Translations under genes and position numbers: made by a program
Virus record (IMG/VR): IMGVR_UViG_3300024239_000176
Coordinates: 1 to 57,494 of that record
DNA from: a virus
DNA length: 57,494 nucleotides
Direction: 5' to 3' (one strand)
The notes under the pieces: generated by a model
The model's input: the letters and a program-made list of their open reading frames with translations, nothing else
What the model was told of the DNA's origin: nothing
Databases searched by the model: none
Part shown: positions 1 to 57,494 of the stretch, piece after piece
Numbering within the stretch: position 1 is the first letter of the stretch
How the letters are laid out: the number at the start of each line of letters is the position of its first letter

Positions 1-3000
1 ATATAGATACCAGCTAAATTGAATATCATACGCCCCATATGACTGGTATACCCGTACTGTGAAACATACCATTTTTCTTGAATTGGTAGTAAAAGGCAGT
101 CTAATTTTGGTTCCTAGAACGCCTTGTCCAGCAGTTAAGTATCTGGCACCTACTATTGCCCCCATCGTAGTATCAATAGGCTGTTTTCCATCTAGCTCAG
201 ATTGAAGATTAGTAACGTTAGCTATAGAGTGGGTATGGCTAGAGGCAGCAGCTCCAATCTCAGCTACTGTAGGCCATCGAGTAGCATAGATAGGAATACC
301 GCTTAAATCACTCCAAGCATGGGTATGCGTAGTAGCTGCGGCTCCTACTTCAGCAGCAGTTAAACTCCCCCAAGACATACTACCAGCAGTGGCACCTGCT
401 TTAAGTACTTTACCATTGCTTACTGTACCAGTAGCAGGAACATGCAAGCTGCCATCCGAGGTTGGATGAGTATACACAGTATTCGTATCCACCCAAGGTA
501 CGTTTACTACAGCGTTACCAGAAGCATCCAACTGTATTGAATAGCTTCTACTTGCAGTAGCTGACACAGCATTAGCAGCTACTGTTTGGGCAGTAGCACT
601 TACTTTAACCCCACCAATAGCACTCGAAGTTGCAGTAGGTAAGGTGTAATTATTAGCCCCTGAAGCAACACTATCTAGTTTAGTTTTATCCGCAGCAGAC
701 ATAAAACCGTTGACCGCAGTTGTTGCTACACCATGAGCAGCTCCTGTACTTCCAACGTGAGAAGACGGAGCAGCATCTGTAATACCGTAACCTGCCAGTG
801 TAGTGGGATTACTGCCGTTTGTAACATGCCCGTTAGCATCTACTGTAACCACGGAGTAAGTGCCCACAGTTACCCCTGATGCAGGGTGGGTGTAGACAGT
901 ATTTGTGTCTGACCAAGGCACGTTGACTACTGCCTGTCCAGCAGCATTCACTTGCACCCCATACGTTTTACCCGCAGTAGCACTAACAGCGTTAGCAGCC
1001 ACTGTCTGTACGGTATCTGAGAAAATCTCAATACCCCCCCTTACCGCAGAAGTAGCAGCAGGTAGAGAGTAGTTGTTAGCATTGGCTGCAATATTATCTA
1101 ACTTGGTTTTATCTGCACTACTCATGAAACCGTTAGCACCAGTAGTAGCAGTACTGTGGATATGGGACTCGGGTGAGTAACTGCCCGCTGGTTGTGCCCC
1201 AATATCCGCAGGGGTTGGTTTGTTGGTGGCACTATACTTAGCATCTAAAGCTGACTGCAATCCCGTAGTATCTGCTATGGTATGGGCATGAGCCAGAGGA
1301 GTACGGGCATCACTTAGCCTTGCATCATTACCCTGACACGCAGTTCCAGCAGCAGTACCGTAGGCCACTGCCCAAGTGGTTGCAGCAGCTCCGTTATAGT
1401 TAGCCCCTGTTAAACCTGTTCCTCGGGTAAGAGTGAAAGGACTTGCAGCAGTAACAGTGATATTTGCACTACCATCGAAAGCCACTCCATTAATGGTTAC
1501 GGTATTCTGCAATTTAGTAGCAGAAACAGCATTAGCCGTGGCATCTAGTTTTGCATCTAATGCAGCAGCCAAGCCGCCAATGTCAGAAGTAACCAATGCT
1601 CTCCATGCAGCACTTCCCGCAGTAGCTCCTGCAACCAAAGCTTTACCATTACTGGTTGTGCCTGTAGCTGGAACGTGCAAGTTTCCATCTGTCGTTGGGT
1701 GGGTATACACCGTATCAGTAAAGACCGCATTGGAAGGCACACTCTTATCAATGGTGTATGGACTATATTGAGAAGTCCCCGCAGCACTGCCTGCCACTAT
1801 CACCTTGTTAATGGCAAAGGTGCCTGTAGGAGCAGCCAATGCCCCTACCTCACTTGCACTCAGGGTAACAGCTCCTGTCTTCCCTTGGACACTGGCTACT
1901 GCATCGGTGTTATCCACCTTGTAGAAGCTATCTGTGCTAGCAGAGAAACGTAAATCGTCTCCTACCAAGAAGCTAATACCTCCCGCTGTACCTGCCACTG
2001 TAACCTTCCAGAACGCAGATACAAGAGCAGTACCGCCTTCAGGTAAAGGTCTGGTAGGTTTAGCAGGGAAAACGCCTGTGGATGCATCCCAAGCACCTTT
2101 ATCCACAATACCGCCAGTAAGGGCAGCAGCAATAGCTTGACTTTCATTTTTAGCCGCTTCAGCCAATGAAGCATTAGCAGCAGATTGCACAACATCATTG
2201 CCAGTCTTCACAGCATCCGCAGCAGTTTGCGTAGCTTTAGCAATAGCAGTATTCTCACTGGTTTTTGCTGCAACCTCACTTGCCTTACTTGCAGTTTCGC
2301 TTGCTTTGGCCGCAGTCTCACTTGCCTTACTAGCAATCTGTGAAGCCTTGGCAGCATTCTCACTTACCTTGGCGGCATTGGCACTGGATAAGCTGGCACT
2401 GGCTGAAGTTGAAGAATCAGCCGCAGCCTGAATACTTTCGCCTTTGGATACTTCGGCAGCATTGGCATAACCACGGGCTAATTCAGAGTAGTTATAAGAA
2501 GATGTGGAGTTAGCAATAGCATTTGTTTCAGCAGCTTTTGCAGCAGTCTTGCTCGCTTCAGAAGCTTCGGCATTAGCCAAAGAACTCAGCTCAGAAGAGT
2601 AAGCAGCAAGCTCACTCATTTTGGCCGCATCTTGAGAAGCTTTACTCGCTACCTTAGAAGCATTTGCAGCAATCTCACTAGCACTCGCAGCCTCTTTACT
2701 TGCCAAGGCAGAAGCAGCATTCGTAGTCGATGTTTGTGCATTGGTTGTAGTAGTGGTGACTGCTTGACGAATCTCAGTCATGTACGTAGGCACAGCCTTA
2801 ATAGCATCAATATCGTTAGCCACAATATCGACGTTATCTGCACTGGCACTTACACGAACCACGGAGCTAAGGATAGAACTCACGGACTCTACTGCATCAA
2901 TGGAAGCAGCTACCTTATCCACTGAAACCACGGAGGTAGCTACAATATCCAAAGCATTAGCAGACAAGGCCAGCCTATCTACATTGTTTGCTGAATCAGC

Positions 3001-3327
3001 TACTCGTTGCACTGCCTGAATATGCTCAGCAACTAACTTAATATCTTCGATGTTATGAGATACCACCACAACATCACTGACGTTGTTAGCAACCACTACC
3101 ACGTCATCAGCAATACCTGAAACGGTAACCACGTTAGTAATCGAATTGGCAACTACAACAATATCGTTTAAATGGGCTACTACGTTTTTGAATCCGTTAT
3201 CATCTAAAATAAGGGTGAGCTTTTTGAGCATCTCCATATTATCAGCCACAAGGACAACTTTATCGTATCCTGTGTTGATATACTTATTAATATCAATAGC
3301 TTTGCCTTTAGGTTTGACTGTTCTCAT
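1..3327 (-). CDS. tail fibre / appendage protein, 3' end beyond window
   Basis: The frame is open without a stop from the ATG at 3327 to the left edge, 1109 codons, so the C-terminal receptor-binding tip is missing. The N-terminal ~60 residues are non-repetitive and probably anchor the fibre to the virion. Next come heptad-like repeats of the type VVxVAxNIxxV (about residues 60-165), then an Ala/Ser-rich coiled coil (about 165-400). The rest is a shaft built from duplicated modules: motifs like FMSAADKTKLD, DTxYTHP and SNGKxLxAGATAGS each occur at least twice. Such repeats are typical of trimeric phage fibres. The ATG overlaps the stop of the upstream gene by one base (TAATG), so translation is probably coupled. 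The gene sits at the position of the N4 appendage gene gp66. Fibre function is well supported; receptor specificity cannot be inferred. Confidence 0.85.
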   Translation of the reverse strand, partial: MRTVKPKGKAIDINKYINTGYDKVVLVADNMEMLKKLTLILDDNGFKNVVAHLNDIVVVANSITNVVTVSGIADDVVVVANNVSDVVVVSHNIEDIKLVAEHIQAVQRVADSANNVDRLALSANALDIVATSVVSVDKVAASIDAVESVSSILSSVVRVSASADNVDIVANDIDAIKAVPTYMTEIRQAVTTTTTNAQTSTTNAASALASKEAASASEIAANASKVASKASQDAAKMSELAAYSSELSSLANAEASEASKTAAKAAETNAIANSTSSYNYSELARGYANAAEVSKGESIQAAADSSTSASASLSSANAAKVSENAAKASQIASKASETAAKASETASKASEVAAKTSENTAIAKATQTAADAVKTGNDVVQSAANASLAEAAKNESQAIAAALTGGIVDKGAWDASTGVFPAKPTRPLPEGGTALVSAFWKVTVAGTAGGISFLVGDDLRFSASTDSFYKVDNTDAVASVQGKTGAVTLSASEVGALAAPTGTFAINKVIVAGSAAGTSQYSPYTIDKSVPSNAVFTDTVYTHPTTDGNLHVPATGTTSNGKALVAGATAGSAAWRALVTSDIGGLAAALDAKLDATANAVSATKLQNTVTINGVAFDGSANITVTAASPFTLTRGTGLTGANYNGAAATTWAVAYGTAAGTACQGNDARLSDARTPLAHAHTIADTTGLQSALDAKYSATNKPTPADIGAQPAGSYSPESHIHSTATTGANGFMSSADKTKLDNIAANANNYSLPAATSAVRGGIEIFSDTVQTVAANAVSATAGKTYGVQVNAAGQAVVNVPWSDTNTVYTHPASGVTVGTYSVVTVDANGHVTNGSNPTTLAGYGITDAAPSSHVGSTGAAHGVATTAVNGFMSAADKTKLDSVASGANNYTLPTATSSAIGGVKVSATAQTVAANAVSATASRSYSIQLDASGNAVVNVPWVDTNTVYTHPTSDGSLHVPATGTVSNGKVLKAGATAGSMSWGSLTAAEVGAAATTHTHAWSDLSGIPIYATRWPTVAEIGAAASSHTHSIANVTNLQSELDGKQPIDTTMGAIVGARYLTAGQGVLGTKIRLPFTTNSRKMVCFTVRVYQSYGAYDIQFSWYLY

Positions 3328-4055
3328 TATGCCCATCCATTTGTATCAACTAAAAGATTAGTGCTGTCCACGCTATTCTGAGATAAATTGCGAGTTTCCA
3401 CTTCAGCACACTTAGCATCGAATAATTGCAATGCTCTTAGAGACTCCGCTTGTGCTTCCTGACTACTTCTTGTTTTATGCACCCTGTAGGTGATGTAATA
3501 CAACAGTGCTTCATACAGGTATACAGGAACGCCAATGACTTTAGCATTCTCATCTATCCCATACTCAATACGATTGGGCGCAGCACGATATATCAAGGAT
3601 ATGGCAAAATCCCCACCAGCAAAAGGCACTTGGATACTCGTATAATCAGGAGTAAAGATAGAGTTATATTCGTTTAGATTGTTGATAGGAATCCTACAGC
3701 CCATTTCATCATAACAATCTTCAATCCGAAGTACGTCTTCTTGGAAAGGAGCAAAGGGGGAATCAACAATATACTTATATTCCTCAGTAGATTCAGCATT
3801 AGTCACAGCAAATTTTCTATCGAAAAAGTACTGAGATATGTGAGGGTATAACTGAATCGTGACTTCTTTTTCACGCAGAGGAAATTTAGTGTACAGAGCA
3901 ATCAATGCAAAATTGAGGTGGCTAATAATTTTGCGTTTAGCCACATCATCTAATTGACCAGCACTGCATTCAGAATCGGAGCCAGTCAAATTTATTTGGC
4001 TTAGCTCCCCGTAGTTTAAATCTTCATAAAGTTGACGTAGGCTGTAGGCAGACAT
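3327..4055 (-). CDS. N4 gp67-position virion-associated protein
   Basis: This 242-residue protein lies between the terminase and the tail fibre in the leftward late operon. That is the place of N4 gp67, a minor virion protein of about 30 kDa. The start at 4055 has a good ribosome binding site (GGAGCTTACCCT). The sequence is soluble, with no membrane segment and no catalytic motif that I recognise. Its middle has several aromatic and proline residues around a PFAPFQ stretch, and its C-terminal third is helical and charged. The stop overlaps the fibre start. The assignment rests on gene order and size rather than on a motif. A head-tail connector or adaptor role is possible but is inference. 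Confidence 0.6.
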   Translation of the reverse strand: MSAYSLRQLYEDLNYGELSQINLTGSDSECSAGQLDDVAKRKIISHLNFALIALYTKFPLREKEVTIQLYPHISQYFFDRKFAVTNAESTEEYKYIVDSPFAPFQEDVLRIEDCYDEMGCRIPINNLNEYNSIFTPDYTSIQVPFAGGDFAISLIYRAAPNRIEYGIDENAKVIGVPVYLYEALLYYITYRVHKTRSSQEAQAESLRALQLFDAKCAEVETRNLSQNSVDSTNLLVDTNGWA

Positions 4056-4084
4056 AGGGTAAGCTCCTTAATAACTTACCCATT

Positions 4085-4110
4085 AGTTTACACTAAGAGT
4101 TTACACTAAG
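4085..4110. repeat. 13-bp tandem duplication at terminase 3' end
   Basis: AGTTTACACTAAG occurs twice back to back (4085-4097 and 4098-4110). The right-hand copy contains the last codons and stop of the terminase gene; the left-hand copy lies in the intergenic gap. It looks like a recent slippage duplication. Confidence 0.8.
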
Positions 4111-5768
4111 TAAGACTCTAATCCTCCGCCTGTTTCCTCTTCATCATTCCCTAGCACCCAACCAATATCAGGGTTATAGCTTTGGGTTTGAGAAGGACTA
4201 GGCTTCCATGCATTCATTACTGTCAGCATGGTAATCAAGTCGCAGGCGTCATCATGTTCAGACTTAAAACCTTCGGTGGTGGCCGAAGACAATTCATCAA
4301 CCATTTCCCTAACCAACGGGTCTTTTTTGTATTCCTCGGGCAGGTAGATAAGTCCCAACTTGAACCAAGGCACAGCAGTAGCGGAGAACCGATGAAACTT
4401 GTTTGAGGTATAACGGATACCCGCAGAACCACCATTGCTGTCTGAAGCCAAGTTAAAAAAGATGTTCCTCTCCACCATCTCACGTTGTATCCATGAGATG
4501 AAGCCTCCTTGTTGCCCTGTCACTTCTACCCCAACTGACTTGGGCGAGTACATTTGACAGAGCTGGAATAGGTCATTGATATTCTTATCCATGGTCTGCC
4601 TTTTGCATATCCCATCAATCAAGAACCACTGCCCAATATGGTTATAGGCAAATACCCCAATAGTACTAAAGTCGGCACTCTCTTTCTCAGATACTGCGAA
4701 GTCTGTCACGATATACACGTTGAAGTTAGAGAGATTGCGGATAAGTGCTGCTCGGGAGAACCAACGAATATCACCATCCTGTACAATACGGTTTTCCTCA
4801 GAAGAAATACGGAGCATAAGCTCTTGGTTAAATGCCCCTATCTCACCGTTGTCCAATAGCGTTTCATACTCGTTTTTCACGAAGTCATAATTGAAACGGT
4901 CTTCCCATGCACCCCTAAATTCCTCCCTTGAACAAGGGAATTTCTCACAGATAGGGTAAACAGAGGTGTGCCATGATGGACTACCTGCTGCTTTATACAG
5001 TGGGTCTTTCTTGTTGAAAGGTGTACCAGTCCAAATGATTTTCCGTTTCCTCGGATGCATCGCTTGACGGGCAGCTTTATAGATAATGTTACGTATGTCT
5101 TTGATAATGGTGGGAGATTCAGCGTTTTTATCCGACATCAAGTCGTCAAAACCACAGAAAGTAGGACGCTTACCATACTCTTTGAATCCCCGTACACCTG
5201 TATTGGCACCAAAGCCCCTGATACAGAAGCTCTTACCGTCAATATTTTTGAATTCCCAACGGGAATCAGTAAATCTTGTATAGGGTATGTACTTTCTGAG
5301 GAACTCAGAGTTGTTATAACGGAACTCCAAGTTATTCCTCATGTTCTTTACACCGTTTTCCATGGTATCGGAGATGTACATTGCTACATCCACTACACCA
5401 AAATCGAAAAACTCACCATAAACAGCAATATAAAGGTAAACATACTCATGTAATGCAGTGGTTTTAGCACTACCCCTGAAGCTCACAAAGAGGTTATCAG
5501 AGTTGGCAATGGCTTGGTCAATCATGTGCATATGAATTACAGGGGATTTGTTCTCTTCCCCCTTAGAACCATTGACTAACTTGATGAAGTTAATGAATTT
5601 GATGGCATTAACGCTAGGCACATAGAGGTTATTCAAGAAATGGTAATCTACCTCCTTGAGCAACTTCTCTAACGACTTGTTAACACTATCATCCTCCTCC
5701 ACTGAGGGGGTGTTTATTTGAGGAATTACCTCCTCAGGAATCTCTTTAACAGCAAGAACGTTATGCAT
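4101..5768 (-). CDS. terL: terminase large subunit (N4 gp68-like)
   Basis: This 555-residue protein is the DNA packaging motor. The ATPase half has a Walker A-type loop SFRGSAKTT (residues 96-104), a Walker B region ending in GFDD (about 206-209), and a coupling motif WTGTPFN (246-252). The nuclease half has the first acidic motif IVTDFAVS (353-360, Asp356) and a late acidic cluster HDDACDL that can supply the remaining metal ligands. The order and spacing fit large terminases. The ribosome binding site is GAGGAATAAAGA before the ATG at 5768. It starts three bases after the upstream gene ends and belongs to the same leftward late operon. N4-like terminases make linear DNA with direct terminal repeats, so this enzyme should cut at the unidentified ends near 6.5-9 kb. 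Confidence 0.95.
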   Translation of the reverse strand: MHNVLAVKEIPEEVIPQINTPSVEEDDSVNKSLEKLLKEVDYHFLNNLYVPSVNAIKFINFIKLVNGSKGEENKSPVIHMHMIDQAIANSDNLFVSFRGSAKTTALHEYVYLYIAVYGEFFDFGVVDVAMYISDTMENGVKNMRNNLEFRYNNSEFLRKYIPYTRFTDSRWEFKNIDGKSFCIRGFGANTGVRGFKEYGKRPTFCGFDDLMSDKNAESPTIIKDIRNIIYKAARQAMHPRKRKIIWTGTPFNKKDPLYKAAGSPSWHTSVYPICEKFPCSREEFRGAWEDRFNYDFVKNEYETLLDNGEIGAFNQELMLRISSEENRIVQDGDIRWFSRAALIRNLSNFNVYIVTDFAVSEKESADFSTIGVFAYNHIGQWFLIDGICKRQTMDKNINDLFQLCQMYSPKSVGVEVTGQQGGFISWIQREMVERNIFFNLASDSNGGSAGIRYTSNKFHRFSATAVPWFKLGLIYLPEEYKKDPLVREMVDELSSATTEGFKSEHDDACDLITMLTVMNAWKPSPSQTQSYNPDIGWVLGNDEEETGGGLESYLV

Positions 5769-5771
5769 TCT

Positions 5772-6488
5772 TTATTCCTCGGTAATTTCTTCGTATTCAG
5801 CCTGAATAATTTTCTGTTCTGCTACTGCTTTAGCATTACCATTACCATCAAGAATACTTTGATGTTGTTGCTGTGCAAATTGAGAAGTTAATTCCCTTAA
5901 TTCACGCATAGCATCAGACTCTTTAACTTCAACACTAAGTTGAACTTTAGCTGCTTCAGGTCTTTTAAGATGCGTTAATAAACTATTAGCTGCATCACTA
6001 CGAACTTTAGGACTAATACTGGTATCCATCATTAAGGATACTTGAACATTAATAGCCTTCTGATAATTCTCCGCATTGATTAACCAAACAGGAACCAAAG
6101 ACTGCTCATAAATTAAGTTTACTAACTTGGATTTATTATAAGCAGATACGTAAGTGGCAATATCTTTTTCAGTTACACCACTATTAACGAAGTTATTATA
6201 CTTCTCAGGGAAGGTTTTTACATAAGCCCTGATATTACTATCACCCATGGACTTATAACTAACATACCTTACAGCATCAATGTACCCTTCTAACTTAAAT
6301 TTACCCTCAGAAAGGACACTTAAATAACCAAAGATATTATCCCGCATCATCTCTGCTGTATGTGGGTCAGCTACAGCCTTATTAAGTTTCTCCATAAACT
6401 CAGGAGTAACCCTAGCCTGTAGCTCTCTAGGGATAGCTTTCCTTACTTCAATCTCTTCAATGACCATCTTTTTGGCTACTTTAGACAT
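5772..6488 (-). CDS. N4 gp69-position protein, candidate small terminase subunit
   Basis: This 238-residue, largely helical, charged protein is encoded directly upstream of the large terminase with a three-base gap. That adjacency is usual for the DNA-recognising small subunit. I see no clear helix-turn-helix signature, so the role is inferred from position alone. The start at 6488 has a Shine-Dalgarno sequence AAGGTAAGAG. It is the first gene of the leftward block, and on the other side the DNA switches to rightward early genes. In N4 the equivalent gene gp69 is close to the right end of the genome. The C-terminal third contains a glutamine- and glutamate-rich tail. Confidence 0.55.
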   Translation of the reverse strand: MSKVAKKMVIEEIEVRKAIPRELQARVTPEFMEKLNKAVADPHTAEMMRDNIFGYLSVLSEGKFKLEGYIDAVRYVSYKSMGDSNIRAYVKTFPEKYNNFVNSGVTEKDIATYVSAYNKSKLVNLIYEQSLVPVWLINAENYQKAINVQVSLMMDTSISPKVRSDAANSLLTHLKRPEAAKVQLSVEVKESDAMRELRELTSQFAQQQHQSILDGNGNAKAVAEQKIIQAEYEEITEE

Positions 6489-6527
6489 ACTCTTACCTTT
6501 TCTTTTTGAAATTTCTGCTATAGGATG

Positions 6528-6558
6528 AGTATAGTAACTAAAACAAAGTAGAATACAA
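6528..6558 (-). promoter_or_regulatory. possible sigma-70 promoter for leftward terminase operon
   Basis: On the minus strand a near-consensus -10 (TATACT, 6533-6528) is preceded by TTGTAT (6558-6553) with a 19-base spacer, about 40 bases upstream of the gene ending at 5772. Late N4 genes are read by host sigma-70 RNA polymerase. The long spacer keeps confidence low. Confidence 0.3.
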
Positions 6559-6599
6559 CCTATCTTGCTTTACTACTCCGATGATAAGGTGGGTTTTAG

Positions 6600-6635
6600 C
6601 CCTTAGAGAATAGGGACTCTAAGGGTTCTTTTTTT
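6600..6635 (+). terminator. rho-independent terminator
   Basis: A 9-bp stem (CCCTTAGAG with CTCTAAGGG) and an 8-base loop are followed by TTCTTTTTTT. It points rightward although no rightward gene lies upstream. It may shield the early region from transcription entering from the late side, or serve a transcript starting at the true genome end. Confidence 0.75.
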
Positions 6636-6775
6636 AAGAATCCATATTAAATATTTACTTAAGCCTATATTTAGTATGTATTTTTCGGCAGGGTGAGCCC
6701 TTATGGTACATTGAACCAACGACAAAGTACATTCAATAAAATTGAATCTCTCAACTAGACAGTAAGGAAAATTTA

Positions 6776-7354
6776 ATGACTAAGTTTAAGAAAAAGCCCG
6801 TCATCATTGAAGCTACTCAATGGTTTAAGAACGGAGACCATCCCCTTGACTACAGTAAGTCACACGATGGATTTGAGGGTGGAAAGCTGCGCGTATGCAC
6901 TGTGGAAGAGCGTAAAGCCAACGGGTGGGAAGGGGATATTGTTAGATACTTTAGAACCCCTGAAGTATCAGGGGAATCCACCTGTAAGCATTGTGGCTTA
7001 ACTATGCATGAGCATGGTTGGATTGATACTTTGGAAGGCGGCCATATAGTCTGTCCTGCTGACTGGATTATCACAGGGGTTAACGGTGAACACTACCCTT
7101 GCAAGCCTGATATATTTGAAAAGACTTATGAGCCTGTGCCTAGCGGGAAACACCAACAAAGTAAAAGTGACATACTCAAATATTTCACTTACGCCCATCT
7201 ACCAGATGCCCTAAAAGAAGTTAGCAAACCGCTATCTGAAATAGCAAGTATGCTGGATGAGTCACTGCCTAACTGTGCTGAAAAATCGGCTGGGTTGCGC
7301 AAACTACTCGAAGCTAAAGACTGTTTTGTACGTGCTAGGATGGAGAATAAGTAA
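6776..7354 (+). CDS. early protein: PGDYG-like domain plus Acb2/Tad1-like C-terminal helical segment
   Basis: This 192-residue protein is the first rightward early gene. Residues 1 to about 120 follow the pattern of phage PGDYG-family proteins: an opening KKKPVIIEATQWFKNGDHP, a CxxC pair, and the block GGHIVCPADWIITGV leading into CKPDIF and YEPV. PADW replaces the usual PGDY/PGDW. Residues about 131-192 form a separate helical segment, HLPDALKEVSKP followed by AEKSAGLRKLLEAKDCFVRA. This repeats the helix-hairpin pattern E/R-K-S-x-x-L-x-x-L-x-E-A seen in small phage proteins related to Acb2/Tad1, sponges of cyclic nucleotide signals used by CBASS and Thoeris. The first domain is recognised by its family pattern; the counter-defence role is inference. 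The start has a purine-rich leader (AGTAAGGAAAATTTA). Confidence 0.6.
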   Translation: MTKFKKKPVIIEATQWFKNGDHPLDYSKSHDGFEGGKLRVCTVEERKANGWEGDIVRYFRTPEVSGESTCKHCGLTMHEHGWIDTLEGGHIVCPADWIITGVNGEHYPCKPDIFEKTYEPVPSGKHQQSKSDILKYFTYAHLPDALKEVSKPLSEIASMLDESLPNCAEKSAGLRKLLEAKDCFVRARMENK

Positions 7355-7405
7355 GTAGAATAGCACTGAATAATAGCAAGAAGCCCTCAAATCAATCCAT
7401 AGATG

Positions 7406-7455
7406 AGAGTTCTCTATTATCCCTATGCCATCGTATAGGCTATGTAGAGAACTCT
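7406..7455 (+). other. two-tier hairpin element
   Basis: An 11-bp outer stem (AGAGTTCTCTA, 7406-7416, with TAGAGAACTCT, 7445-7455) is followed by a symmetric 5/5 internal loop. A 5-bp inner stem (CCTAT, 7422-7426, with ATAGG, 7435-7439) then closes an 8-base loop. It lies between two early genes and lacks a T-tract, so it is not an ordinary terminator. It could be an RNA structure, a protein site, or part of the terminal repeat or packaging site. Confidence 0.6.
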
Positions 7456-7485
7456 TCTTAAAATCGTTCCTATGCGTTTTAAGAA
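7455..7485 (+). other. second hairpin abutting the two-tier element
   Basis: TTCTTAAAA plus CG (7455-7466, with one bulged T) pairs with CGTTTTAAGAA (7475-7485) around loop TTCCTATG. The loop shares CCTATG with the loop of the neighbouring hairpin. It ends 43 bases before the start codon at 7529, so it may also shape the 5' leader. Confidence 0.55.
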
Positions 7486-7528
7486 AATTCCCATAACCAA
7501 AGTAAGTAACCAAAGAAAGGATTTATTT

Positions 7529-7963
7529 ATGACTGAACAAGTAACTAAGCAAGTAACTAAGCAAGTCGATACACAGGCTACACCAATACGTGCTCATTCA
7601 TGCTCAGTGGACTACCTAACCAAAGAGTTAGTAGAGTACATCCTCAATGAGTATGAACCCATGATTAAGGCTCATAATACCGATGATGCTAAACGGGTAT
7701 TACCTCAACACATCATGGATAAGATTGATACCATTGAAATGGTTACTCACGTTACTCTCACAGGTAAGGTACAACGAACAGTTGTAATCAATATGATTAA
7801 TGGATTCGGTGTTACTGGTGAACCTTCTGTCTCTGTTAGTGTTGAGAATGGTAGAAAAGCTATTGGCACTAGAATAGCATTAGAAAATGCTGTTAATAAG
7901 ATATGGCCATTGGAAGGGTATATGAAATGTCAGGAATTATATGAGGCAAATTTAAACAAGTAA
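7529..7963 (+). CDS. Gp49 family protein (N4 Gp49 / Sf6 gene 66 family)
   Basis: The 144-residue product matches the N4 Gp49/Sf6 gene 66 family pattern. It has a central VTLTGKVQRTVVINMINGF stretch, a VSVSVENG turn, and the C-terminal block ENAVNKIWPLEGY. The family is common in phages and has no established function. The ATG at 7529 was chosen over an in-frame ATG at 7472: it has the better ribosome binding site (AAAGAAAGG), and the extra 19 codons would overlap the hairpin at 7455-7485. The N-terminus contains a short repeat VTKQVTKQV. In N4 this gene lies elsewhere (position 49, before the vRNAP gene), whereas here it is among the first early genes. Confidence 0.75.
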   Translation: MTEQVTKQVTKQVDTQATPIRAHSCSVDYLTKELVEYILNEYEPMIKAHNTDDAKRVLPQHIMDKIDTIEMVTHVTLTGKVQRTVVINMINGFGVTGEPSVSVSVENGRKAIGTRIALENAVNKIWPLEGYMKCQELYEANLNK

Positions 7964-7976
7964 TAATTATTTACTG

Positions 7977-8012
7977 AATAGCTCTATAAATAATAGAGCT
8001 ATTTTTTTTTTT
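7977..8012 (+). terminator. rho-independent terminator
   Basis: A 10-bp stem (AATAGCTCTA with TAGAGCTATT) and 7-base loop are followed by a run of at least nine T. It follows the Gp49-family gene directly. Confidence 0.85.
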
Positions 8013-8065
8013 AGTATGGAAATATTTAATATTTTTTTTTATTCGGGGTTTTCAAAATTATGGTC

Positions 8066-8154
8066 TAGGAGTATGAATGTAGTACTCCTACCTTAGTGTA
8101 TCTAATTAACTAAGTACTCCCCCCCTATCTTAATGCGCTTCGCTTATTCTAGGT
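8066..8154 (+). promoter_or_regulatory. candidate early vRNAP promoter 1
   Basis: The core CGCTTCGCT (8136-8144) is followed eight bases later by GGT (8152-8154). The same arrangement occurs at 9016 and 9625. GCG and CGC (8135-8143) can form a 3-bp stem with a 3-base loop, like the small 3-base-loop hairpins recognised by N4 vRNAP, whose non-template strand as I recall it reads GCTTC then a T-tract and GG. A separate 8-bp hairpin (TAGGAGTA with TACTCCTA) lies upstream at 8066-8090. The 8203 gene starts about 50 bases downstream. Confidence 0.6.
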
Positions 8155-8202
8155 ATACCCCTATGTATATCATTCATTAACTTTAAGTAAGGAGTAATCA
8201 AT

Positions 8203-8430
8203 ATGTCTTCTATCTCTCGTGTATGGAATGCAGCATGTAATTCAATAGTACGTGTATTCAGTACTATTGATAAAACATTAGCATCAGTAGAAAACGTAGC
8301 TACCATTGGTGAGAAATTCACTAAAGGTATGGTAGATGAACAAGACCTTCTGATTAAGAAACGTCTTGAAGACCTCAATAAAAAGGTCGATAAGAAGTAT
8401 GAACAAGAGAAGTCTACTTGGAATATCTAA
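8203..8430 (+). CDS. small early protein of unknown function
   Basis: This 75-residue protein has a clear ribosome binding site (TAAGGAGTAATCAAT) and sits alone between a candidate vRNAP promoter and a hairpin terminator, so it is a monocistronic early gene. The N-terminal half is mildly hydrophobic and amphipathic. The C-terminal half is a charged helix rich in Lys and Glu that could coil. It has no cysteines and no motif I recognise. Small proteins made at once from vRNAP promoters are often host-takeover factors in N4-like phages, but that role is only inferred from position. Confidence 0.7.
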   Translation: MSSISRVWNAACNSIVRVFSTIDKTLASVENVATIGEKFTKGMVDEQDLLIKKRLEDLNKKVDKKYEQEKSTWNI

Positions 8431-8438
8431 GTAACTCT

Positions 8439-8460
8439 AACCCTACCTAATGGTAGGGTT
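8439..8460 (+). terminator. hairpin, probable terminator
   Basis: A perfect 9-bp stem (AACCCTACC with GGTAGGGTT) and 4-base loop lie just after the small early gene. The following T-tract is weak (ATTAACTCTT). Confidence 0.55.
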
Positions 8461-8983
8461 ATTAACTCTTAACACAAACACAAACACATAACACATTATG
8501 ATAGTCTGATATACTCTTAAGACTATTTAGTTATATAAGATATATCTTGTATAGTCTATCTATTATCTTTATAAGTATACATATCTATGTCAATAGGTAT
8601 TAGATATATATTTATATATTGCTTATTACTAATGTATATTCTACTCACTGTATATATAGAGTAAGTAATTGAAGTAAGTGTATATTTACTGTATTTATCA
8701 TATCTATCTAATATCATTATCTCTATTATCTTTACTCCTCTATTCCTCTTTGTCAATACTGTTCACCTATACATTACTGACAATCTATACATATAAAACA
8801 TATTAAAAACACTGTATTTAATTCCCCTAATCCTAAGTAAAATTCCTTTAATTACTACTGTTTATATACATACTGTATATCCTTACAGTACTCTTTATAT
8901 AATCTTAATGTAAAGAGCATGAATAAGAGCATTGTAAAAAGCATGTCTCTCAATCCTCTGATACTCCTCAATACTCTTCTTCT
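8461..8983. other. AT-rich non-coding tract
   Basis: More than 500 bases without a credible gene. It is made almost entirely of A and T, with many short TATA-type palindromes and recurrent CTGTATA/CTGTATT words (near 8648, 8690, 8812, 8875 and 8877). One minus-strand open frame (8556-8756) is low complexity, lacks a good ribosome binding site and is rejected. The tract lies inside the early region, where N4-like genomes have their left end, so it could hold a terminal repeat boundary, a replication origin or an easily melted supercoil-sensitive region. Nothing in the sequence decides between these. Confidence 0.5.
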
Positions 8984-9055
8984 TTAGTGTCTTTATGACA
9001 CTAATTAAAAGCTATCGCTTCGCTCATTATTGGTAATGACAATGGTGTCATTACC
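8984..9055 (+). promoter_or_regulatory. candidate early vRNAP promoter 2 with flanking hairpins
   Basis: CGCTTCGCT (9016-9024) and GGT (9032-9034) repeat the spacing of promoter 1; the central stem is only 2 bp here. It is flanked by a perfect 8-bp hairpin upstream (TTAGTGTC with GACACTAA, 8984-9004). A perfect 10-bp hairpin follows downstream (GGTAATGACA with TGTCATTACC, 9032-9055) and begins at the conserved GGT. The next gene starts at 9084. Confidence 0.6.
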
Positions 9056-9083
9056 TCGTAACTATTCAAGTGAGGTGTATACC

Positions 9084-9452
9084 ATGGCTACAAAAATTCT
9101 GCGTGCTTCAAAAGCTGCTGCTCCTGCTGCTTCTGCTACTCCTGTAGCAGGAGCTAACATTTGGGAGCAGCACGCTGCTGGTGGTGGTGCAAGTGCTCAA
9201 TCTCAAACTCAGGTGTACCTGAACGTTGAGCTTGAGGTTGCTCCTAATGTCTTCGTGCGTATGCCATTGAATTGTCCTGTATCTGAGGACATTCGTGGTA
9301 TGGGTGCAAATCAGCGTAAGCTGATGGAAATTCTGCTGGATAAGGCAGAAGCTGCGGTAACTGAGGATGATTTGGTAATCAAATGTCCTGTCCGCTTAAC
9401 CCTGTTCGTCAAAGGTTCCAATGAACCTGATGCAACTGGTTGGTCTATCTAA
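9084..9452 (+). CDS. Ala-rich early protein of unknown function
   Basis: The start is placed at ATG 9084, preceded by GTGAGGTG. An upstream in-frame start at 9030 would lie inside the promoter hairpin. The 122-residue protein begins with a flexible Ala/Pro/Ser-rich stretch (residues about 8-45). A compact, probably beta-rich domain follows from VYLNVELEV to TLFVKGSN. Codons are strongly biased to T-ending GCT, CCT and CGT forms, unlike its AT-rich neighbours, which suggests high expression. It is followed by a strong terminator. I do not recognise the family; a DNA- or RNA-binding or structural decoration role is possible. Confidence 0.7.
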   Translation: MATKILRASKAAAPAASATPVAGANIWEQHAAGGGASAQSQTQVYLNVELEVAPNVFVRMPLNCPVSEDIRGMGANQRKLMEILLDKAEAAVTEDDLVIKCPVRLTLFVKGSNEPDATGWSI

Positions 9453-9468
9453 CCATTTAGCGAGTGTT

Positions 9469-9505
9469 CCTCATCATCCCTTGTGGGTGGTGAGGAATTC
9501 TTTTT
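9469..9505 (+). terminator. rho-independent terminator
   Basis: An 11-bp stem with two G-T pairs (CCTCATCATCC with GGGTGGTGAGG) is followed by AATTC and six T. It closes the Ala-rich early gene. Confidence 0.8.
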
Positions 9506-9604
9506 TCGTGTCTCCTGCTCTCTTTTAAGAGCTGCTGAGCCAAAGAAAAATAGCTATCAGATAGCAACACATCTAACAATCACCGAATAGATAGCAACAG
9601 CTTA

Positions 9605-9643
9605 GCGAGTATATGTATACCTCGCGCTTCGCTTCTTTTTGGT
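9605..9643 (+). promoter_or_regulatory. candidate early vRNAP promoter 3
   Basis: CGCTTCGCT (9625-9633) and GGT (9641-9643) have the same 16-base offset as promoters 1 and 2. GCG-CTT-CGC (9624-9632) again forms a 3-bp stem with a 3-base loop. Immediately upstream, GCGAGTATA and TATACCTCGC can pair around a TG turn (9605-9625). The bases after the core (TCTTTTTGG) closely resemble what I recall of the N4 P2 promoter. It would drive the small-gene operon from 9684 through the RNA polymerase genes. Confidence 0.6.
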
Positions 9644-9683
9644 GTTTGTCTATGCCTATCAGCTATCAACTCAAGGAGCATAT

Positions 9684-9797
9684 ATGGAACTATTTATCAG
9701 TGTATTGGAATGGTTTAACCAAGGTATCAATTCACTATTCGTACTGGCAGCATTGCTAGGTACTATCGGTGTAACAATCGTTATCTATTGTAAATAA
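9684..9797 (+). CDS. 37-residue single-pass membrane peptide
   Basis: A short reading frame with a strong ribosome binding site (TCAAGGAGCATAT) begins 40 bases after candidate promoter 3. It encodes 37 residues: a short amphipathic start (MELFISVLEWFNQ), one membrane span (about residues 18-35), and an end at a single lysine. It lies 13 bases before the next membrane-protein gene. A role in altering the host membrane is possible. Function unknown. Confidence 0.65.
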   Translation: MELFISVLEWFNQGINSLFVLAALLGTIGVTIVIYCK

Positions 9798-9810
9798 TAA
9801 GGACTTAGCT

Positions 9811-10044
9811 ATGAGCTATAAAACAGACCGTTTAAAGAATCAATTAAAACTGTGGGCAATTGGAGCTATGCAAATACTCCTAGTGCTCACAGCTATCCTA
9901 TCCCTAACGGTATTGCATGATGCAGTCAAAGACGCTATGGCAGTGCAAGCCAAAGAAGGGGAATGCATTGCTAAGTTCATTAGCTTAGGCATCCCAAGAG
10001 AAAACATTATCGTCAAAGAAGGTACTTGTTACCTGAAGCAGTAG
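9811..10044 (+). CDS. small membrane protein of unknown function
   Basis: This 77-residue protein has a short basic N-terminus (SYKTDRLKNQLK), one membrane span (about residues 14-35), and a roughly 40-residue C-terminal domain that holds two cysteines (ECIAKF and GTCYLK). By the positive-inside rule the C-terminal part would face the periplasm, where the cysteines could pair. The start at 9811 has ATAAGGACTTAGCT upstream. It is part of the run of small early genes that begins at candidate promoter 3. No family recognised. Confidence 0.7.
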   Translation: MSYKTDRLKNQLKLWAIGAMQILLVLTAILSLTVLHDAVKDAMAVQAKEGECIAKFISLGIPRENIIVKEGTCYLKQ

Positions 10045-10111
10045 TTCAGTTAAGTATTATTGCAGAATTACGCAACGTTAATGATGCTCAGCACAATAAA
10101 GGAATCTAATC

Positions 10112-10387
10112 ATGCTTAAATATAGTCATGTAAGAGTGTGCGCTTCATGCGAATGGGTATTTAAGTCTAAAAATCCTAAATGCCCTAAATGTAATTTTGG
10201 TTCTTATGCAGCCGTTAGAGTATATGGCAAAAAAGCCTATGACTTTATCTACTCACAAGAACCATGGAAAGAACGTAAAATAGCTAACTACTCACTACAA
10301 CTCGATAGAGAAATAGTGGCATCTACCCCTAAAAAACCTGCTAAGAAAGCTAAGGAATTACCATGGAATCCGCTTACCCTGTCCTAA
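10112..10387 (+). CDS. small zinc-ribbon protein
   Basis: This 91-residue protein has two CxxC pairs (Cys10/Cys13 and Cys24/Cys27, the second as CPKC), which form a four-cysteine zinc ribbon in the first 30 residues. A basic Lys-rich tail (KKPAKKAKEL) ends the protein and suggests nucleic acid binding. The ribosome binding site is AAAGGAATCTAATC. The last 25 bases overlap the next gene in another frame, so the pair is translationally linked. It could modulate a polymerase or act as a nucleic-acid adaptor; the exact role is unknown. Confidence 0.7.
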   Translation: MLKYSHVRVCASCEWVFKSKNPKCPKCNFGSYAAVRVYGKKAYDFIYSQEPWKERKIANYSLQLDREIVASTPKKPAKKAKELPWNPLTLS

Positions 10388-10578
10388 TTATTACTACATT
10401 CATTGTATTACTTAATTACATTCGTGTATTAAAGAATCGTACAAAACAACTTCAAAATAAATTAGTGCTAGCAGACCGTTATATAGCAAGTCAAACATTC
10501 CATATCATCGTATTGGAAGGAACCATTGAAAGGATGGTACAAACAGAAAAGGAAACTAATCATGAATCTAATAGCTAA
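10363..10578 (+). CDS. small membrane-anchored coiled-coil protein
   Basis: This 71-residue protein starts inside the previous gene with AAGGAATTACC as its ribosome binding site. It has a membrane span at about residues 5-20 and then a charged helical stretch likely to coil (RVLKNRTKQLQNK onward). The topology resembles an inner-membrane spanin subunit, but the early location and short length argue against a lysis role. It overlaps the following gene by 17 bases. Function unknown. Confidence 0.6.
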   Translation: MESAYPVLIITTFIVLLNYIRVLKNRTKQLQNKLVLADRYIASQTFHIIVLEGTIERMVQTEKETNHESNS

Positions 10579-10759
10579 TTTTATAGGCTATGTAATTAGC
10601 CTAGGCATCATATTTGGTGCTGTCTACATTATGCTACCTATATTCGGTTTCATCTTTATTGCAGGTGCAATTACTTGCGGTATATTACTAGGTGGATGGT
10701 TAGCTATAACTATTCTCACCGTTATAGTTAACTTTATATTTGAAAGAAAAAAGGAGTAA
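10562..10759 (+). CDS. small multi-span membrane protein
   Basis: The start is placed at ATG 10562, with AAAAGGAAACTAATC just upstream, rather than 36 bases earlier at 10526 where no site is visible. The 65-residue product is almost entirely hydrophobic: at least two membrane spans, with a Gly-rich middle (ITCGILLGG), and a short basic end (FERKKE). Together with the two preceding membrane proteins it suggests an early attack on, or adaptation of, the host membrane. No family recognised. Confidence 0.65.
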   Translation: MNLIANFIGYVISLGIIFGAVYIMLPIFGFIFIAGAITCGILLGGWLAITILTVIVNFIFERKKE

Positions 10760-10762
10760 ACA

Positions 10763-11152
10763 ATGGACTTACCGATGCGTGAACATTACTACTATGAAAA
10801 AGATAGAGTAAAAGCTAAACCCGCTAATAAATTCATAGGCCGTGGAACATTAACCAGTTCTACTAATTGGTATGCTACTCACTTACCAAAAGAAATAGTT
10901 AACTGCGGCCATTACGAAGCTTCAGACATTGTATTTATCAGTGCTGAAGGTAATCGTCCTAATCGCCAACTCATTGATGTAAATGAGATTACCTTAGCTG
11001 CCAATGCTAACGTAAGATTCATCACTGATAATACTCATCACCGCACAAGTAATTTCAATGTGGGAGAAAGAGAAGTGGCAAACCTATTAACATCCCTAGG
11101 ATATACAGCTAAAGATTATCCTCAAGGGGCAATGTGGAGTAAAAAGAAATGA
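10763..11152 (+). CDS. conserved-looking early protein of unknown function
   Basis: This 129-residue soluble protein has a strong ribosome binding site (AAAAAAGGAGTAAACA). Its motif-like blocks look constrained: FIGRGTLTSSTNWYA (with Gly-Arg-Gly and two serines), DIVFISAEGNR, VRFITDN and NVGEREVANLL. These suggest a small alpha/beta enzyme or nucleotide-binding fold, but I cannot name the family. The stop overlaps the start of the RNAP1 gene (ATGA), so it is translated in step with the polymerase subunit. Confidence 0.7.
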   Translation: MDLPMREHYYYEKDRVKAKPANKFIGRGTLTSSTNWYATHLPKEIVNCGHYEASDIVFISAEGNRPNRQLIDVNEITLAANANVRFITDNTHHRTSNFNVGEREVANLLTSLGYTAKDYPQGAMWSKKK

Positions 11153-12033
11153 GCTTAGAACTATTAGCCAAAGACCATGAACTCAACTTACTCAGAAGTG
11201 CTTATGGTTCCCTAATCGAACAACCAATGAAATTCCTTGAAACCATTGATGTTGAAAAACTACCAGTTGATGACATCACTAAAATATTACTCGATAAATG
11301 GTTAAATGAAGACCATAGCGAATTAATATACAAGATGACCGCTAGGGTAATATTGAATACTTCAGTAACTGCCCAAGCATTAACAGGTATGATGTTTAAT
11401 AAAGTCAGAAACAATTCTATCAAAGGCATTATCATTGACTTAATGTTAAATGCTTTATGCAAAAATACGTTTATCAAAGTAAAAAGAATAGGGATGTATT
11501 TACATTTCTATTCAACCAATAAACTCAGCCAAGAAATACTCGATAAGCAAAAAGAATTGAGCTATGTATTGCCATCAGTCGAATTACCTTTATTGGTAAA
11601 AGACAATAGGCATATAGGATATAGAACAATTAATGAAAGCATTATTTGTGGGGGTGAATTAAAGCATTATGATTTACCCCTTAACTTATCCCATATCAAT
11701 AAACTCAATCGTAACCCTTACCGAGTAGAAACTCGTATTCAATTCCTAGTACAGCCTAAATTTGACCCTACACCAAAGGTCAAAGATGATGGTAACTATG
11801 AAGACGAAAAAGATATTAGTAAACGCTATGAATCTTGGAGTCGATTAATCAATGAATTGCCAAGTAAAGTGAATACTATTGCCCTTCAAGGTAATAGATT
11901 CTATATCCACCATAAATATGACAATGGTGGAAGAACCTATACAAAAGCATTCCATTTTAATTACCAAGGTATTAGCTACCTTAAAGCTATGGTGCAATCA
12001 GCTAATAAAGAATTAGTAGCACCAGATTTCTAA
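11149..12033 (+). CDS. RNA polymerase II subunit RNAP1 (N4 gp15-like)
   Basis: This 294-residue protein is the N-terminal part of the split single-subunit (T7-type) RNA polymerase that transcribes middle genes in N4-like phages. The deciding feature is at its very end: DNGGR (residues 258-262) is the DxxGR motif of T7-like polymerases, followed by NYQGISYLKAMV as in the T7 segment after that motif. The catalytic palm motifs are absent here and appear in the next gene, exactly as in N4 gp15/gp16. It overlaps the upstream gene by four bases and is followed 42 bases later by RNAP2. It is transcribed rightward, presumably by vRNAP. Confidence 0.93.
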   Translation: MSLELLAKDHELNLLRSAYGSLIEQPMKFLETIDVEKLPVDDITKILLDKWLNEDHSELIYKMTARVILNTSVTAQALTGMMFNKVRNNSIKGIIIDLMLNALCKNTFIKVKRIGMYLHFYSTNKLSQEILDKQKELSYVLPSVELPLLVKDNRHIGYRTINESIICGGELKHYDLPLNLSHINKLNRNPYRVETRIQFLVQPKFDPTPKVKDDGNYEDEKDISKRYESWSRLINELPSKVNTIALQGNRFYIHHKYDNGGRTYTKAFHFNYQGISYLKAMVQSANKELVAPDF

Positions 12034-12075
12034 TCAATATTAAGTCTTCCCAACTTAAAGAATGAAGGTATCCGT

Positions 12076-13335
12076 ATGAAAGATTTATATACTCCTGCTC
12101 AATGGTCACTCATTGACTTAGCTAACAACTATGGACTAGATAAAAAGGAATTTGATGAACGTTTAGATTGGGGCAGAAGTTTACTTGCTGACATTAAATC
12201 CTGTAAAGGACTTATGGACTTATCAGCTAAGTTTAATGCCCTCATTAAGAATGCCGATGAGCCTGAATTATTCACTGCATCCTTACTTAACGTATGGGAT
12301 ATTTGCAATGGTAATCCAACAGGCCATTACATCGAACTGGATACAGCTAGCTCAGGCTGTCAGCTACTCTCAGTGGCTACTCGTTGTATCATAGGTATGA
12401 CAAATACAGGGGCTATAGGTGACAAAGTACCTGACCTGTATAAGCGTATCTACGATTGGATGAAACAAAATCCTGCAATCCAATCCGCCTTATCCCGAAC
12501 CCAAGTCAAGAAAGCTACAGTGCCTTATATCTATGGCTCAGCTAAAGTCCCTGCAATGGTATTCGGGGATGATATGAAGGCATTCACTGAAGCGTATTAC
12601 AACACCGTTAAGCGTGCTGAAATCATCAAAAACATCCTAATTGGTGCGTGGAACCCAGCAGCCACAGAATACCATTATGTGATGCCTGATGGGCATAACG
12701 TGCTGATTAGAGTGATTTGCAGTCGTGCAGAAACCTTCTACTTCAATGGTCAACGATTCACCTACCAGTACAAGGAAATCGGAACCAAAGAAGTAGGGGA
12801 ACACGGCACTAAATGCTTAGCTGCAAGGGTAACACATTCATTGGATGCCTATGTACTACGTGAGACTAATGCGCGTTGTGACTACAATCCTGAAGCGTTA
12901 CAGAACGCTTTGGACAGTATCAATGCCTATCTCAAAGGTGAGTCCCAAACCAGCACTAACTTGGAACTACGACACCTTGCTGAACTCTCTGAAAAGTTTG
13001 GCATGGTATCAATTAAGGGTGCTGAATGTGTTACCCGTGGTGGTATGCATGGGATTGACAAGGACTATCTAATATCCTTGGCCTTGATTATCAAGCAATC
13101 CCTTAAGCGTGCTCCATGCCAACTGAAGCTTATCCATGATGGCTTCGGTGCCAAGGCAAACCACGTAAATACCTTGAAGACTCATTACAACAATGTGCTC
13201 GGCAGTATCTACAAAGGCGTATGGCTGTTCAAAATAATCGAATCCTTAACAGGTATAGATTACACCAGCCAGTTAGACCCTGTTGACCCTAAAATATATT
13301 CACAAATCATTAACAACAAGTATGCTATCAACTAA
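12076..13335 (+). CDS. RNA polymerase II catalytic subunit RNAP2 (N4 gp16-like)
   Basis: This 419-residue protein carries the catalytic motifs of the middle RNA polymerase. Motif A is LDTASSGCQ with Asp89. Motif B is R141-xxx-K145 with Y153-G154, the exact T7 spacing. A THSLDA stretch is at about 253-258, and motif C is HDGFG with Asp355. The partner RNAP1 supplies the DxxGR motif. In N4 the heterodimer works with gp2 and cannot use double-stranded promoters alone; whether a gp2 equivalent exists here is not clear. The ribosome binding region (AATGAAGGTATCCGT) precedes ATG 12076. A strong terminator follows, so this gene ends the early operon. Confidence 0.95.
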   Translation: MKDLYTPAQWSLIDLANNYGLDKKEFDERLDWGRSLLADIKSCKGLMDLSAKFNALIKNADEPELFTASLLNVWDICNGNPTGHYIELDTASSGCQLLSVATRCIIGMTNTGAIGDKVPDLYKRIYDWMKQNPAIQSALSRTQVKKATVPYIYGSAKVPAMVFGDDMKAFTEAYYNTVKRAEIIKNILIGAWNPAATEYHYVMPDGHNVLIRVICSRAETFYFNGQRFTYQYKEIGTKEVGEHGTKCLAARVTHSLDAYVLRETNARCDYNPEALQNALDSINAYLKGESQTSTNLELRHLAELSEKFGMVSIKGAECVTRGGMHGIDKDYLISLALIIKQSLKRAPCQLKLIHDGFGAKANHVNTLKTHYNNVLGSIYKGVWLFKIIESLTGIDYTSQLDPVDPKIYSQIINNKYAIN

Positions 13336-13370
13336 TACTTAGTAAAAACTCAGTTTTACACTAGAATAGA

Positions 13371-13401
13371 AATCCTCCCTCTAAATGAGGGAGGATTTTT
13401 T
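13371..13401 (+). terminator. strong rho-independent terminator after RNAP2
   Basis: An 11-bp perfect stem (AATCCTCCCTC with GAGGGAGGATT), a 5-base loop and a T-tract separate early from middle genes. Confidence 0.9.
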
Positions 13402-13410
13402 ACTTTATAA

Positions 13411-13434
13411 CGCTTTTCTTTTGGTGTTTTTGAA
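13411..13434 (+). promoter_or_regulatory. candidate phage promoter element
   Basis: CGCTTTTCTTTT, GGTGTTT and then TTGA resemble the downstream half of candidate promoter 3 (T-rich tract, then GGTGTTTG). A third copy is at 17331. It lies between a terminator and the next gene. The leader up to 13572 also holds two short inverted repeats (ACGATA with TATCGT; GTGG with CCAC). It may be a middle promoter for RNAP1/RNAP2 or a degenerate vRNAP promoter. Confidence 0.35.
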
Positions 13435-13572
13435 GTATTTTTCGAGATTACTTTGAGGAATCTTACCATATACTGAAATTCCAAATTAACAAAAAGTGTA
13501 CGATAGTTCGTCTATAGGTTATCGTCCCTTTTTTCGTGGTTTTTCGCCACCTACCATATAGAGAGTATTACC

Positions 13573-14073
13573 ATGCTAAACAAACGCAAAGTGAACGAAT
13601 TACGTGCTTTAATCAATGCCCATGTGGCTGCAAAAATTGATGAAGCTTCTGCTGGATTTTACCAACCAACGGAAGCAGAGAAGATTATGGAACATGCTAA
13701 GACTACCTCTGAAGCATTGAATACTTTCATCCAATCTATCTCCCTAGATGAAGAAGCAGATTACCCTATATCCAACATGCTTGAACTCAAACGTGCTCTA
13801 ATGCTTGAGTCTGTTTGGTTATGTGAAATCCTCGTTGAAGATATGCCATGGGCATTTAGTGATAGCCAGTCCATTGAACGTAAAGTCATTAGCGTCCAAA
13901 CCAATGGGGTATGGATGAGCTTGCCCCAAGGCAAACAATCCTTCATGCAGTTCTGTACAAGCAAGCATTGGGTATTTGATAGCACCAACTCAGTAATTAT
14001 GCTCAGCAGGGACGGTACTCCATTCATCCGCATGACACTGCTCTCTTACCCTAAATTCGGTAAAGTAAAATGA
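13573..14073 (+). CDS. hypothetical protein, first gene of the middle block
   Basis: This 166-residue soluble protein starts with AGAGAGTATTACC upstream and stops in a four-base overlap with the next gene (ATGA). The N-terminal 80 residues are helical and acidic; the C-terminal part alternates short hydrophobic strands with tryptophans. I see no catalytic motif or known domain. Because it is co-translated with the kinase-like protein that follows, it could be its partner or substrate, but this is only positional inference. Confidence 0.7.
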   Translation: MLNKRKVNELRALINAHVAAKIDEASAGFYQPTEAEKIMEHAKTTSEALNTFIQSISLDEEADYPISNMLELKRALMLESVWLCEILVEDMPWAFSDSQSIERKVISVQTNGVWMSLPQGKQSFMQFCTSKHWVFDSTNSVIMLSRDGTPFIRMTLLSYPKFGKVK

Positions 14074-14519
14074 GTCAATTCGAAGGTATTGCCGATATGG
14101 TAGTAGGTGCCAAGATAGGAAGCGGGTTTTCCCGTGATGTATATCATTGGGCACCCAACTCTAATCATGTGCTCAAGGTAGCTAAAAGCTTTCGAGGCAT
14201 CGAAGCTAACATCATTGAATTCTCAACGTGGGAGAGATTAGAAATCAATTCTGAATTCGCCCGTATAGCTAAGCAATGGTTCGCTCCATGCATAGAAATC
14301 AGTGGCTGTGGTAGATACCTTATCATGGCTAAAACAAGCCCTGTAAGACCCTCTGAAGCGCCTACAGTGGTTCCTAGTTTTGTCACTGACCTCAAGCTAG
14401 AAAACATTGGCTGGCTTGACGGTCGTATAGTCTTCCATGACTACGGCATGAACCTATTCGTAGAAGATGCCATTGCCTGCAAAAAAGCCAAAATAGTTAC
14501 TAAAGACTACTGGCTCTAA
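14070..14519 (+). CDS. minimal protein kinase-like protein
   Basis: This 149-residue protein has the ordered signature of a protein kinase fold in miniature. It has a Gly-rich loop GSGFSRDVY (residues 17-25), VLKVAK with the candidate ATP-binding Lys36, a glutamate that can serve as the C-helix acid (Glu45 or Glu50), a catalytic-loop-like DLKLEN (Asp107, Lys109, Asn112), and DYG in place of DFG (124-126). The usual His-Arg before the catalytic Asp is absent and the C-lobe is almost entirely missing. Typical kinases are about 250 residues. It may be an active minimal kinase, a pseudokinase, or related to aminoglycoside-phosphotransferase-like proteins. It overlaps the upstream gene by four bases. 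Possible targets include host transcription or defence proteins; unproven. Confidence 0.65.
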   Translation: MSQFEGIADMVVGAKIGSGFSRDVYHWAPNSNHVLKVAKSFRGIEANIIEFSTWERLEINSEFARIAKQWFAPCIEISGCGRYLIMAKTSPVRPSEAPTVVPSFVTDLKLENIGWLDGRIVFHDYGMNLFVEDAIACKKAKIVTKDYWL

Positions 14520-14531
14520 TAAGGAACTATC

Positions 14532-14771
14532 ATGAGTAATAGCCAAGCTTACGTAGAAGTGGGGGATGAACTTTTATATGCATCCTCCAACCCTGCAATA
14601 AATGACCTTACACCTAATAAGGTCTATACCGTACTCGAAGTACAATTAGGTCTTATTGCATCAATGGAACCAATGATAAATATCATAGATGATAAGGGAA
14701 AATCCCGACTACTCTATGCTTACATTGGTTATCGGTTTATCAAAATGCCTAAGCAGAGGAACACCGAATGA
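14532..14771 (+). CDS. hypothetical small beta-rich protein
   Basis: This 79-residue protein has a clear ribosome binding site (TAAGGAACTATC). The pattern VEVGDELLY, LTPNKVYTVLEV and LIASMEPMINIIDDKG, with short strands and turns, suggests a small SH3-like beta barrel of the kind often found in short phage proteins. It lies 12 bases after the kinase-like gene. The reading frame continues in phase past its TGA stop into another short coding stretch (14772-14873). Function unknown. Confidence 0.65.
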   Translation: MSNSQAYVEVGDELLYASSNPAINDLTPNKVYTVLEVQLGLIASMEPMINIIDDKGKSRLLYAYIGYRFIKMPKQRNTE

Positions 14772-14873
14772 ATTCGTTATACCTTGTCAGATGCCAGCAT
14801 CTTCACCATTACTCGTAAAGAAATAAACGAGTATGGAAAAGAATTCACCATTAAATGGGCAGAAATTAAATGA
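14772..14873 (+). CDS. short protein with non-standard start or readthrough extension
   Basis: Directly after the TGA of the preceding gene, and in the same frame, 33 sense codons encode a protein-like peptide (IRYTLSDASIFTITRKE, then NEYGKEFTIKWAEIK). It ends in a TGA that overlaps the next ATG by the usual phage arrangement (ATGA at 14870). There is no in-frame ATG. ATT at 14772 or TTG at 14784 are the only candidate starts. An ATG at 14768-14770 is one base out of frame: deleting one A would give a standard start. Possible explanations are rare-start initiation, stop readthrough, a one-base assembly error or a real frameshift. Confidence 0.45.
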   Translation: MRYTLSDASIFTITRKEINEYGKEFTIKWAEIK

Positions 14874-15421
14874 TTAAACTCACTCCACTAGAAGACGTTG
14901 TATTTAAACCTTTTCATGGGTTTGCTAATAAAAGAGACGCAGAAAACGTTACCTTTACGAAAGGGGTTACTTACTCCTTTCTAACAGCAGCCCCATTACC
15001 CAATAACACTACAATTTGCCAAGATGAAAGAGGGCACTATTGGGTATTCACCAATAACACTATTCAAATTCTTGATGAAGAGAAACTCACTATGGAAATT
15101 GTCCTCAATCCCCATAACCATCCAGCCTATGTTACCAAGGCTACCAAAGAAGCTATAGGCTGTATCCCTGAAATCATTGAGCGTGCTTACAATGCGTTAA
15201 AAACCGCTAAGCCTGCCAATGGTATTGAGTACTCAGTACTCGAAATTGTGAAGGCCATAGAGAGCATTTACGGTGCCCCATTAGAAAGAAAACCATTATA
15301 TGAAGTACTCAACCAATCCCCTTTGGCTCACTTCAAAATTGGTAATCTATCAGTCTGGCAATATGAAAACAATCGTGTACTGCTGCTAGCCAATAAGCCT
15401 TACATGACTGTTATGCTTTAG
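14870..15421 (+). CDS. hypothetical protein, two-part
   Basis: This 183-residue protein appears to have two parts. Residues 1-75 are beta-rich (HYWVFTNNTIQILDE), resembling a small barrel. Residues 85-183 are more helical and could form a winged-helix-like domain (YSVLEIVKAIESIYG, then a short hairpin ending VLLLANKPY). I cannot name a family. The start at 14870 overlaps the stop of the short upstream frame, and no independent ribosome binding site is obvious, consistent with coupling. It is part of a compact series of middle genes. Confidence 0.65.
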   Translation: MIKLTPLEDVVFKPFHGFANKRDAENVTFTKGVTYSFLTAAPLPNNTTICQDERGHYWVFTNNTIQILDEEKLTMEIVLNPHNHPAYVTKATKEAIGCIPEIIERAYNALKTAKPANGIEYSVLEIVKAIESIYGAPLERKPLYEVLNQSPLAHFKIGNLSVWQYENNRVLLLANKPYMTVML

Positions 15422-15441
15422 CCTAAGCCAAGGGGTGAATC

Positions 15442-15666
15442 ATGAAAGAACTCTTCTTAGGATGCATCCTGATAGTGCTCCTGATGTGCATCAATATCAA
15501 GCATGACCTCTATTCCCTCAACGAAAAAGTCGATGACCTCAAAGGGGATATTGTCTACTGCGAGTGGGATAGAGGTAACCACACTCTACGAGTGATTAAA
15601 GGCACCAAAACTGCTGAACGTGCAAGGAGGCAGATAGGCAAACCAAGTGATAAAGGAGGCTGCTAA
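15442..15666 (+). CDS. small membrane-anchored protein
   Basis: This 74-residue protein has a ribosome binding site AAGGGGTGAATC. It has an N-terminal membrane span (about residues 3-18, LFLGCILIVLLMCIN), a short coiled region (LNEKVDDLKGD), and a basic C-terminus ending in GGC. The span could be an uncleaved signal anchor; a lipoprotein is unlikely because the cysteine at 8 lies inside the hydrophobic core. The end of the gene carries the Shine-Dalgarno of the next one. Function unknown. Confidence 0.6.
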   Translation: MKELFLGCILIVLLMCINIKHDLYSLNEKVDDLKGDIVYCEWDRGNHTLRVIKGTKTAERARRQIGKPSDKGGC

Positions 15667-15667
15667 A

Positions 15668-16939
15668 ATGGCTAATTTCGATTCAGATAAAATACCCTCT
15701 AAGCAAGAATATGCAAAAACAGCTACACAACGCATAAAGGAGGATAGGGAACTAGGGATACTCCCTGACTGGGCGGCACCTAATAAAACCCTTTTTAGTG
15801 ACTCTATATTGAAACATCTACAAGAGCAGATAGGAGAAGATTATGCTGCTTTAGAACGTAGACTTTTGGGAAATTTTGATACTAATCCATTAGTGTCTTC
15901 TTTGCCTACCGTAAGAGCACCGCTGCAATATCATCAACTAAGCAGAGAAGAAGCTTACATAATCCGTAAAGCCCGTGAGCAAGGGTATAATCAATTAATA
16001 AAAGCTAATGAATCATTGGCCTGTAACTACGCCCGTTCAGCAGTAGCCCAATTCACATTTAATACACAACCCAAAACATACGACCAATGGATGGCTTTCA
16101 TTGATAAAGCAGCAAATGAATTAGTATCATTCCTACAAAGTAAGGAATTCACAAAAATGAAATCACCTGCACCCCAAGAGTTTCATCAGTTTATCCATAA
16201 CCTAAATGGAAACACGATTTATGAGTGTATTGAAAATATGCCCATGCTACAGGAAATAATCCCTGTGCTAGGTGTGAACAGAGCAGAGCTACAATTATTT
16301 TATATTTTACTAGCTTCGTGTAGTGTAGGCAGTGGGTTAACTCTTTGTGCAGACAAACCATTAAGGGATGCTTTCCCTTGGTCTAAAAGCCCACAAGGTT
16401 ACGATTACTGGAATGGTGTCTACACCTTAGCACTCACAGGCAGAAATGTGGATAGTGAATCTATTAAAATTACTGCCCCAGAAAGAACAGCTATCTCTGC
16501 TATCAAAGAACAGGATGCTCCCTTTCACCCACTATGCATAAATAACCAACAAACATATGGCCTTAAATCCTATCTATTTAATTACGATAAAGATATGGAT
16601 AACTGCATGTTTGTCACTAAACGAGTTAAAATGGCACTCCATTTTGCATTAGAAAATAACCCTACTGAAGAATGGACAACACTGGAACTCAAAGATGAAA
16701 AGTTAGTAACTGAAGTATTGCCTAGCTTGGCCTTTATTCCAAAAGACCAGTTAGATTGGGAAGAGATTTATACCCGTTACTGGTTCGAATTTATACCTAA
16801 TACAAAACAAGAAGCCAAAAAACCTCAATGGGATATGTATAACCCTACCCCTTCATCCCCATATATTTCTACCGCTATAGCAATTGGGAAAGATTCTCAA
16901 GGAGAAGGGTTTCAGACCATTAATAAGGATATAACCTAA
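15668..16939 (+). CDS. hypothetical 423-residue protein
   Basis: The start is set at ATG 15668, seven bases after GGAGG; a GTG 21 bases upstream has no such site. This is the largest unassigned gene of the middle region. The N-terminal third is helical and charged (EYAKTATQRIKEDRELG). The centre has hydrophobic helices and a cysteine-containing stretch (LLASCSVGSGLTLCAD). The C-terminal part contains WTTLELKDEKL and then a Pro/Ser-rich end. I see no Walker, nuclease or metal-binding motif. The stop overlaps the next start (TAATG). Its size suggests an important role, but none can be assigned. Confidence 0.65.
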   Translation: MANFDSDKIPSKQEYAKTATQRIKEDRELGILPDWAAPNKTLFSDSILKHLQEQIGEDYAALERRLLGNFDTNPLVSSLPTVRAPLQYHQLSREEAYIIRKAREQGYNQLIKANESLACNYARSAVAQFTFNTQPKTYDQWMAFIDKAANELVSFLQSKEFTKMKSPAPQEFHQFIHNLNGNTIYECIENMPMLQEIIPVLGVNRAELQLFYILLASCSVGSGLTLCADKPLRDAFPWSKSPQGYDYWNGVYTLALTGRNVDSESIKITAPERTAISAIKEQDAPFHPLCINNQQTYGLKSYLFNYDKDMDNCMFVTKRVKMALHFALENNPTEEWTTLELKDEKLVTEVLPSLAFIPKDQLDWEEIYTRYWFEFIPNTKQEAKKPQWDMYNPTPSSPYISTAIAIGKDSQGEGFQTINKDIT

Positions 16940-17325
16940 TGAGTAGAGAACTAACTCCTCTGGAAAAGTTCCTACAAAACAACTGGTATCTAACATACAC
17001 CCTAACGGACTTAACCGAAATGGGTGTATTTGGAACCAAGAACCAAGTACGGTACATACTTCGTACAAGTGAGGTTGTGCGTAGGCACAAACGAGGTCAC
17101 TATCAATTCTCAGCCCTTGGTTATGGTAACTGCACTACGTTGAAAGACCATATCAAAAAGCTGCTGGTATCAGGACAACAGGTATCAACCAACGCTTTAG
17201 TTAAAGAGTTTGGGATAGCTAGAAGCACCGTACATAGCATTATCTGTAATCTACGGGCTGAGAGATTGAGCATCATTTCAGATACTTGTTACAGCATTAA
17301 AAATGCCCCGAGAAAAAAAGTGTAA
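16939..17325 (+). CDS. winged-helix DNA-binding protein
   Basis: This 128-residue basic protein is probably made of two winged-helix units. The second is clearer: TLKDHIKKLL, STNALVKEFGIARSTVHSII as a helix-turn-helix (about residues 83-102), then NLRAERLSIISDTCYSI as the wing. The first (residues about 18-58) is similar in plan. It is translationally coupled to the upstream gene (TAATG). A role in regulating phage or host transcription is likely; the target is unknown. The downstream sequence (17315-17340) contains an inverted repeat around TAAT that could act as a terminator or operator. Confidence 0.65.
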   Translation: MSRELTPLEKFLQNNWYLTYTLTDLTEMGVFGTKNQVRYILRTSEVVRRHKRGHYQFSALGYGNCTTLKDHIKKLLVSGQQVSTNALVKEFGIARSTVHSIICNLRAERLSIISDTCYSIKNAPRKKV

Positions 17326-17330
17326 TCACT

Positions 17331-17350
17331 TTCTTTTTTTGGTGTCTTTG
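17331..17350 (+). promoter_or_regulatory. candidate phage promoter element
   Basis: TTC and a seven-T tract followed by GGTGTCTTTG repeat the pattern seen at 9634 and 13415. The element lies between two genes, at the end of an inverted repeat (AAAGTG, TAAT, CACTTT; 17317-17332). It could be a middle promoter for the 17353 gene, giving a very short leader, with GGTG also serving as its ribosome binding site. Confidence 0.35.
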
Positions 17351-17352
17351 AC

Positions 17353-17739
17353 ATGAGACTAAACAAAATGAAGAAAGTGATTCTACTGAACAAACATCGT
17401 GATGCTATTCCCCGAGATGCTGTGTACATCGGCAGGGGAACTATTTTAGGAAACCCTTTCAGCCATATTGAAAGTTCCTTTAAGGGCATCACTAAAGTAG
17501 CCTCTAGGAAAGAGGCTTGTGAGGAATATCATAAGCTGTTTCATTCCATCATAGAAGGCAAAAACGATATTCGAAAAGTAACCGTAATGAATCTACTAGA
17601 TAGCTTGGCCGAGAGGCTGGAAGCTGAAGGAGAACTTCACTTGTGTTGTTACTGTGCCCCTAACCAATGCCATGGTGAAACCATTGCAGCCTATTTAGAA
17701 GATAGAGTAAACGGGAAACCGTTATTCAAGGAGCTATAA
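17353..17739 (+). CDS. DUF4326 family protein
   Basis: This 128-residue protein has the DUF4326 signatures: YIGRGTILGNPF near the start (about residues 26-37) and a C-terminal CYCAPNQCHGETIAAYLED, where the CxPxxCHG block is typical of the family. DUF4326 proteins occur widely in phages and are thought to be small nucleotide- or NAD-related binding proteins, though their role is not established. An internal ATG at 17368 is an alternative start; 17353 is preferred because GGTG precedes it at a suitable distance. The stop overlaps the following ATG. A macrodomain gene lies about 2.5 kb downstream. Confidence 0.8.
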   Translation: MRLNKMKKVILLNKHRDAIPRDAVYIGRGTILGNPFSHIESSFKGITKVASRKEACEEYHKLFHSIIEGKNDIRKVTVMNLLDSLAERLEAEGELHLCCYCAPNQCHGETIAAYLEDRVNGKPLFKEL

Positions 17740-18140
17740 TGAATCTCCAAGTAAAAATCATCCTCGATTTGGTTTTTCTTAAATATGACATAAAGCATGT
17801 CAGAATTATTCAATTACCAAAAGGTAATTGGACTCTTCGTAAAAACACTATTTTTGACCCTGCTAAATGGATTACCCAAGTAGAAGGGTTAACTACTAAT
17901 GCTGGACTGGCTTTAGTTAATTCCATGTTGACAAACCCTGCATTCAGTCATGTCATTACTGATAATCTGGATGGGATGCTTATTAAAACGTATGGCAACC
18001 AAACAAAGGTTGCCAAGATTACAGGCATGACTCGAAATACGCTTACTCGTTTCATGCAATTAAATACACCTACTCCACCTGTGATACGTATCAAAGATTC
18101 GATATATGTCTATAAAGGTATTGCTACCGATTTAAATTAA
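17739..18140 (+). CDS. small helix-turn-helix-like protein
   Basis: This 133-residue protein is coupled to the DUF4326 gene (ATAATG overlap) and has AAGGAGCTATA upstream. A helix-turn-helix candidate is KVAKITGMTRNTLTRFMQL (about residues 90-108): an alanine near the start of the first helix, glycine at the turn, and a polar recognition helix. The rest is not recognised. It may be a regulator or a nucleoid-binding protein. A strong terminator follows. Confidence 0.55.
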   Translation: MNLQVKIILDLVFLKYDIKHVRIIQLPKGNWTLRKNTIFDPAKWITQVEGLTTNAGLALVNSMLTNPAFSHVITDNLDGMLIKTYGNQTKVAKITGMTRNTLTRFMQLNTPTPPVIRIKDSIYVYKGIATDLN

Positions 18141-18185
18141 AAATACACTTATTTAAGGGTACTTTGTTGGGAAGCATCTGCCCTA

Positions 18186-18225
18186 AGCCTCTAACGTCTA
18201 TTCCAATTGCCGTTAGGGGCTTTTT
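18186..18225 (+). terminator. rho-independent terminator
   Basis: An 11-bp stem with one G-T pair (AGCCTCTAACG with CGTTAGGGGCT), a 14-base loop and five T close the DUF4326 unit. Confidence 0.85.
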
Positions 18226-18278
18226 CATTATTATGCTATACCATTGTTGGTTATTAATCCTCGCAAAAGGAAAACGTT

Positions 18279-18752
18279 ATGAAAGTGAAATTGAAATTTT
18301 TACCTAACTGCCTAGTCGATGCCGAAACGCACGAACCTTTACCTCTCACCCGAGGTACTGAAGGTTCAGCAGGTATTGACATCCGTGCTGTCATTCCTGA
18401 AGGGTATGTTACTCTCGAACCTAACACCCCTCCTCTGCTCATCGAAACAGGCATTGCCATCCATATCCAAGACCCTGAAGTCTGTGCCGTGTTAATCCCA
18501 CGTAGCGGCTTAGGACATAAGCAAGGCTTAGTGCTAGGTAACAGCGTTGGCTTGATTGACTCTGACTACCAAGGCGAAATAAAAGTCAGCCTGATGAACC
18601 GTGGCAGTGTTCAGCAAGTAGTGCATAATGGCGACCGTATTGCCCAACTCTTGTTCTTGCCCGTTATCCCTGTCGAATTCGAAACTGTTGAAGATTTCAA
18701 CGAAGAAACCGAACGTAACGAACAGGGCTTCAATTCTACAGGTACTGTTTAA
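18279..18752 (+). CDS. dut: dUTPase (dUTP diphosphatase)
   Basis: This 157-residue trimeric-type dUTPase hydrolyses dUTP to dUMP and pyrophosphate, which keeps uracil out of phage DNA and feeds dTMP synthesis. All five motifs are visible: I SAGIDIRA (30-37), II PRSGLGHK (74-81), III GNSVGLIDSDYQGEI (87-101) with the catalytic Asp region, IV NGDRIAQLL (117-125), and V GFNSTG (150-155; GFGSTG is commoner). Length is normal. The ribosome binding site is AAAAGGAAAACGTT. It stands as a single gene between two terminators, so it probably has its own promoter in 18226-18265. Its codon usage (many TG-, CGT- and CTG-type codons) is less AT-rich than that of its neighbours. Confidence 0.96.
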   Translation: MKVKLKFLPNCLVDAETHEPLPLTRGTEGSAGIDIRAVIPEGYVTLEPNTPPLLIETGIAIHIQDPEVCAVLIPRSGLGHKQGLVLGNSVGLIDSDYQGEIKVSLMNRGSVQQVVHNGDRIAQLLFLPVIPVEFETVEDFNEETERNEQGFNSTGTV

Positions 18753-18763
18753 CAACCACTTAT

Positions 18764-18798
18764 AAGCCTCTAGGTAACACCACTAGGGGCTTGCTTTT
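18764..18798 (+). terminator. rho-independent terminator
   Basis: A 10-bp stem with one G-T pair (AAGCCTCTAG with CTAGGGGCTT) and GCTTTT follow the dUTPase gene. Confidence 0.75.
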
Positions 18799-18808
18799 AA
18801 GGGACGCT

Positions 18809-19012
18809 ATGCCTGATATAATCGATGCAGCCAGCAGGCAAGAAATGTTTTCTTTGGATACTGCCATTACTAATGCACGTAATAGCACTGCTACCAAATT
18901 ACTCAAAATTGGGGTATGCCATTACTGCTTAGAAAAGGTGGACAAAGACAAACTATTTTGTGATATTGAATGCTCAAATGATTATGAGTTATTGAAGAAA
19001 AGAAAACTCTAA
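18809..19012 (+). CDS. TraR/DksA-like zinc finger protein
   Basis: The start is ATG 18809 with AAGGGACGCT upstream, not the in-frame TTG at 18791 inside the terminator. The 67-residue protein begins MPDIIDAASRQ and continues with LDTAITNARNS, a pattern typical of phage TraR-like proteins. A four-cysteine zinc site follows (Cys37, Cys40, Cys51, Cys55). TraR/DksA proteins enter the secondary channel of host RNA polymerase and change promoter choice. The linker between the cysteine pairs is shorter than usual, so it may be a divergent or truncated member. It is isolated between terminators. Confidence 0.65.
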   Translation: MPDIIDAASRQEMFSLDTAITNARNSTATKLLKIGVCHYCLEKVDKDKLFCDIECSNDYELLKKRKL

Positions 19013-19027
19013 TTTATTAGGTAACAC

Positions 19028-19055
19028 AAAAAGCCTCTACTTAGGGGCTTTTTTT
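19028..19055 (+). terminator. rho-independent terminator
   Basis: A 10-bp stem (AAAAAGCCTC with GGGGCTTTTT, one G-T pair) and seven T. It is the third of three similar terminators (18186, 18764, 19028) that share the words AGCCTCTA and GGGGCTT. Confidence 0.85.
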
Positions 19056-19081
19056 ATTATCGTGTAACAGAGATTCAAGCT

Positions 19082-19624
19082 ATGACCAAGAAAAGAAACA
19101 AAAAATATAACCCTAAGAAGAACTTGAACATTGAGCACAATCTCGAAGTAACCAAGTTTAAGCAGGGGTTCAGAAAGATAGGCATTGCCTGTAACTTGCT
19201 TGATGAAACTAAATCAGGGCTGTTTATGGAACAGGGTGTACCTCCTATGTACAAGAAGGACATCATGCATATGATGTTCAATTGCAAACATTCTTGGACT
19301 ATCTATGCAGGCGTATGCATCAAAGAACCAAACGGCAAGAATAAGCTCAAAAGTATTGATATAGGTGTGTCTGCCCCTGTGGTGTTCAAAGACATAACCA
19401 AGAGCATCCAAGAAGCTCACAGAGACTATCTCTACTCCTTCACACACATAGCCAACCGAATAGTGGGCTATGGATTCGTTGCCTTCATTTCAGATGAACC
19501 TATCGAAGATGAAGCTCTTATGAGAGCGTTCGAACAGATAGGGGGATTTGATGGTGAATTCGTTGGTTATATCAACGAAAAAGGCACTATTGATTTTAAA
19601 CACGTAGCCAGTGATATGGCTTAA
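19082..19624 (+). CDS. hypothetical protein
   Basis: This 180-residue protein has a strongly basic N-terminus (TKKRNKKYNPKKN) and a mixed alpha/beta body with no clear motif. The ribosome binding site is weak. Two regions look structured: a hydrophobic strand run at KHSWTIYAGVCIKEPN, and a helix around EAHRDYLYSFTHIANRIVGYGF. The C-terminal portion is acidic. The basic tail could contact nucleic acid. It is followed by a coupled series of genes. Confidence 0.6.
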   Translation: MTKKRNKKYNPKKNLNIEHNLEVTKFKQGFRKIGIACNLLDETKSGLFMEQGVPPMYKKDIMHMMFNCKHSWTIYAGVCIKEPNGKNKLKSIDIGVSAPVVFKDITKSIQEAHRDYLYSFTHIANRIVGYGFVAFISDEPIEDEALMRAFEQIGGFDGEFVGYINEKGTIDFKHVASDMA

Positions 19625-19643
19625 CCTACCTAAGAGGCAACCC

Positions 19644-20213
19644 ATGAAAAAACCCGTTTCTATTCAACTGATGATGTCAAAGAAGCCTGAGACATACATT
19701 GAAAAACTGACCGCAGTGGAAGCTGTTCTAGCAGGTATCAGTGAGTCATTCCTCGATGACTTCAATGCTGTTACTTTCGCTGTTAATTCCCTCAAAATTC
19801 AAAACATCCCATTGTTATTAAGTGGTATTCCCGATTTCGAAAATATCGAAATCCCCAGCAACCATGAAACAATTAGTGATTTCTTAGCTGAAGCGTTGAC
19901 GTTAGGTGCTATGGACTTAGGTGGAACACCTAAAGACCCCGTGCGTTACCATGCCACAACTCCATTTACCGATGAACAAGTAGCCGCCTATAACGCTGCT
20001 AAACAAGCAGTAAAAGCGTTCTGGCTATCCCAAATCCCACGTTTATTCGATGCCACTCATTTGGATTATCTGACCACCTTCCGTATTGAAATGCTTGCAC
20101 ACGCTGCTGAACAAGCACGCCTAAAAGCTTCTCAAGCATTGGATGGTATTGATACCAACAATGTGGTGCCGTTAACTAACTTAATCTTGCGGGGTTCCAA
20201 TGAAATACATTAA
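19644..20213 (+). CDS. hypothetical protein
   Basis: The start is set at ATG 19644 with AAGAGGCAACCC upstream; the frame opens earlier at a GTG (19611) that overlaps the previous gene. The 189-residue protein is mainly helical, with acidic patches in the middle (SNHETISDFLAEALTLG) and Ala-rich helices near the end (AYNAAKQAVKAFW, AHAAEQARLKASQALDG). No catalytic residues stand out. It overlaps the macrodomain gene by 14 bases, so the two are likely co-translated and may act together. Confidence 0.65.
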   Translation: MKKPVSIQLMMSKKPETYIEKLTAVEAVLAGISESFLDDFNAVTFAVNSLKIQNIPLLLSGIPDFENIEIPSNHETISDFLAEALTLGAMDLGGTPKDPVRYHATTPFTDEQVAAYNAAKQAVKAFWLSQIPRLFDATHLDYLTTFRIEMLAHAAEQARLKASQALDGIDTNNVVPLTNLILRGSNEIH

Positions 20214-20661
20214 TGACTTAATCAACTATGGTGCCAAGCCTGAAAAACAACATGTTATCATGTTTACCGCTAATCGTATTATCCATCCTTCTGGTGTGCT
20301 TATCATGGGTGGGGGCAATGCTTTAGCATGTGCTATGGCCTTGCCAGATACTCCTAAACTATTTGGCCGAAAACTGAAAGCCAAAGTGCAGGATTTAACT
20401 GTGCATAATCTATTCCATCCTCATCCAATGGAAGTGGAAGCAGGTATTGGTGCCATGTTCACTAAAAACCACTACAAAGACCCGAGCGATTTGCCTACGG
20501 TCATCAAAGCTATTGAAGACCTTGCTTCGATAGCCACGAAAGACCCTCATCTTACTTTCCACTTACCCTACCCTGCTATAGGACTAGGCGGACTAACCCG
20601 TGAGGAATTGGATGAGCACGTAGAAAAGCTCCCTGATAACGTGCTGGTCTACGTAGTCTAA
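20200..20661 (+). CDS. macrodomain-like protein
   Basis: This 153-residue protein matches the macrodomain plan: an early strand VIMFTANRIIHPSG, the phosphate-binding loop MGGGNALA (about residues 36-43), and a late strand and loop HLPYPAIGLGGL (121-132). Macrodomains bind or hydrolyse ADP-ribose and its derivatives. In phages they can reverse ADP-ribosylation or handle NAD-derived signals such as those of Thoeris. The start overlaps the upstream gene, with TTGCGGGG as ribosome binding site. A terminator follows. The fold assignment is good; the substrate is unknown. Confidence 0.75.
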   Translation: MKYINDLINYGAKPEKQHVIMFTANRIIHPSGVLIMGGGNALACAMALPDTPKLFGRKLKAKVQDLTVHNLFHPHPMEVEAGIGAMFTKNHYKDPSDLPTVIKAIEDLASIATKDPHLTFHLPYPAIGLGGLTREELDEHVEKLPDNVLVYVV

Positions 20662-20680
20662 CTCCCTCTCTAAACATCTT

Positions 20681-20706
20681 GCCCCTTAATTGGGGCATTT
20701 GTTTTT
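20681..20706 (+). terminator. rho-independent terminator
   Basis: A 5-bp GC stem (GCCCC with GGGGC, 20681-20685 and 20692-20696) and a T-rich tail follow the macrodomain gene. The downstream sequence CTCTTTGGTTTC continues into the leader of the next gene. Confidence 0.7.
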
Positions 20707-20739
20707 CTCTCTTTGGTTTCTAATCAAAGGCGTAACCGT

Positions 20740-21084
20740 ATGAAAGACAGTGAAATTAAAGATTTGAAGGTGTTCGAACACTTCTTAGCAGTACTCGGCA
20801 GACTTCAAAACGAAGTGCCTAAAGAACAGCATGTAAGCATTTTGCTAAACATGTTTGAAACAACCATGGGGTGGGTAGACCTCAACCTGACAGAACAAGA
20901 TAAACGTGCTCTGATTACTGCCATGTATGCAGAAGTCATTACCTATGCCAACAGTTTGCCCGATGTGCTTATTGAAAGCCCTACAGGTGAGCGTTATCCG
21001 CATCTTATCTATAAAGATATGTGCGTGCATGGAACTGCACTGAACAAACCCTGTGTGTTCTGTGACTCCAAAGTACCCTTTTAA
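20740..21084 (+). CDS. hypothetical protein with C-terminal cysteines
   Basis: The start is ATG 20740, with AAAGG upstream; the frame extends back to a TTG at 20713 that has no site. The 114-residue protein has a helical body (residues 1-85). Its short C-terminal tail holds three cysteines (CVHG, then CVFCDS), which may bind a metal. The tail resembles the small cysteine endings of other phage proteins. No family recognised. Confidence 0.6.
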   Translation: MKDSEIKDLKVFEHFLAVLGRLQNEVPKEQHVSILLNMFETTMGWVDLNLTEQDKRALITAMYAEVITYANSLPDVLIESPTGERYPHLIYKDMCVHGTALNKPCVFCDSKVPF

Positions 21085-21120
21085 CTTGGTGCAATTACCA
21101 CTTTACTGAAAGGGGGAATC

Positions 21121-21462
21121 ATGTGTAGACGAACTGACATACTAGACCGCATCCTCAGTAAGGTATCTGAAATAGATACAGGTTTTTCTATTGATGGGAA
21201 AAACAGTCCTTGCTTTATATGGCAAGGGGGAACCTCTGGCAAAGGCAGAGGAGGCGGCTATGGCAGAATATCGATAGATGGCGTTACCTCAGCCGTGCAT
21301 AAGGTAGTAGCTACCCACTATTACGGGTATATCCCTAGTAGTAGGCAAGTTGACCACCTATGTGGGATAAGGAACTGCTGCAATCCTGCTCACCTCGAAG
21401 TTGTAACCCATAAAGAAAACCAAAAGCGAAGAGATATTCGCTTAACCAATTCAGAGAAATAA
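21121..21462 (+). CDS. HNH homing endonuclease
   Basis: This 113-residue protein has the HNH motif: VDHLC (Asp78, His79), CCNPAHLE (Asn88, His91) and the closing VVTHKENQKR. The domain order fits freestanding HNH_3-type homing endonucleases of phages. The strong ribosome binding site GAAAGGGGGAATC precedes it. It inserts two bases before the rIIA-like gene, in front of a conserved pair, which is how mobile endonuclease genes usually appear. It probably cuts a related phage genome near this site. No intron or intein was seen around it. Confidence 0.9.
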   Translation: MCRRTDILDRILSKVSEIDTGFSIDGKNSPCFIWQGGTSGKGRGGGYGRISIDGVTSAVHKVVATHYYGYIPSSRQVDHLCGIRNCCNPAHLEVVTHKENQKRRDIRLTNSEK

Positions 21463-21464
21463 TC

Positions 21465-24302
21465 ATGAAAGTAACCAGTACCACCAAAGAAAACTCAGCG
21501 GCTGTAGTAGGCTATCAAGAAGTATCAGAAATGACTCTGGCTAACTCGCCTGAATTCATTGCCATATTCCAAAAGAGCTTATATCAATACCACTCTTTGG
21601 CTATGGTAAGGGAAACTATCACAAACGGTTGGGATGCCCATATTGAAAAGGGTATTGATACCCCTATCCAAATTGACATCACCGATACCATGTTCACCAT
21701 CAAAGACTTTGGTTTAGGTATTCCTCACTCACTAATGGGCAAAATTTATGGCACCATTGGGGAAGGAACCAAATCAGGGGATTCTCGAAGTACAGGCGGC
21801 CTAGGGCTAGGATGCAAATCACCCCATGGCTATACCGATGCATTCGAAGTTATCTCTTGCTGTAATGGCACCAAGACAATCTATCAGATAGTCAAAGCCT
21901 CTAAGCTTACCCAAGGCAGGCCAGCCATTGTAAAAATCATGGAAGCCCCAACCACTGAAACAGGGCTTACTGTCAATATCCCGCTTAAACCTCATGATGC
22001 TAGCACCATCGTTAAGTATGCTCGTAACGTAGTATACAGCGGGGATATTCCAGCAGTGATAACCTTTAAGGGCGCTCCTGATAATGAAATCCGTGGTATT
22101 AATCTGAGCAGAGAAGCCAATGCTTTCACTGTTCTAATGCCAAGTGATGCTATCCAACTGCCTACAGTAGGCAATAGCCTTAACGTGCGTTACGCTAACA
22201 TCGTATACCGTTTCCCCGACCTAGAAGGCGTGGAAAATATGGATTACATCACTGCTTATAAAGAAGTTGTCAGCCTGCTCTCCGTAGTCAAAGACGACTG
22301 TTATGATTATGGATGCCTTATTATTCAAGCTGCCCCTGATTCACTGGTAGTACACCCTAGCCGTGAATCACTGTCCGTAACTTCTGAAAACATCAAAGAA
22401 CTCACTAAATTACTTAACACCTTTATCGAAGGGGTGAAAAAAGCAGAAGAGCCTTTATGGACACTGCTGCCAAAGCACATAGAAAAAGTGATTGATGAAA
22501 CTGATGCAATTATTGGCAGAAGGAAAAAAGAAGGACGCCATGACCGCTATAGTATAGATATTTCTCCATTGCCTAAAGACATGCCATTAACCGTAATGGC
22601 GCAGAAACTTTTTAATATAGCTGATTCTAAATTAAAAGAAACTACTTTAGATGTTGTTCACCGTATCTTGGCGTATAAAAGGGTGGATAGCTATGAAAAA
22701 TTAGCCTTCTGTAAATTGTTCCAATTACAAAATTTAAAGAGCTTTATTAACCCCACTACGATATTTAATCAAAAATTACCTAAAGGGGCTTATTGTGATT
22801 TAAACCTTTTAGATGCAGTAATGAAACAGTTGGGAATTGAATTAAGCGAAGTTCCTAAAAATGATATAATCAATGTGGACTTTTCAGATGTGCTTGAATT
22901 GTCTTATGGCAAAGCAAGAGACATCCAATTCAAACATTACCCTGATAGTTCTGCGTATTTATTGAATCTAACTGCTGCTAATTACCTTGAACACAATATA
23001 GATAGTTCAATGCATGTTATTCCCTTGACCTTGAAAAATGTTCAAAGATTGGGGGAATATAAAGTACCATTGCAAAAAGTGACACCCTTAATGAATAAAG
23101 TGGTAATCATAACTGATGTACTGAATACTACTTTCCGCAGAATTCGTGACAGAATCATGTTTGGAAAATTCAAACATAAGGTGGACACTGTTACCCCTTT
23201 GGTTATCAAAGGGGATAAAAAAGAAGCGGTTCGTAAAGCTTTAATTGCAGAATTAGAAGCTGAAGGATACGAAGTAGTTGATTTGTTCATTAAGAGCAAA
23301 GCAGAACAGCAAGCTCATGACGAGATTGTGAATAAGCGTAAAGCTACTTTAGCTCTGAATAAAGCCAACAAAGTAAAAACTGTTGCGGTTGCCCCACTGC
23401 ATCTTTCAAAGACAGCCAACGATTCAGTGGTGATGGTTGAAATGCCTGCATCTACAGCAGCCCCTATGGAAACCCCTTCTCTATTGCTTCTGTTAAATAA
23501 GAGTGGATTGTTAAGCCCTGAGATGAAAATCTTAGGTGATACAAAATCCCCTTCTATTGATTTATACAAAACTATTTCTGCTTTACAGAAATTAACGAAA
23601 AGTAGTGTATATATCACAAAGCGGGCAGTGGAATATCGTAAATGGCTAAAAGCCAACACTTTGCCAAAAGGGCAAAACAACCATGTTGTATCGTGGATAG
23701 TTGATGCGATTGAAGAGCTTTATAAGCGTGTTAAGTTACCTAACAACTTAGCTGATGCTCTTTATTTAAGTCACTATTGTAGCTCTCTTTCTTCGGTATT
23801 CTTTGTAAGTAATACAGAAGTGGATACCAAGTATGGCAAAATTAAAGTGAGATACGATAAATTTGATTTATTTAGAAGTTGCACCAGTAGGGATGATTTA
23901 TTCATTACTCTGTTGCTAACTGAAAAAGCACATTCGTTAGTTAAACTTAAGAATTTTGCAATCCTCGATGAAAATTCGGAAGAATGTAAATTCTTGCTAT
24001 TGTTAAAAGATATTATCCCTTCATTAAAACCTCTGGTAAATGAGTACCCTGAAGAAATGAAGCGGGTACAGAATATCATTAATGATATAACCAAAAAGAT
24101 GACGTATTCTAAAAGGGTATTAGAATTAGCAGCATTGCTTGAAAATTCAGTGCTGCCTAATTATATCAACTACTCTATGATGAAAACGTTTGCCCAAAAT
24201 AATGAACCTGATGACGAAACCTTGGTTCCTGTCATTAAACTACTGCTAGATAACTTGAGGAAACAACATGGACAACCAAAAGAATCAGCCACGGCTGATT
24301 AA
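21465..24302 (+). CDS. rIIA-like GHKL ATPase
   Basis: This 945-residue protein resembles phage rIIA proteins, including the one at position 25 of N4. The N-terminal GHKL (Hsp90/gyrase B) ATPase domain is clear: N-box RETITNGWDAH (Glu50, Asn54, Asp57), G1 DFGLGIP (Asp81), and G2 GGLGLGCKSPHGYT (111-124). The long C-terminal part, which is more AT-rich, is not recognised. In T4, rIIA with rIIB protects against the RexAB exclusion system; in N4-like phages the role is unknown. The start has only a weak ribosome binding site, perhaps because the HNH gene was inserted upstream. It overlaps the rIIB-like gene by 35 bases. Confidence 0.9.
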   Translation: MKVTSTTKENSAAVVGYQEVSEMTLANSPEFIAIFQKSLYQYHSLAMVRETITNGWDAHIEKGIDTPIQIDITDTMFTIKDFGLGIPHSLMGKIYGTIGEGTKSGDSRSTGGLGLGCKSPHGYTDAFEVISCCNGTKTIYQIVKASKLTQGRPAIVKIMEAPTTETGLTVNIPLKPHDASTIVKYARNVVYSGDIPAVITFKGAPDNEIRGINLSREANAFTVLMPSDAIQLPTVGNSLNVRYANIVYRFPDLEGVENMDYITAYKEVVSLLSVVKDDCYDYGCLIIQAAPDSLVVHPSRESLSVTSENIKELTKLLNTFIEGVKKAEEPLWTLLPKHIEKVIDETDAIIGRRKKEGRHDRYSIDISPLPKDMPLTVMAQKLFNIADSKLKETTLDVVHRILAYKRVDSYEKLAFCKLFQLQNLKSFINPTTIFNQKLPKGAYCDLNLLDAVMKQLGIELSEVPKNDIINVDFSDVLELSYGKARDIQFKHYPDSSAYLLNLTAANYLEHNIDSSMHVIPLTLKNVQRLGEYKVPLQKVTPLMNKVVIITDVLNTTFRRIRDRIMFGKFKHKVDTVTPLVIKGDKKEAVRKALIAELEAEGYEVVDLFIKSKAEQQAHDEIVNKRKATLALNKANKVKTVAVAPLHLSKTANDSVVMVEMPASTAAPMETPSLLLLLNKSGLLSPEMKILGDTKSPSIDLYKTISALQKLTKSSVYITKRAVEYRKWLKANTLPKGQNNHVVSWIVDAIEELYKRVKLPNNLADALYLSHYCSSLSSVFFVSNTEVDTKYGKIKVRYDKFDLFRSCTSRDDLFITLLLTEKAHSLVKLKNFAILDENSEECKFLLLLKDIIPSLKPLVNEYPEEMKRVQNIINDITKKMTYSKRVLELAALLENSVLPNYINYSMMKTFAQNNEPDDETLVPVIKLLLDNLRKQHGQPKESATAD

Positions 24303-25917
24303 AGTCGTTGCAGCTCTGGTCACTGCCCAAAATGTAACTATCTATGATAGTGAAGGTAATGCCTACATTTATGTTCAAGGCGACCCTATGATTCCCGTGC
24401 TCGCGGAAGAAGTCTTTCCAGAGCTGCGGGTAAAGGGTGAGGTGTACTTCAACCTCAACCGTAATGCCCAAGTGGAAAGCAAGGGTGTCTCTATAGAGGA
24501 ATACGAGAAGAAATCAGGCGTAGCTCGATTCTTTTCAGTTACCAAAAAAGCCTTGGCTTCTCTATTTGGTAAGAAATCCTCTGATGATGCCCCTGTAGAA
24601 CTCAAAGAGGAATTCATAGGGGATATTAGGCAAGCCCCTATTAACGCTGCTGCAAAAGCCTCTGAGGGCACTCAAACTGTCCCTAATGTGAATGCCTTGG
24701 CATCTGCTGAAGAAGTCTCAGAACTCCTCTCAGAAGCTTCTGAAGTGGTTCACTTAGACACACCTAAATCTATCCATATGGATGATGATGCGTGGGACGA
24801 AAAAACCAAAGTGCGGGAAGAAGCTAACACCACTGTCATTGCTGTTGTGGAAACCGAAAAAGGGGTAGCTATCATTCCAAATGCTGATGCCTTAGCCTCT
24901 CAAATAGCTCATGGTGTTAAAACACATAATACCAAGGGGGTAGATAGGCTCATGCAGCGTTTAGCGGCTATGACGACTAAACCGAACCATTCAGTGCAAG
25001 ATGTGCTGGCCTTTGTTGAAAAAGCAGATTTACCCTTAACCAATGATGGTGACATCATTATTTACAAACGGGTAAACAAGTGCCCTAGTAACACCAAGAT
25101 AGATGGTATCACTCTACCTGAACAAGTGTTTAAAGATTGCCATTCAGGCAATGTGAAACAGTGGGCAGGCTGTGAAGTCGTGGTGGATAAAAAGCTGGTG
25201 GACTTGGACAGGAAAAAAGACTGTTCCAATGGCCTCCATGTATGCACCCGCACTTACCTATCTACCTTCCATGGCAGTAATGTTCTATTGGGCTTACTTA
25301 GCCCTGAAGACATTCTAGCGGTGCCTGAACGTAACGTAAGTAAAGTGCGTACTTACCGCTATCGTTTGTTGGATGTGCTCGATGATGAATCAGCAAAATA
25401 TGTGCTATCACGAACACCGTCTACAACAATGCCTGACTCTTTAGCATTGATGCTAAACAAGGCAATTAAAGGGCTTTACCCTAAAGCAGCGTACAAGGTA
25501 ACTATTGGCGGGCATAACGGTAGCAATACCACTTATGCCCCAATAGACCTTAAACTTAAAAATGCTGCGGTAACAACCCCCACTGAGCAACCAGTGGATA
25601 AGCCAACTTCATTACCTCCCGAAGTTAAGCAGAATGTCGAACTGGAAGCTGCTTCTCGTGGCATTAACGAAGTGGAAAAAGCTCCGAGCCTGAAGGTGGA
25701 AACTGTTGAAGATGCAGCCAAAAAGGATGCCAAGGCAAGTAAACCAAGTAGCCGAGATGAGGTGAAAGCGTTGCTTGCAGGACATACGCCCTCTAACCTT
25801 CCCCTAGCCTCCAGCGTTCGTATTATGGAAATTAAAAAACGCACTAAGAAGTCCTTTGAATTCTTAGGAGTTTCTGGCGATTTCGTTAAAGTAATCACCG
25901 CTGCAACTAAGAAATAA
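24268..25917 (+). CDS. rIIB-like protein
   Basis: This 549-residue protein starts inside the rIIA-like gene with TTGAGGAAACAAC as ribosome binding site. The conserved rIIB core lies in the middle (about residues 225-395): DVLAFVEKADLPLTNDGDIIIY, a DCHSG turn, DCSNGLHVCTRTY, and SPEDILAVPE. Long acidic, Ala- and Lys-rich linkers lie on both sides, so the protein is longer than T4 rIIB. It presumably forms a complex with the rIIA-like ATPase. The stop overlaps an ATG at 25917, but a terminator hairpin follows immediately. Confidence 0.88.
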   Translation: MDNQKNQPRLIKVVAALVTAQNVTIYDSEGNAYIYVQGDPMIPVLAEEVFPELRVKGEVYFNLNRNAQVESKGVSIEEYEKKSGVARFFSVTKKALASLFGKKSSDDAPVELKEEFIGDIRQAPINAAAKASEGTQTVPNVNALASAEEVSELLSEASEVVHLDTPKSIHMDDDAWDEKTKVREEANTTVIAVVETEKGVAIIPNADALASQIAHGVKTHNTKGVDRLMQRLAAMTTKPNHSVQDVLAFVEKADLPLTNDGDIIIYKRVNKCPSNTKIDGITLPEQVFKDCHSGNVKQWAGCEVVVDKKLVDLDRKKDCSNGLHVCTRTYLSTFHGSNVLLGLLSPEDILAVPERNVSKVRTYRYRLLDVLDDESAKYVLSRTPSTTMPDSLALMLNKAIKGLYPKAAYKVTIGGHNGSNTTYAPIDLKLKNAAVTTPTEQPVDKPTSLPPEVKQNVELEAASRGINEVEKAPSLKVETVEDAAKKDAKASKPSSRDEVKALLAGHTPSNLPLASSVRIMEIKKRTKKSFEFLGVSGDFVKVITAATKK

Positions 25918-25923
25918 TGGGAT

Positions 25924-25952
25924 GCCCCTCAGTAATGGGGGGCTTACTTTTT
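25924..25952 (+). terminator. hairpin terminator between rIIB and next gene
   Basis: GCCCC (25924-25928) pairs within GGGGGGC (25937-25943) around an 8-base loop and is followed by TTACTTTTT. The T-tract touches the ATG at 25953. Confidence 0.65.
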
Positions 25953-26180
25953 ATGACTAAAAATCATTTGTACACCGTACTGATAAGCCTTTTTTCTTCG
26001 GTTCCTGTCGATTGGGAAACTTACTTCACATGGGGACAGAATGGCACTTTCATAGGACTTAAAACAGGAATAGACTTCTCTTTCTGGCAAGCCCATATGA
26101 GATATGCCGTAATTAGCAACGAGACTTTGCTAGTACTGGCTTCTCAAATTTACCACAATCTATTGCTTACTGAGGAGTAA
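25953..26180 (+). CDS. hypothetical protein
   Basis: This short protein has two possible starts: ATG 25917, overlapping the rIIB stop (87 residues), or ATG 25953 (75 residues), which I prefer because the longer form would be translated through the terminator hairpin. It is aromatic-rich (YFTWGQNGTFIG, FSFWQAHMRY) with a helical C-terminus. The stop comes two bases before the next start, whose Shine-Dalgarno GAGGAG lies in its last codons. No function can be assigned. Confidence 0.55.
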   Translation: MTKNHLYTVLISLFSSVPVDWETYFTWGQNGTFIGLKTGIDFSFWQAHMRYAVISNETLLVLASQIYHNLLLTEE

Positions 26181-26182
26181 GA

Positions 26183-26743
26183 ATGCAAAAGTCAATCAAA
26201 CTACGTTGCAGCGTCTGCGGTACACCCTTTGGGTCACTCCCAGAAAACGTAACTGCAAAAGGTGCTATGCAAGTATCAGACTCCCTTGGGGATGTGCATG
26301 TTATTGTTAAAGCCGATTTAGAGTTGCTTACTCATAAATTGAGCCATGTAGGCCGTGAAGTGATGTCTCACATGGAAATAACCAAAGACCTGCCTATCAG
26401 CGTATGTGAGCAATGTACTTGTGCTATTGAGTCTCTCACTGAGCAAGAACAGGCAGAAGACACACTAACTACCATGTGTCTAAGCTGCGAAGAATGCGGC
26501 AAAAACTCTTTGATTACCAATCCACTTACCGTAGTCGCCTTGCGTAAAACTGCACAAACAACTTTAGGGGTTACTCCTGAAGATGTTCATGCGGACTTCC
26601 TACGCTGGCCTATGCTAGCTGTAGTCAAACATTGTACTGACCATGCTTTCAGTGTCACTTTGGATGAGGCCAAAGAAGCACTGAAAGATGCTTCTAACGA
26701 ACCCGTAAATAAGGAGGGCGTATGTCCAGAAACCTTAAGCTAA
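26183..26743 (+). CDS. hypothetical zinc-binding protein
   Basis: This 186-residue protein has three CxxC-type pairs: CSVC (Cys9 and Cys12), CEQC near residue 74, and CLSCEEC near residue 97. They suggest one or two zinc ribbons. The remaining sequence is acidic and helical. Ribosome binding site GAGGAGTAAGA. It ends with a 22-base overlap with the next gene, so the two are probably co-expressed. A role in nucleic-acid or protein contacts is likely, but the family is not recognised. Confidence 0.65.
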   Translation: MQKSIKLRCSVCGTPFGSLPENVTAKGAMQVSDSLGDVHVIVKADLELLTHKLSHVGREVMSHMEITKDLPISVCEQCTCAIESLTEQEQAEDTLTTMCLSCEECGKNSLITNPLTVVALRKTAQTTLGVTPEDVHADFLRWPMLAVVKHCTDHAFSVTLDEAKEALKDASNEPVNKEGVCPETLS

Positions 26744-26928
26744 ACAACGGCCAAATAGCTAAGTATATGTATACTGACGATTTTGACAGACCAGTGTACG
26801 CTTTAGAAAATGGTCGTCGTGTGGTGTGTGTTAATGGGGACGGTACTTATCTCCATAGCTTATCCCCCACCTATGGCGAGCCTGATACCCCCTTAGTCCA
26901 TGATTATCAGCCTGTATCCCAAGACTGA
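26722..26928 (+). CDS. small hypothetical protein
   Basis: This 68-residue protein starts inside the previous gene with a strong GGAGG. It shows a beta-rich pattern (GQIAKYMYTDDF, VYALENGRRVVCVNGDG) and an acidic, Pro-rich end (DTPLVHDYQP). It could be a small SH3-like or beta-barrel domain. No function assigned. Confidence 0.6.
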   Translation: MSRNLKLNNGQIAKYMYTDDFDRPVYALENGRRVVCVNGDGTYLHSLSPTYGEPDTPLVHDYQPVSQD

Positions 26929-26948
26929 TAACTGTAAGGGGCAGGTGT

Positions 26949-27299
26949 ATGGAAAGCGAAGAATTCATACGGTTAACCTCTTTCCTGAGCTTTATAGCTA
27001 ATAGCCTGTTAGCTCAATGTCCTGAAGCCTTTGATGAAATGGCGGAGTTCGCTATTAAAGAGCAGAACTTCAAGTACATTGACCCTAACTTGTTAAGTAA
27101 AGATGAGTTAGCTTCTCTTGGCTGTGATGAAATTCAATCAGGGCTGTGGATATTGCCTATATTCATGTACCCCTTCTTGCAAAGTACTTTTGTAGGGGGT
27201 TATCATGATTCCCCTAGTACGCCAACCATAGTGGATAAACATCGGAAAGACCCTAATCAGGTCAGAACAATGTTACCCTATGGGGTGTACAAGTTTTAG
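26949..27299 (+). CDS. hypothetical protein
   Basis: This 116-residue protein has AAGGGGCAGGTGT as its ribosome binding site. The N-terminal half is helical (FIRLTSFLSFIANSLLAQ) and the C-terminal half has a compact, aromatic and Pro-rich region (LPIFMYPFLQSTFVGGYH). No domain was recognised. It is the last gene before a structured non-coding stretch and a terminator. Confidence 0.6.
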   Translation: MESEEFIRLTSFLSFIANSLLAQCPEAFDEMAEFAIKEQNFKYIDPNLLSKDELASLGCDEIQSGLWILPIFMYPFLQSTFVGGYHDSPSTPTIVDKHRKDPNQVRTMLPYGVYKF

Positions 27300-27300
27300 C

Positions 27301-27361
27301 TGCTGTCTAGCAATGCGACTGGCAAGGGTAGTCAGCAAGGTGACATAGGGGCTAGACAGTA
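27301..27361 (+). ncRNA. candidate structured RNA element
   Basis: CTGTCTAGC (27303-27311) pairs perfectly with GCTAGACAG (27351-27359); the stem can reach 11 bp (27301 to 27361) with one G-T pair. Inside, GACT (27317-27320) can pair with AGTC (27330-27333). The loop lacks tRNA features and the element has no T-tract of its own. It sits right after the 26949 gene stop and before a strong terminator, so it could be a stable 3' end, a regulatory leader or an independent small RNA. Confidence 0.35.
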
Positions 27362-27388
27362 CTCACTGACCTATTAACCAAACCCACT

Positions 27389-27414
27389 AACCCCTAGGAA
27401 ACCTAGGGGTTTTT
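27389..27414 (+). terminator. strong rho-independent terminator
   Basis: A 10-bp perfect stem (AACCCCTAGG with CCTAGGGGTT), a 3-base loop and T-tract separate the preceding middle genes from the AAA+ module. Confidence 0.9.
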
Positions 27415-27443
27415 CATTTTCTAATTATCGGAGTAATTCCAGT

Positions 27444-28298
27444 ATGGCTAGTTCAATTGCTTCTCAAAAGAGTGCTATCCAAGTTATTAACCGCATTCTT
27501 TCTAACTACCTAAAATCCCAAGGTAACATCCGCCCACACTTTCTATTATCAGGAAAAAGTGGCGTGGGTAAATCATTCATTTTAGAAGAGCTGGCTAAGA
27601 AACATGCCATTGCTTTTGTGAACATCAACGCAGCCCAACTTACCCGTGAAGGCATCTCAGGTAACTCATTATCTAAGAGTCTGGAAGGGCTTAAGCGTTT
27701 ACAGAATAAGCCTGCTATTGTCCTACTGGACGAATTTGACAAGCTGTTCAACGGGGTTAATGGCGGTACAGGGGATGAGCGTTCAGGAGTTCAATCTGAA
27801 ATCTTGCATATCATCTCTTCAGGTATTGCCCAGTTAATTGGTGATTACGGCCATTATATGGAAGTAAGCACACGGAACATCCTTTTTGTTTTTGCGGGTG
27901 CTTTCCTAGGCGAGGAACAGCTATCCCCCGAGAAACTGTTGAAAATGGGGATGTTCCCTGAACTACTCGGACGGGTGAATATCCATGTGCCCATCCCTGA
28001 TATTGATTGCGCGGATTTGATTAAAGCAATGAAAGCTGACCCATTATTGGCTCAATACTTCTTTGTGAACAACATCACTGAACCCGAGCAGAAAAACCAA
28101 ATCCAAGATGCCATTGCTATTGAATTGGAAAAACAGTTCAAAAACAACGTTATTGGGTATCGTTTGATTACTCGGTTAATCCACCAATACTTCTTATACG
28201 ATGGGGTTTTCCCAGTATACGAAGATTCAGTTTATGAAGAGGAAGACCTAGTGGCTACCTCTGAAGAGTTCACCAAAAAGATTGAGTTTGGAGAATAA
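27444..28298 (+). CDS. AAA+ ATPase, ClpX/FtsH-like core
   Basis: This 284-residue protein is a single AAA+ module. Walker A GKSGVGKS is at residues 37-44 and Walker B LLDEFDK at 94-100, followed by a GERSGVQ-type stretch and an FVFAGAF sensor region resembling ClpX. It lacks a zinc-binding or protease-binding domain, so it may act as a remodelling factor. It begins a run of co-directional genes (27444-31064) with CGGAGTAATTCCAGT as ribosome binding site. Similar ATPases are encoded by other N4-like phages. The partner is not known. Confidence 0.85.
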   Translation: MASSIASQKSAIQVINRILSNYLKSQGNIRPHFLLSGKSGVGKSFILEELAKKHAIAFVNINAAQLTREGISGNSLSKSLEGLKRLQNKPAIVLLDEFDKLFNGVNGGTGDERSGVQSEILHIISSGIAQLIGDYGHYMEVSTRNILFVFAGAFLGEEQLSPEKLLKMGMFPELLGRVNIHVPIPDIDCADLIKAMKADPLLAQYFFVNNITEPEQKNQIQDAIAIELEKQFKNNVIGYRLITRLIHQYFLYDGVFPVYEDSVYEEEDLVATSEEFTKKIEFGE

Positions 28299-28301
28299 GC
28301 C

Positions 28302-28616
28302 ATGCTGCTATTCCGTATTGACCATAAAGAGCTAGTCATTGAACACACAAATGACCCCACTGCTCAATTACAGAAACACAGCGTTTTCATTCAAGGGAAA
28401 CGCAGAGACAGGGTAACAGACCGTTACTACTGGACTGACGATATTAATGAGGCCATAGGCAATCTTAAATCTACTGTTGAAAAACAACAGCGTGATTTAT
28501 ATAGCCAAGTAGCCAAATTAAATCAAGCTGCTGAAGCATTGGATACTCAATTACTTCAGCAAATTACCGCTGCACGTAAAGCATTGCAAGATGCTAACGA
28601 TGACTGTTTCAACTAA
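28302..28616 (+). CDS. hypothetical protein with C-terminal coiled coil
   Basis: This 104-residue protein lies three bases after the ATPase gene. The first 50 residues are a small beta-rich domain (LLFRIDHKELVIEH). Residues about 50-100 form a coiled coil (LKSTVEKQQRDLYSQVAKLNQ). The coil could link the ATPase to other partners of the module. Ribosome binding site GAGAATAAGCC. No family recognised. Confidence 0.6.
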   Translation: MLLFRIDHKELVIEHTNDPTAQLQKHSVFIQGKRRDRVTDRYYWTDDINEAIGNLKSTVEKQQRDLYSQVAKLNQAAEALDTQLLQQITAARKALQDANDDCFN

Positions 28617-28656
28617 CCCCTAATCGCATATTAGTTACCCCCCCAGAGAGGCTATA

Positions 28657-29742
28657 ATGATTCCGTTAATTTCACACAAAGACGTTCCGAGCTGGTTCTC
28701 AGCAGTTTTATCTTCAGGTCTAAGCCCTATGTTATTAGGCGGTGTAGGTAAGGGCAAAAGCCACTTAGCTCACCAATATGCCGAAGACCGTGAATTACTT
28801 CTGCATACCATTTACCTTGATTCCATGTATGAAATGGACATCATTGGCTATGCTTCGCCCAACAAAGAAACAGGTAAATTTGAATACCTGCCTTGTGGTT
28901 TATTCCCATTGGAAGGTGAACCACTGCCTATTAACCCCAAAACCAGCAAGCCTTATAAAGGTCACTGTATCCTGTTTGAAGAATTTGGTAACTGTCCAAA
29001 GTCGATGCAGGTAGCAGCACAACGGGTAATTCTGGAAAAGTCAGTGGGTTCTCACAAATTGCACGAAAAGACCAGCATTATCCTATTAGGTAACAAAGTC
29101 GATTCTGGTGCTAATGCTCTGCCTATTTCAGCCGCTATCCGTACTCGTTGCGGTATTGCCGAACTCAATACTAAAAGTACTGAGTCAGCTATGGAATTTG
29201 TTGATTACATGAAAACTCACAACTTCCATCCTTCAGTTATTCGTTGGATTGAAGGCAACTATGATTGGGTTATAGTAGAACACCCTGACTTGATTAATGA
29301 TGGTGCATCACCCTTCATTACAAACCGTGGTATTGAAGCCTTATCTAACATCATGCACAAAATGCAGGAATCAGCGGATAAGCGTAATGTGCCATTAGTC
29401 ACTATCCTGCGTAACAAACTGCAAGTGATGCAATCCATCGTTGGTTATGATGCAGGTGCAGACTTCTTTAACTCTGTGCTAGTGCCTTCAGTAGGCTTGG
29501 ATGAAATCCTAAGCTCCCCAACCAGTGCCCAGATAGCTACTACTACTGCGGATACTCTGCGTATTGTCAGCTTCCTAGTAGGCAATGTATCAACCTCTGC
29601 GGATATTGATGCAACCTTGATTTATCTAATGCGTTTAGACCCTGCATTGCGTATGTCTATTGCTAACAAGCTAGTGGTGGCTTCACCTAACCTATTCAAG
29701 GGAACCAAGATAGAAGACCTTCTAACTTTCCCTTCTAATTAA
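28657..29742 (+). CDS. MoxR-family AAA+ ATPase
   Basis: This 361-residue protein has a Walker A GGVGKGKS (residues 28-35), Walker B ILFEEF (105-110), an LLGNKVDSG sensor-1 region, and an RTRC stretch near a sensor-2 position, all typical of MoxR ATPases. MoxR proteins usually act with VWA-domain partners to load metals or remodel proteins. The next gene encodes exactly such a partner. The start has AGAGAGGCTATA upstream. The role in the phage may be to remodel a replication or host complex; that is inference. Confidence 0.88.
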   Translation: MIPLISHKDVPSWFSAVLSSGLSPMLLGGVGKGKSHLAHQYAEDRELLLHTIYLDSMYEMDIIGYASPNKETGKFEYLPCGLFPLEGEPLPINPKTSKPYKGHCILFEEFGNCPKSMQVAAQRVILEKSVGSHKLHEKTSIILLGNKVDSGANALPISAAIRTRCGIAELNTKSTESAMEFVDYMKTHNFHPSVIRWIEGNYDWVIVEHPDLINDGASPFITNRGIEALSNIMHKMQESADKRNVPLVTILRNKLQVMQSIVGYDAGADFFNSVLVPSVGLDEILSSPTSAQIATTTADTLRIVSFLVGNVSTSADIDATLIYLMRLDPALRMSIANKLVVASPNLFKGTKIEDLLTFPSN

Positions 29743-29759
29743 CCTAGGAGATAGTGCAA

Positions 29760-31064
29760 ATGAACCAACAAAAAACAGATAATTTTTTGCGGTCATGCCT
29801 TGATTCCTTAATTGGTAACTTAGATTCAACGTATTATGGACGCATCCTTAGTCATCTACCGATGCTTCCTTACGCTAATATTGACTCCTTTGCTATCAGT
29901 CGAGAAGGGGAATTCCTTTACAACCCTGCTCATGAAGACATAGTGCAAAGGAACAAGATAGCCGTATTACGCTCTATGCTACATGAGGGTATGCATGTGG
30001 CCTTAGAGCACTTTGCCCGTGCTGAATACGCCAAAGTGGAATCTAACGAAGCTCACCAGTACTTCAATATTGCAGCCGATTGTGAAATCGAAAACATTAT
30101 TGATAAGGACTTTCCTTACCTACCTGAAGACAAAAAGCACCATGATTGCTTAAAAAATCATGTAGCTAGGGAAGATTGGGGTAACGGTACTGAAGCTATT
30201 TACAAGTCCTTGTATGCAGGGGATGGGCAACAGGCTAAACCCCCACAAAACCCTACCTCTGTGCTTCCCCAGTTGAGCGATTTAGGCAAACAGCGTATCC
30301 ATGCTGCTACACAAAAAGCGGCCAAAGAAGCGGTTGATGCTATCAATGACAGTGCTATGCAGGAGGCGGGTAAGAATACCCTCAATGACCCTACAGGCGA
30401 GCAAAGCAAAGGCACTGCCAAAGGAACCAGTTCGGTTTCTGATGGCACCCTGAAGCTGCTAGGTATTAAACGCCCTAAGCTCAACTCGTTTGCTGCTATT
30501 GAGGCGCTGTTTAAAAACACCTATGGCAGAGGGGATGCTAAGGACGATAGCACCTTTAACCAACGTCACTTACTTAGAAGAGAGTTCAATGATGAAGCCC
30601 TAATGGGAAGGCATCAAAGACTCGACTCTGAGAAAGAAGGACATGTAACCAAATGGCATAATGACGTAGTGATTTATGCAGACGTATCAGGCTCAATGCC
30701 CGCTTCTGCTGTCACTAAAAGTTTCGAGTTTATTCTCGAACTTGCCTCTCAGTATGGGGTTAGCCCTATCACAGTCCATACCTACAATTCACGGGTACAG
30801 CAGACATTTGTTATTAATTCTAACAGTGATGTGAAATCTCTGAATATTCGTACAGGTGGTGGCACTGATATTGCTCAAGCATTCCGCGAGAAACCTCCCA
30901 CAAACAAACTTGTATTTGTGCTTACCGATATGGAAGACGCACCAGTCAAACAGTGGAAACACAAAGGGGAATTGGTCTGGCTGATTCATCAGAATAGCTC
31001 TACCAACTTCCCTGAATTCGTAGGTAAGCAGATATGCATTAACGACATCATTAAGAAGATATAG
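29760..31064 (+). CDS. VWA-domain protein with metallopeptidase-like motif (DUF2201 type)
   Basis: The start is ATG 29760, with AGGAG upstream, rather than GTG 29754. The 434-residue protein has a zincin-like motif HEGMH (75-79) followed by NIAADCEIENII, then a Gly/Ser/Thr-rich linker (about 155-230). A C-terminal VWA domain follows with the metal-ion-dependent adhesion site DVSGS (308-312) and supporting TGGGTD and TDMED blocks. This is the arrangement of DUF2201 proteins, which partner MoxR ATPases. Whether the HExxH centre is active is unknown; Glu and both His are present. Confidence 0.85.
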   Translation: MNQQKTDNFLRSCLDSLIGNLDSTYYGRILSHLPMLPYANIDSFAISREGEFLYNPAHEDIVQRNKIAVLRSMLHEGMHVALEHFARAEYAKVESNEAHQYFNIAADCEIENIIDKDFPYLPEDKKHHDCLKNHVAREDWGNGTEAIYKSLYAGDGQQAKPPQNPTSVLPQLSDLGKQRIHAATQKAAKEAVDAINDSAMQEAGKNTLNDPTGEQSKGTAKGTSSVSDGTLKLLGIKRPKLNSFAAIEALFKNTYGRGDAKDDSTFNQRHLLRREFNDEALMGRHQRLDSEKEGHVTKWHNDVVIYADVSGSMPASAVTKSFEFILELASQYGVSPITVHTYNSRVQQTFVINSNSDVKSLNIRTGGGTDIAQAFREKPPTNKLVFVLTDMEDAPVKQWKHKGELVWLIHQNSSTNFPEFVGKQICINDIIKKI

Positions 31065-31065
31065 C

Positions 31066-32481
31066 ATGAATAGAGCAGCAAATTTAGCTTCCCATGTAGG
31101 GGCAACTAAAGACCAATTAGAAGCTTTGAATTTATTCAAATCATGGATAGAAGACCAGCTACTTACTTTAGACCCGTCCAAGCCTTTTATATTAAAAGCA
31201 GGGGCAGGCAATGGTAAGAGTTGGGTAACAGCTAATTTGCTGCTCCCCTACCTTAAAACATTCCCTCAAATAGCCTATGCGTTAACTACCACCACTAATC
31301 AAGCATGTGATTCATTGGAAGCCATGGCTCAAGATAGTGAAAACACCAAAGTCGCAGCTTTATATACTATTCATAAGTACTTAGGCTTAATACCAAAAGA
31401 TGGTTTAAAACCCTCAAACCCTGATGGGTTCAAACATTGCCCCTATTTAATGATTTACCCCGTATTGCCCCAAACCTATGGAAAAATACGTGTCATTATT
31501 GTAGATGAAGCATTCAGAATGGATGACTGGTTAGTAAAAATATTAAATTATCTACGCCCCGATGATTTGAAAGTATTCATCGGTGATCCATATCAAACAC
31601 CCCCTATAGGGCTATCTCGTTCTCCTATCGAAGACTACACAGAAAACAATGCAGTAATCACTACTCTGCATAGTTCCCCCCGCTTTACGATGAACACTAA
31701 AAATCTTCATCTAAAGCCCTTGGTTAATTTGCTTCGATTAGCAGTGCAATACAAGGAGGAGTCTTTTATAGACTTGCTGCCAACAGAAAGCGTAGAGGGT
31801 ATCTCTGTAGTCAAAGTGCAAGCGTTGCACAGAAAAGTAGAAGAGTATGCAAAACTAGATACTCCTCCGCCTTTAAGTGAGTTGTGCATTTTGAGTGCTT
31901 CTCGTAACCGTGCTGCTTTCTTTATGCACGCTGTCATTACATTGAGAGCCAGAGCCAATAATGAGCCTAGTATCATCCATCCACTTGAAAAGTGTGAAGT
32001 AGCCTACACTTTTGGGCATAATGTACCTTACGAGTACAGTAACGGCAAAACAGCTTATTACATCCCTAAGGGTGTAACGATAAATTTACGAAATAATGCA
32101 CTGGTTTTGGCAGAATGCAGAAAAGCCTTTGATACAAAGAATCCCCAATTTATTGATAAGCTCAATTCTCTTGGGGTTATCTTTCATATCAGTAGAGATA
32201 GACGCCAAATCCACGTACTCATCTCCAATATCCAAGAAGTAAAACTCCCTTCTGATGTAATGCGTACCCTTTGGGCAATGGCAGGCGGATTAGGAGTGTT
32301 CATCATCTTTATACGCCCCGCATTCATCAAGACTATCCATGCTGCCCAAGGCATTACTGCAAAGGAAGTATGGGTGGACATGAAGAGCATCTTCGATTGG
32401 AAAGGGGATAAGGACATGGTTAGGCGGTTACTATACACTAGCATTTCTCGATGTTCGGACAAACTGTTTCTTGTAGGGTAA
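31066..32481 (+). CDS. SF1 DNA helicase (N4 gp37-like)
   Basis: This 471-residue protein is a superfamily 1 helicase of the Dda/RecD type. Motif I is GAGNGKS (residues 46-52), motif II VDEAF (146-150) with the acidic DE pair, and motif III GDPYQ (173-177). The C-terminal motifs are AAQGITAKEVWVD and RRLLYTSISRCSDKL (motifs V and VI). It lies one base after the VWA gene stop and four bases before the DNA polymerase gene. In N4 a helicase occupies the same place and is needed for DNA replication. Its polarity is likely 5' to 3' by family. Confidence 0.9.
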   Translation: MNRAANLASHVGATKDQLEALNLFKSWIEDQLLTLDPSKPFILKAGAGNGKSWVTANLLLPYLKTFPQIAYALTTTTNQACDSLEAMAQDSENTKVAALYTIHKYLGLIPKDGLKPSNPDGFKHCPYLMIYPVLPQTYGKIRVIIVDEAFRMDDWLVKILNYLRPDDLKVFIGDPYQTPPIGLSRSPIEDYTENNAVITTLHSSPRFTMNTKNLHLKPLVNLLRLAVQYKEESFIDLLPTESVEGISVVKVQALHRKVEEYAKLDTPPPLSELCILSASRNRAAFFMHAVITLRARANNEPSIIHPLEKCEVAYTFGHNVPYEYSNGKTAYYIPKGVTINLRNNALVLAECRKAFDTKNPQFIDKLNSLGVIFHISRDRRQIHVLISNIQEVKLPSDVMRTLWAMAGGLGVFIIFIRPAFIKTIHAAQGITAKEVWVDMKSIFDWKGDKDMVRRLLYTSISRCSDKLFLVG

Positions 32482-32485
32482 CTAA

Positions 32486-34972
32486 ATGAAATACTTGAAT
32501 TATTCAAATAATCCTAACAATATCCAGTTAGTCTTTATTGTGCATCCGAACGAATGTTCGGATAAGCATATAAGGGCTAATCTATTATCTCAGCTAGACC
32601 CTCTATACCATGACAAAGCCTTAGTATTAGCCCCTGACAATGGCAACATACTTGAAGTAGTGGAGTCATGCCAAAAGCTCAAAAATGTAAAAGTAATAAC
32701 CACTTATAGCAAAGAAGCTTACAAGCTCCTAAGTGGCAGTAAATCAGTCCCCAAAACCATGGGTAAACTGATGCCTATTGAGAACACTGGCAAGTTTATA
32801 CAGTATTTCGATTTTAGTTCCCGTGCCCTGTATAACTATGCCAATCTCAAAGTTAACTTAACTTGCCTAGGCCACATTCATCACTACCTAAGCAAAGGTA
32901 AACCTCTGTGTACAGAGATACCCAGAAAGCTTATTGCTCCCTCAACCAAAGAAGAAGTGATTAAGGCTTTCAAGTACCTGCTGACTAAACCTGTATTGGG
33001 TGCAGACATTGAAGCAACTTCGCTGAAATTCTACAAGGCCGAGCTAGTTTCCATTTCCTTTGCTATCAATGAGCAATGTGGTTACACCTTTCATGTGAAG
33101 AACTTCGATTTCACCCCTTACATGGTTATGTTTTTGAAAAAATATCAAGGAAGGATAGCTTGGCATGGGGGTTCTTATGACTTGAAGATGCTTGCTTACA
33201 AGTATTTCAATTCAGATAGCCGTGAGTTGTACCGCACTTATGAGGATACCCTCATTTTACATTACCTCTGTACGAATTCACCTGAACGGTTCCCAAGGGA
33301 TTTAGGTACGCTTGCATTAGACCTCTGTGGCGAATACAAGCTAACCAATGCTGAAATCACCGATATGATGAATGTACCTATTCAGAAGGTGTGTGAATAC
33401 AACCTAGATGATTCTAGAGCTACGTATTGGCTATATCAGACTTACCGTCATAGGATTCATTCGGAAGAACTCTATACCCGCTTTAAAAATTGGCAATGGT
33501 ATCTAACTCAGACTGAATTAGCAGGTATGCCTTTCTCTGATAAGGCTATGCAACTAGCTGACCAGAAGCTAACCAAAATGATTGATGAAGCTACCCAAAT
33601 ACTTATGGCAAGGCCAGAAGTAGAACAGGCAATGCAATTAATCAGGGCTGACAAGGTAGCCAAAATCAATGCTAAGCGGGTATCGAAGAAGGAGGAATGG
33701 GAATACCCATTGGAATTCAATCCTAACTCTAATGACCAATTAGCTATCCTGATGTTTGATGTGCTTAAGCTCACCCCACTGAGTAAAACTGCTACAGGCA
33801 AACCCAGTACTTCAGGGGATGACCTGAAAGCATTGAAAGCCCGAGCACCTGAAAGTACTCATGAAATCTTTGACAGTCTGCATGACATAGCCAAGGCCAG
33901 CAAGATGCAAGGAACCTTCATTGAAGCGTTGAAAAACAACTCTCAGGAAATCAATGGGCATCATTACCTATTTGGTAATTATAACTTAGCCAAAGTAGTG
34001 AGCGGACGTTTAAGCAGTAGTAATCCTAACCTTCAGAACATGCCTTCAGGCACTGAGCTAAGCAAAGTGTTCAAAGGTATTTTCTCCCCTCCTGATGGTT
34101 GGCTTTGGGGAGGTGCAGACTATTCGTCATTAGAAGAACGGGTAAACACCATTCTTACTAAAGACCCCAATAAACGGGCAGTGTATTTGGATGGCTATGA
34201 CGGGCACAGTTTCCGTGCATTCAACTATTTCCCTGAAGAACTTCAGGAAATTGTTAACGAAGTTAAGCTAGCCAAAACCAAGGAAGAACGAGTAGCAATC
34301 ATTAACTCTATTGAGACTCGTTATAAAAAAGTAAGAAGCAAAGGTAAGCCGCCTACGTTCTTACTTCAGTACTTGGGTACTGCTTATGGTTTAGTTCGTC
34401 AATGTGGTTTCACTCAAGAGGAGGCAGATAAATTAGTGGCTAACTACTACTCTCTCTATCGAGTTTCTGCTGAGTGGCTTGATGCAGAAATTAAAAAGGT
34501 AGTGGAAAAAGGCTATGCTGAATTGGCCTTTGGTTTACGGATATACTGTTATGGTATTACTCAAGTGCTATTGGATAGTCCAAGAACACCAAGGGCAGTA
34601 CAGGAATATATTCGTACTCTTGGTAATGCTATTGGTGGGCAATCTTATGGTCAGATTACCGTAGATGCAGGCTATAAATTCCTAAAACGAGTTTATGATG
34701 CAGGTATGGAAAACGATGTTAAATCTGTGGCTACAATCCATGATGCTGCCTATGTCATGTGGAGGGATGACCCTGTTATTACTGAATGGGTTAACCGTAA
34801 CCTAATTGAATGTATGACAGACTTGTCTGATGTACCTGAGCTGGTTGGAGATATACCTATTCCTGCACAGCTTGAAGTTTTCCTCCCCAATTGGGCTACA
34901 CCAATCAAGCTCCCTAACAATATCAAAGCAGAAGATATTACTGCCTTTTTAGTAGAGAATTCAGAAGTATGA
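32486..34972 (+). CDS. family A DNA polymerase with 3'-5' exonuclease (N4 gp39-like)
   Basis: This 828-residue replicative polymerase has a proofreading domain with ADIEAT (Asp174 and Glu176), a later WHGGSYDLKM block, and YNLDDSRATYW as the third exonuclease motif. The polymerase domain has motif A DYSSLEERV (Asp545), a motif B-like region with Lys and Arg around GKPPTFLLQYLG (residues about 621-632), and motif C TIHDAAYV (Asp753). Motif C reads HDA, where most family A enzymes have HDE. The stop overlaps the next ATG (ATGA). It forms the replication core with helicase, primase and SSB. Confidence 0.95.
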   Translation: MKYLNYSNNPNNIQLVFIVHPNECSDKHIRANLLSQLDPLYHDKALVLAPDNGNILEVVESCQKLKNVKVITTYSKEAYKLLSGSKSVPKTMGKLMPIENTGKFIQYFDFSSRALYNYANLKVNLTCLGHIHHYLSKGKPLCTEIPRKLIAPSTKEEVIKAFKYLLTKPVLGADIEATSLKFYKAELVSISFAINEQCGYTFHVKNFDFTPYMVMFLKKYQGRIAWHGGSYDLKMLAYKYFNSDSRELYRTYEDTLILHYLCTNSPERFPRDLGTLALDLCGEYKLTNAEITDMMNVPIQKVCEYNLDDSRATYWLYQTYRHRIHSEELYTRFKNWQWYLTQTELAGMPFSDKAMQLADQKLTKMIDEATQILMARPEVEQAMQLIRADKVAKINAKRVSKKEEWEYPLEFNPNSNDQLAILMFDVLKLTPLSKTATGKPSTSGDDLKALKARAPESTHEIFDSLHDIAKASKMQGTFIEALKNNSQEINGHHYLFGNYNLAKVVSGRLSSSNPNLQNMPSGTELSKVFKGIFSPPDGWLWGGADYSSLEERVNTILTKDPNKRAVYLDGYDGHSFRAFNYFPEELQEIVNEVKLAKTKEERVAIINSIETRYKKVRSKGKPPTFLLQYLGTAYGLVRQCGFTQEEADKLVANYYSLYRVSAEWLDAEIKKVVEKGYAELAFGLRIYCYGITQVLLDSPRTPRAVQEYIRTLGNAIGGQSYGQITVDAGYKFLKRVYDAGMENDVKSVATIHDAAYVMWRDDPVITEWVNRNLIECMTDLSDVPELVGDIPIPAQLEVFLPNWATPIKLPNNIKAEDITAFLVENSEV

Positions 34973-35304
34973 AGACCTATGATGAAATGCTCGCTTATTT
35001 GATGTTACAAAATACAACGTGGTTGTTTATGCCATATCGAGGTTATTCCATTGCATATCCTGCCCACCTTGTTACGGATACGGTATTACCGTACTTTAAA
35101 GGGCTGTTAGACTTAGGACATACCCCCGCTTCAGCTACCACTTTCGAAGAAATTTACGAAAGTAGTGCTGAAGTTGTCCAAAGTCATACCCCTACACTCG
35201 ACTTTGCAGTAGTATTTAACCCCCGCAATAAAAGTTACCTTATTGTGGGTGAAATCTTTACTGCTGTAAGTGATTCCAAAACTACTCACTTTATTCTGAG
35301 GTAA
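34969..35304 (+). CDS. hypothetical protein at the N4 gp40 position
   Basis: This 111-residue protein is co-translated with the DNA polymerase (ATGA overlap). It is aromatic-rich at the start (LMLQNTTWLFMPYRGYS), with a central helix and two C-terminal strands. No motif is recognisable. In N4 a small gene of unknown function (gp40) follows the polymerase in the same way. It could be an accessory subunit; unproven. Confidence 0.65.
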   Translation: MKTYDEMLAYLMLQNTTWLFMPYRGYSIAYPAHLVTDTVLPYFKGLLDLGHTPASATTFEEIYESSAEVVQSHTPTLDFAVVFNPRNKSYLIVGEIFTAVSDSKTTHFILR

Positions 35305-35306
35305 GC

Positions 35307-36323
35307 ATGATTACCCTTACTAACCAGTATAACATTCCACTGCCACTTGCTATGTGGCTCTTGAATGACGATTACGACTATAACCCTGACCCTAAAACCT
35401 TCTCGGCCACATCGTTAATTAAGCCTACCAAGAAAACGAAGTTATCCTCTGCTGTGGCTCGCTCACCAAGTATCCATTACCCAATGGATATTACTAAGCG
35501 TATGGCTGCTATTCGCGGGCAAAATATCCATGCCGCCATTGAAGAAAGTAACCAAGACGCTAATGAGGTTGCTAAGGTAGCCAAACAGCTTGGGATGTTT
35601 GTACCTGAAATGTCAGTGGAAAAACGTTTGACTGCCACTATTGATGTTGACGGTGTGACTTACACTATTTCGGGTAAGTATGACATTACCATTGACGGTG
35701 AGGTGGTGGATTGGAAGACTGAAAATACCTTTTCCTTTGGCGATAAAACCAAAGAAAAAGAACGTATTATCCAATTAAGTATTTACGCATGGCTCCGTAT
35801 TAAAAACAACTTGCCTGCAAATATTTCATTCGGTACTTACTACTCCATCTACCAAAACTGGATGCAGGGTTTCCGCGATAAAATCAACAATGATGACAAG
35901 TATCCCCATGCTCCTATTATGGGATTCCGAGTACCTCTAATGTCTTTCCGACAATTAGAACAGTGGATGGCTGACCGTATTCGGGAACATCGTGACTTGA
36001 CCATTGAAGATGTGGATACCATTGAGTGTACCCGCGAAGAGCTTTGGATGGATGAGAAGCCTGTTTATCAGTACTTTTCTAAACCTGATGCTGCACGGGC
36101 AAGCAAAAACTTCGATTCGGACAATGCCCGTAATGAAGCTTTGGCGTATGCGGCTGAAAAAGGTTGTGGGGTAGTAAAAGAAAAACCTCAATTTGCTAAA
36201 GCGTGTGAATATTGTTTTGGCTCTCCAATTTGTAGTCAGTATCAACGCCTGCTTAACAAAGGATTAATTCAAAATGCTAGTAACGTCATTCCCGTATCAT
36301 CATCTTTCGGAGAAGATTATTGA
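35307..36323 (+). CDS. PD-(D/E)XK exonuclease, RecB/Cas4-like
   Basis: This 338-residue protein has the PD-(D/E)XK nuclease elements: GQNIHAAIEE with His74, GKYDITIDGEVVDWKTE with Asp126, Asp135 and Lys137, and a QLSIYAW helix with Gln156 and Tyr160. The C-terminal cysteines (CGVV, CEYC, ICSQY) resemble the metal or iron-sulphur ligands of Cas4/AddB-type nucleases, but the first ligand position is not certain. In N4 the equivalent gene (gp42) is essential for DNA replication. It overlaps the primase gene by 50 bases. Confidence 0.87.
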   Translation: MITLTNQYNIPLPLAMWLLNDDYDYNPDPKTFSATSLIKPTKKTKLSSAVARSPSIHYPMDITKRMAAIRGQNIHAAIEESNQDANEVAKVAKQLGMFVPEMSVEKRLTATIDVDGVTYTISGKYDITIDGEVVDWKTENTFSFGDKTKEKERIIQLSIYAWLRIKNNLPANISFGTYYSIYQNWMQGFRDKINNDDKYPHAPIMGFRVPLMSFRQLEQWMADRIREHRDLTIEDVDTIECTREELWMDEKPVYQYFSKPDAARASKNFDSDNARNEALAYAAEKGCGVVKEKPQFAKACEYCFGSPICSQYQRLLNKGLIQNASNVIPVSSSFGEDY

Positions 36324-38430
36324 TTTGGTATGTACTCAGGTACAGAACCAAGACAGGATGTTCTTCCGAATAGAGACTGCTTACTACTTGTGTAAGTTAG
36401 CCAGTAATATGCATGTCTCTGTGCAAACTATCACAAACAATAAAATGCCTGTGAATGCTTTTGCTATTGCGTTTGCTGAATCAGGCTATGGTAAAAACTA
36501 CTCTCAGAACATCATGGAAAATGAAATTTTCTGTGACTTCGAGGAAGAGTTCGTTCACTCGACTTACCCTAACCGTGCTAAGAAATCCATTACCGATTTG
36601 GCTATGGAAATTGCAGCTAAGACAGGGGAAGACTCAAGTGATGTGGAAGCGGAATTGCTGACTGACTTTACTCAGAACGGCCATTTCCTCTATGCATTCC
36701 CTGAAGGTACTTCACCTGCACTGAAGCAACTATGCAAGTCAATTAACTTGGCTCGCTGTGGTGCTGCCAGTCTTGAGATGGATGAAATAGGTTCAAACCT
36801 AACCAACAATGGGGAAATCATTGCTACCTTCCTTGAACTCTATGACGTAGGGTTCACCAAGGATAAGTTGATTAAGGCCACCAAGGAAAACAAGCGGGCA
36901 AGACCTGTTAAAGGTTATACCCCTGCTAACGTGTTTGCCTTCGGTACACCAGTCAACGTATTCGATGGCGGTAAGGTAGAAGAAATATTCCTCAACTGGT
37001 TAAAAACAGGCTATGGCAGACGCTGCTTCTTTGCCTATGGTGACCTCAACCTTAAGAACGTCAATAAAAAGACCCGTGATGAGATATTCAAGACCTTAAC
37101 GGACAAGAACACTCAGAACGAAGTTATGGCTATCAGAAAGCATTTTAAACGCCTTGCTGATATTGCCCTTGTGGGTAAGACCATCTATGTAGGGGAAGAT
37201 GCTGAAAAGTTCCGTATGGACTATCAAGACTTCTGCAAAACCCGTGCTGAGATGATTTCAGAATACCGCCCTATTGAGCGTACTGAAATGACCCATAGGC
37301 ATGTTAAGGCGCTTAAGCTTGCTGCTGCCTATGCATTCTGTGATGGCAAAAATGAAGTGTCTATCCTGCACTTACAGAATGCCATTGCTATTGCAGAACG
37401 TTCAGGGGAATCACTCTACAAAATCCTAAACCAACCAAGGGCGCACATTCGTTTGGCTAACTTCTTAGCTGACTTTGGCACCCCTGTAACGGAAGCGGAT
37501 TTGGTTGAGTATTTACCTTTTTATTCTGGTTCTGTTTCATCCAAAAAGGACTTGATTAACTTAGCCATGTCCTATGGCTATAAGAATGCCTTGGCTATCA
37601 CAGCCTACAAAGAGGCTAACGTCATGTTCTACAAGGGAACCAAACTGGAAGAGAACGACCTAAGCAAAGCTATCCTATCGACCTCAACTGAGTTCGCGGA
37701 TAAGTACACCAACAATACCCCCCCATTCCATAAGTTACCCGCATTCTTTGCATCCAAAACAGGTAACTTCTGTAATCACCACTTTGAAAATGGTGAGGTG
37801 GGGAACGGTAGACGTACACGGGATACCACAATAGCGGGCGCTAATATGGTGGTATTTGATGTTGACCAAACCAAAATCAAACCCGAGTTTCTCTCGAAGA
37901 TTTTAGGTGAGTACAACCACATCATTTACACCACTAAGTCCCACACTGAGCAAGACCCACGGTACAGACTCATTCTGCCATTGTCACATAAAGTCACATT
38001 GGAAGAAGACCAGTACCGAGCACTGTGTAAAAACATTGCTTATTGGTTGCCAGTGACTGTGGATATTCCAGCTATTCAGCGTGAACGCAAATACCGCTAT
38101 TACGCAGGCTCTAAGGTGTTTAGTAAGTTGGATGGTATCAACCTAGGGGTAATGCCCTATTATCCAAATACGCAGCGTTCTGAAGAGCTGGAAACCACCA
38201 AAGGTAAGATGGTCTCTGTAGGTGGAATGAAGCGTTGGGTAGTACGGACAGCTACTGAAGGGAACAGAAACCAAACCCTATATCGTTATGCAGCTTTCCT
38301 AGCGGAGCAAAAAGTTGGCATTGATAAGATAGAGGCGGCAGTCATTGAAGTTAACGAATTACTTGACGACCCGTTAAGTAGTAAGGAACTTGAAGAGACT
38401 ATTCTCAAATCGATTAAAGGTAAAAAGTAA
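36274..38430 (+). CDS. DNA primase (N4 gp43-like)
   Basis: This 718-residue protein starts inside the nuclease gene with AAAGGATTAATTC as ribosome binding site. The N-terminal part has a P-loop-like ESGYGKNYS (69-77) and may be an ATPase or helicase-like region. The C-terminal part looks like an archaeo-eukaryotic primase (PrimPol): VVFDVDQTK with acidic pair Asp529/Asp531, then TTKSHTEQDPRYRLILPL with a candidate catalytic His near 554. N4 uses gp43 as primase. The order (ATPase first, primase second) is opposite to that of many primase-helicases. Confidence 0.85.
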   Translation: MLVTSFPYHHLSEKIIDLVCTQVQNQDRMFFRIETAYYLCKLASNMHVSVQTITNNKMPVNAFAIAFAESGYGKNYSQNIMENEIFCDFEEEFVHSTYPNRAKKSITDLAMEIAAKTGEDSSDVEAELLTDFTQNGHFLYAFPEGTSPALKQLCKSINLARCGAASLEMDEIGSNLTNNGEIIATFLELYDVGFTKDKLIKATKENKRARPVKGYTPANVFAFGTPVNVFDGGKVEEIFLNWLKTGYGRRCFFAYGDLNLKNVNKKTRDEIFKTLTDKNTQNEVMAIRKHFKRLADIALVGKTIYVGEDAEKFRMDYQDFCKTRAEMISEYRPIERTEMTHRHVKALKLAAAYAFCDGKNEVSILHLQNAIAIAERSGESLYKILNQPRAHIRLANFLADFGTPVTEADLVEYLPFYSGSVSSKKDLINLAMSYGYKNALAITAYKEANVMFYKGTKLEENDLSKAILSTSTEFADKYTNNTPPFHKLPAFFASKTGNFCNHHFENGEVGNGRRTRDTTIAGANMVVFDVDQTKIKPEFLSKILGEYNHIIYTTKSHTEQDPRYRLILPLSHKVTLEEDQYRALCKNIAYWLPVTVDIPAIQRERKYRYYAGSKVFSKLDGINLGVMPYYPNTQRSEELETTKGKMVSVGGMKRWVVRTATEGNRNQTLYRYAAFLAEQKVGIDKIEAAVIEVNELLDDPLSSKELEETILKSIKGKK

Positions 38431-38432
38431 CC

Positions 38433-39155
38433 ATGGCTAATGACTACATAGTTGCAGTATGTGGTTTAGCAGGTAACGGAAAGTCAGCCTCGTTGGAGTA
38501 TATTCCAAACCAACAAAGCTGGCTTTACCTTAACTGTGAAACCAATAAACCTTTGCCCTTTGCCCATAAGTTTAAAGAGGTTGTTGTGACCTCTCCCGCG
38601 ACTTTAACGCATTGGGTAAAAGAAGGTGCCAACAATCCTAAGTGTGCTGGTATCATTATCGACACTTTGACATCTGCCTTGGATATGCAAGAGATGCACG
38701 CAAAGCGTGTTGCAGATGACAAATTCCAAATTTGGGATAAATACCGAGACTTCATCCTTGATTTGTTCCAATCAGGGGTAGCCTCATGTAATAAGCCCAT
38801 CATTTTCCTATGCCATGTGGAAATGGCTAAGGATATAAAAGGGAGGTCAAAACTCGCAATTGCAGTAAAAGGCTCAACAGCTAACAGGGGTATCGAAAGT
38901 TTCTTTACAAACATTGTGTTTGCGGATTACGTAGACCTCTCAGACTTGGAAGAATATGCCAACCCAATGCTAAACATCACTGAAGATGAACGCATTGACG
39001 AAGGTAAATACGTATTCCAAACCCGCAAGACAGCTATGGGAGTGGGTTTAAATATCCGTTCCACTAAGGGCTTGTGGAAACGCGAAGAGACATTCATTGA
39101 TAACAACATCATGCATGTCTTAAATAAACTCAAAGCATTTAATGAGGCAAAATAA
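38433..39155 (+). CDS. RecA-like NTPase (N4 gp44-like)
   Basis: This 240-residue protein has a Walker A GLAGNGKS (residues 11-18), a Walker B-type IIIDTLTS near 74-81, and a fold of the RecA/Sak4-like ATPases used in phage recombination. It sits between primase and SSB, as in N4. It could load SSB or promote annealing. The stop overlaps the SSB start (TAATG). The ribosome binding region is GGTAAAAAGTAACC. Confidence 0.82.
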   Translation: MANDYIVAVCGLAGNGKSASLEYIPNQQSWLYLNCETNKPLPFAHKFKEVVVTSPATLTHWVKEGANNPKCAGIIIDTLTSALDMQEMHAKRVADDKFQIWDKYRDFILDLFQSGVASCNKPIIFLCHVEMAKDIKGRSKLAIAVKGSTANRGIESFFTNIVFADYVDLSDLEEYANPMLNITEDERIDEGKYVFQTRKTAMGVGLNIRSTKGLWKREETFIDNNIMHVLNKLKAFNEAK

Positions 39156-39961
39156 TGGATATTAACAATATCAATTTTGGTGAGAACGTAGAAGACAACA
39201 CAGAAAGCGTAGGCGGTTGGTCGGCTGATGATAGCGGTATTCAGAAGGTAATTATTACTGAAGCCTACATCACCCAATCCGCTAAAGGTGCTTCTGCGGT
39301 AAACCTCACCACCAAAAACAAAGAAGGTGATGAACGTCGTTATACCCTGTATTTCACTAATGCCAAAGGTGAAGTGTTCTACATGAACAAGAAATCAGGT
39401 AAAGCAGTGAAATTACCCGGGTATCAACTTTTGGACAACCTGTGCTTGGCTACTTGTGGCAAACCATTTATGGAAGTGTTCAAAGCCAAGCAGAAAAAAA
39501 CCATTGACCTGTACGATGCTGAATCTCGCAAAGAGATTCCTCAGACAGTGCCAGTGTTGCCTATGATGTGCAAGAAGCTGGTCAAACTCGGTATCATCAA
39601 AGTGATTAGCAACGGCTTCAAAAACGGTGCTGCAACCAATGATAAGCGGGAAACCAACGAAATCCATATGGTGTTTAATGCTGCCAATGACCTGACCCCT
39701 AAAGAAGTGGCCAATGGCAAGACAGAACCCAAGATGTATAACGATTGGGTTAAGCATTGGACAGGCAATGTTAAAAACACCTACAAGCCAATCGAAGGTG
39801 CAGTTGGTACTAGCATGGGGGATAACCCATTCAGTACTCCTACTGATACCTCCGACCTGTTTGGTGCCGAAGAAGAAGGTACTCCTGCTACAGCTTCTAA
39901 ACAGGCACCAGTACAAGAATCAGCTCCTATGGATGCTGACGAAGAAGACCCTTTCGCTTAA
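39155..39961 (+). CDS. single-stranded DNA-binding protein (N4 gp45-like)
   Basis: This 268-residue protein matches N4 SSB (gp45) in size and place. It has an OB-like core (residues about 25-200) and an acidic, Pro/Ser/Thr-rich tail that ends DADEEDPFA, a typical protein-binding peptide. N4 SSB is needed for replication and recombination. It also activates late transcription by host sigma-70 RNA polymerase through its C-terminal part. It is coupled to the preceding ATPase gene and followed by a weak terminator. Confidence 0.9.
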   Translation: MDINNINFGENVEDNTESVGGWSADDSGIQKVIITEAYITQSAKGASAVNLTTKNKEGDERRYTLYFTNAKGEVFYMNKKSGKAVKLPGYQLLDNLCLATCGKPFMEVFKAKQKKTIDLYDAESRKEIPQTVPVLPMMCKKLVKLGIIKVISNGFKNGAATNDKRETNEIHMVFNAANDLTPKEVANGKTEPKMYNDWVKHWTGNVKNTYKPIEGAVGTSMGDNPFSTPTDTSDLFGAEEEGTPATASKQAPVQESAPMDADEEDPFA

Positions 39962-39985
39962 GCTTCCTCAGTGCTAAAGTAACCA

Positions 39986-40010
39986 AAGCCCCTGTATAGG
40001 GGCTTATTAC
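39986..40010 (+). terminator. hairpin terminator after SSB
   Basis: An 8-bp perfect stem (AAGCCCCT with AGGGGCTT) and 4-base loop; the T-tail is weak (ATTACTT), so read-through is likely. Confidence 0.6.
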
Positions 40011-40023
40011 TTAGGGGTACTGT

Positions 40024-40422
40024 ATGAGCACCAAGTTTTACACCCTTTTTTCCCCATTGAAGATTAAGAGGGTACGTGCAAAGGATTTTGCTCTCAATCT
40101 GAATATTTACAGGAATGCTCATTTCCACACCCTGAACAGTATGAAGATAGAGTACAAAAAGTTAATGCAAGAACAGATAGAGAAATTACCTACTTTTCAA
40201 CATCCTATAATGGTGAAGTATGTACTCTTTGTGGGTAACGCCCGTCTCTGCGATACACACAACATCTGCACTATCATTGCTAAATTCTTTACGGACGCTC
40301 TGACTGAAATGGGGAAAATACCTGACGATAACTACCAAGTTATTGTCGAAGAACGCTTTGCCTTTGGTGGCATAGATAAAGCCAACCCAAGGGTAACTAT
40401 TTACATTAAAGAAATCATATAG
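40024..40422 (+). CDS. RusA-like Holliday junction resolvase
   Basis: This 132-residue protein resembles RusA resolvases: LNIYRNAHFHTLN near the start, VLFVGNARLCDTHN with Asp77 and Asn80, KFFTDALTEMGKI with Asp91, and PDDNYQV with Asp101 and Asp102. The acidic residues fit the metal-binding centre. RusA proteins resolve branched DNA, useful before packaging. It follows the SSB gene and precedes a small acidic protein. The leader has a weak ribosome binding site (TTAGGGGTACTGT). Confidence 0.82.
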   Translation: MSTKFYTLFSPLKIKRVRAKDFALNLNIYRNAHFHTLNSMKIEYKKLMQEQIEKLPTFQHPIMVKYVLFVGNARLCDTHNICTIIAKFFTDALTEMGKIPDDNYQVIVEERFAFGGIDKANPRVTIYIKEII

Positions 40423-40430
40423 AGGTAAGC

Positions 40431-40904
40431 ATGTTAGAAATCACACGTAGCGTAAGTATCAAAATTGATGAAGCTGGCCTTAAGCAGCTTATCATTGATA
40501 AGGTTGCTGCACATGACCCCAACATTGTGATTAGCGCCATTTCATTTGTGGCTCGCAGAAATCCTCCGACTATCGAAGCGATGATTGAAGCCCATATGGA
40601 GCCAATTGATGCCAGTGCTCAATCACCTACTAAAGTTGCCGAAGTGGCAGACAATGGCACCGATAACGGTTGGGATGAAGAAGTGGAGCTTCCTGTCGAA
40701 GAAGAAGCGCCTGCAACTGAACAACAAAAAGACCCTGCATCAGCTTTCCTCGAAACGGAAGATACAGACCCATTCCAAGAAGAGACAGCAGCACCTGAAA
40801 CCGCTGCTAAGAAAGCGGGTAAAGGTAAGCCAAAAGCTGCACCTGAAGTAGCGGAAAACGCTTTTGCGGATGAAGAAGAAGAAGAGGAAGACCCTTTCTT
40901 ATAA
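40431..40904 (+). CDS. acidic protein with SSB-like C-terminal tail
   Basis: This 157-residue protein has a short folded N-terminus (residues 1-50) and a long acidic, Pro/Ala-rich tail. It ends EEEEEDPFL, and a related DTDPF lies inside the tail. The end resembles the DPFA tip of the phage SSB one gene upstream and the DDxPF tips of bacterial SSB proteins, which recruit partner enzymes. It may compete for, or recruit, the same partners; this is inference. The ribosome binding site is AGAGGTAAGC. Confidence 0.65.
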   Translation: MLEITRSVSIKIDEAGLKQLIIDKVAAHDPNIVISAISFVARRNPPTIEAMIEAHMEPIDASAQSPTKVAEVADNGTDNGWDEEVELPVEEEAPATEQQKDPASAFLETEDTDPFQEETAAPETAAKKAGKGKPKAAPEVAENAFADEEEEEEDPFL

Positions 40905-40914
40905 GTAGGTAACT

Positions 40915-41109
40915 ATGTGGAATTTGCTGACAGGTCTTTGGGAACTGTTCTTAGCTATTCTAGTAGTTGCAGTGGGGATAGGACTTATAGTCTTTATCCC
41001 CCTGATTCTCCCTGTTCTTGCCTTAATAGCAGGTATCCTAATTGCAATTCCCCTAGCCCTAGTAATCATCAGGGACATTAGGGGAACCAACAAAGATAAG
41101 GATAGTTAG
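40915..41109 (+). CDS. small two-span membrane protein
   Basis: This 64-residue protein has two membrane spans (about residues 8-30 and 31-53) and a charged end (RDIRGTNKDKDS). It starts ten bases after the acidic protein, with a Shine-Dalgarno like ATAAGTAGGTAACT. It is the last rightward gene; its stop overlaps by four bases the end of the opposite-strand vRNAP gene. No lysis function is proven; it is too short for a classical holin but that remains an option. Confidence 0.6.
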   Translation: MWNLLTGLWELFLAILVVAVGIGLIVFIPLILPVLALIAGILIAIPLALVIIRDIRGTNKDKDS

Positions 41110-44100
41110 AACACCTTGGCTAATGGAAGGGCATTAGCAGCCATGCTAAAACCATCTATTAGTCCAATCTTTCTATTCACATCCACGAACGGAGCAAAAG
41201 CATCTAGCGGGGTAGGTATGTTAATTCCTAACATGTCTGCCCCAACAGATAAGCTTAATACCTTGGCAGGATTCTTCCTGAAACTCTTCACAATAACCTT
41301 CTGCATCCGTATGAAGTACTTAAAGAACCAAGTAATACCCATATCATTTGTGTACTGCATCGCTTTATGTGGGGGTAAGTCGTAGTTAACAAAAGCATCC
41401 ATAATATTTTGAATGGCTTTGTCGTGGCTTACTCCCTCATTATTTACTTGGTGGGTATACAATGCATACCGTGCAGCAAAGTCCGAGAATTGCGTAGCTC
41501 TTCTCAAAAAGTCGTAGGCTATAGAACCCTGTTGGAAAGTAACCTGCTTAAAGGCTTCTTTCACCCCATCAGGAATGGCCGAAGTCACTTCCTCTAACTT
41601 ACCAATTAAGCCATGCTTGAACGAGTACAAGTCTTCTTGGGCGCTGGCATCATCGACAATCGTTTGTAGCATACCTGCATCAATCAGTCCTTTAACTGGA
41701 TTCCTTGCTTGGTCTTGCAACAATTGGTGCAATTTCAAACGCATAGCTGAGGTTGCAATATTGGCATCTACTTTAGCCTGCAAGAAGAATATCTCCTTAG
41801 CATTCTTGTTGTACTCCTGAGCAGCAGTGATAGCTGTTATCTGGTCAGACACCGCTTTAATCGGGTTCACATCGTGGAGCAGGAACAACTGTACTGTGTT
41901 AGACATGAAGTTACTCGCAAGCACCACAACCGATTTAATCACGATAATGTCTTTAGCCTCCTTAACAATCTCCTGAAGCCCTCTTTCACCCATCATAAGG
42001 AACTTGGCTAGGGCTTTGCCATAAATGCTCGTAATGAGCTGATTAAGGGCATTCTTGACCACTTCAGGATAATCATTATTTGGATTCCAAAGATTGGCTA
42101 TAGTCCATTTACGATAACCAAAGGCTGCATTAATCACATCCTTCCTGACATACACGCCTTCTCTACCAAATAAAGCAGTAGCTTCTTTTTGAGCTTCTTG
42201 TGGCATCAAATTCCAAATTTCAGCAAGTTGTTTATCCTTGGCATTAGGCTCAACTAACAAATAGCCCCTAACATTATTGTTCTTTCTGTCATGGCTATAC
42301 TGGTCATAGAGAGCTTTCATTAATGCTGAGTTTACTATTACAGTATTTTTCTTAACGGTAGCACTCGCTGACATAGCCCCAAACACTTGGTCTACCCTGT
42401 TATCCCTTCTGAGTAAAGTATCCTTAACTTCTTGTTTCATAATATAACGATAGTCAATCACTTGTCCTTTGCTGTCAAAGGTAGGGACTAATTCGTTATC
42501 AGCCAAAGGAGGGTTAGGCATGAACAACTTCTGGTTATCAATGGCCTTGCCTCTACGAATCTTGTTAATCAAATCCTTCTGTTTGTAGATAGGTAGGGCA
42601 TTGCCTGCTTGGTTATTAGCATCAAGCACACTCATACCCCGAGCACCTTTACTTGCAAGAGACATTGCTCCTTGCAGGTAAGTAGCTTCGCCCCCGTAGT
42701 TGGACACATACATATACATTGGCTCTGCCACTGGGTCATGCTTATCCTTAACGAGAGGTTCCCCAACCCTTTCATAGTTCTGCATCAGCAGCTCATTTTC
42801 CATACTCTTAGGTGCAATCTGGATTGACATGTAAGGGTCAGTAATGTCTGTGGTATGGCCTTTGACATAGTTGAACTCATTACCTAAGAAGGTGTTCTTA
42901 AGCACTTTGTCTTTCACTACGTTGTGCATAGCCAAAAGGGACTCAACACCGTTTTCCCCTTTACGAGCAGCCTCTCTCTTATACAGATTGCTCATCATCT
43001 GTAGTTGCACAGGGTCAACCAGTTGCAAGGCTTCCAGAGTAATCAAGGAATCTACCATAGTCCTAACTTGCATACTCGCATTGGGATTAGGTTCACCAGT
43101 ACCGAACAGAGTAACGATAGTTGCAGCGTTACTCATAACGTGGCCTCGGTACTTCTGATAGCCTCTAATCATCATGTGAGCAGTGTTCTTGGCTTGGTTA
43201 ATGAAATACTCATCTGTGCCTTTTGGTGCCTGTTGGCGTATAGCCACTTGCAGCCTAGTCGCCTCATTTTTAACAGCTAGAGGGTTATTCAAGAAGTTAG
43301 CAATTTGAGCAAAGCTATAGCCATTAGTTAATAAGCTGGATAAGTCAGGAGCTATCAGTACTTTAGTAGCAGCTACACTTTCTTTATCAGTAAGCTCTTT
43401 ACCAAACAAGGATTTTACCAATTCAGAAGTATTGGTTTTAACGTTCACTGTCTCTTGGTCGATTAGCTTGTTCTTCGTTGCCAGCAAACTATGAATACGG
43501 ATATTGCTATCATCAGTCCCTTTTAGGTCTGTCCATAAGGCAGATACAAATCCCTCACGACCCGTAGTCATAAAGTTCTGAATGGTATCCAAACCGAAAG
43601 CGAATTCACTTGCTCTACGTTCACTGAGTACCACACTAGAAAGAGTTACAGCAGCATTTAGTATTCTGCGTTTACTCACTTTCTTTTTCATTTTATCGAA
43701 TGCTTTATCAATCTTAATACGACTGAATTCATTCACAGTATTCAGTACTTTAGAAGCAAACTTAGCAGATTTAATAATCTTACTTTGTAGTTTATTCTTC
43801 TCTTTAATTTCTCTGTGACGAATGTTCTTAGCCAATTTGTCTAACTTAGCCAACACAGTAGGTTCATGTGAACGAGTGATAGCTAAGTCATTCAAAAAGT
43901 TTAAGATAGCTTCAATAATATTTTTAAGAGTGTCTCTAACAGTTTCCCCTCTGATAGCTTTGCTTACCGCTGGTGGAGTGGTTAGAGTAGCCAATCTTTC
44001 CCTGAACGCTTCGTTAGTAGCAGCCAAGGCCATGAAGTTACGCAGATAATCATTAGTCTGAGTATTGGCAAATACTGCATTGTATCTTGCCCTAGCTTCA

Positions 44101-47100
44101 CTTTCAGAACGTGCTCTATCTGCCTCAGTATCAAGTACACTGTCCTGTCCAATAAAGTCACGCCAGCTTAGATTCTTCTTAGCATGGGCGTACATCCTAC
44201 GGATTTCACGGGTATTCCAACCAAAGTCATTTAAGGCTGAACCAATGATAGTGCTATAGGTTGCATAGACCATGAGTTCTTGGTCACTTACACGGAAGTT
44301 GAGAGCAGTCAACAAACCAAAGTCTTTACGAATTTCAGGGTCTAATGCATGAAGTAAAGCAGCATCCTGAGAAGATAAAGTTTTAGCATTATCAGGGATA
44401 ACCAACAGAGTAGGGTTAATGGCCTTGATAACAGCCTTATTTAATACCTCACGTAGATGGGCATCATGGCTTGCAGTAATGGTATTAGTGTTGCTTTTGG
44501 CAATATGGTCATAGATTTGGTTTAAGTCCATATAACGTGTAGCATCATGAGCCACTTGAGGAGAACTTGCTATAGTGTTATCTAGTGAACTCCGTACCTC
44601 AGTGCCTGCTTTACCAATAACCATGGCATCAGCAAGTAAATCAAGAAGCATGTTTGAATCTTGAGTTTTCAGCCCGAGCATCAATTTCAATTGGGTAACG
44701 ATAGCCTTAACAAATGCCCTAATACGGGTTGGTTGTTTACTTAACAAACCCCTGTTTTTAGCATTGGATAAGCCCCATGCAATAAACTCTTTAATGTTGG
44801 CTGTAGAGTCAGCATCTAAGAATTCTTTAGCCTTAGCTCGCATCTGTTCAATGTGCTTATAGGCACTAAGCTCTTTAACTGTATGGCCTCCATTCACACC
44901 TTGAGTGAGTTGTTTTTCGATACTGGTTAGTCTGCTATCCAAAGCCGCATGAATTGCCTCATGCAAAAGTGTTTCAATAGCCACGCCTGAATTAGGGGAG
45001 TGAGTACCTTGCAAGTAGATGACCTTTTCATTGGGTTCCCAATAACCGTATAGGGACTCTGTGCTCATCTCGCCTAGTGAAGTAGCAATCACTTTCTGTT
45101 CATTGGCACCTAAGATTCTTACCTGAATATTCGAACCACGAAGATTACTCAGTAATTCCCGCATTGCTTTAGCAGTACGAATATCTGTGAGGTCTTTCAA
45201 ATTATTCAGAATATCGGCAAGAGGGAACTCAGTACGGCCTGCAATGATAGCTTCTAGCTTAGGCTCTACCGTGGCAACACTTGGTGTCTCTGCTTGAACA
45301 GGAGGTAATACAGCTTCTAAGTTAGCTAAAGTCTGGTCAATATCTCCTGTTAAAGGTTCCGTAGAGTCCATCACTGTTTCAATGATACGGGTCTCTAAAG
45401 AGGCTTGGGCATTAGCCGCTTCTTCCATAGTGAAGTCACGTACATCCTGCTTCTTACCATTAGCAAACTTAGCCCCACCAGTAACGGAACTGAATTGGTT
45501 TACGCTAAGTGACTTGTACAGCACTTGCTTAGCTTCTTGACTTTGCTTATGGGCAGCAGTCATACGAGCATTCAAGTTGTCTATGTAACGCACAAGCATA
45601 TCAGGAGTAAATGACTGAGCCACTTCAGCATCTTCAAGTGCAATTGGTTTGCCATCGCTATTTTTGTAATGGGCTTTACCATTGATAAGGCTTAACCCAT
45701 CAGAGTAATGAGCCACAAGCACCTTATGGGCTAGAGCATTAATTTCAGGAGAGTAAGTTTTACTTACTCCACTTTGCATAAACTCTTTAGTGGCTTCCTG
45801 TAAACGCTTACTCACTGTGCCCAACAGATTATGGTAAGTCACTGCTTCATAAGCGGATTCGTTTAATGCTGTAGCAGTATTGGCTACGTTAGCAATACGG
45901 GTTAACCGAGCATCGAATACGTTTAATCCTAGTGGCTCATCTGACTTATATGCTGCTCTAGCCATGGTTGTAGCATCACCGAAGGCGATGTTTAGAATAG
46001 CCATAGTACCAGCAGCAGGAGCTTCGTAACCATCGGTATAGGAGTAGTTGCTTCCTCTGTGGCCTAACGCAGAACCAAGATGGAATGCAGCTTTCACATC
46101 TTTATCCGCATTACTTACATTGCTAGTGCCCGAGTATTTGGCAGTCATTACCCCGTTACTGATGTTACCGTAAAAAGAATTGAATACGGGCATAGTATGG
46201 AGTAAGGAATTTTTAATCTCATCCAATTGGTCTTCAGACAAGTAAGCGTAAGTGCTTAACTTACCTGCACTTCTCAATTCAGCTAACTTTTCTTTAATCT
46301 TGGTTTGATACAAAGCATTGAACATATCAAAGATAACGTTACTGGTTTCAGTGACCAATGCAGTGTTATCTAATTGTTTAGCATACTCATTAGAAATTGC
46401 TTCGTTGACAATGGCACCCAGCGATTTACTGAATGAGTACTTAATACCCTTAGCAATGAAAGAGTTAAATTCAAATTCCATCATGTTACGAGGGAAGATG
46501 ATTCTCATACCCGCAAGAGTACTGATGTCCTGTTTCAACTCATTCAATGCTTGAACATCATTAGCTAAAACAGCTTTCTCAACGGCATCTAATAGGTTGT
46601 CCATGACCTTATCTGCCATCTTATCACTACGGCTTTTAGCACCCGATGCATACACAGTAGTAGTAATAGGGTTCTTGACAAAGTTACGTCCTTCAGACGT
46701 AGCAGCCAAATCCCCTTCGATAGTTTCCTTAACTAATTCCCCTGTGTATTTCTTGAAAGTAGCCAAAGTACCAAGCATATCTTGGTTAGCTGAATCCTCA
46801 ATCCATACTTGTTCAGCTACGTTAGCTGCAACAGCCGTTGACTGGTACATATCCATATTACCAGCACGGTTAATCCATTCGTTGTATGTCTCAGTACCAT
46901 CTAAGAAGAACCCACTCTGAGCTAAACGAATACGAGAAGTTTCAGTTAACTTACCATTCTGCATAGCCAATCCCATTTGGATATGGGCGTTAGCTACACC
47001 GTTAGTCACACCATCAAGCTCAAGAGTTACTGTGGTATTGAATTTACCCTCAGTAGCCATAAGCATTTCGGCCAGACCTGTTAACGATTTCAGGGAATGG

Positions 47101-50100
47101 GTAGCTTCTTCGCCTTTCTCTACTGCATCAAGAATGGCTTGTCTATGGCCGTCAGTAGCAGGTGTACCACTTAAGATTTCCTTAATGGCATAGACACCAT
47201 TCATGAACACAGGGTCAGCTAACACGCTATCATAAAATGCTAAACTGGCTTGAATTGTCTTCTTGTCTACACCGAAACCTAAACCTTGAGCTACGCCCAA
47301 CTTGAACAGAGTGAATGATTGGTTTGTATCATTAACCATATCAATTTCACTTGGTTCCATGGCAGTCATATACCGATGGAATTTAGAGGTCTGGAAATTA
47401 ATATCTGAACCAATAGCACTTGCCCGTAGCTGTTTACCAATACGGTAGTTATAGAAGAATGGAGCAGTAAGATTGCCCGCTGTCTCTTGCATACGAGCTA
47501 GGAACATTTCATAACGAGTAATGTCCACTTCAGCAGTTTTATTCTTACCTTCGATAGAAGGGCGTTTACCTAGAATAGCCTTGCTTGCATCCCGTGTGCC
47601 TAACATATAAGCAAACCAATTTTTACCTAATTCATTGAATAGCGTATGCATATTCAAGTCTAAGTAATTAGGTACATTGGCATCTTTTTGTAAACCTTCT
47701 ACAAATTCTTTTGGCGCTTTTTGGCCTTTAGAGCGCCTAATAAAATTGCTCACTTTTTGGGTTTTAGTACCAATCTCTGCTTTAGGTAACTCAGCTTTAT
47801 TACTGGTTAGGGTAGTTAATAAGCCATTAGTGCCCCCAAAGATAGAGGACACATCTTTAACCCCAAGGAAGCTAGCAACCACTTTAGGGTTGAATGCAAT
47901 GGATTCAATAGTGGCGTGCGGGTTTTTAGGGTCGATAGTGTAATCACCACCAAGAGCCACTAAATCACTAATCTTATAGCTGGTTACTGTCAGAATACCA
48001 TTCTCACGGGTAGTTCCATTCAATGCCCCAATGATTGCCCGACCTAAGTCATACTCCATGTTATTCATGATATTTTGAGGCTTAGAAGAATCCTTCTTCA
48101 TTCCCATGTTCTTAAGGGCAATGGCACCAAGCTTTTGTGCTACGTCAGCGTAAGGGCTTCCTGCATTACCCAAGGCTTCGTATTGTTCCCGAGTAGGTAC
48201 AAAGTCCTTGGTATCCAAACCAAGTAGGGTAGCAATGCTTGTGGTGTTATCTCCCATCAGAGATAAGCTATTGCTCTCCAAGTATTCCAACGCAGAGATA
48301 GCCATAGCTTCGGTGAACTCTTTGCTGAAAGTACCATCTTCCAGTGTGAAGGCGTGAAGTGGGGCAGAGACACTTTGCCAACCACGTTTACTCAACACAG
48401 TTTCAGGAGATGGCAGCAAGCTTCTTAAGCGGGCTTCGAATCCTCCCATGAAGACTGGCAGCTTATCCAGTAATAAGCTCTCAGATGGAGTCAATTCGCG
48501 ATTTAACGCTTCCATTACTGCATTGGTATCTCTGTAATTAATCGCCCATAATACGCCCCGTTTGATGCGTTTAAACAGGGTTACAGGATTTGTCATTAAG
48601 TGTTGAGCATCTGCTTCATTAACAAGGTGCTTAGGCTTCAGTCCAGCTCTACTACCTTGGTTCACTGACTTGGTAATAGGGTTAGGAGAAGTATCTTCTT
48701 GCTCCTCAGTAACCTGTTCTTCAACAGCTTGCTCCTCAGCAACTTGCTCTTGAACAGTCTGCTCTTGAACACTGGCAGTAGGTTCACTTACTGTTTCAGG
48801 CTCAGAAGTTTTTTCTTCGGGCTTGGCTTCAGGTTCAGTTTTATTGACTGTCTCTTGAACCACGGGTTCAGCTTTAGGTGCCTCAGTTTTAGGGGCTTCA
48901 GCTTTAGGAGCAGTCTCAGTAGGAGCAGTCTCAGGCTTAGCTGTATTCTGCTTAGGCATGAAAGCAGTCACTTGGTTAGCCAAAGAGGTAAAGGCACTCT
49001 TCACTAAATCAGCTTCTTGACGAACACTGTTAACCAACTTGCCAGCATTGGCATCCAAGGTAACAGGGTTACCTTTAGGATTGGCTTTAGTTGGTAGAGT
49101 ACGGAATCCTGCTACCTCGATACGAGTACCTTTAGGAGCATTCTGTGCTTGCACTAAAGCAGCTTCATACGCCTTGGCCTTGGCTTCATGGTGAGCAGCA
49201 AATTTACCTAAGCTAGTTAAGTCTCTTGCAGCAGTACGTAGACTGCCTGAGTTTAAATGCTCAGTAATACGTTGTTGATATTGCTTGATACCTACGAAAC
49301 CTTCACCACCTTCAATAATGTCTTTTGCTACCATGGCAGAAGACTTAGCAACATCAATTAGTCGATTGAGAATTGCAGTCTCTTTCAACTGTGTAGCACG
49401 TTGAGGAGAGATTTTAGAGGAGTTAGCAGCAGCTTCTAAATCTTCAGGGGTTACCTTATCGGTAACCAAAGAGGAAGCAGCAAGCAAGGCTGCATCTTTA
49501 TCCAGTGTGTTATCTACTGTAGGAGTGGTATCAGTCTCAGTAGTGTCTGACTCTTCATCGAGAGGGACTGCTTGAGTATCCATGTCTGCAAGCTCATCTA
49601 ACTTTTCAGCAGTCAGACGAGACTTAGCAGCTTCATACACTTCAGGATTAGAAACTAAAGCATCATATTCAGCAGTAATCTTTTCAGCGTTTTCATCTTT
49701 AATTTTTTGTAAACGCTTCTGCTCTTTGAGTAATTCATTCTTAGTAGAATTCAGCAGCTCTTTAGCATCTTCACTAATGCCTTCAACCTTGCTCATGTCT
49801 TCTACATCCAACAGTTTTTCAGCAGTAGCATCTAAACGGTTGTCGATAGAGGACAGAGCATGTTTAGCAAAAAGAATGGTATCTTCCCGAGTACCTTGGT
49901 CAGTTTCATCCTTCTCTAGCACTGTACGGGCATTACGAATAACTTTGGCAATACCCAAAGAGGAAGATAAGTCAGCACCTTTTCTGACTTCAGGATTAAC
50001 CACGCCTTGCTCAGAAGTAGCTTCATCAGCTTTGGCATCAGCGGCCAATACAGTTTTAGTTGCCTCTTTGGCTACGATGGAAGCCTTAGCTGATTTGGCA

Positions 50101-51410
50101 AAGTCATTCACTTTACCTACAGCGGTAGCACCACCAGCTAACATACCACCAGCACCAAAACCTGCTACACCATTAGCGAAGATTTCAGCACCATCCATTT
50201 TGTCGATGTCTTGCTTACCTGAGTATTCGTTAATAGCCTGCTCAGTAGCTTCTGTAATTCCTTCTTTCGTTGCAGTAGCAGCAATCCCCAAGGCAGTGTC
50301 TACCAGCTCCTGAGTGACCTTTTTAGCCCCTTCCTTGAGGCTACCTTGAGCAACGTCTTCGGCCACTTCACCAGCAACTTTAGTTGCATTGCCACCGATG
50401 GAGTTGACTACTGCCCTACCCAGTAAACGGTCAGCATAAGTACCCACTGCACCAGCCAGCATAGAACCACTAACCATGATTGCACGGTCAGTACCCAAAG
50501 GCATCTTTTTGTACTCCCGTCTGTACATGTCTTCTGCATCACGGATATACGAAGTTCCATAAGCAGCAGCACTTAACGGAGCACTAATAGCAGCCATAAC
50601 AGCAGTTGGAATAGCTTCAGCAGCTAATTGGGCAGTGCCTGAAGGATTAGTGAATAAGGTAACCAAAGCATCTGCGCCCATCTTATCAGCAGCAGATACC
50701 ATTTTACCAATACCCGCTAAATCACCTTTTCTGAGTTCTTCAAATCCCTGAACAACATCTTTTTTATTTTCTTCGTAGGTCTTCTTAGCATCAGCCATAA
50801 CCTCATTTTTCTTGAGGTCATTGGCATATCTTGAAAAAGCATCGTATACGTAAGTACGTGATACTTGAGCATTCTTCTCACCTTCAAAGAAAGCATCTAA
50901 TGTCTGAGCTTTAGAAGGGGCATCATGGGTAGTCATGTAAGTACCCACACCACGGGTCTTACCAATGTTGGGTTTAGTCAAGGCTTTCTCTGCTTCGGTA
51001 TAATCTTCAAGCAGATTCATACCAGCAGCTTCTTGCACTTGCTTATTTTTCAGTGACCAATAATTATCAATATCCTCTTGGGTAATATTGGCACTGGCTA
51101 ATTCGTTTTCACGCCATAGCTTAGCAGGAGCTTGAATCACATCTCCTAAAACGGAAACGGTTTTAGCTCCTGCACTGATAGCTAAGTTAGTGAGTTGGCC
51201 TGTGAAAGTGCTTAAATCCGTATCAGATACAACCGCATTGGGAGACTCTGCCCTATCCCTAACACGGGCAGTTTGTGCGTCTAAATAAGACTTGCGAATA
51301 TCTGCAATAACCGCAAGGTCTTTATTACTGGCCTCTACTGCCGCAGCTAACTTTTGTTCAGCGGGACTTAGAATTTCATCATAAGCTGTATCTAAAGGGG
51401 TTTTAGCCAT
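41106..51410 (-). CDS. virion-encapsidated RNA polymerase (N4 gp50-like)
   Basis: This 3434-residue protein is packaged in the capsid, enters the cell with the DNA and transcribes early genes. The T7-type motifs are in the middle: a DxxGR-like segment YRIGKQLR (1322-1329), motif A LELDGVTNG with Asp1466, motif B R1575-xxx-K1579 and Tyr1587, and motif C FDARL with Asp1833. Motif spacing fits the N4 mini-vRNAP, whose equivalents as I recall them lie near 1556, 1667 and 1948. Residues about 817-910 are a Glu/Pro/Ala-rich linker with repeated EEQ/QEQ words. Residues 2150-2154 read HEAIH, a zincin-like motif. The remainder is helical and should serve encapsidation and ejection. The start has AAGGTAATCAGATA. 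Confidence 0.95.
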   Translation of the reverse strand: MAKTPLDTAYDEILSPAEQKLAAAVEASNKDLAVIADIRKSYLDAQTARVRDRAESPNAVVSDTDLSTFTGQLTNLAISAGAKTVSVLGDVIQAPAKLWRENELASANITQEDIDNYWSLKNKQVQEAAGMNLLEDYTEAEKALTKPNIGKTRGVGTYMTTHDAPSKAQTLDAFFEGEKNAQVSRTYVYDAFSRYANDLKKNEVMADAKKTYEENKKDVVQGFEELRKGDLAGIGKMVSAADKMGADALVTLFTNPSGTAQLAAEAIPTAVMAAISAPLSAAAYGTSYIRDAEDMYRREYKKMPLGTDRAIMVSGSMLAGAVGTYADRLLGRAVVNSIGGNATKVAGEVAEDVAQGSLKEGAKKVTQELVDTALGIAATATKEGITEATEQAINEYSGKQDIDKMDGAEIFANGVAGFGAGGMLAGGATAVGKVNDFAKSAKASIVAKEATKTVLAADAKADEATSEQGVVNPEVRKGADLSSSLGIAKVIRNARTVLEKDETDQGTREDTILFAKHALSSIDNRLDATAEKLLDVEDMSKVEGISEDAKELLNSTKNELLKEQKRLQKIKDENAEKITAEYDALVSNPEVYEAAKSRLTAEKLDELADMDTQAVPLDEESDTTETDTTPTVDNTLDKDAALLAASSLVTDKVTPEDLEAAANSSKISPQRATQLKETAILNRLIDVAKSSAMVAKDIIEGGEGFVGIKQYQQRITEHLNSGSLRTAARDLTSLGKFAAHHEAKAKAYEAALVQAQNAPKGTRIEVAGFRTLPTKANPKGNPVTLDANAGKLVNSVRQEADLVKSAFTSLANQVTAFMPKQNTAKPETAPTETAPKAEAPKTEAPKAEPVVQETVNKTEPEAKPEEKTSEPETVSEPTASVQEQTVQEQVAEEQAVEEQVTEEQEDTSPNPITKSVNQGSRAGLKPKHLVNEADAQHLMTNPVTLFKRIKRGVLWAINYRDTNAVMEALNRELTPSESLLLDKLPVFMGGFEARLRSLLPSPETVLSKRGWQSVSAPLHAFTLEDGTFSKEFTEAMAISALEYLESNSLSLMGDNTTSIATLLGLDTKDFVPTREQYEALGNAGSPYADVAQKLGAIALKNMGMKKDSSKPQNIMNNMEYDLGRAIIGALNGTTRENGILTVTSYKISDLVALGGDYTIDPKNPHATIESIAFNPKVVASFLGVKDVSSIFGGTNGLLTTLTSNKAELPKAEIGTKTQKVSNFIRRSKGQKAPKEFVEGLQKDANVPNYLDLNMHTLFNELGKNWFAYMLGTRDASKAILGKRPSIEGKNKTAEVDITRYEMFLARMQETAGNLTAPFFYNYRIGKQLRASAIGSDINFQTSKFHRYMTAMEPSEIDMVNDTNQSFTLFKLGVAQGLGFGVDKKTIQASLAFYDSVLADPVFMNGVYAIKEILSGTPATDGHRQAILDAVEKGEEATHSLKSLTGLAEMLMATEGKFNTTVTLELDGVTNGVANAHIQMGLAMQNGKLTETSRIRLAQSGFFLDGTETYNEWINRAGNMDMYQSTAVAANVAEQVWIEDSANQDMLGTLATFKKYTGELVKETIEGDLAATSEGRNFVKNPITTTVYASGAKSRSDKMADKVMDNLLDAVEKAVLANDVQALNELKQDISTLAGMRIIFPRNMMEFEFNSFIAKGIKYSFSKSLGAIVNEAISNEYAKQLDNTALVTETSNVIFDMFNALYQTKIKEKLAELRSAGKLSTYAYLSEDQLDEIKNSLLHTMPVFNSFYGNISNGVMTAKYSGTSNVSNADKDVKAAFHLGSALGHRGSNYSYTDGYEAPAAGTMAILNIAFGDATTMARAAYKSDEPLGLNVFDARLTRIANVANTATALNESAYEAVTYHNLLGTVSKRLQEATKEFMQSGVSKTYSPEINALAHKVLVAHYSDGLSLINGKAHYKNSDGKPIALEDAEVAQSFTPDMLVRYIDNLNARMTAAHKQSQEAKQVLYKSLSVNQFSSVTGGAKFANGKKQDVRDFTMEEAANAQASLETRIIETVMDSTEPLTGDIDQTLANLEAVLPPVQAETPSVATVEPKLEAIIAGRTEFPLADILNNLKDLTDIRTAKAMRELLSNLRGSNIQVRILGANEQKVIATSLGEMSTESLYGYWEPNEKVIYLQGTHSPNSGVAIETLLHEAIHAALDSRLTSIEKQLTQGVNGGHTVKELSAYKHIEQMRAKAKEFLDADSTANIKEFIAWGLSNAKNRGLLSKQPTRIRAFVKAIVTQLKLMLGLKTQDSNMLLDLLADAMVIGKAGTEVRSSLDNTIASSPQVAHDATRYMDLNQIYDHIAKSNTNTITASHDAHLREVLNKAVIKAINPTLLVIPDNAKTLSSQDAALLHALDPEIRKDFGLLTALNFRVSDQELMVYATYSTIIGSALNDFGWNTREIRRMYAHAKKNLSWRDFIGQDSVLDTEADRARSESEARARYNAVFANTQTNDYLRNFMALAATNEAFRERLATLTTPPAVSKAIRGETVRDTLKNIIEAILNFLNDLAITRSHEPTVLAKLDKLAKNIRHREIKEKNKLQSKIIKSAKFASKVLNTVNEFSRIKIDKAFDKMKKKVSKRRILNAAVTLSSVVLSERRASEFAFGLDTIQNFMTTGREGFVSALWTDLKGTDDSNIRIHSLLATKNKLIDQETVNVKTNTSELVKSLFGKELTDKESVAATKVLIAPDLSSLLTNGYSFAQIANFLNNPLAVKNEATRLQVAIRQQAPKGTDEYFINQAKNTAHMMIRGYQKYRGHVMSNAATIVTLFGTGEPNPNASMQVRTMVDSLITLEALQLVDPVQLQMMSNLYKREAARKGENGVESLLAMHNVVKDKVLKNTFLGNEFNYVKGHTTDITDPYMSIQIAPKSMENELLMQNYERVGEPLVKDKHDPVAEPMYMYVSNYGGEATYLQGAMSLASKGARGMSVLDANNQAGNALPIYKQKDLINKIRRGKAIDNQKLFMPNPPLADNELVPTFDSKGQVIDYRYIMKQEVKDTLLRRDNRVDQVFGAMSASATVKKNTVIVNSALMKALYDQYSHDRKNNNVRGYLLVEPNAKDKQLAEIWNLMPQEAQKEATALFGREGVYVRKDVINAAFGYRKWTIANLWNPNNDYPEVVKNALNQLITSIYGKALAKFLMMGERGLQEIVKEAKDIIVIKSVVVLASNFMSNTVQLFLLHDVNPIKAVSDQITAITAAQEYNKNAKEIFFLQAKVDANIATSAMRLKLHQLLQDQARNPVKGLIDAGMLQTIVDDASAQEDLYSFKHGLIGKLEEVTSAIPDGVKEAFKQVTFQQGSIAYDFLRRATQFSDFAARYALYTHQVNNEGVSHDKAIQNIMDAFVNYDLPPHKAMQYTNDMGITWFFKYFIRMQKVIVKSFRKNPAKVLSLSVGADMLGINIPTPLDAFAPFVDVNRKIGLIDGFSMAANALPLAKVF

Positions 51411-51422
51411 TATCTGATTACC

Positions 51423-52700
51423 TTAAAGGGATTTCTTAGGTTTAAGAGATTCTTTATAAGCCTGCTCTGCTCTAAGTACCCTAGCGAGTTCCTGTGAATG
51501 AGCATTAGCAATAACTGCTTTTACCTTATTTTCCTCTCTCTCTTTCTGCAACACATTAAGCCTGTAATCACTATAGATTTCAAGGTTAGTCTTAATATCC
51601 TTAACAAACTTTTCCCGTTGTTTGCTTTTTAAATCCCCTTTACCCCAATCAGAGAAATACCAATCATCACTAATTTCACCGATGGATTTCAAACTCTGGT
51701 CAACTACCCATTTAGGCATATTGCTCATAGTGTAACTTTTTTGCTTTTTAACCAGTTCACCATTAACCATTTCACCTACATCAACAGTGAAAACATTTTT
51801 ATCCCCATTATGAATAATCTTATCTTCTAAGCGTCTTTGGACTTCAGCTACGTCAACTTTAGAGGAATCAAGAGTTTTCACGTAATCAGAAATAGCATCT
51901 ACCGCAGTACCTTTTTCTACTACAGCATCCAAGTCAACATTGGTAGGATACTTTTTAGCTATCTTTTCCATTTCACTTTGTGCAGTAGCCAAAGTACTCT
52001 GAATTTCGAGTACCTTTTCAGGCTCATACTTATTAACAAAATCAGCCATTTTTTGCTGTTCTTGGTTGTATTGAGTGAAGGCTTGATTAGATGCATCCCA
52101 TTGGTGTTTTTGCTGGCTATTTTGGAAATTAATAGCAGACCGAGTACGGTTAACCTCAGCATCTTTCAAATCAAGTAAATTTTGCTTAGCCTTGGCTTCA
52201 GCTTGGCGTACTGCAAGAATACCCGCCTCTGATAAACCGCTGTTATCTAAATCAGCAGTAATGCTATTAATCTCATCCAAAGAACCAGCATCAATTAATT
52301 CACTAAATTTCTTATCCAACAAAGGAGTATCCTTACGTTTGGTTAAGTTAGTGTCATATTCATAACGGGTGTTTTCATCCGTCATGATTTGGTTATCCCT
52401 TTCCATAAGGGCATTTCTTACTTTGGTTACATCCACACCCTTATTACCAAATTCTTGGTTAAGGGCATCTAATCCATAAGCATTACTACTCAATGCACTT
52501 TCCACATCAGCCACGGAGTTCATAGCGTAGATGCGGTCTAGTACCGTTTGAGTATTCTCTTTTTGAATTTCGTCTTCCCTGTCCAAAGCCAAAGAAGAGA
52601 GGGCATCTAACCCTTGAGTTATTTGCCTACCTGCGGTAACTCCCAAAGCATTGGCACTAGCCATGTTAGGAGCATCTACGTTACGCCATGTAATAGCCAT
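51423..52700 (-). CDS. internal virion protein (N4 gp51-like)
   Basis: This 425-residue protein is encoded just upstream of the vRNAP gene, where N4 has gp51. The opening MAITWRNVDAPN is typical of internal or ejection proteins of podoviruses. The remainder is almost wholly helical and rich in Lys, Asp, Glu and Gln, with a long coiled region (about residues 140-260). It probably travels with the vRNAP and helps DNA entry. Ribosome binding site AGGGGATTAAGC. Confidence 0.75.
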   Translation of the reverse strand: MAITWRNVDAPNMASANALGVTAGRQITQGLDALSSLALDREDEIQKENTQTVLDRIYAMNSVADVESALSSNAYGLDALNQEFGNKGVDVTKVRNALMERDNQIMTDENTRYEYDTNLTKRKDTPLLDKKFSELIDAGSLDEINSITADLDNSGLSEAGILAVRQAEAKAKQNLLDLKDAEVNRTRSAINFQNSQQKHQWDASNQAFTQYNQEQQKMADFVNKYEPEKVLEIQSTLATAQSEMEKIAKKYPTNVDLDAVVEKGTAVDAISDYVKTLDSSKVDVAEVQRRLEDKIIHNGDKNVFTVDVGEMVNGELVKKQKSYTMSNMPKWVVDQSLKSIGEISDDWYFSDWGKGDLKSKQREKFVKDIKTNLEIYSDYRLNVLQKEREENKVKAVIANAHSQELARVLRAEQAYKESLKPKKSL

Positions 52701-52717
52701 GCTTAATCCCCTATCTA

Positions 52718-53221
52718 TTAACCTTTAGATACCGCAGCAGCACTTTCCCTGCGTCTGGCTGCTTCTTTCCTATCTTCTAGTTGTTGGTTGTAGTTCATCC
52801 AGAATGCTTCTTTCTGAAATGCTGCTTGGTCTTTGGCTTCATTCAATTGCTGGAAACCAAGGACAGTACCGCCAATAGCTGAAAGACCTTGTAAGCCTTT
52901 ACCAATGGTGCCAAACATCTCAGCATTCTTCCAGAAAGAGGGTTGCTGTTGTTGTGTATTAAACATCGACATACCTTGAACAGCAGGCACATTACTGAAA
53001 TTGCCCATACCCCCACCATTTTGCTGATTAAAGGCCATCATCAAAGCTTCAGGTGTCAGCATATTAGCTGCACCCCAAAAGTCTGCTGTAGGCGCTACAG
53101 GGGCTGTAGGCATGGTGTATGAGGTATTGCCCCATAGGCTGTTATTGGAACTATTGCCCACTGCCGCATTGGTATTAGGCATCATAGAAGGCATACTCCA
53201 AAGAGAGTTGTTAACTGTCAT
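52718..53221 (-). CDS. internal virion protein (N4 gp52-like)
   Basis: This 167-residue protein has a low-complexity Asn/Gln/Met/Gly-rich N-terminus (residues 1-100). The C-terminal helical segment (LQGLSAIGGTVLGF, then KDQAAFQKEAFWMNYNQQLEDRK) is common to small tail or internal proteins of podoviruses and N4-like phages. A short hydrophobic Gly-rich stretch precedes the final helix and could insert in the host membrane during ejection. Ribosome binding site GTAAGGAGTCGAT. Confidence 0.68.
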   Translation of the reverse strand: MTVNNSLWSMPSMMPNTNAAVGNSSNNSLWGNTSYTMPTAPVAPTADFWGAANMLTPEALMMAFNQQNGGGMGNFSNVPAVQGMSMFNTQQQQPSFWKNAEMFGTIGKGLQGLSAIGGTVLGFQQLNEAKDQAAFQKEAFWMNYNQQLEDRKEAARRRESAAAVSKG

Positions 53222-53230
53222 ATCGACTCC

Positions 53231-55360
53231 TTACATTACTTGTGTTCTGATTTCATTCGAAGGCATATCCAAAGTGAGGATACGTTCTACGAATGTTGAA
53301 GGTGTTTCCAAAGCAAGCACCCCTATATTATCATCATAGGTAGTCCTGTTTATAAATTCTTCAGCAGTTTCATAAACACCCATTGAAGTATCCACAATAC
53401 CCATAGTATAGGGATTTAATACCCCACTGTCTTTCAACTCCTCAAGTTCATCCATGAGCTGCTTACCATATTCGATAAATTCATCCATATCAGAGTAAAC
53501 CCCTGATATTTCATCTCCGATATAGTTCTGTAAAGAATTCTGCATAGAGTTGGTTATCTGCAATAAATCTACCGCAGTAGGTAATCTGAATCCCCCTATA
53601 TCTTTGAAAGAAACATTAGTATTTGTCATGGCTACAGCACTGGCAATAAGTACTACTACCATAGCCAGTTCTAGGCCAATAACGTTAATCAAAAAGTCCA
53701 TGGCAATATTCACAGCAGCACCAATAGCAATGGTTTGCACAATGAGCATAACCACTTGAGCTACCGTAGTAGTAGACATCAAAGCAGCAGCAAATTGCCC
53801 CATACCATAAGCAGTCAGAACCAAGGAAATCACCATGATGATTCCTCGGAATAGCCCTGTTTGATACCACTTCAATTTCTTTTTGACCATGCTATGAAAG
53901 ACAATTCGAATAGAGTAATAAAGCACTCCATTTGCCTTTAAATTACTCATGCCTTCGCACACATCAATATTTAGAGGAATGATAAAATTATTTTTCTCCT
54001 CGTCATCATCATGAATAGCATCATTAAGCGTAGTCTTAATGAACTTACCCCTGCCTTGGGCAGTCACAAAGGATTCATGAATTAGACCATATACTTTGAC
54101 TGTCTGCACAAATCTAGGGGTTATTTGGCACCTGATAGTATATTCAGACATTTCGTAGTAAGTGTTCTCATCGAGGGCAATACTCGAACCTGTAGAGACT
54201 ACCCTTTCAAATCCACCAAGTTTACCGTCAGCCACCACCCCTTCATCAATACTCGTAGTGATATAGTTATAATAGACTGAAGCATCATAGTGACTATCTT
54301 TAATTCTCACTATGTTAGTCGGTGGTAGTTCGGTACTATAATAATTATTCGAGTAGTTATGTAGCCAGTAATAGAATTCCTGTTCAGTAACTTCTGACCT
54401 GTCATAAAGGTAGAGGAAGTAATTAAACAAGTACTCTAAAACATAATCATTGGTATCTTTAATATTAACTCCAACAGTCACGTAAGCATGTTGCACATCG
54501 TTAATATCAGGTGACTCATGCACAGCATCTGATAGGGCATTTATATCAATACCAAAAAATTTCAGTGTTCTTTTACTGGTTAGGTATAACTCAGTATCCC
54601 GTAAGTTTTCAGCAGTCATATTTACCTTGTCTTCCCTAATGGGTACAACAGGGTAATACTGACTTTCCTCTACCAAAACATCAGGCAGAGTTAATACAGG
54701 GTATTGGTTAGACCGTTCATCATAGAACCAAAATTCCATTCCCCCACTGATTTCAGCATACTTATCTAAAGGGTAATAGCAGACATGGTAATAACGACTG
54801 TCCAATACCACAGGAGAAGCCAAAGTAATGGTTTCCTTAAACCCTTCTACATATTCCCCAAACATATTAAGATGCTCGTAGGCTAGTTCTATCTGGGTAG
54901 GGGAAAGGAAGTCAGCCCAAGCTACTTTCACTGTTACCCCAGCAGCTACCGTATAAGGAGGGGCAGAGACTATGTTAGTGCTAACATCATAGCCACGGTT
55001 AGCAGTGAGAAAGGGGAAGGCAAAGCGTAGAGGGTCAGCAGTATCAATAACGTTTTTATAGATGAGCACGTTAAAGCCTAGCAGGCTTCGTAGAAGCACT
55101 CTAACGAGGTCATTCTTAGGTTGTTGATAGTTGGTTACCCCTTCAGGTAAACCCCTCGTATAATGCGTTTTAGCGTATCTGCGTAATTGCTTACCTTTCA
55201 TATGGAGGCTATCCATATAATTGGCAATGAGGTCATTGGCTATATCACGGTTATTCACCACTGATAATTTAACAGAGTCCCCAACGAGGTTTGGAGTCTC
55301 ATCCATAATCAACGTAGTGGCAGAACCAAAGTAATATTTAGTTCGACTGAAGATACTCAT
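53231..55360 (-). CDS. large virion protein with hydrophobic segments
   Basis: This 709-residue protein lies in the gp51-gp55 block of N4-like structural genes. Residues 1 to about 500 form a soluble, aromatic-rich region. Residues about 500-590 contain three or four hydrophobic segments (LFRGIIMVISLVLTAYG, VVMLIVQTIAIGA, LELAMVVVLIASAVAM). The end is helical and acidic. The hydrophobic part could span the host inner membrane during DNA ejection, or be buried in the particle. The ribosome binding site is weak (CAGGCATTTGAT). The gene lies just downstream of a strong terminator, so it may have its own promoter or rely on read-through. Confidence 0.65.
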   Translation of the reverse strand: MSIFSRTKYYFGSATTLIMDETPNLVGDSVKLSVVNNRDIANDLIANYMDSLHMKGKQLRRYAKTHYTRGLPEGVTNYQQPKNDLVRVLLRSLLGFNVLIYKNVIDTADPLRFAFPFLTANRGYDVSTNIVSAPPYTVAAGVTVKVAWADFLSPTQIELAYEHLNMFGEYVEGFKETITLASPVVLDSRYYHVCYYPLDKYAEISGGMEFWFYDERSNQYPVLTLPDVLVEESQYYPVVPIREDKVNMTAENLRDTELYLTSKRTLKFFGIDINALSDAVHESPDINDVQHAYVTVGVNIKDTNDYVLEYLFNYFLYLYDRSEVTEQEFYYWLHNYSNNYYSTELPPTNIVRIKDSHYDASVYYNYITTSIDEGVVADGKLGGFERVVSTGSSIALDENTYYEMSEYTIRCQITPRFVQTVKVYGLIHESFVTAQGRGKFIKTTLNDAIHDDDEEKNNFIIPLNIDVCEGMSNLKANGVLYYSIRIVFHSMVKKKLKWYQTGLFRGIIMVISLVLTAYGMGQFAAALMSTTTVAQVVMLIVQTIAIGAAVNIAMDFLINVIGLELAMVVVLIASAVAMTNTNVSFKDIGGFRLPTAVDLLQITNSMQNSLQNYIGDEISGVYSDMDEFIEYGKQLMDELEELKDSGVLNPYTMGIVDTSMGVYETAEEFINRTTYDDNIGVLALETPSTFVERILTLDMPSNEIRTQVM

Positions 55361-55376
55361 ATCAAATGCCTGAAAT

Positions 55377-55407
55377 AAAAAAGAGTCTACTATAAAGACT
55401 CTTTTTT
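55377..55407 (-). terminator. symmetric (bidirectional) terminator
   Basis: A 12-bp perfect stem (AAAAAAGAGTCT with AGACTCTTTTTT) and 7-base loop lie between two leftward virion genes. The A and T flanks allow termination on both strands. Confidence 0.85.
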
Positions 55408-55428
55408 CACTAGACCGATTACTGAGTA

Positions 55429-56250
55429 TTAACTAAAGGGGGCAACTCCAATACCAATCTTGGCAACGTTCAGCACCTTATTGATTTCTGAATCTGACAA
55501 ACCGTTAGTATCCACATTGGCACCATCGGTAGTTTGTCTTACTGTCCATGTATCGACCAGAATTTTAGCCAGCTTCTGTTCTGCGTTCCTGTCAAAACCT
55601 TCAGCTTGCTTATCAAATAACAGCATCTGCTTGCCGAGTACACCCTGTACTGTAGATGAAGTACCTAAAGTTTGGGCTTTCTCAGTTTCAATCTTTTGTT
55701 GCAATAACTCATTTTCAACATCGATTTTAGTAATGTTTTTATTAATCAAAAGGTCTTGGCTCTTGGCATTAATGATACTCTGCTCAACAGCTTTAACATC
55801 AGCTTTGATTTTTAAAATCTGTTCAGTAGCTACCTCAACGTCCTTCATAGCATTGGTAACTTGCTGTGTTGTTAAACGGGTTTGTTGCACTACTTGGGCA
55901 ACCTGCTCTTGCATCAAGCGGATTTGTTGCTCGGATACTAAAACATCAGCATCCATCTTGCGTATCTGAGCAGCAACCAATTCACTATTTTTCTCAATAT
56001 TTTTAATCTGGGCATCGACTAAAGCAGTTTGCTTCTTAGTCAGTTCAGACTGTAAAACATATTGAGTAGCTTGGGCAAGAACGGCAGTGATAGAACCAAG
56101 GTATACTTGGGTATAGTCTGCACCCGTAATGCGTGATGACTTATGCTCTTTTTCTAAGTGAGCAGCAACAGCACGCATCAAACAATCGAATGCACCATTA
56201 CCGTCCACTGACCCTTTGGTTAATTCCTCGATAGTGTTATTCACTGCCAT
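55429..56250 (-). CDS. coiled-coil virion protein (N4 gp54-region)
   Basis: This 273-residue protein has a short folded start (GSVDGNGAFDCLMRAVAAH, then DYTQVYLGSITAVLAQ). A very long coiled coil (about residues 70-205) with repeated QI-type heptads (VAAQIRKMDADVLVSEQQI) follows. The pattern GSVDGxGxFD with TDYxxVYLG is common to N4-like and other podoviral structural proteins. It lies two genes downstream of the capsid gene and is separated by a terminator from the following gene. A tail-tube or internal core role is likely. Ribosome binding site AAGGGGTAGACC. Confidence 0.7.
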   Translation of the reverse strand: MAVNNTIEELTKGSVDGNGAFDCLMRAVAAHLEKEHKSSRITGADYTQVYLGSITAVLAQATQYVLQSELTKKQTALVDAQIKNIEKNSELVAAQIRKMDADVLVSEQQIRLMQEQVAQVVQQTRLTTQQVTNAMKDVEVATEQILKIKADVKAVEQSIINAKSQDLLINKNITKIDVENELLQQKIETEKAQTLGTSSTVQGVLGKQMLLFDKQAEGFDRNAEQKLAKILVDTWTVRQTTDGANVDTNGLSDSEINKVLNVAKIGIGVAPFS

Positions 56251-56260
56251 GGTCTACCCC

Positions 56261-56896
56261 TTAAACGCCTTTCTTAGCAGCCTGTACTTGAGCCAATTCT
56301 TTCAGCTCTTCAGGTGATAGGTTAGGCAGCACTTCAATGGCGAACTCATTGAATAAAGCTGCTTCTTGCGTCTTTTGCCCGTTGTTGTGTGTGACGGTAC
56401 GGAAACCCTGATACTTACGAGATTTCATCTCTTGATACAGGATGTTGGGCAAGTGATAACCATCAGGATGCGCAGAAGCAACAAAGGGAACGAACTTTTT
56501 AACTGTGCCTAACAGCTTATTACCCACGGAGATAATTTCACCCTGAATATCACGCTTGGCAGGGTTCATACACACAATGCGTACCCGAACTAAGCGCATA
56601 GCATCATCAATAACTTGCTGCTCTTTCTCTTGTTTGGTTAACGCTTTAGGGGCAGAAGTTGGAGTACTGCCTTCAGGGGTTTCTTCGGTTGTGCCATTAA
56701 TTGCATCGTTAACCAATTTACGCATGGTTTCTAACGAAGGATTACCACGCACGGTAATTTTTAATAGGCGTGCTCTGGCTTTTAATGCAGCCATTTCATC
56801 TTCAGGGGTATAAGTAGGAGCTGTTTCAGCAGCTTCTAAAGAGGCATCTTCTAACTGGTCTTGAGTGGTTTCGGTATCTGGATTGTTTTCAAACAT
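56261..56896 (-). CDS. virion-associated protein (N4 gp55 position)
   Basis: The start is set at ATG 56896, eight bases after AAAAGGA; the ATG at 56902 is too close to it. The 211-residue protein has an acidic N-terminus, a SAP-like helical region (ALKARARLLKITVRGNPSLETMRK is the pattern, about residues 38-62), a Thr/Pro/Ser linker, and a C-terminal domain with VRIVCMNPAKRDIQGE and KKFVPFVASAH. It is conserved in position in N4-like phages next to the capsid gene and may be a scaffold or head-completion protein; the function is not known. Confidence 0.65.
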   Translation of the reverse strand: MFENNPDTETTQDQLEDASLEAAETAPTYTPEDEMAALKARARLLKITVRGNPSLETMRKLVNDAINGTTEETPEGSTPTSAPKALTKQEKEQQVIDDAMRLVRVRIVCMNPAKRDIQGEIISVGNKLLGTVKKFVPFVASAHPDGYHLPNILYQEMKSRKYQGFRTVTHNNGQKTQEAALFNEFAIEVLPNLSPEELKELAQVQAAKKGV

Positions 56897-56949
56897 TTTC
56901 ATTTCCTTTTAATGGGTGGAACCATATGACTAAATTGAGCTAATAAAAT

Positions 56950-56971
56950 AGGAGCCTATTTCTAGGCTCCT
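56950..56971 (-). terminator. terminator after major capsid gene
   Basis: A 9-bp perfect stem (AGGAGCCTA with TAGGCTCCT) and 4-base loop; on the minus strand TATTTTATT follows. It separates the capsid gene from the next leftward gene and would shape relative expression. Confidence 0.8.
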
Positions 56972-56986
56972 TCATACTATCAGGGA

Positions 56987-57494
56987 TTAACGACGAGCAA
57001 CAGTTTTTAACAGTGCAATTCGTTCTGGGCGTTGTACTAAAGTACCGTACCACCACTGAATAGACGCCAGACCAGTTTCACCGTAAGGGTCAGTACGGTC
57101 TGCGGTTTCTTCGCCATACATCTTGGTGATGATTTTGTACTTCTCACTTTTACCATCAGACTGGAAGCCTAAGGTAGTAAATGAGTCACCGCCTACACAC
57201 AGCATTGGGAACACATCGTACTTACCAGCAGTAGCCATATAGCCTTTGTTGGCTGCGGTAGCTGTAGCACCAGCACCTGCAAAGTGTTGCATTTCAGGAA
57301 CTACGATGATACGGAAATGGTCTACTGTACCAACTTCACCACGTAAGGTATTACCACCATCAGCATAGTGCTGAACTGCAATAAATGCAGGGTTGCCAAA
57401 TGGGTCAGCCATGTGCTTCAGGGTAGGAAGCAATTCACTACCGATGTACAGTGGGTAGCCATCTGCAATCACACGGGTATCAGTCAGGGTAGAA
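56987..57494 (-). CDS. major capsid protein, C-terminal part (N4 gp56-like)
   Basis: The frame is open to the right edge, so only the last ~169 residues are present. An apparent GTG start at 57472 is internal, because codons continue upstream in frame (STLTDTR). The segment has blocks typical of the capsid protein end in N4-like phages: a [14 protein letters not shown] region, [23 protein letters not shown], and a C-terminal [22 protein letters not shown]. Codon use here is richer in G and C than in the early genes, in keeping with high expression. The gene is followed by its own terminator. Confidence 0.88.

Follow-up and report, generated by a model that had tools for sequence, protein, structure and literature searches.

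Does a small gene on the plus strand of this viral DNA encode a composite protein that blocks bacterial immune signalling? The window, by which we mean the whole stretch of DNA analysed, comprises 57,494 nucleotides of IMG/VR record IMGVR_UViG_3300024239_000176. The gene in question starts with ATG, encodes 192 amino acids and is the first plus strand ORF past long minus strand ORFs at 3327-6488 (Table 1). An initial annotation, made from the letters alone, proposed that a two-domain anti-defence protein could lie here, with a PGDYG-family domain at the N-terminus and a helical hairpin like that of Acb2 and Tad1 at the C-terminus. Both peptides that it quoted are present in the translation, and the boundary that it drew between the domains emerges also from independent matches of the fused protein to PHROG profiles. 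The profile phrog_419 covers residues 1-130 (E 2.6e-32), with phrog_1761 and phrog_5120 covering residues 118-191 (E 2.3e-28) and 126-191 (E 5.6e-22), respectively. A fourth profile, phrog_1454, matches more weakly, with E 4.4e-4 for the fused protein and 6e-5 for the hairpin fragment alone. The PHROG collection names no function for any of these four families.

Table 1. Features of the fused gene, the gene that follows it and the surrounding DNA
Feature	Coordinates	Strand	Basis and remarks
AAGGA, Shine-Dalgarno-like	6764..6768	+	7 bases upstream of the fused-gene ATG, read directly
Fused gene, 192 aa, PGDYG-like domain and Acb2/Tad1-like hairpin	6776..7354	+	ORF, PHROG matches
N-terminal PGDYG-like domain, residues 1-121, PHROG 419/4502/1810	6776..7138	+	beta-rich, profile and model
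Cys/His motif C70-x2-C73-x6-H80-x12-C93	6983..7054	+	alignment of 47 sequences; candidate zinc site
Linker, residues 122-129	7139..7162	+	low pLDDT block, without secondary structure
C-terminal domain, residues 130-191, short helix and two long antiparallel helices, PHROG 1761/5120	7163..7348	+	
Perfect 11-nt inverted repeat, 28-nt spacer	7406..7455	.	between the fused gene and the Acb4-family gene
Phage_gp49_66 (PF13876), Acb4 sponge family	7529..7963	+	E 9e-12, 45.8 bits against a cut-off of 27
Terminator-like stem-loop and T run	7976..8004	+	directly after the Acb4-family gene; consensus scan

The Pfam PGDYG family (PF14083) scores 15.0 bits against the window protein, below the cut-off of 27, and the best of six relatives scanned, in locus L135, reaches 20.6 bits, also under that cut-off. 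The model of the N-terminal domain is beta-rich with pLDDT values above 90 in most blocks, and a Foldseek search of BFVD returned 29 matches at E<=0.001, several of them named PGDYG protein, with probabilities of 0.99-1.00 for the PGDYG proteins and modest TM-scores. On these models the domain is predicted to share the fold of viral PGDYG proteins. The likeness to PGDYG has the support of the PHROG profile and of the BFVD matches but falls short at the Pfam cut-off. A structure search of the PDB with the same model gave no match below E 0.2; weak matches on a second look were to SH3- and tudor-like barrels, with Z about 3 to 4.

What sets the window domain apart from PGDYG is an insertion carrying cysteine and histidine residues. 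Cys70, Cys73, His80 and Cys93 are invariant across 47 aligned N-terminal domain sequences and may form a zinc site. The invariant or near-invariant polar residues of the domain are Asn19, Asp21, His22, Asp25, Arg57, these four and Lys110. By eye, several of them are missing from L216 and L186, two PGDYG-like relatives that lack the insertion. In a literature search with limited reach into subscription papers and current preprints we found no published role for PGDYG (PF14083), and among the papers listed on sponge fusions no title points to a fusion with PGDYG. A query with both domains matched 1,115 of 50,697 isolate-phage records, hairpin matches included. SPO1-like phages were among these and we considered whether the N-terminal domain might be Acb4; this was rejected as the Acb4 paper places that protein in PF13876.

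The C-terminal hairpin was modelled separately, since the full-length model was built from N-terminal domain rows only, which lowers confidence in the hairpin there; one alignment spanning both domains was dropped because the aligner placed hairpins onto the N-terminal domain. The fragment of 68 amino acids, the numbering of which becomes that of the fused protein on addition of 124, is modelled as a short helix at 8-13 followed by long helices at 20-39 and 44-66, with a mean pLDDT of 92.7. Its relatives occupy 279 candidate stretches in viral contigs, and among the best 80 of these, the loci that we examined, most are free-standing genes of about 62 amino acids. The fragment also matches 365 of 50,697 isolate-phage records. 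In a 30-member alignment the window hairpin is 56-69% identical to the other 29 rows, and the invariant residues include Phe13, His17, Pro19, Glu45, Lys46, Arg51, Lys52, Glu55, Lys57, Asp58 and Arg62.

Is this hairpin that of Acb2 and Tad1? The Pfam family concerned, PF24729, does not match the window protein at E<=10. None of 30 hairpin members passes its cut-off, five matching weakly (best E 0.074), and none of ten divergent isolate-phage members does so, one matching weakly at E 0.011 and 16.4 bits against 27. T4 Vs.4 passes readily (E 7e-20) and a gene in locus L105 scores 42.9 bits. The hairpin of the latter and 20 relatives, which were not scanned singly against PF24729, constitute our Acb2/Tad1-type set.

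Comparison of profiles does reveal a relationship between the families. Aligned with hhalign, the first sets of window-type and Acb2/Tad1-type hairpins gave a probability of 70% and E 4e-5, and with broader sets (105 and 65 sequences, respectively) the probability rose to 88%, the score being 32.2 at E 3e-6. Among 200 control profiles with shuffled columns the highest score was 19.0, and a reversed profile scored 12.8. An HMM of the 21 Acb2/Tad1-type hairpins matches 121 of 173 window-type hairpin ORFs at E<=10, duplicates included, 32 hairpin ORFs being matched at E<=1e-3, and it produced no non-hairpin match at E<=10 in 26,401 ORFs outside its own loci. The hairpin of the window itself is absent from the 121. 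On profile evidence, then, window-type hairpins and the Acb2/Tad1 hairpin are distant homologues, a statement that applies at the level of the family.

Structure comparisons are less discriminating. A sequence search of the PDB with the window protein found no Tad1 chain, and a search with the window-type profile put 'Acb2 homolog 43' in third place (E 0.98). Foldseek with the hairpin model found nothing in the PDB below E 2. Of 82 chains compared with the model, Tad1 chain 7uav_C ranks 11th (Z 5.4, rmsd 2.5 over 45 residues), a score that generic helix pairs reach as well. Acb2 chains are missing from the structure match lists and their absence excludes nothing. The profile and structure check proposed at the outset divides. 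The families are related by hhalign and the Acb2/Tad1-type HMM matches most of the hairpin ORFs, but no PDB match stands out by sequence or by Foldseek and the HMM misses the hairpin of the window.

There are likenesses to known sponges beyond the profiles. A review (PMC12043709) describes Acb2 as one short and two long helices, and this order is common to the model of the window hairpin. By eye, the pattern K-L-x-E-A-x5-R-A is shared with T4 Vs.4, an Acb2 protein; Vs.4 and Acb2 of Pseudomonas phage p26 are among the nearest known systems. The hairpin of the window is shorter and falls below the PF24729 cut-off, and where Vs.4 stands alone at 88 amino acids the window hairpin lies behind a PGDYG-like domain. 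The resemblance to Acb2/Tad1 claimed by the initial annotation holds for the helix order and for family-level homology, though not at the Pfam threshold. The same review describes Tad1 as a hexamer with separate pockets, built from a beta-sheet at the N-terminus and paired helices at the C-terminus. A beta-rich N-terminal domain followed by a helix pair is a general plan common to Tad1 and the model of the window protein. The N-terminal part of the window protein displays no similarity to Tad1, and the Cys/His motif sets it apart.

The two domains are rarely found in a single ORF. Among the 80 N-terminal domain loci listed and 159 hairpin loci, the combination occurs in the window and in contig IMGVR_UViG_3300035670_000150, with identical proteins, so that the PGDYG-hairpin fusion belongs to one phage lineage only among the loci examined. 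Few of the 1,115 matching isolate-phage records were read for this count and a further fusion there is possible. In five loci (L084, L085, L108, L115 and L138) tblastn had suggested a hairpin as an adjacent gene past the stop of the N-terminal domain gene; on inspection none was downstream. Matches of this kind occur in Rhodococcus phages as well, outside the five loci inspected.

The hairpin is attached elsewhere to different partners, which invites the explanation that it is an oligomerisation or tethering module only, a mobile add-on that multimerises any attached domain, with the activity residing in the N-terminal domain and directed perhaps at a target other than immune signals. It follows a P-loop-like stretch in L254 (2273-2698, in a contig of 265,635 bases) and a zinc-ribbon-like, DnaJ/anti-TRAP-like zinc stretch in L353 (765-1133), both identified by weak Pfam matches, and a further unrelated N-terminal part in L354, in addition to the PGDYG-like domain in the window. 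In L220 it stands ahead of WDGH (PF25311, E 1.1e-37) and Tad2-like (E 9.2e-24) domains in a single ORF. We consider this explanation unlikely. The free-standing gene of about 62 amino acids that predominates among the hairpin loci read points to a function without a partner, many of the invariant residues (from Glu45 to Arg62 in the list above) are charged, beyond the apparent need of a plain scaffold, and the hairpin occurs near separate sponge genes, as described below.

Two observations concern these partners. The source of L353 is Ochrobactrum phage vB_OspP_OH, in which the gene is annotated as anti-TRAP domain-containing. The N-terminal stretch in L354 (1959-2381) has the form GYLVEY...YISWSPK...F..AY, and the same stretch lies ahead of Tad2-like domains in L233 (1349-1906) and L015 (3147-3677). 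As it precedes either, the hairpin and the Tad2-like domain look like swappable C-terminal parts. By eye, the end of this stretch resembles the end of PGDYG (YPCKPDIFEATYE).

The surroundings of the fused gene provide evidence that the initial annotation did not mention, namely an anti-defence neighbourhood made up of an Acb4-family gene next to it and of sponges near its relatives elsewhere. PF13876 is the Pfam family of Acb4 according to the Acb4 paper (PMC11722364), which also reports that SPO1 Acb4 binds 3′3′-cGAMP, as do eight of eight Acb4 homologues, and that, with two CBASS operons tested, it rescued phage T4 against one of them. The PF13876 scan used the ORF from 7472; the ATG at 7529 is the preferred start because AAAGGA is present at 7516-7521. 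Given the terminator-like stem directly after the Acb4-family gene, this gene and the fused gene may form a two-gene unit and might be co-transcribed, with the qualification that three terminator-like sites were found in 2 kb against 1.3 expected.

Similar associations are observed in other phages. Among the 80 N-terminal domain loci listed, the domain is fused to a Tad2-like domain (PF11195) in L091 (E 8.5e-23) and L135 (E 5.1e-25), and in L091 an Acb4 gene (E 3e-32) comes directly after the fusion. A gene directly upstream of the N-terminal domain gene encodes Tad1 in L106 (PDB Tad1, E 3.3e-18) and an Acb2/Tad1-type hairpin of PF24729 in L105. In L093 a PF24729 gene (48.4 bits) lies two small ORFs upstream; it is Acb2-like by eye only, a PDB sequence search with it having found no Acb2. 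An Acb4 gene is 6.5 kb from the N-terminal domain gene in L130. When 50 of the 79 records besides the relative of the window were scanned for sponge families, Tad2-like was present in two, PF24729 in three and PF13876 in two; 44 of the 50 have none of the three. Protein WCZ55007.1 of Latilactobacillus phage TMW 1.2272 P1, a 'hypothetical protein', also has the PGDYG-like and Tad2-like arrangement, its domains having been assigned by eye and from a tblastn match that covers 96%. Bacillus phage SP8 was examined as a further PGDYG-Tad2 neighbour and rejected, the upstream gene not being PGDYG-like by eye. Approached from the other side, five of 89 Acb2/Tad1-type hairpin loci have flanks in which the N-terminal domain profile finds a match. 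These are L163 (L105 is on that contig too), L186, L166, L169 and L170, with one identical pair among the last three.

Around the window-type hairpin, L233 has consecutive ORFs for Tad2-like, Acb4 and hairpin proteins, L216 has consecutive hairpin, Tad2-like and PGDYG-like genes, and L242 has a hairpin::WDGH gene and a Tad2-like gene, with a PGDYG-like gene, matched weakly, farther along. In the 98 hairpin records surveyed for sponge families (48 and 50), Tad2-like occurs in 11 and PF13876 above cut-off in four, together in 14 records; 84 have no Tad2-like or Acb4 match. Acb4 is thus a companion gene or neighbour of both window domains elsewhere and Tad2-like a fusion partner or neighbour of both. 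A Pfam scan gave no sign of homology between either window domain and PF13876 or PF11195.

How close are these genes to the hairpin? In ten of 15 cases the Tad2-like or Acb4 domain is fused to it, lies in the adjacent ORF or is no more than about 600 bp away, comprising seven of 11 for Tad2-like (G099, G100, G102, G104, G117, G126 and G013) and three of four for Acb4 (G105, G117 and G001, the relative of the window). The remainder are at 2.8 kb (G125), 2.3 kb (G147), 36 kb (G045), 15 kb (G046) and 3.5 kb (G143), and a sub-threshold PF13876 match about 80 bases from the hairpin in G128 was left out of the counts. For random placement with a 1.5-kb target the p values are 6e-12 over the whole record and 1.6e-6 if the genes are confined to a 12-kb accessory region, figures that lack adequate unrelated control genes, use an adjacency limit picked after the data had been seen and concern occurrences that are not fully independent. 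Under the same reservations, eight of 13 cases remain without the relative of the window and one near-duplicate (p 3.7e-9 and 4.3e-5, respectively), and in the N-terminal domain records, with PF24729 added, the sponge gene is fused or lies within these same limits in six of seven (p 1e-7 and 2.7e-5). A control set around the ORF at 18279-18749 was discarded, having 12 loci of which one is the relative of the window; at these loci no neighbour was matched by our home-made profiles.

The hairpin family is not confined to anti-defence islands, as other relatives lie beside structural or lysis genes. In Rhodococcus phage Perlina a standalone hairpin gene immediately follows the major capsid gene (L344, 1971-2204), in Gordonia phage DelRio another is one gene past the major capsid gene (L347, 1977-2195), in Brevibacterium phage AGM2 a third immediately follows a holin gene (L352, 1989-2183), and Vibrio phage 1.183.O has a relative near amidase and holin genes. 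With such neighbours the hairpin may have roles other than anti-defence. These relatives would also suit the explanation that the product is a small accessory protein, structural or lysis-related, and that proximity to sponges merely reflects the crowding of small, non-essential phage genes. Against this are the direct fusions to Tad2-like domains, a nearness to sponges that exceeds the null for a 12-kb accessory region, and the profile homology to Acb2/Tad1-type hairpins, and we judge it quite improbable.

We return to the composite protein, and rate as somewhat better than even the chance that the product of the fused gene is a modular nucleotide sponge with which the phage counters host defences. 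In such a candidate the C-terminal hairpin, distantly of the Acb2/Tad1 type, would probably form oligomers and contribute to pockets in which cyclic nucleotide or cyclic ADP-ribose signals are bound. With the signals soaked up, CBASS- or Thoeris-like effectors would not be switched on. The PGDYG-like beta domain would be a partner module, one seen again with several unrelated sponges, and probably adding a second ligand-binding surface, a role modelled on the N-terminal beta-sheet that accompanies the C-terminal hairpin of Tad1. The fused gene adjoins the Acb4-family gene and may be transcribed together with it. It is the general plan shared with Tad1, as given in PMC12043709, that leads to the reading as a composite sponge. 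The computed basis consists of the division into two domains, the remote relationship of the hairpin family to Acb2/Tad1 and the gene neighbourhoods; from it we infer oligomerisation, ligand binding, the identity of the signal, the role of the N-terminal domain and co-transcription. The proposal of a two-domain anti-defence protein is strengthened in part, though not proven: the two domains and the sponge neighbourhood speak for it, the missed PF24729 cut-off and the failure of the HMM to match this particular hairpin against it.

A newer point is that the PGDYG-like domain is fused to, or near, Tad1, Tad2-like, Acb4-family and other PF24729 genes. This raises the tentative suggestion, which we think may well not hold, that the PGDYG-like domain has a counter-defence activity of its own, either binding nucleotide immune signals or altering them, and has been shuffled by phages with the hairpin, Tad2-like and other modules into composites that disarm several signalling defences together. 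On that still tentative footing the window would present a PGDYG-hairpin composite beside an Acb4-family sponge. That the N-terminal domain is instead enzymatic, breaking down or modifying signals of the ADP-ribose or cyclic-nucleotide type, with the hairpin concentrating the ligand for it, has in its favour the conserved polar residues, the recurrent pairing with the Tad2-like family and the precedent of phage RyR-domain proteins that degrade ADPR-based signals (reported in a 2026 preprint, PMC13232231), but is very unlikely given that searches of Pfam and the PDB with the window domain gave no significant match to an enzyme and that, by eye, several of those residues are lost in the relatives without the insertion.

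If the fused gene does encode a modular sponge then two phage families of unknown function, the hairpin and the PGDYG-like domain, acquire a testable role. Phages would then be assembling anti-immune proteins out of sponge modules that can be exchanged for one another, and fusions could guide the search for more domains with a counter-defence role. The mechanism of the N-terminal domain would tell which signal the composite proteins target. Possession of such a protein may carry a penalty. The defence system Panoptes is activated by Acb2, and nucleotide binding by Acb2 appears essential for this (PMC12657218); Panoptes activation would be a cost of carrying an Acb2-like sponge.

Other genes in the window include a single minus strand ORF of 3434 amino acids at 41106-51410, about one fifth of the window. 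On the plus strand, 28657-31064 encodes what we take, by eye, to be a MoxR-type AAA-ATPase and, after it, a protein whose DVSGSMP motif is VWA-like. A 945-residue protein at 21465-24302 (+) has weak matches to HSP90/gyrase-type ATPase domains, below cut-off at E 0.003-0.005, and the ORF at 17353-17739 (+) matches DUF4326 (PF14216) with E 7e-14.
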